Shown here one piece after another: positions 1 to 38,128 of a stretch of DNA of 38,128 nucleotides. The stretch covers positions 1 through 38,128 of the forward strand of contig CAIYUN010000047.1 of the NCBI GenBank assembly GCA_903929355.1, in the 5' to 3' direction. Source of the DNA: an uncultured Opitutaceae bacterium (GTDB taxonomy: Bacteria; Verrucomicrobiota; Verrucomicrobiia; Opitutales; Opitutaceae). The translations under genes and the position numbers were made by a program. The notes under the pieces were generated by a model. It was not told where the DNA came from, did not search any database, and worked only from the letters and a program-made list of their open reading frames with translations. How positions within the stretch are numbered: the first letter of the stretch is position 1; the number at the start of each line of letters is the position of its first letter.

Positions 1-104
1 AATTATCCACAGCCAAAGAAGCTAATATGAATGACTTGAGAAAACTAGGGTGCCAGGAAAATTGCCTTTGGCCCCCGCCCGGCCCAACCTTTGCCCGTCC
101 GAGT

Positions 105-275
105 TCTTTCACCGCCTAAGGCGACGCCGCTTCCTCGGCGTGTTCACGGGGGAACCCATTTCCGTCGCGCTCTCTCGCGGCGGACGGGGCGAACGGACGC
201 AGGCAACTGCGCCCAAGGTCACTTCCCAGGACCGAGCCCGTCAGCTAACCTCGTCGGCAAAGGGAAGGGTGATCC
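105..275 (+). promoter_or_regulatory. Probable cyclic di-AMP riboswitch (ydaO/yuaA class)
   Basis: The leader carries the two hallmark conserved blocks of the ydaO/yuaA class in the right order. ACGGGGGAACCCA lies at about 146-158, and GAGCCCGTCAGCTAACCTCG at 234-253 is followed by TCGGC and a purine-rich AAAGGGAAGGG (259-269). A GC-rich hairpin (GACGCCG/CGGCGT) sits before the first block, and a second one (CGTCGCG/CGCGGCG) lies between the blocks. TCACC (109-113) can pair with GGTGA (268-272) as an outer closing stem. In characterised members, c-di-AMP binding usually lowers expression of the downstream gene. Here the aptamer ends about 110 nt before the flotillin-like ATG. I see no U-tailed terminator in between, so translational control is possible: GCTCC at 309-313 could pair with the GGAG at 372-375. 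The identification is from motif memory, not a covariance search. Confidence 0.82.
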
Positions 276-383
276 ACTAGGGCCCGCTCGCGCGGTGTCC
301 CCACGGTCGCTCCCACGCAACCGCACCGTCATGTGCCCTCGGGAACACCGTGGACGCCGGTGGTGCCTGTCGGAGATAAATTC

Positions 384-2318
384 ATGAACTCCCTGTTCTC
401 CACCCCCTCCGGTGTCGCGAGTTTGCTTGCACACCTGCTTGTCCTGGCCGCGGCTCTTCTGGTCGTGGGTTTTGCCCGTCAGTCGCGCCGACCGGCGGCC
501 CGTCTGGCCTTCGGAGCGCTCGCCTTCGTTTTGGCCGGCGTGGCGTTTCTTCTGGCCGAAGGCTGGCCGGAGTATCTGCTGCTGGCCGCCGCCGCCCTCG
601 TGCTCGTCCCGACCCTGCTGGGACTGGTGCTCATCCGGGAGAACCAGGTCGGGGTGATCATCAAGAAATTCTCCCGCCGCTCGCTGCCGGCCGGGCAGTT
701 CATCGCGCTCGACGGCGAGGCCGGCTACCAGGCCGACACGCTGCCGCCCGGGCTGCACTTCGGCTTCTGGCGCTGGCAGTTTCGCGTGGTCAAGTCTCCG
801 GTCGTGGTCGTGCCGCAGGGTGAGATCGCGCTCGTGGTCGCCGCCGCGGGGGTTTCGATCCCGGCCGAGCGGATCCTCGGCCAGGTGGTCGGATGCGACA
901 GCTATCAAGACGCCCGCCGGTTTCTCCTCGGCGGGGGTGAGAAAGGGCGCCAGCTCGGCCTGCTCACGGCCGGCACCTACCGGATCAACCAGGCGTTGTT
1001 CCAGGTGATCACCGCTGCCAACGCCCCGGACCACGCGATGGCGTCCGGCGCCCTCCATGTCACCCGCGTCCAGGCGGACCAGGTCGGCATTGTCACGGTG
1101 CTCGACGGCCGGCCGATCGACGCCGGCGAGATTGCCGGCCCGGTCGTGCCCGGTCACGATAATTTCCAGAATGCGCAGGCCTTCATGGCCGCCGGCGGTC
1201 GGCGCGGCCTGCAGGAGCAGGTGCTCCTCTCCGGCTCCTGGAACCTCAACCCGTGGTTCGCGCAGGTCGAGCAGGTGCCCATGCTGGCCATCCCCATCGG
1301 CTCCGTCGGCGTCGTGATTTCCTTCGTCGGCCTCGCGCACGAGGACGTGAGCGGCGCCGCGTTCAAGCATGGCGACCTGGTCGAGGTCGGCCACAAGGGC
1401 GTGTGGGTCTCTCCGCTCTTTCCTGGCAAGCACCCGGTCAACTCTCGCGTGATGCGCGTCGAGCTCGTGCCGACAACCAACATCGTCCTCAACTGGGCCA
1501 ACCGCACCGAGTCACACCACTTCGACGAGAAGCTCAGCTCGATCACCGTGCGCTCGCGGGACGGTTTTGCCTTCAACCTTGATGTGGCGCAGATCATCCA
1601 TGTCGGTGCGTCCGACGCCCCCAAGGTCATCTCGCGGCTGGGCTCGATGCAGAACCTCGTGGACCACGCGCTCCAGCCCATTGTCGGAAACTACTTCCGG
1701 AATTCCGCGCAGCATCACACGGTCCTCGACTTCCTCAACGCCCGCAGCGACCGCCAGGGCGAGGCCTCGGCCCACATCCGCGCCGCCCTGGCGGCCTACG
1801 ACGTGCAGGCGATTGACACACTCATCGGCGACATCACCCCGCCGGCTGAGCTGATGAAGACCCAGACCGACCGCAAGATCGCCGAGGAGGAGAAAAAGAC
1901 CTACGAGACGCAGGAGGCCGCCCAGCGCCAGCGCCAGGAACTGGTGAAGGCCACGGCTCTCGCCAACATCCAGCAGCAAATGGTGGACGCCGACCAGGGC
2001 GTGCGCATCGCCGAGTTGCACGCGCAGTCTGCGATCCGCTCCGCCAACGGCGAGGCCGAGTCCACCAAGCTGCGGGCGCTGGGCGAGGCCGACGCGATCC
2101 GCGCCACCGGCAACGCCAAGGCCGAGGCTTACCGCGCCGGCGTGGAGTCGCTCGGGGGCTCCAACTACACGCTCATGCAGGTCGCGCAGACGCTCGCCGA
2201 CAAGAACATCCGCCTGGTGCCCGACGTCTCGGTGACCGGAGCCCAGGGCGGCGGTGGCCTGGTCGACACCATGCTTGCCCTCCTCGTCCGCGAGAAGGCC
2301 GAGAAGAAGGCCGCTTGA
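384..2318 (+). CDS. SPFH/band 7 (flotillin-like) membrane protein
   Basis: This 644-residue SPFH/flotillin-like protein probably forms membrane microdomain scaffolds. The N-terminus has two to three hydrophobic segments (about residues 10-30 and 40-82). A long beta-rich SPFH region follows, beginning at LIRENQVGVI. A charged coiled coil rich in Glu, Gln and Ala runs from about 490 to 600 (RKIAEEEKKTYETQEAAQR, then AxGEA repeats), and the tail is Gly-rich. It is longer than typical flotillins (about 430-500 aa), with an extended middle region. The ATG at 384 is chosen because GGAG at 372-375 sits 8 nt upstream and the hydrophobic segment follows directly; in-frame codons further upstream fall in the leader. 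The preceding riboswitch suggests control by c-di-AMP, a signal for cell envelope and osmotic state. The SPFH assignment is firm; the exact role is unknown. Confidence 0.88.
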   Translation: MNSLFSTPSGVASLLAHLLVLAAALLVVGFARQSRRPAARLAFGALAFVLAGVAFLLAEGWPEYLLLAAAALVLVPTLLGLVLIRENQVGVIIKKFSRRSLPAGQFIALDGEAGYQADTLPPGLHFGFWRWQFRVVKSPVVVVPQGEIALVVAAAGVSIPAERILGQVVGCDSYQDARRFLLGGGEKGRQLGLLTAGTYRINQALFQVITAANAPDHAMASGALHVTRVQADQVGIVTVLDGRPIDAGEIAGPVVPGHDNFQNAQAFMAAGGRRGLQEQVLLSGSWNLNPWFAQVEQVPMLAIPIGSVGVVISFVGLAHEDVSGAAFKHGDLVEVGHKGVWVSPLFPGKHPVNSRVMRVELVPTTNIVLNWANRTESHHFDEKLSSITVRSRDGFAFNLDVAQIIHVGASDAPKVISRLGSMQNLVDHALQPIVGNYFRNSAQHHTVLDFLNARSDRQGEASAHIRAALAAYDVQAIDTLIGDITPPAELMKTQTDRKIAEEEKKTYETQEAAQRQRQELVKATALANIQQQMVDADQGVRIAELHAQSAIRSANGEAESTKLRALGEADAIRATGNAKAEAYRAGVESLGGSNYTLMQVAQTLADKNIRLVPDVSVTGAQGGGGLVDTMLALLVREKAEKKAA

Positions 2319-2795
2319 GAAAAGGCGGAAAGGCTAAAGGACTGAAGGCTGAAAGATGAGGATGGGGCAGGGCCGCGAAGCGGCGCAGCCGCCGGTACCT
2401 GGTTGCGCCGCGCCAAGAAGGAGCCGCACCCGGAGGTGACGATGTTGATCATGGAAAGATCGGCCGGCGCTCAGCGGAGGATGAGCACGACGGCGTAGAG
2501 GGCGACGATCTGGGTGCCGAGGATGGCGATGTAGGTGTAGAGTTTGGCGTTCATGGTTGAATTGGGTTCAAGGAAGGAGACGCCGGGAGTGTTCGCGCCC
2601 TGTGTGCGTGGACAGGAATATGGTTAAGCGGGTGTAAAGCCGCCGGTTTCCGGACTATAGCGCAGGCCTCCTGCCTGCATGACTTCAAGCCGTTGCCCTG
2701 CACCCTACGCTGCATCCTTCAGCCGTGTCCCACCGGGGAATCCCCCCTAGAAGCTCCGCCTTGTTTTGCCGTCCCCGGCCGGGCATATCTGGGCC
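2319..2795. other. Intergenic stretch with degenerate repeats
   Basis: About 480 bases with no long gene. Just after the flotillin stop, AAGGCTAAAGGACTGAAGGC (2334-2353) is an imperfect copy of the CTTCAGCC/CTTTAGCC-type short repeats seen elsewhere in the window. A small inverted repeat, GCAGGCCTCCTGCCTGC, lies near 2664-2680. A possible 27-residue membrane peptide is encoded on the minus strand and listed separately. No terminator with a clear T-run follows the flotillin-like gene. Confidence 0.5.
2471..2554 (-). CDS. Possible 27-residue single-span membrane peptide
   Basis: A short ATG-to-TGA reading frame encodes MNAKLYTYIAILGTQIVALY followed by AVVLILR: a charged N-terminus, about 18 hydrophobic residues and a terminal Arg, the layout of a small single-span membrane protein. 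No Shine-Dalgarno sequence is visible upstream, but many well-supported genes in this window lack one too. Codons are GC-rich at third positions (CTC, TAC, ATC, GCC, GTC), matching its neighbours. No homologue is recognised. It could be a chance frame. Confidence 0.4.
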   Translation of the reverse strand: MNAKLYTYIAILGTQIVALYAVVLILR

Positions 2796-3338
2796 ATGCG
2801 CGATCGGCTTAAACTCGTCGAGGATGACCTCACCCGGCTGGCGGTGGATGCCATCGTGAACGCCGCCAACACCACGCTCCTTGGCGGCGGCGGGGTCGAT
2901 GGCGCGATCCATGAGGCGGCCGGGCCGGAGCTGCGCGCGGAGTGCCGGCGGTTCGGCGGCTGCGAGGTCGGCGACGTCCGGCTCACGCATGGCTACCAGC
3001 TGCGGGCGCGGCACGTTATCCACGCGGTCGGTCCGGTCTGGCGCAACGGGCGCGAGGGCGAGCCCGCGCTGCTGGCCTCCTGTTACCGGCGTTCGCTTGA
3101 AATCGCGGCGGCCCACCGGTTCAAGACCATCGCGTTTCCTTCCATCAGCACCGGTGCCTACACCTACCCGGTCGAGCGCGCCGCCCGCGTCGCGATCGCG
3201 ACCTGCGTGGAGTTCCTCCGCGGCAGCCCGTATCCCGAGGTGATCACGCTGGTCGCCTTTGGCCGGCGCGATCACCAAGTCTATCAGGCCATAATGGACG
3301 ATCTGCTCGGGGACACCCGCGCGCCGGTGAATGGGTAG
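2796..3338 (+). CDS. Macro-domain protein (O-acetyl-ADP-ribose deacetylase type)
   Basis: This 180-residue stand-alone macro domain resembles bacterial YmdB. Such proteins hydrolyse O-acetyl-ADP-ribose or remove ADP-ribose from proteins or nucleic acids in the cytoplasm. Diagnostic motifs are DAIVNAANTTLLGGGGVDGA (residues 18-37, with Asn25 and Asp35 in the catalytic/ribose-binding positions), HAVGPVW, and the phosphate-binding loop SISTGAYTYP. Length is normal for the family. The ATG at 2796 is used because the fold begins immediately after it; a TTG 30 bases upstream would add an unrelated stretch. It stands alone, convergent with the SUMF1-fold gene downstream, so the context does not identify a partner ADP-ribosyltransferase. 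Confidence 0.9.
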   Translation: MRDRLKLVEDDLTRLAVDAIVNAANTTLLGGGGVDGAIHEAAGPELRAECRRFGGCEVGDVRLTHGYQLRARHVIHAVGPVWRNGREGEPALLASCYRRSLEIAAAHRFKTIAFPSISTGAYTYPVERAARVAIATCVEFLRGSPYPEVITLVAFGRRDHQVYQAIMDDLLGDTRAPVNG

Positions 3339-3345
3339 GGGGGCG

Positions 3346-3392
3346 ATGGCAGAAGCCAGAGGCCGGAAGCCGGAAGCCGGAGTTCAGATCCA
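3346..3392. repeat. AGAAGCCAGAGGCCGGAAGC-type short-period repeat
   Basis: Consecutive CAGAAGC, CAGAGGC, CGGAAGC, CGGAAGC and CGGAGTT heptamers lie directly after the macro-domain gene. This is the same heptamer family as at 13862-13945, 29761-29835, 30810-30845 and 32751-32790, in one or the other orientation. Confidence 0.7.
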
Positions 3393-3481
3393 ATCTTTCC
3401 CTGTCGGCGGAATGTAATCGTGCCGTTTCGGGAGGTCCATGGCTTTGGCTGGTGAAAGATATGGGGACGGTGCGCGATCCC

Positions 3482-4402
3482 TCAATTTGTGGAGGTCGGA
3501 GTCAGCGCGAGCCGAAAACCCAACATCGAAAAGGCGACGGGCGACTCAAAGCGCCGATAGGCCGAACGGTTAAACGCCGCTTCTGACTGCCAGCTGCCAC
3601 CTTTGACAACGATGCGGGCCATGGTGTGGGTGGCGGTGGAGGGGCCGGTGGGATCCGTCACGGTTTCACCCGGGTGGTCGCCCGCCCAGTCCAAGCACCA
3701 TTCCTGCACATTCCCGAGCATGTCGTAGAGACCCCACGCATTCGGCAGCTTCGTTGCCACCGGGTGGGTGGTGCGGCCGCTGATTTTGGCATACCATGCC
3801 ATTGCGTCGAGGTCGCCCGGTCGGGCCGTCGTCGTCCCTGCGCGGCACGCATACTCCCACTGGGCCTCCGTTGGCAGTGTGTAGATGTAACCTTTCGGCA
3901 GTCGGCCGGCCACTCGTTCGCTTTCCGTCAGCTTTTTGCAGAATGTGGTGATGGCAAAGTGCTGCACTGTTTCAACCGGCGCATCGTCCCCAACATTCTT
4001 GAACGTGCTCGGATTCGAACCCATGATGGCCTTGAACTGGCCCTGCGTCACCTCCGTCCTTCCCAGCCAGTAGCCTTGGGTTAGCGTGACTTGGGTTTGC
4101 GGGCCTTCGTTTCCAGTTCTGGGCCATCCCGAAGGCGAGGGAGGATCTCGATCCGGCGGGTTGCGGTCGGTTTCATTCGCCGGGCTGCCCATGGTAAAGG
4201 TGCCGGGTTTGATCCAGATCAAATCGAGCTTCAGATCGGTGATGGCCCCGTTTGCCCCGACGACTGGGGCGGCCGGTTGCTTGGAATCCGCCGGCTTGGG
4301 TGTCACTTCGCTTGGAGTGGTGGACTCCGCCCCCCACGCGATCAGCGCCAAAGCGCAGGCCGACAACGGGGCCAGGGCAACACGCCGGTGAGGGAAGTTC
4401 AT
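3482..4402 (-). CDS. Exported SUMF1/FGE-fold protein
   Basis: This 306-residue protein has an N-terminal signal peptide (MNFPHRRVALAPLSACALAL). A formylglycine-generating-enzyme (SUMF1) fold spans roughly residues 60-300. Family motifs are GTFTMGSP, YWLGRTEVTQGQFKAIMG, LPTEAQWEYACRAG, NAWGLYDMLGNVQEWCLDW, VVKGGSW and GFRLAL. In genuine sulfatase-activating FGE a cysteine pair lies in the C-terminal part; here the stretch after GGSW (AFNRSAYRRFESPVAF) has none. The enzyme activity is therefore doubtful, and it more likely belongs to the large group of SUMF1-fold proteins of other function. No sulfatase gene is nearby. The start at 4402 is preferred because it places the signal peptide at the N-terminus; an upstream ATG at 4471 would bury it. 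Confidence 0.87.
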   Translation of the reverse strand: MNFPHRRVALAPLSACALALIAWGAESTTPSEVTPKPADSKQPAAPVVGANGAITDLKLDLIWIKPGTFTMGSPANETDRNPPDRDPPSPSGWPRTGNEGPQTQVTLTQGYWLGRTEVTQGQFKAIMGSNPSTFKNVGDDAPVETVQHFAITTFCKKLTESERVAGRLPKGYIYTLPTEAQWEYACRAGTTTARPGDLDAMAWYAKISGRTTHPVATKLPNAWGLYDMLGNVQEWCLDWAGDHPGETVTDPTGPSTATHTMARIVVKGGSWQSEAAFNRSAYRRFESPVAFSMLGFRLALTPTSTN

Positions 4403-4601
4403 GGGCAGGCGGGACTGGGTGAAACTGCGGGAAAACAGCTTGTTGCTTGCGACGACAGACGGGCTGGTCAAGTTTCAATGCGGCCAACTCCGGCAGCTCG
4501 CTGGCAGCGATGTCACCTGCCCCTATCACCCGGTGCGGTCATCTTTGTCGCCCATTTTTCGCCGGATTGGAATATATTTGCCCGCCCCTGCTCCCACCTT
4601 C

Positions 4602-5174
4602 ATGCCCCCCGCAGCCCTCCCCGCTCCCATGCCCCCCGCTGCCTTCCCCACCGAATCCCTCGTCCTCGGCGGCGGGTGTTTCTGGTGTCTCGACGCCGCC
4701 TACAAACTGCTGCCGGGCGTGAAGGCCGTGAGCTGTGGCTATGCCGGCGGCAAGGAACCGAACCCGACCTACGCACAGATCTGCGACCACGCGACCGACC
4801 ACGCGGAGGTGGTGAAAATTGATTTCGATCCGGCCCGGGTGTCGCTCGACCAGTTGCTTGGTTTTTTCTGGAAGATCCACGACCCCACCCAGGTCGGCGG
4901 GCAGGGCCACGACCACGGCCCGCAATACCGCTCGATCATTCTCCCCTCCGGCCCGGCACAACAGGCCGCCGCCGAGAAAGCTCTCGCCGCGGCCGCCCAG
5001 GTCTTCCGCAACCCGCTCACAACCGAGATCGTGCCGCTGGAAAAATTCTGGCCGGCGGAAGAGTATCACCAGGACTATTTCGCGCGCAACCCCCACCAGG
5101 GCTACTGCGCCGCCGTCATCGCCCCGAAAGTCGCCAAGCTGGAAAAACTGCTCGGGCCTGCTGGCTCGAAATGA
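4602..5174 (+). CDS. msrA: Peptide methionine (S)-S-oxide reductase MsrA
   Basis: MsrA reduces methionine-S-sulfoxide in proteins and free amino acids using thioredoxin. The 190-residue product has the catalytic GCFWC motif (Cys26 as nucleophile), GYAGG, the TDHAEVVKIDFDP segment, IHDPTQ, QYRSII, the PAEEYHQDYF signature and a late GYC that could supply the resolving cysteine. The ATG at 4602 is followed by a second in-frame ATG at 4629, which begins nearer to the conserved domain; the Pro/Ala-rich leader between them makes either start possible. The gene is divergent from the SUMF1-fold gene, with about 200 bp between them that must hold both promoters. It is followed by a palindromic repeat that might act as a transcript end. 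Confidence 0.95.
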   Translation: MPPAALPAPMPPAAFPTESLVLGGGCFWCLDAAYKLLPGVKAVSCGYAGGKEPNPTYAQICDHATDHAEVVKIDFDPARVSLDQLLGFFWKIHDPTQVGGQGHDHGPQYRSIILPSGPAQQAAAEKALAAAAQVFRNPLTTEIVPLEKFWPAEEYHQDYFARNPHQGYCAAVIAPKVAKLEKLLGPAGSK

Positions 5175-5180
5175 CAAAAG

Positions 5181-5208
5181 GTGGAGCGCGTTGACCTCAA
5201 CGCGCTGG
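5181..5208. repeat. Palindromic repeat GCGCGTTGA-CC-TCAACGCGC, copy 1
   Basis: Nine-base arms GCGCGTTGA (5186-5194) and TCAACGCGC (5197-5205) flank two bases just after msrA. A second copy with the same flanks (GTGGA before, TGG after) occurs at 30235-30262. Compensatory differences between copies (GCGCG/CGCGC against AACGCG/CGCGTT) keep the pairing, which suggests a structured interspersed element. There is no T-run, so it is not a classic terminator. Confidence 0.75.
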
Positions 5209-5235
5209 ATTGGAATCGGAAGGCGAATTGACCGT

Positions 5236-5303
5236 CCGCGGCGCCTATAGGCGCCCGGCCGTCTCCCGTCACCCCTACTTCGCTCTTTGTACCATTTTGT
5301 GGC
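5236..5303. repeat. GGCGCCTATAGGCGCC palindrome element, left copy
   Basis: A perfect 16-base palindrome (5240-5255) is followed by CGGCCGTCTCCCGTC and, about 40 bases on, by TTTTGTGGCC. The whole arrangement reappears in reverse complement at 7338-7401, on the other side of the xylonate dehydratase gene. Confidence 0.8.
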
Positions 5304-5319
5304 CAATCTCCGTTTGCCC

Positions 5320-5352
5320 CCTCAACCCCTCAACCCCTCAACCCTTCCGCCC
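5320..5352. repeat. CTCAACCC short-period repeat
   Basis: CTCAACCCCTCAACCCCTCA continues into ACCCTTCCGCCCC. It overlaps the 3' end of the xylonate dehydratase gene, whose last residues (GLRG) and stop codon it supplies. The same family occurs at 12964-12993 and 13949-13982. Confidence 0.75.
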
Positions 5353-7300
5353 CTTCCTCCTCCTCCGCCTCCATCCCCTTGGCGAGCAACCCGGCGATCC
5401 GGTCCACGTCATACACGCAGCCGCCCCAGCTACCGCCGCTCGCATTTTGCAGCGCCGCCCACAGGCGGGTGTCGGCGGGCAGGTCGGGATGCGGACGGAG
5501 CTTCTCGCTGGGTGGGCGGGCGGCCAGCTCGGCGGCGGTGATCGAGATCACGTCCACGCTGCCCTCGAGTTTGCGGGTGTCCACGCGGATGCGGATCCGG
5601 TCGCCGTCGCGCAGCCGGCCGAGCGGTCCGCCGGCCCAGGCCTCGGGGCTGATGTGGCCCACGCACGCTCCCGTCGAAACACCGGAGAACCGCCCGTCCG
5701 TCAGCAGCGCCACGCGCTGGCCGTGCGCGAGGTATTTGAGCGCCGAGGTCACCTGGTAGGTCTCCGGCATCCCCATCGCCGGGCCGATGCCGGCGAGGAC
5801 CACCACATCATCCGGCCGGATGGCGTCGGGGCCGTCAGACTTGATCGCCGCGATGGCGTCGGCCTCGGACCCAAACACCCGCGCCGGCCCTTCATGGAGA
5901 TAGACGCCGTCGGGGCCGATAAGCTTGGGGCTGATCGCAGTGCTTTTGACCAGCGCGCCCTCGGGCGCAAGATTGCCGCCGAGGAACGTGACCGTGCTCG
6001 TCATGCCGGCGGCACGGGCGTTGGCCGGGGAGAGGATGACCCGCTCGGGATCAATGCCATCGAGGTCCTTGAGCTTGGCGCGCAGGCGTGCTCGGCGCTC
6101 CGACTTCTCCCACCAGGCCAGGTTCTCCCCGAGCGTCTGCCCGGTCACCGTGAGTGCATTGAGCCGCAACAGCCCGAGATCGCGCAGGTGCAGCATTACT
6201 TCGGGCACGCCGCCCGCGAGGAAGACCTGCACCGTGGCATAATGCGTCGGGCCGTTCGGCAGCACATCCACCAGGCGCGGGACCTCGCGGTTGATGCGCG
6301 CCCAGTCGGCCACGGTCGGGCGGCGCAGGCCGGCCGCGTGGGCGATGGCGGGCACGTGCAGGATCAGGTTGGTCGAGCCGCCCACGGCCGCGTGGGTGAC
6401 CATGGCGTTGTGCAGGGAATCGTCTGACAGGATGTCCGCCAGCCGCTGCCCGCGGCGTTCCATATCGAGGAGCGCGAGTGCGGAGCGGCGGGCCATGTCG
6501 CGCCAGATACCCGCGCCCGACGGGCTCAGGGCGGCGTGGGGCAGCGAGAGGCCGAGCGCCTCGCCGACCACCTGGCTGGTCGCGGCCGTGCCCATGAACT
6601 GGCAGCCGCCACCGGGCGAACCGCAGGCCTTGCAGCCCATCTCCGCGACATAATCGAGCGCGACCTCGCCATGGGCGAACCGCGCGCCGAGCGTCTGCAC
6701 CTTGGCGGTGTCCTCGGCCTCCTCCGCCAGCAGCGTTACGCCGCCTGGCACCAGGATTCCCGGCAGTTGCTTGGTGCCAGCGAGCGCCATCATCATGGCA
6801 GGCAGTCCCTTGTCGCAAGTCGCGATGCCGAGGACCCCGCGGCAGGTCGGGAGCGAGCGGATCAACCGGCGGAAAACGATGGCGGCGTCATTGCGGTAGG
6901 GCAGACTGTCGAGCATCCCGCGGGTGCCGTTGGTGCGGCCGTCGCACGGGTCGCTGCAATAGCCGGCAAAGGGGACCGCCCCGCGAGCCGCGAGCGTCTT
7001 GGCGGCCTCCTCCATCAGCAGGCCGACTTCCCAGTGGCCAGTGTGGTAGCCGAGCGCCACCGGGGTGCCGTCGGGTGCGCGGATGCCACCCTGCGTGCTG
7101 AGGATGAGAAAATCTTTGCCGCCGAGCTTGCGCGGGTCCCAGCCCATGCCCGCGTTCTGCGTGAGCCCGAACAGGTCGCCGCTCGCCATCGCCTTGAGCT
7201 GTGTGCCTGCCAGCGGCAGCCGTCCGGTCGGCCCCGGCGCGGTGGTGCGGAGCGTATAGATCGTGGGATCGTCAGAGTCGAGAAATGGGGGAAACGCCAT
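5330..7300 (-). CDS. yjhG: D-xylonate dehydratase (YjhG/YagF type, IlvD/Edd superfamily)
   Basis: This 656-residue Fe-S dehydratase matches the length and motif order of E. coli YjhG/YagF (about 655 aa), which dehydrate D-xylonate to 2-keto-3-deoxy-D-xylonate. Landmarks are [13 protein letters not shown] near the start, [26 protein letters not shown] (Cys119), [14 protein letters not shown] (Cys162), [14 protein letters not shown] (Cys233), [20 protein letters not shown] and GCVYDVDRI. The three cysteines fit the Fe-S ligands of the superfamily. The start at 7300 gives the YjhG-like N-terminus; an upstream frame to 7354 looks non-coding. The acidic tail ([13 protein letters not shown]) lies beyond the family's usual end and is partly encoded by a CTCAACCC repeat. 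An FAH-family dehydratase, a GH43 enzyme and a semialdehyde dehydrogenase nearby support a pentonate pathway. L-arabinonate as the true substrate cannot be excluded. Confidence 0.9.
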
Positions 7301-7337
7301 GGTCGGGCAGATATCAGAACCCAAGGCCGCAGAGTTT

Positions 7338-7401
7338 GCCACGAAAAGGCACAAAATTATCTGTCCGGCTGGCGGGAGACGGCCGGGCGCCTATAGGCGC
7401 C
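7338..7401. repeat. GGCGCCTATAGGCGCC palindrome element, inverted copy
   Basis: Read on the minus strand this repeats the arrangement at 5240-5303: the palindrome (7386-7401), then CGGCCGTCTCCC and a GTGGC-type end. On the plus strand it reads GCCACGAAAAGGCAC, then GGGAGACGGCCG and the palindrome. It lies directly upstream of the xylonate dehydratase start. Confidence 0.8.
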
Positions 7402-7541
7402 GGGAGCATCCAATTCGCCATTGGATTTTTGGATTTCTTTGTGGCCAAAATTCTGGTCTTCAGGGACATCAGCGCGCCTATAGGCGCCGGGAGGGCTCCA
7501 TTCGCACGCTGATCTTTGTGCTTTATTGTGGCCAAATCTCC
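7386..7541. repeat. Two tandem GCGCCTATAGGCGC elements
   Basis: Two direct copies (palindromes at 7386-7401 and 7473-7488) are each followed by CCGGGAG, an ATTCGC segment about 15-20 bases on, a CTTTGTG and a GTGGCCAAA about 45 bases on. They fill the gap between the FAH gene and the xylonate dehydratase gene. The first palindrome is shared with the inverted copy on its left. Confidence 0.75.
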
Positions 7542-7547
7542 GGTGCC

Positions 7548-8375
7548 TCAGACGACCGTGTTCACCAGCGTCCCGATCGGGCCGATGGTGATGCGGATTT
7601 CGTCACCGCTCGCGAGCGTGAAGGCGTCGGGCGGGATGATACCCGTGCCGGTCATCAGGTAGCAGCCGTGGGGAAACGAATGGTCGCGGAAAAGATATTC
7701 CGCCAGCTCGGCAAAGGGCCGCTTGATCTGCCCCAGCGTCGTGGTCCCGGCGAAGACGTTGGCCCCGGCGCGCAGGATCTCAATGGCGATGGTCGTTTCC
7801 ACGGGCGGAGGCGTGTCGAGCAGCAGCAGGCAGGGGCCGAGTGCGGCGGACTGGTCATAGACCTTGGCCTGCGGCAGGTAGAGCGGGTTCTCGCCCTCAA
7901 TGTCGCGCGAGCTCATGTCGTTGCCGATGGTGCAGCCGATGAGGCGCCCGGCGGAGTTGAGCGCGAGGGTGAACTCGGGCTCGGGGACGTTCCACTTCGA
8001 GTCGCGGCGGATCCGCACCTGACCGCCCGGCGCGGCCACGCGGTGCGCGGCCGCCTTGTAGAACAACTCGGGGCGTGGGGCGTGATAGACCTTGTCGTAA
8101 AACGTGCCGCCGCCTGCTTCCTTGGACTCCTCCATGCGCGCCGTGCGGCTGCGGAAATAGGTCACGCCCGCCGCCCACACCTCTTGCGACTGGATGGGCG
8201 CGAGCAAGCGGGTCGGTGGCGCGGTCTCGGTTGCATTGGTGAGCGCGGTGGCGGCCAGTGCACCGGGGTCGGCACTGGCAAAGATCCCATCCCAAGAAAG
8301 GGGAGGGACTGGCTGGAAGAATTTGCCGTCGCGTTCGATGAGAATGCCGGCCGGGGTGGCGTGGAGTTTCAACAT
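7548..8375 (-). CDS. FAH-family 2-keto-3-deoxypentonate dehydratase (AraD1/KdaD-like)
   Basis: A 275-residue fumarylacetoacetate-hydrolase-fold enzyme. Members close to this sequence dehydrate 2-keto-3-deoxy-D-xylonate (the same compound as 2-keto-3-deoxy-D-arabinonate), or the L-arabinose analogue, to alpha-ketoglutarate semialdehyde. Visible motifs are WAAGVTYFRSRTARMEESK, GGTFYDKVY, RPELFYKAA, RRDSKWNVPEPEFTL with metal ligands Glu132 and Glu134, GNDMSSRDIEGENPLYLPQA with Asp153, and YLMTGTGIIPP. The ATG at 8375 starts the fold; upstream in-frame sequence to 8510 overlaps the GH43 gene and looks like shadow. The gene lies between the GH43 and xylonate dehydratase genes on the same strand. 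Substrate stereochemistry is inferred from neighbours, and other FAH acyl-pyruvate activities remain possible. Confidence 0.87.
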   Translation of the reverse strand: MLKLHATPAGILIERDGKFFQPVPPLSWDGIFASADPGALAATALTNATETAPPTRLLAPIQSQEVWAAGVTYFRSRTARMEESKEAGGGTFYDKVYHAPRPELFYKAAAHRVAAPGGQVRIRRDSKWNVPEPEFTLALNSAGRLIGCTIGNDMSSRDIEGENPLYLPQAKVYDQSAALGPCLLLLDTPPPVETTIAIEILRAGANVFAGTTTLGQIKRPFAELAEYLFRDHSFPHGCYLMTGTGIIPPDAFTLASGDEIRITIGPIGTLVNTVV

Positions 8376-8457
8376 GGGAAAGGGTGCAGATGGAAACAAC
8401 GCCCCCGAACCAAAGCAAGCGTAGGCTGTGCCGGAACCTTTCGCCCTCCCTCCGAGG

Positions 8458-10128
8458 TCACGGGGTCGGCGCGGTGACGTGAAACCAGGCGAAGGCGGCG
8501 GTACCGGCATCCTTAAGGTCTGTGGGCGCGACGGCGAACAGCCCGTACTTCGCGCCCATCCAGGCGCCGGCGATTTTGCTGATCGTGGTCGCAGGGCCGA
8601 TTTTTGTAAAAGTGAGGCCGTCCTCGCTGAAGTTGAACTGCGCCACGGCCTGGCTGTTTACCCCGGTGCCGGGTCCACGAGTGATCGTGAGCGCGAGGGT
8701 GACCATCGGGCCTTTCACCGCCGCCGGCCCGCTGGCCGGGTCGGTCACACCGCGCCCGCCGCCGGCCCTTTGGAGTACCGGGGCGAGGCTCAGTCCGCCC
8801 GCCGTCCGGGTGGCCGCGAGCGCGACACAGGGTGTGCCCCACACGACGAGCCCCGCCTGCGCGCCGATCGCCAGCGCCGTGGCATTCAGCTGCGTCGTGA
8901 CGCGGAACTCGGACGAGGGGAATTTTTGCAGCAGCAGGTTGGGCTGGCCGGCGAGGGTGGGGGTCTTGGGTTGCGGGACCAGATGGAGCACGCGGGGTTG
9001 GCCACCGAGTGAGAACCACCCGGGCTGAGGATTCGCGGCCCATTGCCATTGGAGCCCGAGCTCAGGCGCCTCGAACGCATCGGTGGTGGCGGGCGTGGTG
9101 GGTGGGGTGGCGGGCAGGGCGGGTTTGGCGTGGACCAGGACGGGATGGCCGGTGCCGGTGGCGCCCGCATCGTCGCCCATCACTGGCCAGCCGTCGGGTC
9201 GCCAGGCCACCGGTTCGAGATGCGTGACGCGGCCATAGACCCCGTCGTCCTGAAAATGAATGAACCACCAGTCCTTTCCATCGGGTGTGTCCACGAGCCC
9301 GCCTTGATGGGGACCGTTGGTCGGGGTGGAGCCCTGCTCGAGGACGCTGCGGTATTCATAGGGGCCGGCGATGACCTTGGAGCGGAAGACCGCCTGCGTG
9401 CCGCCCCCGACCCCGCCGACCGGGGCAAATATCCAATACCAACCGTTGAAGTGGTAAAATTTAGGACCCTCGAGGGTCGTGACCTTGAAGCTGTCGCCCA
9501 GAACGATGTCCTGACCGTCGGCCAACGGCTGGGTGCCCTCGGCGTTGAGCGGGATCAGCGTGAGCAGGTTGTTGCGGCCCGAACGCGAGCGCGCCCAGCC
9601 GTGGACGAGCCAGACTTTGCCGTCATTGTCGAAGAGCGGGCAGGGGTCGATGAGTCCCTTGCCAGCCTTGACCATGACCGGCGGGCTCCACGGTCCGGCA
9701 GGGTCCGTGGCAGTGACGACATAGATGCCCTCGTCAGGGTCGGGATAATAGAGGTAAAACTTCCCCGCGTGAAACCGGAGAGACGGTGCCCACACCCCTG
9801 AGCCCGGGGTGGTGACCGTGAAACGCGCCTCGGGGATGTTGCGCGGGAGGGCGTGGCCGATGATCGTCCAGTTGACGAGATCGCGCGAATGGAGAATGGG
9901 CAGGCCCGGCGCGGCGGTGAAGCTTGAGGCCGTGAGATAAAAATCGTCGCCGACGCGGACCACATCCGGATCAGAGTAGTCCGCGAAGAGGATGGGATTC
10001 TGGTAGGTGCCGTCGCCGCGATCAGGCAACCACGGCGCGGTGGGCGACGCCGGGCCGGGCGTCCCGGCGCCAAGTGCGGTGGCGGCAAGCGGAACAAGCA
10101 TCAGGCGGCAGACGAAACGAGGCGGCAT
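8458..10128 (-). CDS. Exported GH43 glycosidase (beta-xylosidase/arabinofuranosidase type)
   Basis: A 556-residue exported enzyme with an N-terminal signal peptide (RFVCRLMLVPLAATALG). A five-bladed propeller GH43 domain covers roughly residues 40-340, and a C-terminal beta-sandwich of the concanavalin-like type found in beta-xylosidases covers about 360-550. Expected catalytic residues are present: base Asp53 in DYSDPDVVRVG, pKa-tuning Asp161 in GLIDPCPLFDNDGKVW, and acid Glu220 in TLEGPKFYHFNG. GH43 enzymes release xylose or arabinose from xylan and arabinan side chains, which fits the pentonate genes next door. An alternative ATG at 10152 adds eight residues; the 10128 start gives a cleaner signal peptide. 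Neither has a visible Shine-Dalgarno sequence. The exact linkage specificity cannot be read. Confidence 0.9.
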   Translation of the reverse strand: MPPRFVCRLMLVPLAATALGAGTPGPASPTAPWLPDRGDGTYQNPILFADYSDPDVVRVGDDFYLTASSFTAAPGLPILHSRDLVNWTIIGHALPRNIPEARFTVTTPGSGVWAPSLRFHAGKFYLYYPDPDEGIYVVTATDPAGPWSPPVMVKAGKGLIDPCPLFDNDGKVWLVHGWARSRSGRNNLLTLIPLNAEGTQPLADGQDIVLGDSFKVTTLEGPKFYHFNGWYWIFAPVGGVGGGTQAVFRSKVIAGPYEYRSVLEQGSTPTNGPHQGGLVDTPDGKDWWFIHFQDDGVYGRVTHLEPVAWRPDGWPVMGDDAGATGTGHPVLVHAKPALPATPPTTPATTDAFEAPELGLQWQWAANPQPGWFSLGGQPRVLHLVPQPKTPTLAGQPNLLLQKFPSSEFRVTTQLNATALAIGAQAGLVVWGTPCVALAATRTAGGLSLAPVLQRAGGGRGVTDPASGPAAVKGPMVTLALTITRGPGTGVNSQAVAQFNFSEDGLTFTKIGPATTISKIAGAWMGAKYGLFAVAPTDLKDAGTAAFAWFHVTAPTP

Positions 10129-10261
10129 GGGGTGGGGGAGCGGTCCCGGCATAATCGGCCGTCAGCCGGTGTCAAAAGCCAACTCCCGTCGGTCGTGCCT
10201 CATATCGAAAATGTCGGCGGGGCGCATCCGGCTGGCGGAAAACGACTCGATCCGCAAAACT

Positions 10262-10337
10262 TTAACCACTAATGGACACTAATGGCCACTAATTCTGAGG
10301 GATCGGAATAGTGCAAATTAGTGTGAATTAGTGGTTC
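10262..10337. repeat. Inverted ACCACTAATGG-type period-10 repeat
   Basis: The left arm AACCACTAATGGACACTAAT continues as GGCCACTAAT. The right arm, GCAAATTAGTG-TG-AATTAGTGGTT, is its approximate reverse complement, so the transcript would form a long hairpin. The unit ACTAATGGNC has period 10. The centre, CTGAGGGATCGGA, is shared with the element at 15214-15277, which marks the two as one family. Confidence 0.8.
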
Positions 10338-10439
10338 AATGCTTGGGTCCGCTAGGTGGTTTTGATTGCGCCCTGCCTTTCGGCTGTGATCGCGTCGGAG
10401 TTGACGTGGCGGCATTTTCCGCCTCAATCCTTCCCCTCC

Positions 10440-12023
10440 ATGTCAACCCATCCCGTTCTCATCGCCGGCCAGTGGCGCCCCTCCCAATCCACCGGAACTT
10501 TCCGCGTCGAAAATCCGGCGACCGGGCAGCCGTTGCCCGGGGAATATCCCGTCAGTTCCTGGGCCGACTGCGATGCCGCGCTCACCGCCGCCACCGCGGC
10601 CGCCGCGACGTTGCGCACCCTGCCGGCCAGCCAGATAGCCGCTTTCCTCAACCGCTTTGCCGACCGCATTGACGCGCGCAAGGCCGAGATCGTCGAGCTC
10701 ACTCATGCTGAGACCGGTCTGCCCAAGGCGCCCCGCTTGGGCGAGGTCGAGCTGCCGCGCACCACCAACCAGCTCCGCCAGGCCGCCGCCGCCGCGCTCG
10801 AGGGCTCTTGGGCGCTGCCGACCATTGATCCCAAGCTGAACATCCGCTCCGTCCTTGGCCCGGTCGGCCCGGTGGTGGTCTTTGGCCCGAACAATTTCCC
10901 CTACGCCTACTCCGGGGCTGCAGGCGGCGATTTCGCCGCGGCCATTGCGGCCGGCAATCCGGTCATCGCCAAGGGTCACCCGCTCCACGCCGGGACCACG
11001 CGCCTCCTCGCGGAGGAGGCTTTCGCCGCCGTCGGCGAGACCGGCCTGCCGCCGGCCACGGTGCAGTTGCTGCATCGCGTCGAGCCTGAGACTGGCCTGC
11101 GGCTGGTGTCCGATCCCCGCACCGGGGGCGTCGGGTTCACCGGCAGTCGGAGCGCGGGCGTGAAACTCAAAAACGCCGCCGATGCCGTGGGTAAGCCCTT
11201 TTATGCCGAACTCTCGAGCATTAACCCGGTGTTGATCCTCCCCGGCGCGCTGACCGAGCGCGGGGCGAAGGTCGCCGAGGAGTTCGCCGGCAGCGCCATG
11301 TTGGGCGGCGGACAGTTCTGCACCAATCCCGGCCTCATCATCTTGTTGGCCGGCGACACCGCCACGCAGTTCGCCGCCGATGTGCGGCAGCGGTTTGAGG
11401 CCGGCAATCCGCCTGTGCTCCTTTCGAGCGGTTTGGTCCGCTCGCTGTCCGAGGGGGTCGCGGCGCTCCGCGCGGCGGGCGCGGAGCTCATCACCGGCGG
11501 GTCGCCCCTGCCGGCGCCCGGCTGCCGCTTTGCCAACACCCTGTTGCGTGTGACCGGCGACCAGTTTCTGGCCGCTCCGGAGAAACTGCAGACCGAGATG
11601 TTTGGCACCGCCTCCCTGCTGGTGGTGGTTCGCGACGCGGCCCAGGCGGCCGCCGTGCTCGGCCACCTCGAGGGCAACCTCACCGGCTCCTTCTATTCCA
11701 GCACCACCGGTGCCGACGACGCCTTGTATGCCGTCCTGGAGCCGCTTCTCCGCACGAAGGTTGGCCGTCTCCTCAACGACAAGATGCCCACCGGCGTGGC
11801 GGTAAGCCCGGCGATGAACCATGGCGGGCCGTTTCCGGCGACCGGTCATGCGGGCTTCACCGCTGTCGGGATCCCTGCCTCCCTCCGCCGCTTCGCGGCT
11901 TTGGAATGTTACGACAACGTCCGCGCCGCCCGGCTGCCCGCCTCCCTGCGCGACAAAAATCCCAATGGTGCCATGTGGCGTCTCATTGACGGCCGCTTCA
12001 CCCAGGCCGATGTCGGCGCCTGA
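10440..12023 (+). CDS. Alpha-ketoglutarate semialdehyde (2,5-dioxovalerate) dehydrogenase
   Basis: A 527-residue aldehyde dehydrogenase of the type III KGSADH size class (about 525 aa). It oxidises alpha-ketoglutarate semialdehyde to alpha-ketoglutarate with NAD(P)+, the last step of oxidative pentose and aldaric acid routes. Landmarks are FGPNNFPYAYS with Asn151/152, IAKGHPLHAGTT (Lys178), VGFTGSRSAG for the Rossmann turn, ELSSINPV with Glu257 as base, and the nucleophile Cys294 in GGGQFCTNPG. The Leu/Ala-rich sequence around EMFGTASLLVVV is typical of this subfamily. The start ATG at 10440 matches the family N-terminus. It is divergent from the GH43-FAH-dehydratase genes and is the expected partner of the FAH enzyme. 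Confidence 0.9.
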   Translation: MSTHPVLIAGQWRPSQSTGTFRVENPATGQPLPGEYPVSSWADCDAALTAATAAAATLRTLPASQIAAFLNRFADRIDARKAEIVELTHAETGLPKAPRLGEVELPRTTNQLRQAAAAALEGSWALPTIDPKLNIRSVLGPVGPVVVFGPNNFPYAYSGAAGGDFAAAIAAGNPVIAKGHPLHAGTTRLLAEEAFAAVGETGLPPATVQLLHRVEPETGLRLVSDPRTGGVGFTGSRSAGVKLKNAADAVGKPFYAELSSINPVLILPGALTERGAKVAEEFAGSAMLGGGQFCTNPGLIILLAGDTATQFAADVRQRFEAGNPPVLLSSGLVRSLSEGVAALRAAGAELITGGSPLPAPGCRFANTLLRVTGDQFLAAPEKLQTEMFGTASLLVVVRDAAQAAAVLGHLEGNLTGSFYSSTTGADDALYAVLEPLLRTKVGRLLNDKMPTGVAVSPAMNHGGPFPATGHAGFTAVGIPASLRRFAALECYDNVRAARLPASLRDKNPNGAMWRLIDGRFTQADVGA

Positions 12024-12116
12024 CCCTAGGTTTTCGCCATCAGAAAGTTGCAATTTTGCTGTTGCGCCGACCTTGACGCCCGGCTCCACTCCTGCTGCAT
12101 TAGTCATTTCTCCCCT

Positions 12117-12653
12117 ATGAAAACCCTACGCCTCCTCGCTGTGTTCGCCGCTTTCGCCGCGTTCACCCTTCGTTCCGCCGCCGCTGACGTTACCGTCACG
12201 CTGACCGACGTTCACATGTGCTGCAACAATTGCGTCAAGGGTGCCACTGCTGCCCTCGCCCCCGTGTCCGGAGTCAAGGGTGTCTCGAGCACGAGCGATA
12301 AAACTATCGTCCTCACGGCAGCCGACATCGCCACCTTGCAAAAGGGGGTCAATGCCCTCACCGCCGCCGGCTACTTCGGCAAGTCCGACAACGCCGGGGT
12401 CAAGGTTGACGCCTCCACCGGCGCCAAGGCCGGCAAGGTCCAGACCCTCGAGATTTCCGGTGTTCACCTCTGCTGTGGTAAGTGTGTCACTGCCGTCAAG
12501 ACCGCGCTGGCCACCGTGGCCGGCGCCAAGCCCGATGACTCCCTGGCGACCAATGCCAAGTCCTTCAAGGTGACCGGCGATTTCGACGCCACCGCCGTGT
12601 TTGCCGCCCTCCAGAAGGCCGGCCTCACCGGCAAGGTCGTCGCCGCCAACTGA
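12117..12653 (+). CDS. Exported tandem HMA-like protein with HxCCxxC motifs
   Basis: A 178-residue protein with a signal peptide (residues 1-23, KTLRLLAVFAAFAAF). Two heavy-metal-associated-like ferredoxin folds are joined by a Gly/Ala/Lys linker. Each half starts with the same motif: DVHMCCNNCVKGATAAL (His33, Cys35, Cys36, Cys39) and GVHLCCGKCVTAVKTAL (His117, Cys119, Cys120, Cys123). Classical HMA domains use MxCxxC; here an extra Cys and a leading His form HxCCxxC, which could bind a soft metal or be redox active outside the cytoplasm. It is monocistronic, with a good terminator 30 bases downstream. No metal exporter or oxidase is nearby, so the metal and partner are unknown. Confidence 0.85.
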   Translation: MKTLRLLAVFAAFAAFTLRSAAADVTVTLTDVHMCCNNCVKGATAALAPVSGVKGVSSTSDKTIVLTAADIATLQKGVNALTAAGYFGKSDNAGVKVDASTGAKAGKVQTLEISGVHLCCGKCVTAVKTALATVAGAKPDDSLATNAKSFKVTGDFDATAVFAALQKAGLTGKVVAAN

Positions 12654-12682
12654 GCGAAGCTTATCTGATCGCAAGCATTTCC

Positions 12683-12711
12683 AGCCCGCGGCTCACGCCG
12701 CGGGCTTTTTT
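12683..12711 (+). terminator. Rho-independent terminator of the HMA gene
   Basis: A perfect 10-bp stem, AGCCCGCGGC / GCCGCGGGCT, with a TCAC loop, is followed directly by a T-run (12706-12711). It is placed 30 bases after the stop codon. It is the clearest intrinsic terminator in the window. Confidence 0.93.
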
Positions 12712-13005
12712 GTGTCCCGTTGATTCGAGCTGGGCCGCGCGCTCCGCGCGCGGCCTGCCGGTTCGATTCCGTCCTGGAGACGCGATGCCCCCGTCGCGTT
12801 GGTCCCCTCGGTCTGCCGGTGGAGCGACTTGACCCCAAGACGCTACGGCCTTCGTCCCGCTCCCCCCAACCCCTCAGCCCTTCAGCCTTTTCCCCAAACC
12901 GCCCTCCGTCCTCCTCCTTCGTAATTCGTAACTCGTCCCTCGTAATCCGTCCTCCGCCCCTCCGCCCCTCAACCCTTCAACCCTTCAACCCCAACTTCCG
13001 TTCAG
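12712..13005. other. Intergenic region of hairpin and short-period repeats
   Basis: No gene is seen. The stretch contains a GC hairpin GGCCGCGCG/CGCGCGGCC (12733-12755), a TTCGATTCC segment resembling a tRNA T-loop without a surrounding tRNA, and pyrimidine-rich short-period tracts: CCCCTCAGCCCTTCAGCC near 12870, TCGTAATTCGTAACTCGTCC near 12920, and CCCTCAACCCTTCAACCC from 12964. The tracts run right up to the stop codon of the downstream esterase gene. Confidence 0.6.
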
Positions 13006-13767
13006 CTACTTCAGATACGCCGCGAGGGGGCTGTGGATGCGCTGGATTTCTCCGGCGACCAGGCGGGCCATCTGGGTGGCGCCGGATTTGACGAAATGGG
13101 CTTTGTCGGGCGCGCCGCGGACCGGGAGGTAGAAGCTGGCGGCGAGTGTGGGGCCGACGGAACCGAGCCATTCGACGCCGCGGGCGTTGAGATCAATCAC
13201 GAGGGCGTTGTGGCCGGCTCCGGCGGTGTGGCAGGCCTCGGCATAGGGCGCGAGCCGCGCGTTGTCCTGTCGTGGGCCCGACCATTGGTAGAAAGCCGTG
13301 GGGGTGACGAAGATTGGGGTGGCCTGCTTGGCGCGGATTTCAACGGCCATCTGGCCGAGGGTGGCGACATAGTCCGGGGGCGTGACCGGGCCGTGGGCGG
13401 TGCCGGAGTCATTGGCGCCAAATTGCATCAGGACGTAGTCGCCAGGCTTGAGGGCGGCGATGATGCGGCTCCAGTTGCCGCTCCGCTTGAAGGATTGGAC
13501 GTTGGCCCCGCCGACGGCCTGGTTGTCCACCGTCACCTTGTCATTGAAGAACTGACCGAGTTCCATGCCCCAGCCTTCCTGGACGGTGGTGGCGGGGTAG
13601 TTGCAGACGGTGGAATCGCCGGCAAGATGGATGGTGACGGGCGGGAGGGCGGCCAATGGGGCGACCATCGGGGCCGGGGTGGACCCACTCGTGGCGCTGT
13701 GGCAGCCCGCCAGCAGGACGCAGGACAGCCAGAAAAGCGCGAGGGGGGAGGAAGGGGCATGACGCAT
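13006..13767 (-). CDS. SGNH-hydrolase lipoprotein, rhamnogalacturonan acetylesterase-like (CE12)
   Basis: A 253-residue lipoprotein: signal peptide with lipobox LLAGC (lipid-attached Cys22), then an SGNH hydrolase domain. The blocks fit rhamnogalacturonan acetylesterases: HLAGDSTVCNY with nucleophile Ser52, GWGMELGQFF, NQAVGGANVQSF for the glycine oxyanion block, MQFGANDSGT with Asn119, and the C-terminal DKAHF pair (Asp221, His224). It would remove acetyl groups from pectin or other polysaccharide fragments at the outer membrane or in the periplasm. It stands alone on the minus strand. CE12 specificity is inferred from motif similarity; deacetylation of xylan or mannan is an alternative given the nearby hydrolases. 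Confidence 0.85.
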   Translation of the reverse strand: MRHAPSSPLALFWLSCVLLAGCHSATSGSTPAPMVAPLAALPPVTIHLAGDSTVCNYPATTVQEGWGMELGQFFNDKVTVDNQAVGGANVQSFKRSGNWSRIIAALKPGDYVLMQFGANDSGTAHGPVTPPDYVATLGQMAVEIRAKQATPIFVTPTAFYQWSGPRQDNARLAPYAEACHTAGAGHNALVIDLNARGVEWLGSVGPTLAASFYLPVRGAPDKAHFVKSGATQMARLVAGEIQRIHSPLAAYLK

Positions 13768-13861
13768 GGCAGATCCGTTCCTAGCATAACGGGGACCGCT
13801 GGTCTAGGCTGACGTGGAGCGCGACGCCTGTTGGCCATGCGGCCGGGCGAAGGCTGTCTGG

Positions 13862-13984
13862 ATCTGACCTCTGACCTCTGACCTCTGGCATCTGGCATCT
13901 GGCTTCCGGCCTCCGGCCTCTGTCCTCCGGCTCCCTGCCTCTGGTCCCTCTCAACCTCTCAACCTTTCAACCCCTCAACCTTCC
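13862..13984. repeat. Heptamer CTGACCT/CTGGCAT tract followed by CTCAACC tract
   Basis: CTGACCTCTGACCTCTGACC leads into TCTGGCATCTGGCATCTGGC and TTCCGGCCTCCGGCCTCTG, all with seven-base period. From about 13949 it continues as CTCAACCTCTCAACCTTTC and CAACCCCTCAACC. It occupies most of the gap between the MBL nuclease gene and the esterase gene. Confidence 0.8.
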
Positions 13985-13991
13985 TCCGCCC

Positions 13992-15011
13992 TCACTCCTT
14001 CAGAGCCATCTCCATCTGATTCGCCTCGCCGAGTGCCCAGGCCTCGATCCCACGCGCCCGCAGCGTCTGCGCAAACTCCACTGCAAAGCCGTGCACCGTG
14101 AACACCCGGCGCGGTCGGACGAGTTCGACGAAGCGCAGCAGGTCGGGAAAATCCGCATGGTCGGAGAGCGGGAAGGCCGCATCGCACTGGTAGCGGTAAA
14201 TCGCGCTGGAATCGAGCGCCCAGCCGGTGATGACGGCCGTGCGCGCGCCGGGGATTTTCTTCAAAAACGCCCCGTCCCTGCCCTGGGGCGGGCCGATGAC
14301 AATATGGCCGCCGCCCTCGCGGGGGTCGAACTCCTCCCACGGCGGAAACTCCATTCCCACCGACTCACAGACCTTCGTCAGCCTCGCCGCCTCCGGATGC
14401 AGCCGCACCGGCAGCCCCGCCGGGGCGAGCGCGCGCAGCACCTCCTGGGTTTTGCCCAGGCTGTAGCAACCCAGCACCGGTGTGACCCCGTCGGCGAGGG
14501 CGGTCTTACAAAAGGCGATGATGCCGGCCACCACCTCGGCGTCGGGCGGAAACACATAGCGTGGGCGTCCAAAGGTCGTCTCCATGATCAGCGTGTCGGC
14601 GTGCGGGGTGGCGCAGGGCTCGGCCGCGAGGCTGGGGCGCAGCTTGAAATCACCCGTGTAGAGGAGGCTGCCGTGCTCGGCGTGTTCGAGCAGGATCTGG
14701 CTGGAGCCGGGGATGTGGCCGGCGGAATGCAGCGTGGCGGTCGTCCCTGGGGCGATCTCGCGTGGCCGACCGAAGGGCAGCACCGTTTCCACCCGCCGGC
14801 CCGGCAGCCGTGCCCGCACCAGACGGGCGGTCGTGGGGGAGCATAGCATCTCCCGGTGGCGCGCCACATGGTCGCTGTGCGCGTGCGAGACAAACGCCCG
14901 TTCGGCGCGCCTCTGCGCGTCGAGCCACCATGCGATCTGCGGCAGCCACACGCCCCGCCGAAACTGGATGTCCCAAGCCATACCCCCACGCAAAGGCTCC
15001 GTTGCCTGCAA
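13992..15011 (-). CDS. MBL-fold beta-CASP-like nuclease (exonuclease/RNA-processing type)
   Basis: A metallo-beta-lactamase-fold protein of up to 339 residues, related to ligase-associated exonucleases and mRNA 3'-end-processing nucleases. Metal-binding motifs are SHAHSDH (His43, His45, Asp47, His48), the GHIPGSSQ histidine, YTGDFKLRP and LSDHADF. The late VFTVHGFA histidine and the GCYSLGKTQE block fit a beta-CASP insertion. It should be a cytoplasmic nuclease acting on RNA or DNA. An ATG at 14981 (MAWDIQFRRG) starts nearer to the fold and is an alternative. No ATP-dependent DNA ligase or Lhr helicase lies next to it, so the DNA-repair association of that subfamily is not supported by context. 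Confidence 0.85.
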   Translation of the reverse strand: MQATEPLRGGMAWDIQFRRGVWLPQIAWWLDAQRRAERAFVSHAHSDHVARHREMLCSPTTARLVRARLPGRRVETVLPFGRPREIAPGTTATLHSAGHIPGSSQILLEHAEHGSLLYTGDFKLRPSLAAEPCATPHADTLIMETTFGRPRYVFPPDAEVVAGIIAFCKTALADGVTPVLGCYSLGKTQEVLRALAPAGLPVRLHPEAARLTKVCESVGMEFPPWEEFDPREGGGHIVIGPPQGRDGAFLKKIPGARTAVITGWALDSSAIYRYQCDAAFPLSDHADFPDLLRFVELVRPRRVFTVHGFAVEFAQTLRARGIEAWALGEANQMEMALKE

Positions 15012-15042
15012 CGGAAGCGCAAAGGGCGGGATTTGCTGTTGT

Positions 15043-15102
15043 AGCCGGGATCGCTGACCCGGTCCGCGTCAGACTCGAACCCCGGGGTCGGCGACCCCGG
15101 CT
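15043..15102. repeat. Inverted repeat AGCCGGG(A/G)TCGC(T/C)GACCC
   Basis: The left arm AGCCGGGATCGCTGACCCGG (15043-15062) and the reverse complement of the right arm CCGGGGTCGGCGACCCCGGC (15082-15101) match at all but about three positions. They would form a 20-bp hairpin with a 19-base loop. There is no T-run. It looks like an interspersed structured repeat, not a terminator. Confidence 0.75.
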
Positions 15103-15213
15103 CCAGCCCGACGGAACCCCAGTGCCGATTCATGGATGACTCCAACCCAATGATTATGAATAACCCAACAACTCTTGGCACACTTTGATGAGAACTTTTC
15201 TAACGGTCGGATT

Positions 15214-15277
15214 TAAACCACTGATGAACACTGATGCTGAGGATCGGATCAGTGCAAATTAGTGTGCATAAGTGGTT
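15214..15277. repeat. Inverted ACCACTGATGA-type period-10 repeat
   Basis: AAACCACTGATGAACACTGA is followed by the core CTGAGGATCGGA and the right arm GTGCAAATTAGTGTG, ending AGTGGTTA. The same core and right arm occur at 10291-10336, with ACTAAT instead of ACTGAT in the left arm. Confidence 0.8.
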
Positions 15278-15432
15278 ACAGGGTTTGGGTAGGTCAGAGG
15301 CAAAGGCCACGTCCTTGTGGTCGCCCCATCCCTTCCTTCGTGAATCAGCAGTGACGGAACCCAGCGCCTCTCATTTCCCGCTCGCCGGCTTCCCTCGCGG
15401 CCGCCTATCCTGATCCTTTCCACCTCCCAGCC

Positions 15433-16743
15433 GTGCGCGTCCTGTCCTTCGACTCCAAAAACTTTTTCGCCGACCTCGCCGCCTTTTACCAGACGGCAAC
15501 CGCGTCGCCGGAAATCTCCGCCGCCGTCGCCACGATCCTCGCCGATGTGCGCAAGGATGGCGATGCCGCCGTAGCCTATTACGCGGCCAAGTTTGATGGA
15601 GCCAAGCTCCGCCCCCGTGATTTCCGGGTGCCGCCTGCGGAACTGGCCGCAGCCGCCCGGCGACTGCCGGTGGCTCAGCGGGCCGCCCTCCGGGCCGCGC
15701 ATGCGGGCATCGTGGCCTTTCACCGCCACCCTGCCGGCGCGGATGTCCGCCCGGTCCCGTGGCTGGGCCGGAATCCGCATGGCGCGCAGGTCGGCGAGCG
15801 ATTCTACCCGATCCGCCGCGTCGGGCTCTATGTGCCGGGCGGCGAGGTGCCGCTCGTCTCCACGGTGTTGATGACCGCCACCCTGGCGAAGCTCGCCGGT
15901 TGTCCGGAAATTGCGGTCTTCACCCCCTCGGACGCGTCGGGCCGCGTCGCGCCCGCGCTGCTGGCCGCGCTCCACCTCGCGGGGGTGACGGAGGTTTGGC
16001 GGATCGGAGGCGTGCAGGCGGTCGGCGCCGCGGCCTACGGCACGCCGACCATCCCGGCGGTGGACAAGATTTTCGGGCCTGGCAGCGCCTATGTCTGCGA
16101 GGCCAAGCGCCAGGTCTTTGGCACGGTGGGGGTGGATTCGCTGCCGGGGCCGAGCGAGCTCATGGTGATTTGCGACGAGACCGCGCGGGCCGACCACGCC
16201 GCCGCCGACCTGCTGGCGCAGGCCGAGCACGGCACGGGCCGGGAAAAAATCTACCTGGTGGCTACAGGGGAAAAGATTCTCGGTGCGGTGTTGGCTGCCG
16301 TGGAGGCGCAGCGCAAGCTGCTCTCCCGCGTCGATAAAATTCGGCCCGTGCTCGACCGGGGCTTCCTCGCCGTGCGGGTGGCCACCCTGGCGCAGGCGGC
16401 CCGGGTCGCCAACCAGGTCGCGCCCGAGCACCTGGAGCTTCTGGTGCGGCCCCGCGCCGAGGCCACCCTCCTGCGGACCATCACGACGGCCGGGGCGATC
16501 ATGCTCGGCGACCACACGCCGACCGCCCTGGGGGACTTCGTCGCCGGTCCCAGCCATGTGCTGCCCACGGGCCGCGCGGCGCGTTACTCCAGCGGGCTGC
16601 GGGTGGAGGATTTCCTGCGCCGCACGAGCCTCATCCGTTACGACCGCGCCAGCCTCAAAAAAGCCGCCCCGACCATCGCCGCCTTCGCCACGATGGAGAA
16701 ACTTGACGCCCACGGCCGCTCGGTGGCGATCCGGGTGGAATGA
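15433..16743 (+). CDS. hisD: Histidinol dehydrogenase
   Basis: HisD performs the last two steps of histidine biosynthesis, oxidising L-histidinol to histidine with NAD+ and a zinc ion. The 436-residue product matches the usual length. Signatures are VGLYVPGGEVPLVSTVLM, VDKIFGPGSAYVCEAKR, DSLPGPSELMVICDE, LLAQAEHG, the APEHLELL block, and GDHTPTALGDFVAGPSHVLP with ligand-type His and Asp residues. The start is a GTG at 15433; no closer ATG keeps the conserved N-terminus and no Shine-Dalgarno sequence is evident. hisC follows after a repeat-filled gap of about 300 bases, so the two may not share one transcript. Confidence 0.96.
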   Translation: MRVLSFDSKNFFADLAAFYQTATASPEISAAVATILADVRKDGDAAVAYYAAKFDGAKLRPRDFRVPPAELAAAARRLPVAQRAALRAAHAGIVAFHRHPAGADVRPVPWLGRNPHGAQVGERFYPIRRVGLYVPGGEVPLVSTVLMTATLAKLAGCPEIAVFTPSDASGRVAPALLAALHLAGVTEVWRIGGVQAVGAAAYGTPTIPAVDKIFGPGSAYVCEAKRQVFGTVGVDSLPGPSELMVICDETARADHAAADLLAQAEHGTGREKIYLVATGEKILGAVLAAVEAQRKLLSRVDKIRPVLDRGFLAVRVATLAQAARVANQVAPEHLELLVRPRAEATLLRTITTAGAIMLGDHTPTALGDFVAGPSHVLPTGRAARYSSGLRVEDFLRRTSLIRYDRASLKKAAPTIAAFATMEKLDAHGRSVAIRVE

Positions 16744-17052
16744 GACAGGAAATGGAGGTCGGATTTTACCACGGATGGCACGGATGAACACGGATGCAGC
16801 AAGAGAAGGATTGGTCGCGGGCGACACCCTATTCAATATCCGTGTTCATCCGAGTTTTCCGTCGTTATAAACTCCGAATGTCCGTCCCCCTGACATCAGT
16901 GCCCATCAGTGTGCATCAGTGGTTTCATCTTCTGTCCTCCGTTCCCTTCGTTTCCTTCTGTTCAAAACTCCTCCTGTTTGAATCCCTTCTTTGATCCGTG
17001 TTCATCCGTGCAATCCGTGGTTAAAACTGTTTTTTGACTCCTCGTCGTGGCC
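16744..17052. repeat. Three period-10 repeat tracts between hisD and hisC
   Basis: The gap holds ACCACGGATGGCACGGATGA continuing to ACACGGATG (16768-16796), with an opposing ATCCGTGTTCATCCGAG (16838-16854), then CATCAGTGCCCATCAGTGTG with CATCAGTGGTTT (16894-16925), then GATCCGTGTTCATCCGTGCA with ATCCGTGGTTAAAA (16993-17026). The outermost arms (ACCACGGATGGCACGG and CCGTGCAATCCGTGGT) can pair across the whole region. I see no gene. Confidence 0.8.
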
Positions 17053-18159
17053 ATGTCTGACACCACTTTTCCCTCCCTCCCACATATCGCGCGGCTGCAT
17101 GCCTACACCCCCGGCCTGCAGCCCACCGAGCTCGGTTGGACCAAGCTCAACACCAACGAGTGCCCCTATCCGCCCAGCCCGCGGGTGGCCGAGGCGCTGC
17201 ACCACGAAATTGGGGCCGACGGCGCCTCGCTCCGGCTCTATCCCGATCCCAAGAGCTCGCGCCTGCGCGCCGCCGTGGCCCGGCACCACGGCCTGCGCGA
17301 GGAAAACGTCCTGATCGGCAACGGTTCGGACGACATCCTGAACCTGCTCGTACGCGTCTTTGGCGGGCCGGCGGCGGCGGTGGGTTTCACCGTGCCGAGC
17401 TACTCGCTCTACCCGGTGCTTGCGGCGATGGCGGACGCCCCGGCGCAGGTGATCGAGTTTGACCGGACGATGCAGTTGCCAGTCGCGGCGATCACCCGGT
17501 GCCCGGCGCCCGTGATTTTTCTGACCTCGCCCAACGCGCCCACCGGGGTGGGCTTCACCAACGACGCGATCGAGGCTGTCCTTGCGGGCTATCCGGGGGT
17601 GCTGGTGGTGGACGAGGCCTACGCGCCCTTCGCCCGCGAAAACGCCGTGCCGCTCCTCGCGCGCCACCCCCGGCTGGTCATCACTCGCACCCTCTCCAAG
17701 GCCCACGCGCTGGCCGGACTCCGCGTGGGTTATGCGCTGGCCGACCCCGCTCTCATCGGCTTGCTCGACCGGGTGCGCGACAGTTACAACGTGAGCCGCC
17801 TGGCACAGGCCGCCGCGATCGCCGCGCTCGGCGACCCTGCCTATTACGCCGCCATCATCGCACGCATCACCGGCACGCGCGATGCCTTTGCCGCCGCCTG
17901 CGCGGCCCGGGGCTGGTTCACCTACCCGTCCGAGGCCAATTTTGTCTTCACCGAGCCGCGCGACGCCGCCGGCGCGGCCGGACCGGTCGTGGCCCGGGCG
18001 CTGTATGACTTCCTGCTGACGCGCCGGATTCTGGTGCGCCATTTTCCCGGTCATGCCTTGACCGCGCCGTTCCTGCGGGTCAGCGTTGGGACCGACGCCG
18101 AAATGGACCTCGTCAACCAAGCATTCACCGCATGGCCACCGCCCGCACCGCCACCCTAA
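17053..18159 (+). CDS. hisC: Histidinol-phosphate aminotransferase
   Basis: HisC is the PLP enzyme that transaminates imidazole-acetol phosphate to L-histidinol phosphate. The 368-residue fold-type I aminotransferase shows [55 protein letters not shown] and [16 protein letters not shown] with the Schiff-base Lys216. ATG 17053 is used; an in-frame GTG six bases upstream is possible. The end overlaps hisB by 28 bases, which suggests translational coupling. Some family members also act on aromatic amino acid precursors, but the hisB/hisH context supports histidine. Confidence 0.95.
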
Positions 18160-18728
18160 AACGCCACACCACCGAGACCGACATCGCGCTCACGCTCGCG
18201 ATCGACGGGAGCGGAAAGGCCCACATCGAGACCGGCGTGCCGTTTTTCGACCACATGCTCACGCTGTTCGCGAAGCACGGACTGTTCGACCTCGAGGTCA
18301 AGGCCCAGGGGGATGTGGCGGTCGACTACCACCACACGGTCGAAGACGTGGGCCTCGTGCTCGGCCAGGCGTTCAAGGATGCGCTGGGCGACAAGGTGGG
18401 CATCCGCCGCTACGGCTTTTTCCTCCTGCCGATGGACGAGTGCCTGGCCCGCGTGGTGGTGGACATCGGCGGCCGACCACACCTGGTGTACTCGGCCGAG
18501 GTGCCGACGATGTTCGTGCGGGATTTCAACATCACCCTGGTGAAGGAGTTTTGCCGCGCGTTCAGCAACGCGCTCGGCTGCAACCTGCACGTGCAGCTCG
18601 TCTATGGCGAGGAGCCGCACCATGTGGCGGAGGCGGTGTTCAAATGCCTCGCCCGCGCGCTCGATGTGGCCACCCAGATCGAGCCCCGCGCGGCCGACCA
18701 GCTGCCGAGCACGAAGGGGAAAATCTGA
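18132..18728 (+). CDS. hisB: Imidazoleglycerol-phosphate dehydratase
   Basis: HisB removes water from imidazole-glycerol phosphate to give imidazole-acetol phosphate, using a dinuclear manganese centre. The 198-residue monofunctional form has the repeated ligand motifs [60 protein letters not shown] and [18 protein letters not shown], with the family tail LPSTKGKI. No phosphatase domain is fused (unlike E. coli). It starts inside the hisC gene, overlapping by 28 bases, and its stop is two bases from the hisH GTG start, so hisC-hisB-hisH is a tight operon. Confidence 0.96.
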
Positions 18729-18730
18729 AG

Positions 18731-19357
18731 GTGCCCACCATCGCCGTCCTCGACACCGGCATTTGCAACCTTCGCAGCGTGACCAAGGCGCTGGAGGCGG
18801 TGGGCGCGACCCCGCGGGTCGTGCGCTCGCCGGCCGAGATGGCCGGCGGCGGCGCCGGCGGATTGGTGCTGCCCGGGGTGGGGGCGTTGCGGGACTGCGT
18901 GGCGGCGCTGCGGGAAACCGGGCTCGATGCCACGGTGCGCGCCTGGATCGCCTCCGACCGTCCTTTCCTGGGCGTGTGCCTCGGGATGCAGGCGCTCTTC
19001 GAGCATTCCGAGGAGGGTGACGTGACCGGCCTGGGCATCTTCCCCGGGCGGGTGGTCCGCTTCCAGCGTCCGCCGGAGTTCAAGATTCCGCACATGGGTT
19101 GGAACACCGTTCAGTTCGTCCAGCCTTATTCGCCTTTGGCGGCCGGTCTCGGCTCCGAGGGCGAGGCGTTCTATTTTGTCCACAGTTACCACTGCGTGCC
19201 CGCCGACCCGGCGCTGGTGCTGGCCGGGTGCGACTACGGCGGCGGGTTTTGTGCCGCGATCGCCCGCGGCCGGATGTTCGCGACGCAGTTTCACCCGGAA
19301 AAAAGCCAGGCGAAGGGTCTGCAGATCTACCGGAATTTCGCGGCGGTGGCGGGTTGA
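18731..19357 (+). CDS. hisH: Imidazole glycerol phosphate synthase, glutaminase subunit
   Basis: HisH is the class I glutamine amidotransferase subunit that supplies ammonia to HisF for making imidazole-glycerol phosphate and AICAR. The 208-residue protein has the triad Cys83 in FLGVCLGMQALF and His188/Glu190 in FHPEKSQ. It also has the LPGVGALRDC, IPHMGWN and FYFVHSYHC blocks. The start is a GTG two bases after hisB; the open frame continues upstream but that part is out of the hisB frame and not coding. The partner hisF is not in the window. The gene ends 19 bases from the convergent SulP gene with no hairpin between. Confidence 0.95.
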   Translation: MPTIAVLDTGICNLRSVTKALEAVGATPRVVRSPAEMAGGGAGGLVLPGVGALRDCVAALRETGLDATVRAWIASDRPFLGVCLGMQALFEHSEEGDVTGLGIFPGRVVRFQRPPEFKIPHMGWNTVQFVQPYSPLAAGLGSEGEAFYFVHSYHCVPADPALVLAGCDYGGGFCAAIARGRMFATQFHPEKSQAKGLQIYRNFAAVAG

Positions 19358-19376
19358 TCGCGACCGTCGCCATTCC

Positions 19377-21641
19377 CTATCGTTCCTCCAACACGCTCAG
19401 CTCCGAGTCGGCGAGCCGCAGGCGGTTCGACAGCGCCAGCGCCAGTTGCTCAAAAATCTGCCGGCCAAACTCCGGGTTGGTCTTCGCCAGCGCATCAAAC
19501 CGTTCGCGCGACAGCACATAAAGTTCAACCGCGTTGGCCGCCTCGAGGTCCGCCGAGCGCCGCCGGTCGTCGAGAAACGCCATTTCGCCAAAAAAGTCAC
19601 CCCGACAGAAGGTGGCGATGTGGTGCCGGATCCCGCCCGCCAGGGGCAGCAGGGCGTGCGCCATTCCGCGGCGGACAAAATAAATTTCGTCCCCCGGCTC
19701 GCCGCTGGTAAAGATCCGGCCGCCCGGTGGCACCGTCACCGCGCGGACCATGCCTTCCAGCCCGGCCAGAGTCGCCGCGTCGAGCGTTTTGAAAACTTCA
19801 ATCTCCCTGAGCGCCAGCGGCGCCGCCTCTTCGCCTGGTCTCCACCCGGCTTCCTCCAGAATTTTGTCCTCCATCCATTCGAGCGCGGTGTCGCGGCTGG
19901 CAAACACCCGGATGCCGCGCCCGCCGCCGGCCAGCCCAAATTGCCGGAGATAGCCATCAATCTCGGCGCGTTCGGGCAGGTTTGACGGCATGCCACTGAA
20001 GAGGAGCTCTCCACCCCGTTCATCCAGGCGCGCCTTCATCTGCTCAAACAGGTGGGCGGCCGTGAAGTCCATTGAGTGGACTTTGCGCAGGTCGATCAGC
20101 ACAAACCGCTTTGTGGCCAGGTGGTCCTCGATTTCCGTGAAAAGCTGGTCTGTGGTCCCGAAAAACAGATCCCCCTGGAGTTGCACGACCCCGGCTTTCT
20201 GACCGTTCTGCGCAATCAGGTCGGTTTCCGCCTTGAGCCGCCGGCGCATCGAATGCACGGTCCGCAGGTCGAGGTTGCTGACAATCACCGACCCACGGAT
20301 CTGGTTGCGAATGTAGAGCAGGATCGCCAGGCAAATGCCCGCCGCCGACGCCGCGATCAGGCCGAACTGCGCCACAATCACCACCGTTGCGATCACCGCG
20401 AAATCCACTCGCGTCGCGGGATGCCGCACCAGCCGGAACATGCCGCGGTCAAACATCCGCCACGCCACCACCATGAGCACGCCCGCCAGTGCCGCGATCG
20501 GCACCCAGGCGATGAGCGGACTGCACAGCGTGAGGACGGCCACGACCAGCAGACCCTCCACCAGGCCGGATTTCAGCGTGCGCCCGCCGCTGGCGAGGTT
20601 GACCAGCGTCGGTCCCATCGTGCCCGAGCCCGGCATCCCGCCCACCATGAACGCCACCGCGTTCGCGGCTCCCTGCCCGAGGAGTTCGCGGTTGGAATTA
20701 TGCCGCCGGCGGGTGAGTGCGTCGAGGACCACCCCGGTTTTCAACGTGTCAATCGAGAGCAGCAGGGACAGCGTCAATGCCGGGACAAAAACCAGCTGGA
20801 GGTCCGCCATCCTCACCTGGAGCAACGTCCCGGCCCGGTCCCGCACGGCTCCAGGGAGCGATCCGGCGGTCTCGACCGGTCCGATCACCAGCGGATTGCC
20901 CGCCACCTGCAGCAGATCGTGCCGGCCCAGCGCGATCGCGAAATAGGCTGCGACGCCCGCGAACAGTCCCATGATTGCGGCCGGAATGCGCTGCGTGAAC
21001 CGTGGCGCCAGCGCCATCACCCCGATGGTCACCGCTCCGACCGCCACGCCCGGCCCGCTCCAGGCTTGGGGCGAAAGGAGCCCCTCTCCCCATGAAGCCC
21101 CTGGGGGCAGTCCGAGCAACTTCGGCAGCTGGCCGACCGCGATGATGACCGCCACACCGGACAGGTAGCCGGTTACCACCTGATGGGGCATATACTTGAT
21201 CAGTCGTCCGGCCCGCGCCGCCCCATAGCCGATTTGGAACAGGGCCGCCAGCAGCGCCGTCAATCCCAGCAGCGCGACCACCCGGCCGCTCGCCACGTTG
21301 CCGTGGGCGCCGAGGGTTACCGCCAAAGCCGCCAGCACCGCGGCCGCCGGCGCGCAGGGGGCCGAAATGAAGCCAGCATTGCGGCCAATCAACGGGGCCA
21401 CGATCCCGAGCGCCGCTGCCCCGACGATGCCGGCCCGCGCGCCCTCCGCCGCCAGCTGCGGATCGACCGCGGTGTAAACCAGCACACCGAACGCGATGGA
21501 CGACGGGAGGGCGACGAGCATCGCCGCCAGTCCGCCCCAACAATCGCCCGCGAGGCCCGGGCGGTTTGCGGGTTCCTCTCCAGCGGCAGGCTCGTTGGGC
21601 GGTGGGGCGTTCACTTCGGGGTTTTTCGCTGGATTTGCCAT
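19377..21641 (-). CDS. SulP/SLC26 anion transporter with STAS and cyclic-nucleotide-binding domains
   Basis: A 754-residue inner-membrane protein with three parts. The SLC26/SulP transport core (about residues 30-440) has 10 to 14 hydrophobic segments, LVALPSSIAFGVLVYTAV, GRNAGFISAPCAP and SIDTLKTGVVLDALTRRRHN. A STAS domain follows (about 470-600: VVQLQGDLFFGTTDQLF, FVLIDLRKVHSMDFTAAHLF). Last comes a cyclic-nucleotide-binding-type beta-barrel (about 625-740: GRIFTSGEPGDEIYFVRRGM, GDFFGEMAFLDDRRRSADLEA). The GE-MAFL...RRSA phosphate cassette looks intact. It probably moves sulfate, bicarbonate or dicarboxylate, with gating by a cyclic nucleotide. Substrate and ligand cannot be read. It lies 88 bases downstream of a DUF1737 gene on the same strand. 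Confidence 0.9.
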   Translation of the reverse strand: MANPAKNPEVNAPPPNEPAAGEEPANRPGLAGDCWGGLAAMLVALPSSIAFGVLVYTAVDPQLAAEGARAGIVGAAALGIVAPLIGRNAGFISAPCAPAAAVLAALAVTLGAHGNVASGRVVALLGLTALLAALFQIGYGAARAGRLIKYMPHQVVTGYLSGVAVIIAVGQLPKLLGLPPGASWGEGLLSPQAWSGPGVAVGAVTIGVMALAPRFTQRIPAAIMGLFAGVAAYFAIALGRHDLLQVAGNPLVIGPVETAGSLPGAVRDRAGTLLQVRMADLQLVFVPALTLSLLLSIDTLKTGVVLDALTRRRHNSNRELLGQGAANAVAFMVGGMPGSGTMGPTLVNLASGGRTLKSGLVEGLLVVAVLTLCSPLIAWVPIAALAGVLMVVAWRMFDRGMFRLVRHPATRVDFAVIATVVIVAQFGLIAASAAGICLAILLYIRNQIRGSVIVSNLDLRTVHSMRRRLKAETDLIAQNGQKAGVVQLQGDLFFGTTDQLFTEIEDHLATKRFVLIDLRKVHSMDFTAAHLFEQMKARLDERGGELLFSGMPSNLPERAEIDGYLRQFGLAGGGRGIRVFASRDTALEWMEDKILEEAGWRPGEEAAPLALREIEVFKTLDAATLAGLEGMVRAVTVPPGGRIFTSGEPGDEIYFVRRGMAHALLPLAGGIRHHIATFCRGDFFGEMAFLDDRRRSADLEAANAVELYVLSRERFDALAKTNPEFGRQIFEQLALALSNRLRLADSELSVLEER

Positions 21642-21729
21642 TCGTCCACCCGGACCGGCCGGTGGGATCCTCGTCTGGCTCCTGGGGCGGACGTTTCACC
21701 CGTGCCGGTTCTTGCCGGGCCCGGTTGGT

Positions 21730-21936
21730 TTATGGCCCGACCGGTGGCCCTTGGGGTTTGTCGCGCTTGACCTTCACCATCGCCTGAAAGAGGCCGTCGG
21801 CGAGTTCATGGTTGTGCCGGGGTAGAATGATAAACGGGCCGTGCGGCTCCCAGCCCTGACGGATGAGTTCGTTGATCGTCTGCTCGAAGCGGGCGAGGGT
21901 CACATCTTCGATCACTTTGTATTCGAGGTATTGCAT
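21730..21936 (-). CDS. DUF1737 family small protein
   Basis: A 68-residue soluble protein beginning MQYLEYKVIEDVTLARFEQT. The pattern (a short beta strand, a helix with FEQTINELIRQGWEPHG, then FQAMVK) is that of the DUF1737 family, small proteins of unknown function. The ATG at 21936 is preferred over a longer frame starting at 22050, whose extra N-terminus is Cys/Arg/His-rich and unlike the family. It ends 88 bases before the SulP gene on the same strand, so the two may be cotranscribed. Confidence 0.7.
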   Translation of the reverse strand: MQYLEYKVIEDVTLARFEQTINELIRQGWEPHGPFIILPRHNHELADGLFQAMVKVKRDKPQGPPVGP

Positions 21937-22121
21937 ATTCCGGCCAGCGGGCCGCAGGTTGCCTTGCCGGTGGCACGCACTGGAACACGGCCGCCCATGA
22001 AGTTCAACTGCGGATGCATCCAACCGCAATATCTGCGGTGCGAAAGCCAAACCGTGCGGTCTTGGTGGCGGGCGGTGGGAAGGATTTTCTGGTGGCGTGA
22101 CCAGGGGTTGAGGTCCACACT

Positions 22122-22616
22122 TTGCCTGTGCCCCTCGCCCCCTCCCTCCATCAGCTCGACGAACTAATTGCGCGTCAGGCGCCGATCTCAGAGGTCAGGC
22201 CCAGGTTGGACGTGCTGCAGGCGAGCATCGCGACCCTGGAGCAGCGGGTGGTCGGGTTGGAGGCGAAAATCAAACAAGTCGAATCCGAGCGGGATCTTGC
22301 CGCCGGCATGCTGGAAGAGTCGGTGGAGGCACTCAAGGCGGCGCAGGCGGAATTGGTTTTGCTCAGGGGACCTTCCGTTTTGGAGCCTTCGGCCGTGCGG
22401 ATGCTGCAGCTGCTGGTGGAATCCGACTCGCCCTGCTCGGCCGAGGAAATGGCGGAGAAGCTCAGCCTGGACCTGGAGTTGGTGAAGCCGCATTTGGCCA
22501 CCCTCGTCGGCCGAGGGTTCATCCAGTGGGCGGGAATCGCGATGGACAGCAGCCCGCTTTCAAACGTGATCACCACCGCCGGGCGGGAATACGCCCGCAA
22601 ATCCGGTCCGGGGTGA
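22122..22616 (+). CDS. Hypothetical coiled-coil plus winged-helix protein
   Basis: A 164-residue protein not recognised at family level. Residues 20-80 form a strongly heptad-like helix (IATLEQRVVGLEAKIKQVES), so a coiled coil and oligomerisation are likely. Residues 90-155 look like a winged helix: SAVRMLQLLVESDSPCSAEE, then MAEKLSLDLELVKPHLATLV and GRGFIQWAG, with a C-terminal TTAGREYAR helix typical of MarR/ArsR-like readers. It could be a transcription regulator or a winged-helix protein-interaction module. The start is uncertain: TTG 22122 or GTG 22128. It converges with the polyphosphate kinase gene. Confidence 0.65.
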   Translation: MPVPLAPSLHQLDELIARQAPISEVRPRLDVLQASIATLEQRVVGLEAKIKQVESERDLAAGMLEESVEALKAAQAELVLLRGPSVLEPSAVRMLQLLVESDSPCSAEEMAEKLSLDLELVKPHLATLVGRGFIQWAGIAMDSSPLSNVITTAGREYARKSGPG

Positions 22617-22673
22617 GGGATTGGCCCCGGTATTGGCGCCCAGAATTGTCACCCGGCGGCCTCCGGCCTCAGG

Positions 22674-24179
22674 CTATTTTTTCCTGGGGGGCTTGACAGT
22701 CCCGAGGGCGGCCTCGACGGCCAGGCAGAGGGTCCGCAGTACTTTGATGCGGGCGTGGTATTTGTTGTTGGCCTCGACCAGGGTCCAGGGCGCGAGGGAG
22801 GTCGAGGTGTGGTCCACCATGTCGCACACGGCGTGCTCGTAGGCGTCCCATTGCTTGCGGTTGCGCCAGTCCTCCTTGGTGATCTTGAACTGCTTGAACG
22901 CCGTTTTCGCGCGCAGTTGGAAACGCCGGAGCTGCTCCTCCTTGCTGATGGCGAGCCAGAATTTGACGACCACCATGTGATGACGCGCCAGCGCCTGCTC
23001 GAAGTCGTTGATTTCGACGTAAGCCCGATGCCAGTCGGCCTCCGCGCAAAACTTCTCCACCCGCTCGACCAGCACGCGGCCATACCAGGAGCGGTCGAAA
23101 AAGGCGAAGCGCCCGCGCCGCGGGAGCTGCCGCCAAAAACGCCAGAGGTAGGGTTGCGCTCGCTCCTCCTCGGTCGGGGCCGCGACCGGAAAACTTTGGT
23201 AGGAACGCGCATCGAGGGCGCCGGTCACGCGACGGAGGGCCCCGCCCTTCCCGGCGGCATCATTGCCCTCAAACACCGCGACCACCGCGAGCGCCTGGAA
23301 GCGCGGGTCGCGCGCGGCGGCATTGAGGCGTCCCTGCCACTTGGCCAGCTCCGTCTTGTATCGGTCCTTGGTCATCGGCTGGTCGAGTTTGAGCGCGCGC
23401 AGCGGGTTGAGCTGGTCCACCGGCAGGGCGAGCGGCGGGGTGTGAACTGGGAGGGTCTGGGCCGTTCCGTCCTTCAGACGGTCGCTGATCGCGGCCAGCA
23501 GGTGGCGGCCCACCGTCAGGGCCCGGTAGCGCGGTTCTGCGGCGGGAATCACGATCCAGGGGGCCTCTCCCATGGAGGTCTTGCGCAAAAACGGTTCGCA
23601 GACCCGGATAAACTTTGCATAGGACTTGAAGTACTCCCACTCGCGCTCCGTGACGCGCCAGCGGGTCAACGGGTTCTTTTCCAGTTCCCGGAACCGGCGC
23701 TTCTGCTGCGGCTTGGAGAGATGGAACCAGTATTTGAGCAGCAGAACGCCCTCGTCGCAGAGCATTTTTTCCAGGCGGACGATCTCGCTGATCTGTCTCG
23801 CGAATTCGCCCTCGCTGATCTCCCCGGTCACCCGCTGGATGACGGGCATGGTGTGCCAGGCGCCGAAAAAGACCCCGATCCTTCCCTTGGGCGGCAGCGC
23901 CCGCCAAAAGCGCCAGGCGGCGGGTCGCTCGGACTCCTCCTCCGTGGGCTCAAAGAAGACGGACGTGGAAATGTAACGGGAGTCCATCCACTCGTTGAGC
24001 AGATTGACCGTTTCGCCCTTGCCGGCGCCTTCGACACCCGCGATCAGGATCAGCACCGGAAACCGACCCCGGTCCTTCAGCTCAAGCTGTGCGTGGAGCA
24101 GCGCCTCCCGCAGGTTTGCCACCTCGCATTTGTAAGCGGCCTTGTCGACCTTGTGTTCCAGATTGGCGGATTCAAACAT
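22674..24179 (-). CDS. pap: Polyphosphate:AMP phosphotransferase (two-domain PPK2, class II)
   Basis: A 501-residue cytoplasmic kinase made of two PPK2 domains, the architecture of polyphosphate:AMP phosphotransferases (about 475-500 aa), which make ADP from AMP and polyphosphate. The C-terminal half (about 270-500) has an intact Walker A, EGNDAAGKGGALRR (Lys311), and the DRSWYGR Walker B block (Asp362). In the N-terminal half, Walker A is GVEGAGKGE (48-56), but the Walker B site reads FFGAWHT, without the Asp-Arg-Ser, so it is probably not catalytic; the family often shows this. Its ATG overlaps the end of the tandem adenylate kinase gene by eight bases (ATGTTTGA), which points to coupled translation. 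ADP made here is the adenylate kinase substrate. Confidence 0.9.
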   Translation of the reverse strand: MFESANLEHKVDKAAYKCEVANLREALLHAQLELKDRGRFPVLILIAGVEGAGKGETVNLLNEWMDSRYISTSVFFEPTEEESERPAAWRFWRALPPKGRIGVFFGAWHTMPVIQRVTGEISEGEFARQISEIVRLEKMLCDEGVLLLKYWFHLSKPQQKRRFRELEKNPLTRWRVTEREWEYFKSYAKFIRVCEPFLRKTSMGEAPWIVIPAAEPRYRALTVGRHLLAAISDRLKDGTAQTLPVHTPPLALPVDQLNPLRALKLDQPMTKDRYKTELAKWQGRLNAAARDPRFQALAVVAVFEGNDAAGKGGALRRVTGALDARSYQSFPVAAPTEEERAQPYLWRFWRQLPRRGRFAFFDRSWYGRVLVERVEKFCAEADWHRAYVEINDFEQALARHHMVVVKFWLAISKEEQLRRFQLRAKTAFKQFKITKEDWRNRKQWDAYEHAVCDMVDHTSTSLAPWTLVEANNKYHARIKVLRTLCLAVEAALGTVKPPRKK

Positions 24180-25626
24180 GGGAAAGGGAATGGGGTTGGG
24201 TGGGTCCGGCGAGGCGTGGCTGCGGCCGGTCCGCCAGCGACCGGGCGACCGCCAGGGTTCGGGCGGTCACGGCCGTGACGTTGCCCTCCCCCCCGATCTC
24301 CGCGACCAAGCTGGCCTGCTGGTAATACTCGAGGAGCGGGCCGGTTTGGGCGTGGAAGGTTCGCAGCCGGGCCCGTATCGTGACGGGATTGTCGTCGTCG
24401 CGCTGCTGAAGGGGGCCGCCACAGGCGTCACATATTCCGGACTTGGCGGGTGGTTTGAACTGTCGGTGATAGGGCGTCTGGCAATTACGGCAGACCAGGC
24501 GGCCCGAAAGCCGGTGCACAATCTCCTCGTCGGAAACCTTGAGGTAGATCACCCCGGCAAGACGGCGCCCGAGATGGGTGAGCATTTCCGTCAACGCCTC
24601 AGCTTGGGGGAGGTTGCGCGGAAACCCGTCGAGGACGAAACCCTTGGCCGTGTCCGGGCGACCCAGCCGCTCCTGAACCATCGCGTCGGTGACGTCGTCG
24701 GGCACCAGTTCGCCCCGGCTCATGTGGGTCTTGGCGAGTTTGCCCAAGTCGGTTTGCCGTTGAAGATTGTCGCGAAAGAGATCGCCCGTGGCGAGGTGAG
24801 GAATATGGAGCTGCTGGCAAAGCGCCTCCGCTTGGGTGCCCTTGCCACTGCCGGGGCCGCCGACCAGCACGAATCCCCCGCCGGCCGGCGGGGTGGGCCG
24901 GGCGGAAGATATTGGCAGAAGTTTGGGCAGCATCATCAGGGCTCTGGCGGAGGCAATAGCTGCCAGCGGATCGCGACGCACGATCTCGTCGATGGCCCGG
25001 CTGATGTCCGCATCCACCTGGTCACAGGCCGCCTCCGCCTCCACGACGGCGAGCCGGTTGGAGGAACGAAAGTATTCAAGCAAAGGGCCGGTGACCCGTT
25101 GGAAGGCCCGAAGGCGCAACTGGGCAAACGGCGGAAGATCGTCGGGGCGACGGTCAAGTTTACCCCCGCAACGGTCGCACACCCCCGCCCGCGCCGGTGG
25201 CTGAAACTCAGTGTGACAAGGAGCCCGGCAGTTTTCGCAGATCAACCGCCCGGCGAGCCGGCGGACAGCCGTCTCCGGGCTCACCCGCAGGAAAATGGCG
25301 GCGTCCAGGCGGCAATTCATCCCGGCGAGCACTTCATCCAGAAATCTGGCTTGGACGACCGTGCCCGGAAATCCATCGAACACCACACCCCGCTTTGCCG
25401 GGATGCTCATGAGGCAGGACTCGACCATGGCATCGACGAGTTCATCTGGCACAAGTTCACCCTGCTGCATGTGCTTCCGGGCAAGAAGACCCAGGGCGGA
25501 TTTTCGGGTCAGATTCTCACGCAAAAGGCCACCGATGTTGAGCGGATACAAATCGAATTTCCCGCCAATTCGGGAGAGATGGCTGCCTTTTCCTGAACCG
25601 GCGGGTCCGATCAGCGCAATGTTCAT
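24172..25626 (-). CDS. Tandem-fused (double) adenylate kinase
   Basis: A 484-residue protein of two complete adenylate kinase units; normal Adk is about 215 aa. The C-terminal unit (about 250-470) is canonical: P-loop GGPGSGKGT (Lys262), LATGDLFRDNL, DGFPRN with AMP-binding Arg337, and a zinc-type LID (Cys379, Cys382, Cys399, Cys402). The N-terminal unit (1-215) keeps the P-loop GPAGSGKG and LID cysteines (130, 133, 150, 153). However, TGD is replaced by IGG (31-33) and the DGFPR arginine by Gly88, both AMP-site residues, so it is probably impaired or regulatory. GGAGG-like GGAGGGG lies upstream of the ATG. It overlaps a 24-codon leader frame by ATGA, and overlaps the PAP gene downstream. It equilibrates 2 ADP with ATP plus AMP. 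Confidence 0.92.
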   Translation of the reverse strand: MNIALIGPAGSGKGSHLSRIGGKFDLYPLNIGGLLRENLTRKSALGLLARKHMQQGELVPDELVDAMVESCLMSIPAKRGVVFDGFPGTVVQARFLDEVLAGMNCRLDAAIFLRVSPETAVRRLAGRLICENCRAPCHTEFQPPARAGVCDRCGGKLDRRPDDLPPFAQLRLRAFQRVTGPLLEYFRSSNRLAVVEAEAACDQVDADISRAIDEIVRRDPLAAIASARALMMLPKLLPISSARPTPPAGGGFVLVGGPGSGKGTQAEALCQQLHIPHLATGDLFRDNLQRQTDLGKLAKTHMSRGELVPDDVTDAMVQERLGRPDTAKGFVLDGFPRNLPQAEALTEMLTHLGRRLAGVIYLKVSDEEIVHRLSGRLVCRNCQTPYHRQFKPPAKSGICDACGGPLQQRDDDNPVTIRARLRTFHAQTGPLLEYYQQASLVAEIGGEGNVTAVTARTLAVARSLADRPQPRLAGPTQPHSLSHV

Positions 25627-25697
25627 GGGCCTGCCCCTCCGGCCAAGGGAAGCTTGGCGACGCCAATTCCCGCCATCGGGTTTTCAGGTTGTTCCAT
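25623..25697 (-). CDS. Possible 24-residue leader peptide coupled to the adenylate kinase gene
   Basis: A short frame starting at ATG 25697 has one of the best Shine-Dalgarno sequences in the window (GAGGA, about 7 bases upstream). It encodes MEQPENPMAGIGVAKLPLAG then GAGP, and its stop overlaps the adenylate kinase start as ATGA. The position suggests a leader peptide or a translational coupler for the downstream genes. There is no run of one regulatory amino acid, so classic attenuation is not indicated. No homologue is recognised. Confidence 0.5.
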   Translation of the reverse strand: MEQPENPMAGIGVAKLPLAGGAGP

Positions 25698-25932
25698 GGT
25701 GATTCCTCGTAAGGAGACTGCCAGAAAATGCCGCCGCTCACCGCGCATTTCTTGGCTAAAGCTGCGCATTGAACGCCTGCCGCTTTTGCAGGGGTCGGTT
25801 TTCAGGATGCGCGATGGGGCACGAAGTCGGGTCTTTGGCGCCGCGACGCCATCTCGTAGTCCGGGTCCAAGGCCGGCAACGCGGAATTGTGGCCGACAAT
25901 CTTCTCGCCTCCACCGGCCGCCCAACTAGGCC

Positions 25933-26460
25933 ATGGGCGGTTCCCTTCCTATGCCCGCCCTTCCTCCGGCCGATCTTCACCGCCTGCATTTCATCAACAC
26001 CCTGTTTGCCCGGGTGACCGGGCATGATCTCTATCTGGCGCGGCAGATCCAGGAGGCCATCACCTTCAGTCTGGCCGAGTTGGAGGAGCAGATGCGGGCG
26101 CATCCGGAGTTCGCCGCAAAATACGACGTCGCCTTCACCACCGCCGCTGCCGCGCTGCTCGGCAAGTTTTTCGCTGAGGAGGGGCCCGGCCACGGATTTT
26201 TCCACTGGGATGCCTCCCGCACGGTCACCTCGGCGACCCCGCTTTTCGCCCGGGCGGAATTGATGGCCGGGCTCAAGGAACTGGCGCCCTTTCCCGAGTC
26301 CACCCTGCTGGTCACCAATCTCCGCCCGGCGCTGCTGCCCGCCGACCGCCGCGCCACGCCGCGCCGCCAGCGCGATTACGAAAATGCCCTCGCCTACATC
26401 CGCGACCTCGCCGCCGCCCGCACCGCCCGCGGCACCGGTCTGCACCTGCTGTTCCTGTAG
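25933..26460 (+). CDS. Hypothetical protein
   Basis: A 175-residue cytoplasmic protein that I do not recognise. It looks mostly helical, with LARQIQEAITFSLAELEEQM, FAAKYDVAFTTAAAALLGKF, and a closing basic segment (RRATPRRQRDYENALAYIRD) before LHLLFL. No signal peptide, membrane segment or catalytic motif is visible. Third-position GC use is like its neighbours, so it is probably real. An internal ATG at 25951 is an alternative start. It is divergent from the adenylate kinase/PAP operon, with about 235 bases between the leader ATG and this start, so the two could share a regulatory region. Confidence 0.7.
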   Translation: MGGSLPMPALPPADLHRLHFINTLFARVTGHDLYLARQIQEAITFSLAELEEQMRAHPEFAAKYDVAFTTAAAALLGKFFAEEGPGHGFFHWDASRTVTSATPLFARAELMAGLKELAPFPESTLLVTNLRPALLPADRRATPRRQRDYENALAYIRDLAAARTARGTGLHLLFL

Positions 26461-26472
26461 ACCTTCGGATTT

Positions 26473-26576
26473 TTAACCACGGATTGCACGGATGGGCACG
26501 GATCAATCATCAAATCATTGTGAACACTATCGGATCCGGCGTTTTTCCGTGTTCATCTGTGCAATCCGTGGTTAAC
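26473..26576. repeat. Inverted ACCACGGATTGCACGGATG repeat
   Basis: Perfect 17-base arms TTAACCACGGATTGCAC and GTGCAATCCGTGGTTAA flank the region, and further internal units GGGCACGGAT and CCGTGTTCATC pair as well. The period is 10. It lies between the unknown gene and hinT and would fold into a long hairpin if transcribed. Confidence 0.9.
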
Positions 26577-26627
26577 TCCGAGGTCTGAATTTATTTTCGA
26601 AACCATCCAACGCCTGCAACACAATTC

Positions 26628-26969
26628 ATGTTCCAGACCATCTTCCAGCGCATCATCGCCCGCGAGATTCCCGCCCGGATCGAGCACGAGGACGAGCACT
26701 GCATCGTCATCCATGACGTCCACCCGCAGGCGCCGGTCCATCTGCTCATCATCCCGAAAACGCCCATCGCGCGCGTGGGCGAGGCAACCGCCGCCGACCA
26801 GGCTGTGCTCGGCCATCTGTTGCTCACGGCCGGGCTGGTCGCGCGCAAACTCCAGCTCGGGGAGGGCTTCCGCCTCGTGGTGAACCAAGGCCCGCACGGC
26901 GGTGAGACCGTGCCGCACTTGCACGTCCACCTCCTCGCCGGGCGCCAATTGGGCTGGCCACCGGGCTGA
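26628..26969 (+). CDS. hinT: HIT family nucleotide hydrolase (HinT-like)
   Basis: A 113-residue cytoplasmic histidine-triad protein that hydrolyses purine nucleoside phosphoramidates and acyl-adenylates to release AMP. The HIT motif HLHVHLL near the C-terminus carries the catalytic histidine. IFQRIIAREIPA, VIHDVHPQAPVHLLIIPK and FRLVVNQGPHGGETV are typical of the HinT branch. Length is normal. The gene lies between two repeat regions and is likely monocistronic. Confidence 0.95.
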   Translation: MFQTIFQRIIAREIPARIEHEDEHCIVIHDVHPQAPVHLLIIPKTPIARVGEATAADQAVLGHLLLTAGLVARKLQLGEGFRLVVNQGPHGGETVPHLHVHLLAGRQLGWPPG

Positions 26970-27416
26970 CTGGCCACCCTCTTTCTCTTTCGTCAGGAAA
27001 CTGCCCCGACTACCGCAGGAGAAACATAAAGAATAACGAGGAAGATTTTGTGGACCGCCCCGCTCCGAGCGATGTGGGCGCGTCGCTCGACCACGCCCTT
27101 CCAGGCTTCCCCGAATCCTTTCGTCCCATCCGTGTGAATCCGTGCAATCCGTGGTTAAAATTTCCGTCCCCTCCGGCCGCTCCGTTCCTGATTTCCTGAT
27201 TTCCAAATTCAATCCGAATCTGGAACTCAGGCCAAACCAGTCTCTGGGCCTTGGTCTTCTCTCTCTCCTCCTCCGTGTGCTCCGCGTCCTCCGTGTTACA
27301 ACTTCTTCTTCGATTCCATCCCATCCGTGTCTATCAGTGTACCGAGCAAAGCGACAGTTTGACAATCCGTGGTAAAATCAGACGGCCGAGTTTGAAAGAG
27401 TCGGAAGGCCTTAAAC
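26970..27416. repeat. Intergenic repeat island downstream of hinT
   Basis: About 450 bases without a gene. Recognisable parts are CATCCGTGTGAATCCGTGCA continuing to ATCCGTGGTTAAAA (27127-27160), a CTCCTCCTCCGTGTGCTCCG then CGTCCTCCGTGTT tract (27262-27297), and an interrupted CCATCCGTGTCTATCAGTGT with a separate CAATCCGTGGTAAAA (27321-27377). These belong to the same period-10 family as the hisD-hisC and hinT upstream elements. Confidence 0.75.
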
Positions 27417-29753
27417 TCAGCCGATCACCACGACCTCGTGGTCGAGGACCGACTTGAGCTCGAAACGGATCCAGCCGGCCTGCACCTGCGGGGCAAGACT
27501 GCCACCGGCCACCAGCAGGCGCAGCTCACGGGCCGCGATGCCGTCGGGCATCCTGATCGCGACTTGGATCGGCCCCACGGCAACCAACTCCTCCACGGGT
27601 GCGCGGCACGCCCCGGGGTTGGTGAGATTGACGAGGTGTAAGACCAGGCGAGCGGGCTGGCGGTAAAGATGGCAGTCAAACAGACCCGGTCCGGTCACGG
27701 TGAGGGGGATGTCATCGCGCGCGACCCAGCGCACGAGGTTGGCCAGCAGGTCCGCATGGTCGGGCAGATTGTCGCGTGCGTAACGCCGGTCGAGGTCGGC
27801 GGCGAGCCAGGCGACGCGGCCCGCGTTGGGTGGCTCATTGACGATCAGGCCTGGAATGTCGGTTTTGGACACGCGCATCCATGACAACTCCGGGGGGAAC
27901 GCCGGAAAAGGGGGGATAAACGTCAGCAGGACCTGGGCCCCGGGATCAACCATGACCGGCGTTAGCGTGCCGCCGAAGGCCAAAATGTCGGTTTCGTCGA
28001 AACCACGCAGCGCCGGGTACCGCGAGCCTGCGGCCGGCGGCTCCGTGGCGGTGTGTGGGCCGTCCATGCGGGCGCCGAGCGGGGGTGTGAGGCGCAGGTA
28101 GGTGTGGTCGTTGGCTCCGGCCAGCCTCCGGCGGGCGGCCTCGTCGCGCCAGTCGTGGCCGGCGGGCAGATGTACGCCCAACAGGTCCGCGAGCGCGAAA
28201 TCCGCCCGTACGTCGCCCCACTCGTCGCAGAGGGAGCTCTGGCCGGTGGCGAACAGGCCGCCGCCGGCCTGGACGAAGCGGCGGAGGCTGGCGGCCTGCG
28301 CGTCGGACATGGCGGCGAGATTGGGCAGAATGAGCGCGCGAAACTGCGCGGCGTCGCGTTCGATGTGGTCGAGGTGAACCGGCACAAACGGGATGCGGGC
28401 GCGGACCAGCGCCTGCATGACGCCTCGCGCCGGCAGGTCCACCATCAGCTCGGGGTCGTCGCGGCCGAAGAAGTCGGTGTGGCGTTGCGACCACACCACC
28501 CCGATGGTCGCCAGCGGCCGGCGGTTGACCAGGAACTCCTCGTTGGCCTGGTGCCATTGCATGACGGGACCGGCCGTCTTGAAGGCGCGCCGGTCCTCCT
28601 GCCACGCGCCGACATGGTGCCACCACGGCTGGATGCCACCCGCGAAGCCATTGAGCATCCATAACCGGGCCTCGGGCGCGGGCTTGGCGGTGAGGCGGAA
28701 GGTCGGGGCCGGGGCCTGGCTGGTGATCTGATACATGGCCATGCTCTCGGGCATGACCTTGTCCCAGCCGAGCAGGCCGTGGACGAGCGCGCCCGCCGCA
28801 CCGTTATGCGGGAAGCCGGTGTCGTTGGCGCGTCGCTGTTCGTCGAGCAGGATGAGCTCGGCCCGCGCGCAGATCTCCTTGAAGTCGCGGAACTGCTGGC
28901 ACTGCGCGGTCACCGTGCCGCCGTTCATGCCCACCCAGAGGCAGTCGGGCCCGCCGGCCTCGCGGGTGATGCGGTTGTTCGCGTCCCAAATCTCCAGGCG
29001 GCGGGCGTAGTTCCATTCGATCCACGCGCGGTAGGCCGGGTCGTTCCAATTGCGTGCCTGCGGCAGCCCCCGGCCGCTGCGGGCCAGGAACTGGTCGCGG
29101 CAGTTGGCGCAAAAACAGATGTTGTCCCGCGCCAGTCCGCTCCAGCTGTTGTCGGCAAACCCCTCCGGTCGGTATAGCGTGGCGATCTCGCGCAGCAGGG
29201 CCGGGATGTGTTCGGTGTAGTAGGGGCTGTTGACGCACGAGACGTAGAGCTCGCGGTTGCGATAGGGCCGGCCGTTGGCGTCGAGCGCGAACCAGTCGGG
29301 GTGCGCGTGGTAAAAGTCCTCATGCGCGCTGTTCGAGTCCATCCGGGCGAAGACCGCCAGCCCGTCGTCGTGGGCGGCACGGCACAGCTCACCGAACAGG
29401 TCGCGGTCGCCGAGAAACTCTGCCCGCCGGTGCAGGGGCACCTGCGTCGGGTAGTAGGCGACGATGCCGCCGGCGTTGATGACGACCCCCTGCACCGCAG
29501 TGCGTTTCCAATACGCCCGCCACCACTTGACGTCGTAGCGGGTCGGGTCGATCTCGGTGATGTTGGTCTGCCCCCACCGGAGGGTGCGGCGATACCACGG
29601 CGTGGGTGCTGTCGGGGTGGCGGCGTGGGGCGGGGTGACGGCGGCGAAAGCGGGCAGCCGGGCGGACGCCAGCATAGCTCCGGCGACAGCGGATTTCTTC
29701 AAAAACGCCCGGCGGGTCTCGTCGGTGGGGGAGTCGGGAGGCGCAGGGGGCAT
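27417..29753 (-). CDS. Tat-exported glycoside-hydrolase-like protein with trimerisation-like domain
   Basis: A 778-residue protein with a twin-arginine signal (RRAFLKKSAVAGAML, Arg14-Arg15). A TIM-barrel region covers about 55-400 and resembles the 'hypothetical glycosyl hydrolase' group GHL6 and GH42-like enzymes: WWRAYWKRTAVQGVVINAGG, VFARMDSNSAHEDFYHAHPD, CFCANCRDQF. A Rossmann-like domain of the GH42 trimerisation type follows (about 430-600: GVVWSQRHTDFFGRDDPEL, RALILPNLAAMSDAQAASLR). The C-terminus is beta-rich. Carbohydrate activity is plausible, but the substrate is unknown and I cannot assign catalytic acids with certainty. Tat export suggests it folds in the cytoplasm. It stands upstream of no obvious partner; a Dabb gene lies upstream on the same strand, about 96 bases away. 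Confidence 0.8.
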   Translation of the reverse strand: MPPAPPDSPTDETRRAFLKKSAVAGAMLASARLPAFAAVTPPHAATPTAPTPWYRRTLRWGQTNITEIDPTRYDVKWWRAYWKRTAVQGVVINAGGIVAYYPTQVPLHRRAEFLGDRDLFGELCRAAHDDGLAVFARMDSNSAHEDFYHAHPDWFALDANGRPYRNRELYVSCVNSPYYTEHIPALLREIATLYRPEGFADNSWSGLARDNICFCANCRDQFLARSGRGLPQARNWNDPAYRAWIEWNYARRLEIWDANNRITREAGGPDCLWVGMNGGTVTAQCQQFRDFKEICARAELILLDEQRRANDTGFPHNGAAGALVHGLLGWDKVMPESMAMYQITSQAPAPTFRLTAKPAPEARLWMLNGFAGGIQPWWHHVGAWQEDRRAFKTAGPVMQWHQANEEFLVNRRPLATIGVVWSQRHTDFFGRDDPELMVDLPARGVMQALVRARIPFVPVHLDHIERDAAQFRALILPNLAAMSDAQAASLRRFVQAGGGLFATGQSSLCDEWGDVRADFALADLLGVHLPAGHDWRDEAARRRLAGANDHTYLRLTPPLGARMDGPHTATEPPAAGSRYPALRGFDETDILAFGGTLTPVMVDPGAQVLLTFIPPFPAFPPELSWMRVSKTDIPGLIVNEPPNAGRVAWLAADLDRRYARDNLPDHADLLANLVRWVARDDIPLTVTGPGLFDCHLYRQPARLVLHLVNLTNPGACRAPVEELVAVGPIQVAIRMPDGIAARELRLLVAGGSLAPQVQAGWIRFELKSVLDHEVVVIG

Positions 29754-29760
29754 GGGGAAT

Positions 29761-29835
29761 CAGAGGCCAGACGTCAGCTGTCAGAAGTCAGATGTCAGAA
29801 ATCAGACGCCAGATGTCAGAGGGCAGAATTCAGAG
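29761..29835. repeat. CAGATGTCAGAAATCAGACG-type heptamer repeat
   Basis: Successive CAGACGT, CAGCTGT, CAGAAGT, CAGATGT, CAGAAAT, CAGACGC, CAGATGT and CAGAGGG units have period 7. The tract lies between the GH-like gene and the Dabb gene and reads in the opposite orientation to the tract at 13862. Confidence 0.8.
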
Positions 29836-29849
29836 GTTGCCGCGGCCCC

Positions 29850-30167
29850 TCAGGCTGGCCGGGCGTCGTCCGCGTCGTAGATCTGCACGCGCTGCCAGCG
29901 GTCCTTGAACTGCGCGACAAAGGCGAGGTGCAGCGGATCGGCCTGGTAGGCGTCGTGCGCCGCCAGGTCGGCGAAAACGCAGGTGATCGCAAAATCATAC
30001 GAGGCGTCCACGACTGCCCGCGGCGGCGTTGTCGCCGGTCGACCGACATAGTAGGCCACCAGCGATGAGATCGGGCGCAACGACTCGAGCCCGTCGCGGC
30101 GGAACTCCTCGCATTGGGCCGGGGTGAGACCCGGCTTCAGATAGAAAAACACCGTGTGGACGAGCAT
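29850..30167 (-). CDS. Dabb (stress-responsive A/B barrel) domain protein
   Basis: A 105-residue small dimeric alpha/beta-barrel protein. The start MLVHTVFFYLKPGLTPAQCE, the SLVAYYVGRPA strand, YDFAITCVFADLAAHDAYQA and DPLHLAFVAQF fit the Dabb family. Members range from plant stress proteins to bacterial proteins of unknown role, often near sugar-catabolism genes. ATG 30167 is preceded by a G-run (GGGGGG) that may act as a ribosome site; an upstream frame to 30254 runs through a palindromic repeat and looks non-coding. Confidence 0.85.
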   Translation of the reverse strand: MLVHTVFFYLKPGLTPAQCEEFRRDGLESLRPISSLVAYYVGRPATTPPRAVVDASYDFAITCVFADLAAHDAYQADPLHLAFVAQFKDRWQRVQIYDADDARPA

Positions 30168-30234
30168 CCCCCCAAAGCACCCCGACCTCGGATGTTCCGC
30201 GAGCAAAAAATCATGCCCTTGGCGTCTGCAGCTG

Positions 30235-30262
30235 GTGGAACGCGTTGACCCCAACGCGTTGG
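30235..30262. repeat. Palindromic repeat AACGCGTTG-ACC-CAACGCGTT, copy 2
   Basis: Arms AACGCGTTG (30239-30247) and CAACGCGTT (30252-30260) share the GTGGA flank and trailing GG with the copy at 5181-5208. It lies between the divergent Dabb and DUF971 genes. Confidence 0.75.
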
Positions 30263-30433
30263 GCTGTGCCGATCAACGTCCTCCCGGGCTTCCGCCTCGG
30301 TGGATCGGAGCCTCCTGCTGGCCTTCGTTCCATTCGTAATCTTCTGTTCAAATCCGTTCGATGGTGGTCACGGGCCAAAAAGTGCTTTCCCCGCCCGATT
30401 CGTCGGGACAACCTGACCCTCACGCCCAGCTCC

Positions 30434-30745
30434 ATGCACACTCCCGCCAACATCCAGCTCATCGGTCACGAAGTCGCCATCATTTGGAGCGACGGTGCGG
30501 AGACCTATTTTCCGATGGAGCGACTTCGTGCCGCCTCGCCGAGCGCGGAGAACATCGGCGAGCGCGACATCCTGGGAAACCAATACGGCGGTGACGGTCC
30601 GAAGCAGTTTCCCGGCGTGACCGTGCTCGGCTGGGAGCAGGTCGGCAACTATGCCCTGCGCTTCACCTTCAGCGACGGCCACGCCACCGGGCTCTACAGC
30701 TATGATTTCCTGCGCAAACTTGCCACCCACCTCGCCCAGTCCTAA
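30434..30745 (+). CDS. DUF971 (GBBH-like N-terminal domain) protein
   Basis: A 103-residue protein with the DUF971 pattern: a short strand pair (IQLIGHEVAIIWSDGAETYF), a Pro-Met-Glu-Arg-Leu-Arg segment, FPGVTVLGWEQVGNYALRFT and DGHATGLYSYDFLRKLA. This domain occurs alone or fused to gamma-butyrobetaine hydroxylase and ApbC-type proteins, and often sits near Fe-S or ubiquinone functions. Its role is unresolved. ATG 30434 starts the domain. hisI follows about 105 bases downstream beyond a heptamer repeat. Confidence 0.85.
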   Translation: MHTPANIQLIGHEVAIIWSDGAETYFPMERLRAASPSAENIGERDILGNQYGGDGPKQFPGVTVLGWEQVGNYALRFTFSDGHATGLYSYDFLRKLATHLAQS

Positions 30746-30809
30746 CTCCCGTTTGCGCTTCCCCGGCTTCTGGCTTTTCATTTCCGCCTTCGTCTTCCGA
30801 CCTCCCTCC

Positions 30810-30845
30810 TCTGACATCTGGCTTCCGGCCTCTGACATCTGATTC
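30810..30845. repeat. CTGACATCTGGCTTCCGGCC heptamer repeat
   Basis: CTGACAT, CTGGCTT, CCGGCCT, CTGACAT and CTGATTC units lie just before the hisI start. They have the same orientation as the tract at 13862. Confidence 0.75.
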
Positions 30846-30850
30846 CACCC

Positions 30851-31297
30851 ATGCCCACCTTTCCCATCCGCACCACCACCGCCGAGGTTGAGCTCGGCGC
30901 CACGCTCCAGCCCAAATTTGGGTCCGACGGCCTCATCCCGTGCATCACGCAGGACGGGGTGACTGGCGAGGTGCTGATGTTCGCGTTCATGAATGCCGAG
31001 TCGCTCGCCCGCACGCTCCAGACCAAAAAGGCGACCTACTGGAGCCGCTCGCGCCAGAAACTCTGGGTGAAGGGAGAGGAGTCGGGCAACGTGCAGCTCG
31101 TGCAGGAACTCCGCGTGGACTGCGACCAGGACGTGTTGCTGCTGAAGGTGACCCAGAGCGGCCCGGCCAATGCGTCGTGCCATAATGGCTTCAAGTCGTG
31201 TTTCTATCGCCAGCTCGTGGACCTCGAGGCACCCGACTTCAAGCTGAGCTTTATCGCCAAACCGCTCTTCGACCCGGCCAAGGTTTATAAGAAATAG
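30851..31297 (+). CDS. hisI: Phosphoribosyl-AMP cyclohydrolase
   Basis: HisI opens the purine ring of phosphoribosyl-AMP, the third step of histidine synthesis. The 148-residue monofunctional form has the family core: [52 protein letters not shown] and the [13 protein letters not shown] zinc-binding segment. No phosphoribosyl-ATP pyrophosphatase (HisE) domain is fused. It is separated from hisD-hisC-hisB-hisH by about 11.5 kb, and hisE, hisG, hisA and hisF are not in the window. Confidence 0.95.
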
Positions 31298-31354
31298 GGC
31301 CGGACCGGGGGGCATCCGCCTTCGCCAAGCTACGGCGCGAAAAGCCAACCTCGG

Positions 31355-32734
31355 CTAAGGACGCGGCGGGGGCAGCCCGGTTTTCACCAGGGCGTCGAGC
31401 CATTCCTGCGAGCGAACCTGGTAGGGTTTTTGCACCCCGACCGGCGTGTCCTGGTGCGGGGAGTTGATCATGGGGAGCGGCTCGACCGGCCCCTGCATCT
31501 GGTTGATGGCCCGCCACACGCCGGGCGCGGGGCTGGTCTCATCGAGCAAGCCCATCGCCACCAGTGCGGGAGCCTTCGTGTGATAGGAAAAGTTCATCGG
31601 GTCAAAGTACTGCGCGGTCTCCAGAATCTTTGGGTTGGCCTTGGACTTGGCATCGCGCGCCCAGTCGGGGAATCCGGCCGCGCTGCCATGCTCCGGGCCG
31701 GTCACGTCACAGCTCGACGGCACCATGACGATGACCGCCGAGATCTTGGGGTAGAGCCCGGCCATGGAGAGAGATTGCTGGCCGCCCATGCTCGTGCCCT
31801 GCACGACGAGGGTTTTGCCGTCCCAGTCATCCCGTGCGGTCAGATAATCCAAGGCCCGGTAGGCGGAGAGATACATGGCGAGGAAATAGCTTTTCTCGCG
31901 GTCCGTCTGGCCGATGGATTGGAAGTTCCCCAACGGCCCCCGGTTAAGTTCGTCATAATAGGCCTTGGGTTGGTCGAAGGCGACATCGTGCGGCTCGATG
32001 TTGAGAGCGAGCCAGCCTTCCGCCGCCCGGTCAACGACCCGTGAGGGTGGCAGCGAGTAGGTGCCGCCCGCCCACTGGAGGATCAGTAGCGCCGGGTGCT
32101 TGCCTCCGCCCGTAGGTTTGGCGAGCTGGCCTTGGATGTGTGCGCCATTGATGTTGTCCATGGTGATCTTGAAGTAATCCACCATGGGTTTGGGACTGTC
32201 GGCTGCCGTCAGCTGTGCGTTCGCGGGAATTTCATGCAGTTGTTTGATCTTGGCCTCCCACCAAGTGTCGAAATCGGCCGGCCGGGGGGACGAGGGCTGG
32301 AGCTTTTGCGGCGCGACCAAGGCACCTGCGACTGCGCTGCCGCCACCCCGCCCGCCCCGCCCGCCCCGGTTCCCGCGTGCTGGCACGGTAGCGGCGGGAT
32401 CTGCTGGTGCCGGCGTGGCCCCGGTGCCCCGGATGTTGAGTAAAATTGTGCCCGGCTCGTCGAGCGACGTCTCGATCGTGCCCTTGCCGGAGGTGAGATC
32501 GAGCGTGTCGGTCTTGAAGACCGTCAGGCCGTTCTTTTTCAACGTGTAGGTGGCGGAAGCGAACTGGCCACCGGTCACGGCGACGTTCCAACCAACTTTC
32601 TCACCGACCTCGTATGAGGCGGTCGGCTTGAGCGGAGTCAGCGTGAGCTGCTGGGCGCGGGTGATCGGAATGGCGAAAAGAAGGGCGATAGCCGCGAACA
32701 GACGCTGGCGGGAAATGAATGGGCAGGGTCGCAT
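31355..32734 (-). CDS. Exported acetyl xylan esterase-like alpha/beta hydrolase (CE7 type)
   Basis: A 459-residue secreted esterase with a signal peptide (residues 1-27). An Ig-like N-terminal beta domain covers about 28-105, followed by a low-complexity RGNRGGRGGRGGGS linker. The alpha/beta hydrolase domain is of the acetyl xylan esterase/cephalosporin deacetylase type. Motifs are RPADFDTWW, VQGTSMGGQQS with nucleophile Ser315, the GLLDETSPAPG aspartate and the NSPHQ histidine. CE7 enzymes remove acetyl groups from short xylo- or other oligosaccharides. It lies 80 bases downstream of the GH2 gene in the same direction, so it may deacetylate mannan or xylan fragments before hydrolysis. Most CE7 enzymes are cytoplasmic, so export is unusual. 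Confidence 0.87.
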   Translation of the reverse strand: MRPCPFISRQRLFAAIALLFAIPITRAQQLTLTPLKPTASYEVGEKVGWNVAVTGGQFASATYTLKKNGLTVFKTDTLDLTSGKGTIETSLDEPGTILLNIRGTGATPAPADPAATVPARGNRGGRGGRGGGSAVAGALVAPQKLQPSSPRPADFDTWWEAKIKQLHEIPANAQLTAADSPKPMVDYFKITMDNINGAHIQGQLAKPTGGGKHPALLILQWAGGTYSLPPSRVVDRAAEGWLALNIEPHDVAFDQPKAYYDELNRGPLGNFQSIGQTDREKSYFLAMYLSAYRALDYLTARDDWDGKTLVVQGTSMGGQQSLSMAGLYPKISAVIVMVPSSCDVTGPEHGSAAGFPDWARDAKSKANPKILETAQYFDPMNFSYHTKAPALVAMGLLDETSPAPGVWRAINQMQGPVEPLPMINSPHQDTPVGVQKPYQVRSQEWLDALVKTGLPPPRP

Positions 32735-32750
32735 GGTGGGGGAGGGGGGG

Positions 32751-32790
32751 ATCAGATGTCAGGGTCAGAGGCCGGAGGGCGAAGGGCGGA
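32751..32790. repeat. CAGATGTCAGGGTCAGAGGC repeat
   Basis: CAGATGT, CAGGGT, CAGAGGC, CGGAGGG, CGAAGGG and CGGAGT units belong to the heptamer family. The tract lies in the 80-base gap between the CE7 gene and the GH2 gene. Confidence 0.65.
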
Positions 32791-32814
32791 GTGGGAAAGA
32801 GAACGAGGGGAACC

Positions 32815-35295
32815 TCACTCATAGCTGTCCACCAGTGAGCGCCAGGTCAGGACGCGTTGCAAGCGCGCCCGCGACTGCGGCCGGTTGAGTTCCACCTCGA
32901 CCGTCTTGGGCTCGCCGGGGTAAAGCTCGAACCAGTTGTCGCTGGCGTGATGTGCGATCCCCGGCAGGTCAAAGCTGAAGCGGTGCTGGAACGTCGTCGA
33001 GGTGAAGGTGAGGGCTGTGCGGCGCGGTGAAATCAGGCGAACAGTGGCCTTGGTGCGCGCCTGCGGCAGCGCGAGAAAACGCGGTGGCGCGAAGAACGCC
33101 GAGTCCTCGCTGACCGGACGGCCGGCGACCTCCAGCGTGACCCGGAGGACGACGTGGTCGCGGCCGTGGCGCGCGAGCAGCGGAGCGAGCCGGAGCGTTT
33201 TTTGACGCACGCTTTGGCCGTGACGCAGGGTCACGGCCTTGCGTCCGCGGAGCAACACCCGGCCGTCGAGGAGGAACAGATCCCACCGCAACGTGCCGCG
33301 CGCGGGGGTCGGCGCGTCGCAGACGGTGTAAAGCCGGGCCTCGCTCACGGTGGACCGGCGGTAGTTGCCGATGATCGTCGTCTCGTCGCCCGGCACCTCG
33401 ACGCTGACGGCCCGGGGGGCGAAAAACCGGCGGGCGAGATGGTGCAGCGCCTTCCACCGGCCGGTGAACTCAAGGGAACTCCATGAGGCGACGGGCCAGC
33501 AATCGTTAAGCTGCCAGTACACCGCGCCCATGCAGCGCGGCATGAGCCGGCGGTAGTGCTCCACTCCCGTCTGCATGCAATGGGCCTGGTTGAGCTGCGA
33601 GAGCCAGATGAGCGCGGCCTGATCCTTGGGGAAACGATAGCGGCGCGACACATAGTCGAGGATGATCTGGTTTCCCGCGCGGTTCTTCTGGTGGTTTTCC
33701 ATCGCGGGGCCGAAAACATTGGTGTCGTCGGACGGACAGAAGGTCGCCTGCGTCGCGGTCGAGCTGTAGCTCTGCATCCCGAATTCCGACACAAAACGGA
33801 ATTTCCATTTCTCGTAGTCCTTCACCGGATGGCGCGCGTGCCACACGTCCCAATAATGCGTGTCCCCGCGCTGTTCGCCGGCGGCGTGGTCGGCCGCAAT
33901 GTCGCCGCGCCATGGCGACGATGGCCACCACGGCGTCACTCCGTCGTGCGTTGCGATCAACGGCGGCAGCGCCTCGTGAAACACCCGGTCGTAAGCCGCC
34001 CGCAGGCGGGCATGCTCCGGCTTGACCAGGTCGGCGGCGTTGCAGCTCCAGACCTCGTTGTTGCCACACCAGAGGGCGAGGCACGCGCGGTGGCGGAGCC
34101 GCCGGACCTGGAACGCAGCCTCGGCGCGCACGCTGGCGACGAACGCCCGGTCGCCCGGATAGGCCGTGCAGCCAAACATGAGGTCCTGCCAGACGAGCAG
34201 GCCCAGCTCGTCGCACAGGTCGTAAAAATCCTCGCTCTCGTAGATGCCTCCGCCCCACACGCGCACCAGGTTCATGTTCGCCGCGACGGCCGCGCGCAGA
34301 TCCCGGGCGTAGTCCGCTCGACCCAACCCGGCGACGAAGGAATGGGCTGGGATCCAGTTGGCGCCCTTGGCGAAGACCGGGCGGTTGTTGACCACAAATT
34401 GAAACGACTCGCCCCATTGGTCCGGCTGCCGGTCGAGTACCAGCGTGCGCAACCCGAGCCGGCGCGACCAGACCCCGATCACCCGGCCGGCCCGCCGCGC
34501 CTCCAGTCGCAAAGTGTAAAGCGGCTGTGCACCCTGGCCACTGGGCCACCAGAGCTCGGCCTGCCGGACCACGGCGGACAGGTCTTCGATCCTTGCGACC
34601 ACGCGACCGGCGAGCGCGACCGTGCCGGTGTAGGTCACCGTGCGATCCCGGCGCGCGAGCTCGGGCGCGAAGGCCAGCGTCACGTCGCCGCCGGCCGCGT
34701 GGGTCTGGGTGACCCGCACGGTCTCCAGGCGGTTGCCACTCCACGCCTCCAGCCGCAGGTCGCGCCAGATGCCGGCCGTCACGAACCGCGGGCCCCAGTC
34801 CCAGCCGAACTGGCATTGCTGCTTGCGGATGACGGTGCAGCGGCCGACGGGATCGTTGAATTCACGCGGCGCGTGGCCCGGCCGGTGCGTCCGGATATGC
34901 TGCATCGCGCTCCCGAAGCGCACCGTCAGCTCGTTTTTTCCCGCGCGCAGGAGCGGTCCGACTTTCCAGCGGTGACCGATAAACATGTTGTCCGTCCGGG
35001 CGACCTCACGGCCGTTGAGCCGGACCGTGGCGAGGGTGTCGAGGCCGTCGGCCACCAGCTCGACCACCTCCGCAGCGAGCAGGGACGCCGACACCGTGAA
35101 GACGGCCCGATACTCCCAGTCGCGCTCCTCGATCCATTGGAGGGCCGCCTCGTTGGCGCCCCAAAACGGGTCGGGAATCCGGCCCGCGCGTCGCAGGTCG
35201 GTGTGGACGCAGCCGGGCACCATGGCCGGCAGCCAGGTCCGGCCCGAGCAGTCGCGAAACTGCCAGGTGGCGGAGGCGAGGGGAAGGGTTTTCAC
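32815..35295 (-). CDS. Beta-mannosidase (GH2)
   Basis: An 826-residue GH2 enzyme of the beta-mannosidase subgroup. It has a sugar-binding beta domain (about 1-190, including WEYRAVFTV and VHTDLRRAGRIPDPFWG), an Ig-like domain, a TIM barrel and C-terminal beta domains. The catalytic acid/base is Glu414 in CGNNEVW and the nucleophile Glu504 in FVSEFGMQS. The KGANWIPAH and NLVRVWGGGIYE motifs fit mannosidases. It removes terminal beta-mannose from mannan or glycan oligosaccharides. There is no signal peptide, so it is probably cytoplasmic. The start is GTG at 35295, only 12 bases after the GH1 stop, so the two are cotranscribed. Confidence 0.93.
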   Translation of the reverse strand: MKTLPLASATWQFRDCSGRTWLPAMVPGCVHTDLRRAGRIPDPFWGANEAALQWIEERDWEYRAVFTVSASLLAAEVVELVADGLDTLATVRLNGREVARTDNMFIGHRWKVGPLLRAGKNELTVRFGSAMQHIRTHRPGHAPREFNDPVGRCTVIRKQQCQFGWDWGPRFVTAGIWRDLRLEAWSGNRLETVRVTQTHAAGGDVTLAFAPELARRDRTVTYTGTVALAGRVVARIEDLSAVVRQAELWWPSGQGAQPLYTLRLEARRAGRVIGVWSRRLGLRTLVLDRQPDQWGESFQFVVNNRPVFAKGANWIPAHSFVAGLGRADYARDLRAAVAANMNLVRVWGGGIYESEDFYDLCDELGLLVWQDLMFGCTAYPGDRAFVASVRAEAAFQVRRLRHRACLALWCGNNEVWSCNAADLVKPEHARLRAAYDRVFHEALPPLIATHDGVTPWWPSSPWRGDIAADHAAGEQRGDTHYWDVWHARHPVKDYEKWKFRFVSEFGMQSYSSTATQATFCPSDDTNVFGPAMENHQKNRAGNQIILDYVSRRYRFPKDQAALIWLSQLNQAHCMQTGVEHYRRLMPRCMGAVYWQLNDCWPVASWSSLEFTGRWKALHHLARRFFAPRAVSVEVPGDETTIIGNYRRSTVSEARLYTVCDAPTPARGTLRWDLFLLDGRVLLRGRKAVTLRHGQSVRQKTLRLAPLLARHGRDHVVLRVTLEVAGRPVSEDSAFFAPPRFLALPQARTKATVRLISPRRTALTFTSTTFQHRFSFDLPGIAHHASDNWFELYPGEPKTVEVELNRPQSRARLQRVLTWRSLVDSYE

Positions 35296-35307
35296 GGGGA
35301 AGGAGGT

Positions 35308-36669
35308 TCAGAGGTTTTTGCCCTTGGAGCGGATGAGATCGCGATACCAAAAATACGAGTCCTTGGGCGTGCGCCGCTGCGTCTGGAAATCCACATGCAC
35401 GAGGCCGAAGCGGTCCTTGTAGCCCTCGGCCCACTCAAAATTGTCGAGCAGTGACCAGTAAAAATAGCCGGCCACCGGGACGCCCTCGTCCACCGCCCGG
35501 CGGATTGCGCGCAGATAGCGCGTCATGAAGTCAATGCGCTGGGGGTCATGGACGCGGCCGTCGAGGTGGACGAAGTCGGTGTTGCAATAGCCGTTTTCGG
35601 TAAAGACCAGCGGCAGGCCGTAGCGCTCGGTTTGAAAGCGGGCGGCCCAATAGGCGGCCTCCGGCGCGATTTCCAGCCAGGGGAGCGTGCCCCGGGGATT
35701 GCCGGCACCCCATCCGCCGGGAACTTTTTTGGCCCGGCCCCTTGCGTCCGCCCGCACCGGCCAGCCGGTATAACAGTTGTAGGCGATGAAGTCCGTGGGC
35801 TGCGCAATGAGTTGCAGGTCCTCGGCGGTGACCCGCGGCATGTCGGCACCAAAGGCTTTCACCCCGTCGGCCGGGTAGCGGCCAAACCTGATCGGATCGG
35901 CCCACCAGGCGAGGTTCCACATCGAGCGTTCCGTGCTGGCGAAATAGTCGCGGCGCGCGGCCTCGACGTCGCGCGGGCTCCTCGTGGCGGGGATGCGCTC
36001 CCGGCCGGTGTGGGCGAGGGCGATTTTCACCGGACCCCCACAACCCGCGCGCAGCGCCTGCACGGCGCGGCCGTGCGCCATCAGCAGGTGGTGTGCGCCC
36101 AGAAGGCAGTCGGCGAAGGGCAGTTGCAGCCCGGGCGCGAATTTCCCCTCCTGGTGGCCGAGGCCGAGGATGACGGGCGGTTCGTTGAAGGTCATCCAGT
36201 GCTTCACCCGGTCGCCGAGCCGGGCCGCGACCAGGGCCGCGTAGTCTCCGAACCAACCCACCAAATCCCGGTGGCGAAACCCACCGCGATCCTGGAGGGC
36301 CTGCGGCAGATCCCAGTGATAGAGGGTGACCCAGGGGATCACGCCGGCGGCGAGGAGCGCGTCCACCAGTCGGTCGTAGAAGGCGAGGCCCCGGGCATTG
36401 GGCCGCCCCGTTCCGCAGGGTTGGATGCGCGGCCAGGCGAGCGACAGGCGGTAGGCTTGCAGCCCGAGCCCGGCCATCAGCGCCACGTCCTCGCGCCATC
36501 GCCGATAATGGTCGCAGGCGAGGTGGGCGTTGTGGCCGTCAAAAACCTTCCCGGGCTGTTTCGAAAACACGTCCCAAATCGAGGGGCCGCGGCCGTCCAC
36601 GTTCCACGCCCCCTCGATTTGGTGGGCGGCGGTGGCCGCGCCCCAGACGAAATTTTTGGGAAAAGGCAT
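35308..36669 (-). CDS. Beta-glucosidase (GH1)
   Basis: A 453-residue cytoplasmic GH1 enzyme of standard length. Motifs are FPKNFVWGAATAAHQIEG, SLAWPRIQP, the acid/base Glu163 in MTFNEPP, the nucleophile Glu358 in VFTENGY, and GYFYWSLLDNFEWAEGY. It cleaves cellobiose-like or mixed beta-glucosides, and many family members also act on mannosides or galactosides. ATG 36669 begins the conserved FPKNF motif; an upstream ATG at 36702 would add 11 unrelated residues. It is the first gene of a GH1-GH2-CE7 set, compatible with glucomannan oligosaccharide degradation. No transporter or regulator gene is adjacent. Confidence 0.95.
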   Translation of the reverse strand: MPFPKNFVWGAATAAHQIEGAWNVDGRGPSIWDVFSKQPGKVFDGHNAHLACDHYRRWREDVALMAGLGLQAYRLSLAWPRIQPCGTGRPNARGLAFYDRLVDALLAAGVIPWVTLYHWDLPQALQDRGGFRHRDLVGWFGDYAALVAARLGDRVKHWMTFNEPPVILGLGHQEGKFAPGLQLPFADCLLGAHHLLMAHGRAVQALRAGCGGPVKIALAHTGRERIPATRSPRDVEAARRDYFASTERSMWNLAWWADPIRFGRYPADGVKAFGADMPRVTAEDLQLIAQPTDFIAYNCYTGWPVRADARGRAKKVPGGWGAGNPRGTLPWLEIAPEAAYWAARFQTERYGLPLVFTENGYCNTDFVHLDGRVHDPQRIDFMTRYLRAIRRAVDEGVPVAGYFYWSLLDNFEWAEGYKDRFGLVHVDFQTQRRTPKDSYFWYRDLIRSKGKNL

Positions 36670-36885
36670 TCGTTTGATTCGCCCACGCGACCGGGGGCAC
36701 ACCCCAGTCAGTCAATGGTTTGGCCGCCGTCAACGGTCTGAACCTTCCCGTGGTGGCCTGGTACCGGACTGACCGGACGGGAGCCGCGTTCCAGAATTTT
36801 CTAAAATGTAACGGGTAAGGGCCGATATTGGCCCCACGCCTGGACCTGCCCCGGCCGTTTTTTACCCCGCAGCCAACCCCCCTCC

Positions 36886-37038
36886 ATGCCCAGTTCCAGA
36901 CCCAACACCGGCATTCTCGTCATCGACGGCAACCGCGCGATCCACGAGTCCCTCCGCAAAATTCCCCGCCCGCCACCGGCGGGAGAGGAGTTCGCTGTCG
37001 TCGTCGCACTTTCCCGCCATGTCCCTGGCCATCGCTGA
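36886..37038 (+). pseudogene. Truncated response-regulator receiver remnant
   Basis: A 50-codon frame, MPSSRPNTGILVIDGNRAIH continuing ESLRKIPRPPPAG, resembles the first strand and helix of a receiver domain (as in ILVIDDNRAIHEDFRKIL). Only about the first 25 residues of the domain are present. The acidic pair is broken (VIDGN instead of VIDDN), the phosphoacceptor region is missing, and the rest is unrelated sequence. It overlaps the kinase start by 20 bases in another frame. It looks like the leftover of a deleted or shifted receiver gene. Confidence 0.55.
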
Positions 37039-38128
37039 ACCCCTGGTCAGGCCGGATCCGGCCATCCGGCGGCTCGACCGTGCGCTCGTGGCGGCGTTTC
37101 TGGAGAATGTGCCCGACGCGGTCTATTTCAAGGACGGTGAGTCGCGTTTCATCGCCCTCAGTAACTCGCTGGCCCACATGTTTGGCTGCGCCGACGCCAG
37201 CGGGGTCATCGGCAAGACCGACTTTGACTTCTTCGGCGAGGCCCACGCGCGTCTGGCCTTTGAGGACGAGCAGAACATCATCCGGACCGGCCGGCCCATC
37301 CTGGGCAAACTGGAAAAGGAGACGTGGCCCGACGGCCACATCACCTGGGCTGTGACCAACAAGCTCCCCTTGCGCGACGAGTCGGGCGAGATCATCGGCA
37401 CTTTCGGCCTCAGCAAGGATGTGACCGAGTCGAAGCGCATGGAGCTCGCCCTCGAACAGGCCCAGCGCGCCCTCGTGGATGCCTCGCATCAGGCCGGCAT
37501 GGCCGAGGTCGCGACCGGAGTGCTGCACAATGTCGGCAATGTCCTCAACAGCGTCAACGTCTCCGCGTCCATGATTGCCTCCGGGCTGCGTCACGCCAAG
37601 GCCGGCACCCTCGCCAGGCTGTCCGGGCTGTTGCAGCAGCAGGCCGGCGACCTGGGTGATTTTCTCACCAAGGACCCGAAGGGGCGCCGGGTGCCCGAAC
37701 TGGTCGAGTCGCTGGCCCGGGGCTGGGCCGAGGAGCGGGCGCGCCTGCTCGAGGAGGTTGGGTCGCTTCAGCAGAACATCGACCACATCAAGGACATCGT
37801 GTCGATGCAGCAGTCCTACGCCACCATGGTGAGCCTGGTGGAGCCGCTCTCGGCCGGAGCGCTGATGGAGGACGCGGTGCGCATGAACTCGGCGGCCCTC
37901 TCCCGGCACGACGTGCGCGTCAACCGCGATTTTACGGACGTGCCACTGGTGCTGGCCGACAAGTCCAAGGTGCTCCAGATTCTCGTCAACCTCATCCGCA
38001 ACGCCAAGTATGCCTGCGACGATGGGCCGAACCCGGCCGACAAGGTCATCACCCTCCGCCTCACGCCGACGCCCGGGGGCGGCGCGGTCCGCCTGATTGT
38101 GGCGGACAACGGGGTGGGCATCCCGGCC
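37019..38128 (+). CDS. PAS-domain sensor histidine kinase (3' end outside the window)
   Basis: The partial product is at least 370 residues, open to the window end. It contains a PAS domain (about 20-150: FLENVPDAVYFKDGESRFIA, GKTDFDFF, and IIGTFGLSKDVTESKRME ending it). The dimerisation segment, AEVATGVLHNVGNVLNSV, has the phosphoacceptor His170 of the HNVGN class, followed by a long coiled coil. The ATPase domain begins with the N-box VNLIRNAKYACD and DNGVGI near the end. It has no membrane segment, so it is probably a cytoplasmic sensor. It starts inside the response-regulator remnant, and a partner regulator may lie outside the window. Confidence 0.88.
   Translation, partial: MSLAIAEPLVRPDPAIRRLDRALVAAFLENVPDAVYFKDGESRFIALSNSLAHMFGCADASGVIGKTDFDFFGEAHARLAFEDEQNIIRTGRPILGKLEKETWPDGHITWAVTNKLPLRDESGEIIGTFGLSKDVTESKRMELALEQAQRALVDASHQAGMAEVATGVLHNVGNVLNSVNVSASMIASGLRHAKAGTLARLSGLLQQQAGDLGDFLTKDPKGRRVPELVESLARGWAEERARLLEEVGSLQQNIDHIKDIVSMQQSYATMVSLVEPLSAGALMEDAVRMNSAALSRHDVRVNRDFTDVPLVLADKSKVLQILVNLIRNAKYACDDGPNPADKVITLRLTPTPGGGAVRLIVADNGVGIPA

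Follow-up and report, generated by a model that had tools for sequence, protein, structure and literature searches.

Why a bacterium should encode a tandem adenylate kinase (dAdk) overlapping a two-domain PPK2 of the polyphosphate:AMP phosphotransferase type (PAP), and whether the two form a unit that regenerates ATP from polyphosphate, is the question raised by the 38,128-nucleotide contig of an uncultured Opitutaceae bacterium analyzed here (CAIYUN010000047.1, referred to throughout, at its full length, as the window). PAP combined with adenylate kinase is an established in vitro route from polyphosphate to ATP, what the route does in vivo is poorly established, and in E. coli the PPK/Adk pair, encoded by unlinked genes, has PAP activity. 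The two reactions expected of dAdk and PAP would be the same as those of in vitro ATP regeneration; in contrast to engineered PAP/Adk mixtures and the unlinked E. coli genes, dAdk and PAP occur naturally side by side, in an arrangement that is conserved. One artificial scaffold has been made to carry ADK, adenosine kinase, and PAP together, as described in an excerpt of PMC8616028. The word operon is absent from the review PMC8776046, the passages of which cited here mention no Adk neighbor of PAP, and no paper describing a dAdk–PAP–SulP cassette was found among the matches listed from the literature searched, in line with the earlier note's view that the fused Adk with PAP is not a described unit.

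Organization of the locus

The features of the window that bear on this question are as follows.

19377–21641, minus strand: SulP-STAS-cNMP anion transporter, 754 aa (PF00916, PF01740, PF00027)
21730–22050, minus strand: small protein between PAP and SulP, 106 aa (ORF)
22674–24179, minus strand: PAP, two-domain class II PPK2, polyphosphate:AMP phosphotransferase, 501 aa (TIGR03708; PF03976, two stretches)
24172–24179, minus strand: 8-base dAdk/PAP overlap ATGTTTGA, in which PAP starts at ATG and dAdk stops at TGA
24172–25626, minus strand: dAdk, tandem (double) adenylate kinase, 484 aa (PF00406 and ADK_lid, two stretches each; TIGR01351)
24172–24891, minus strand: C-terminal Adk half of dAdk, residues 246–484 (residue alignment; four lid cysteines)
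24892–25626, minus strand: N-terminal Adk half of dAdk, residues 1–245 (residue alignment)
25623–25697, minus strand: 24-codon ORF in another frame than dAdk, with its ATG at 25697

The eight-base overlap had been recognized correctly, and the same −8 spacing recurs at a second locus (L053). Position 25697, previously taken as the end of the feature, has to be corrected, being the start of the 24-codon ORF, which shares ATGA with the beginning of dAdk; in its own frame, dAdk starts at 25626. The PAP and SulP genes are separated by 1032 nt, SulP being the downstream one, and two small ORFs lie between them. The 106-aa protein has no Pfam match; a homolog (63% over 67 aa) is encoded directly upstream of dAdk, on the opposite strand, on one MAG contig (L024). 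A promoter scan returned 1 site against 0.7 expected and a terminator scan 11 against 6.6 expected, none clearly placed, and neither was used as evidence. GGAGG precedes the window dAdk and no Shine-Dalgarno sequence precedes the window PAP; as an argument for translational coupling this is weak, because many relatives lack a Shine-Dalgarno sequence before either gene.

Predicted activity of PAP

PAP scores 697.5 bits against TIGR03708 (polyphosphate:AMP phosphotransferase; NCBIfam cut-off 547.65) and falls short of NF050016, another equivalog that bears this name (387.8 against a cut-off of 800). Its best solved relative is 3czp, P. aeruginosa PA3455. To this enzyme and A. johnsonii PAP, both class II PPK2 proteins, it is homologous over its full length; like them it has two PPK2 domains fused in one chain, the class II glycine, and an N-domain that, by our reading of the alignment, lacks the Walker B Asp. 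The class II rule, as stated in the cited part of PMC8776046, is a glycine after Walker B together with intact Walker A/B motifs in the C-domain, and the window PAP conforms to it, having GNDAAGKGG (D307 in GNDAAGKG) and DRSWYG (G367) in an intact C-domain; D307 and G367 are invariant across 15 aligned PAPs. Because the class II glycine is combined with an intact C-terminal active site, PAP likely converts AMP to ADP. It differs from the class II enzymes above in its operon-like setting with dAdk, and usually SulP, and in belonging to a separate PAP clade.

The two halves of dAdk

The earlier identification of the pair as a tandem adenylate kinase and a two-domain PPK2 holds: each protein has two stretches of its Pfam domains, and dAdk, like PAP, exceeds its NCBIfam cut-off (389 bits across both halves against TIGR01351, adk; cut-off 168). 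The AlphaFold2 model of dAdk (mean pLDDT 83) repeats one succession of helices and strands, the two copies being joined by a loose linker at residues 220–245. Two Adk domains per chain are a feature shared with animal AK5 and AK8, in which both domains are reported active in the excerpt of PMC10056885 cited here. Among the 50 fold matches listed, only 9fqr_G8, a 475-aa chain of the bovine sperm axoneme that we infer to be AK8, matched dAdk over its full length, yet at 22% identity, with a different domain arrangement and a whole-chain rmsd of 26.6. Proteins of the dAdk type were found in 24 other distinct sequences, and the 25 N-halves form one clade (support 100/100), from which we propose a single duplication as the origin of the double Adk. 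Since this clade lies among bacterial Adks, in a tree built without eukaryotic sequences, the duplication was likely independent of AK5 and AK8.

We take the catalytic residues of Adk to be Lys13, Arg36, Arg88, Arg119, Arg123, Arg156, and Arg167. The C-half of the window dAdk is unchanged at all 21 active-site positions, the catalytic Lys/Arg set included. Its N-half carries Arg88→Gly, Thr31→Ile, Asp33→Gly, and Thr15→Ser (E. coli numbering), lacks the AMP-site TGD motif, and has a long branch in the Adk tree (1.14). Elsewhere Arg88 is well kept, being present in 23/25 N-halves and in both halves of 23/25 dAdks in the alignment, positions 31 and 33 vary in some other dAdks too, three of the 24 others have no lid in the N-half, and one C-half (G523) lacks aligned Arg156 and Asp158. 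Judged from these residues, both halves look active in most dAdk members and the window N-half is probably weak or dead. Because Arg88 and the TGD motif are gone from it, probably one good Adk site remains in the window copy, which is thus unlikely to act as a double kinase, the C-half probably doing the work in this genome.

Conservation of the gene neighborhood

PAP lies directly downstream of dAdk, on the same strand, in 12 of the 25 distinct dAdks (11 of the 24 besides the window), at gaps of −8 to 97 nt that include 17 and 97 nt at two loci. The carriers are eight family genomes from seven genera, a genome from a different family (G523), and three MAG contigs (L019, L023, and L024). A neighborhood search had been suggested, with orthologs that are never adjacent as the refuting case, and adjacency proved recurrent. 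Within the family, dAdk occurs in 10 of 120 genomes, with PAP adjacent in eight of the ten. A phylum search gave PAP matches in 60 of 387 genomes, loci being taken from the best 30 places, and no Adk was found beside PAP at 21 further PAP loci (L140–L160, 11 from other classes and 10 from the family, with flanks up to ~1.5 kb).

A SulP ortholog follows PAP in 10 of the 12 dAdk–PAP loci, the window included, so that the two-gene unit described earlier is right as to the adjacent pair but leaves out a usual third gene. SulP also directly follows dAdk at one PAP-less locus (L056), three genomes keep PAP–SulP without an adjacent dAdk, and across the 120 family genomes SulP is present in 9/10 with dAdk versus 5/110 without (Fisher p 2e-9, with relatedness ignored). 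SulP and dAdk-like kinases also occur together outside the family, but the two are neighbors in only two of eight SulP genomes, in G523 by way of PAP and in G446 with an Adk that is single; six further SulP loci beyond the family (L171–L176) have no Adk or PAP near SulP. The protein itself contains the SulP and STAS domains PF00916 and PF01740, in common with BicA, DauA, and the SulP permeases, from which it differs by an extra C-terminal cNMP domain. Its scores stay far below the NCBIfam cut-offs for BicA (179.6/880), DauA (173.2/614), and sulP (162.7/380.45), and its best solved match, 6ki1, which we take to be BicA, is entered as a low-affinity sulfate transporter.

In a PAP tree of 38 distinct rows, all 12 dAdk-linked PAPs fall into one of two deep clades (100/100), together with three SulP-linked and three unlinked PAPs, and the other clade, of 20 rows, contains no dAdk-linked PAP. 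This tree omits the 42 lower-scoring of the 76 PAP places found, which were taken as not cassette-type (profile matches, with dAdk and SulP on other contigs or at other places). Because PAP is adjacent to 12 of 25 dAdks, SulP follows in 10 of these 12, and the dAdk N-halves and linked PAPs each come from one clade, dAdk–PAP–SulP is a conserved cassette whose layout is not accidental.

Loci without PAP and alternative explanations

Since 13 of the 25 dAdks have no adjacent PAP, polyphosphate is not obligatory for dAdk. In two Chloroflexota MAGs (L018 and L027) the order is AMP-forming CoA synthetase, DUF4212, SSF symporter, dAdk, DUF294/CBS/cNMP, and histidine kinase, with no PAP within either stretch; the 87-aa gene of L018 was considered as DUF485, which Pfam ruled out in favor of DUF4212. 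Because dAdk stands in a CoA-synthetase/symporter operon in these MAGs, we suggest that dAdk serves above all to recharge AMP, with polyphosphate as one source of power. The same loci, with the PAP-less majority of dAdks, favor an account in which the task of dAdk would be accessory, removing the AMP produced by AMP-forming reactions (acyl-CoA synthetases, sulfate activation) in connection with the uptake of solutes, with PAP as an optional aid and polyphosphate not central. It would also fit G013, where dAdk–SulP occurs in a genome in which no PPK2 was found and an acetyl-CoA synthetase lies ~5.5 kb from dAdk, and G446, whose single Adk beside SulP is related to the dAdk C-half. PAP is nevertheless the commonest direct neighbor of dAdk, all linked PAPs belong to one lineage, and PAP–SulP persists in three genomes without an adjacent dAdk. 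Nor do the other PAP-less loci show a common AMP-forming neighbor: 20 neighbor proteins at PAP-less or related loci are otherwise unlike, some without a Pfam match (type II secretion ATPase, DUF1501, PSD1, ABC transporter, PEPCK, Dus, histidine kinases, sulfatase, lipases). Because of this unlikeness a link to Acs, seen at L018 and L027 and in looser form in G013, was rejected as a general rule. We regard AMP removal with PAP merely optional as a credible account, though a rather unlikely one.

We consider it improbable that the set is only a neighborhood that moves or is inherited as a block, without joint function. The spread of dAdk is patchy (no full-length dAdk in the four other sampled genomes of the window's genus), and the window dAdk and PAP copies sit outside the family's cluster in both trees; against this, dAdk and PAP keep to one strand at a spacing of −8 to 97 nt across the seven family genera, the three MAG contigs, and G523, and the two enzymes share substrates.

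PPK1 and a further Adk-like protein

The window's genome has PPK1, which would make polyphosphate, a point in favor of the cassette. PPK1 was not found in five of the ten family dAdk genomes (drafts, 76 to 98% complete), among them G188 (98% complete). Its frequency with dAdk does not differ significantly from that in the rest (5/10 vs 76/110, 81/120 overall; p 0.29). A reverse role, in which Adk would make ADP from ATP and AMP and PAP would lengthen polyphosphate from ADP in place of PPK1, gains from the five genomes in which PPK1 was not found and from the polyphosphate synthesis of A. johnsonii class II PAP but is very improbable given the frequencies above, PPK1 in the window's own genome, and no detectable synthesis by PA3455, the closest solved homolog (both activities as given in the cited part of PMC8776046).

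No other canonical Adk was found besides dAdk in the window's genome. It does encode a divergent 425-aa Adk-like protein with a P-loop and DGFPRT, relatives of which occur, among the matches listed, in most genomes of the order. The idea that dAdk is the genome's only Adk was dropped in view of this protein, which we infer could work as an Adk. Since it is also carried, dAdk may be dispensable for basic AMP phosphorylation.

Discussion

The explanation that we favor, and consider on balance probable, is that dAdk–PAP(–SulP) is an AMP-recharging cassette. It is built on gene content, adjacency, co-occurrence, and residues, from which the reactions, their direction, co-expression, and the SulP substrate are proposed. 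PAP would move phosphate from polyphosphate onto AMP to give ADP, and adenylate kinase would convert 2 ADP into ATP and AMP, the AMP re-entering the cycle, for a putative net reaction of AMP and two phosphates of polyphosphate to ATP. The overlap or tight spacing of dAdk and PAP would keep both co-expressed. SulP probably imports an anion whose activation makes AMP (sulfate, carboxylate, or bicarbonate), and polyphosphate would be the reserve power. The earlier proposal of a double Adk working with PAP stands as regards the conserved adjacency and needs qualifying in four respects, namely the degenerate N-half of the window, the usual SulP gene that it leaves out, the dAdks that lack an adjacent PAP, and the family dAdk genomes in which PPK1 was not found. 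More tentatively, the cassette, built on an adenylate kinase duplicated long ago, might be dedicated to powering, and clearing AMP from, one uptake-and-activation route, by way of a nucleotide-sensing SulP or of the Chloroflexota symporter and AMP-forming CoA synthetase, polyphosphate then being spent locally on one nutrient.

As a bacterial fused double Adk with a proposed single origin and mostly intact halves, dAdk lends itself to enzymological work and to ATP-regeneration technology. For the organisms that carry it, a natural, conserved Adk–PAP set with a transporter provides a genetic handle, by which one deletion would test whether cells run on polyphosphate in this way.

The gene pair and its surroundings

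A polyphosphate-driven ATP module, composed of a tandem adenylate kinase (dAdk) and a two-domain PPK2 acting as polyphosphate:AMP phosphotransferase (PAP), had been proposed for positions 22674-25697. Both open reading frames were read on the minus strand, with the start of PAP overlapping the end of dAdk by 8 bases as the earlier note had described:

24172-25626, minus strand: dAdk, 484 aa, two complete adenylate kinase domains by Pfam profiles (N-half, residues 1-245; C-half, residues 246-484)
22674-24179, minus strand: PAP, 501 aa, two-domain PPK2 by Pfam and TIGR03708

The proposed end of the unit at 25697 was wrong, as this position falls in a 24-codon ORF read in a different frame (25623-25697, minus strand), which has GAGGA upstream, shares an ATGA overlap with the dAdk start codon and is a possible leader peptide. 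PAP scored 697.5 bits against TIGR03708 (polyphosphate:AMP phosphotransferase; cut-off 547.65) and fell below the cut-off of NF050016, a second model of that name; 3czp was its closest PDB sequence. A SulP-STAS-cNMP anion transporter gene (SulP; 19377-21641, minus strand) completes what we call the cassette. Between PAP and SulP lies a gene for a 106-aa small protein (21730-22050, minus strand), a homologue of which (L024:4675-4947, minus strand) adjoins the cassette of locus L024. A 164-aa ORF convergent with PAP (22122-22616, plus strand) had no match in Pfam; its N-part appeared coiled-coil-like and its C-part winged-helix-like by eye. GH43, GHL6, GH2 and GH1 glycoside hydrolases and an acetyl xylan esterase-like protein are encoded at 8458-10152 and 27417-36702 (minus strand), and the surroundings of the cassette in the window are a polysaccharide-degradation region.

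Active sites and predicted structure

In the AlphaFold2 model of dAdk (mean pLDDT 83, pTM 0.75) the two halves resemble each other and are joined by a loose linker, residues 220-245; among the 50 PDB matches listed for this fold, 49 cover approximately one half and 9fqr_G8, from the bovine sperm axoneme, covers the whole chain. Changes at Arg88 cripple E. coli adenylate kinase. The window C-half has no changes at 21 Adk sites (E. coli numbering), and Arg88 is present in every one of the 25 C-halves and in 23 of 25 N-halves; it is missing from the N-halves of the window (R88G, T31I, D33G, T15S) and of locus L081 (R88S, G14T, D33K). Ten other N-halves carry single changes at 15, 31 or 33, and the L078 C-half shows an alignment gap at Arg156 and Asp158. 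Judged from this residue pattern, most dAdk relatives look like working doubles and the window N-half is probably not a working Adk, so that the proposed double kinase stands as two domains in one chain but probably not as two working ones. The PAP C-domain carries the motifs GNDAAGKGG and DRSWYG, the class II glycine being residue 367, and the N-domain has lost its Walker B Asp, which fits the inactive N-domain described for PA3455 in PMC8776046.

Gene order across genomes

Full-length dAdk occurs in 10 of 120 genomes of the family Opitutaceae, including that of the window, the other nine copies being 50-57% identical to the window dAdk. Scanning the GTDB contigs brought up 31 relatives, and L018-L027 are the 10 at full length; L020 and L021, whose contigs equal G150:C143 and G190:C390 in length, were each counted once. 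A search of 384 genomes of the class Verrucomicrobiia (E <= 1e-60) gave 19 with a match: 10 with doubles (three of these with an N-half lacking lid cysteines) and 9 with a single related Adk only. These three sources yielded 25 distinct dAdks.

The proposed neighbourhood was recovered in part: 12 of the 25 dAdk loci have a PAP immediately downstream in the same orientation (gaps -8 to 97 nt), but 13 dAdks have no adjacent PAP, among them L056, where SulP follows dAdk at 192 nt. SulP comes next in 10 of the 12 dAdk-PAP loci (cut by the contig end in L019), at 5 to 151 nt from PAP except in the window (1032 nt); in the remaining two, G170 and G190, its orthologue is on another contig. PAP-SulP is kept without an adjacent dAdk in three further genomes, and in G446 a single Adk, 59.5% identical to the C-half, lies 302 nt beyond SulP. 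Flanks of 21 further PAP loci, fetched up to ~1.5 kb, contained no Adk and no SulP. The PPK1 gene of G170 (L052:11941-14226, minus strand) lies ~1.9 kb from the cassette PAP, and the PAP-less dAdks of L022 and L077 are near sulfatase-type genes (Pfam on one L077 protein; L022 by BLAST clustering).

Phylogeny

An Adk tree of 76 rows combined the 25 N-halves and 25 C-halves with 26 single Adks. All N-halves fall in a single clade (100/100 support). The C-halves lie beside that clade, accompanied by some single Adks from other families of the class, and require 2 changes on the tree. A single dAdk duplication explains this topology, the single Adks being products of later loss or older than the duplication. 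The window end branches measure 1.14 (N-half) and 0.43 (C-half). Because the nearest relatives of the window C-half are the two copies from Chloroflexota (it is 66% identical to that of L027) and no full-length dAdk was found in the four other sampled genomes of its genus, the window dAdk may have been acquired sideways. The PAP tree, of 38 distinct rows, splits into two clades (100/100 each); the first, of 18 rows, holds all 12 dAdk-linked, 3 SulP-linked and 3 unlinked PAPs, and the second, of 20 rows, holds none that is linked. Genomes G147 and G149 have PAPs of both clades.

Co-occurrence

The following tests ignore relatedness, which makes their p-values too good. SulP (E <= 1e-60; 14 of 120 family genomes) was present in 9 of 10 dAdk genomes and in 5 of the 110 lacking dAdk (Fisher p 2e-9). 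For cassette-clade PAP the figures were 8 of 10 and 6 of 110 (p 1.5e-7), and for any PAP, a weak link, 9 of 10 and 64 of 110 (p 0.04). Across the class, a dAdk-like kinase occurs in 19 of 384 genomes, and these include 8 of the 11 with SulP at E <= 1e-100 (p 1e-9). The 14 genomes with cassette-clade PAP were listed from the PAP tree, with a row for each, and 42 of 76 PAP places are unplaced there. Outside the family, SulP and kinase genes stand side by side only in G523 and G446, of 8 SulP genomes. PPK1 is not obligatory for dAdk carriers: 5 of 10 were found to have it, as were 81 of the 120 family genomes overall.

Other Adk-like proteins

Contig C47, the window, comes from a draft genome of 3.8 Mb and 96% completeness. 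In this genome PF00406 detected no canonical Adk besides the dAdk halves, the sole further match being a 425-aa protein at 39 bits; PAP was the sole PPK2 found there, and PPK1 is present in one copy. PF00406 matched in 126 of 132 genomes of the order Opitutales, and the matches listed are mostly of the weak 425-aa-protein type, in frames of ~400 aa. A relative of the 425-aa protein occurs in 18 of 18 fetched loci at 51-76% identity, one (L182) without a full frame. Widespread in the order is a divergent Adk-like protein of ~410 aa (L003:721-1998, minus strand; L177-L194) with P-loop and DGFPRT, without the usual TGD AMP-site motif and with a long C-terminal part without Pfam match; it may serve these bacteria as their housekeeping Adk. 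A second tandem-Adk type, weakly similar to the window dAdk and apparently lid-less, has frames of ~400 aa and domains ~580 bases apart (G021, G028, G055, G072, G084, G095, also G133, G141, G186, G232 and others).

Proposed reaction and genomic contexts

The PAP and Adk reactions are each established for their families. PAP would convert AMP and polyphosphate to ADP, and Adk would convert 2 ADP to ATP and AMP, for a sum of AMP + 2 P of polyphosphate -> ATP; we infer that the window PAP and dAdk carry out both reactions, jointly, in the ATP-making direction. Adenylate kinase combined with polyphosphate enzymes serves in ATP regeneration, according to PMC10012588 and PMC8616028, and PMC10056885 presents AK5 and AK8 as tandem Adks. 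Neither a bacterial double Adk nor an Adk-PAP operon came up among the open-access papers listed, in agreement with the earlier view of the operon as an undescribed unit.

In two Chloroflexota MAGs (L018, L027), for which wrong binning is possible, the genes are arranged as AMP-forming CoA synthetase, DUF4212, SSF symporter, dAdk, DUF294-CBS-cNMP protein and histidine kinase (Pfam on L018 genes, L027 matched by BLAST clusters). Genome G013 has an acetyl-CoA synthetase beyond SulP on the other strand, and in two genomes of genus g101 a 2-oxoacid:ferredoxin oxidoreductase follows SulP (Pfam on one of them). The thread common to these dAdk contexts would be AMP arising from the uptake and activation of anions or carboxylates.
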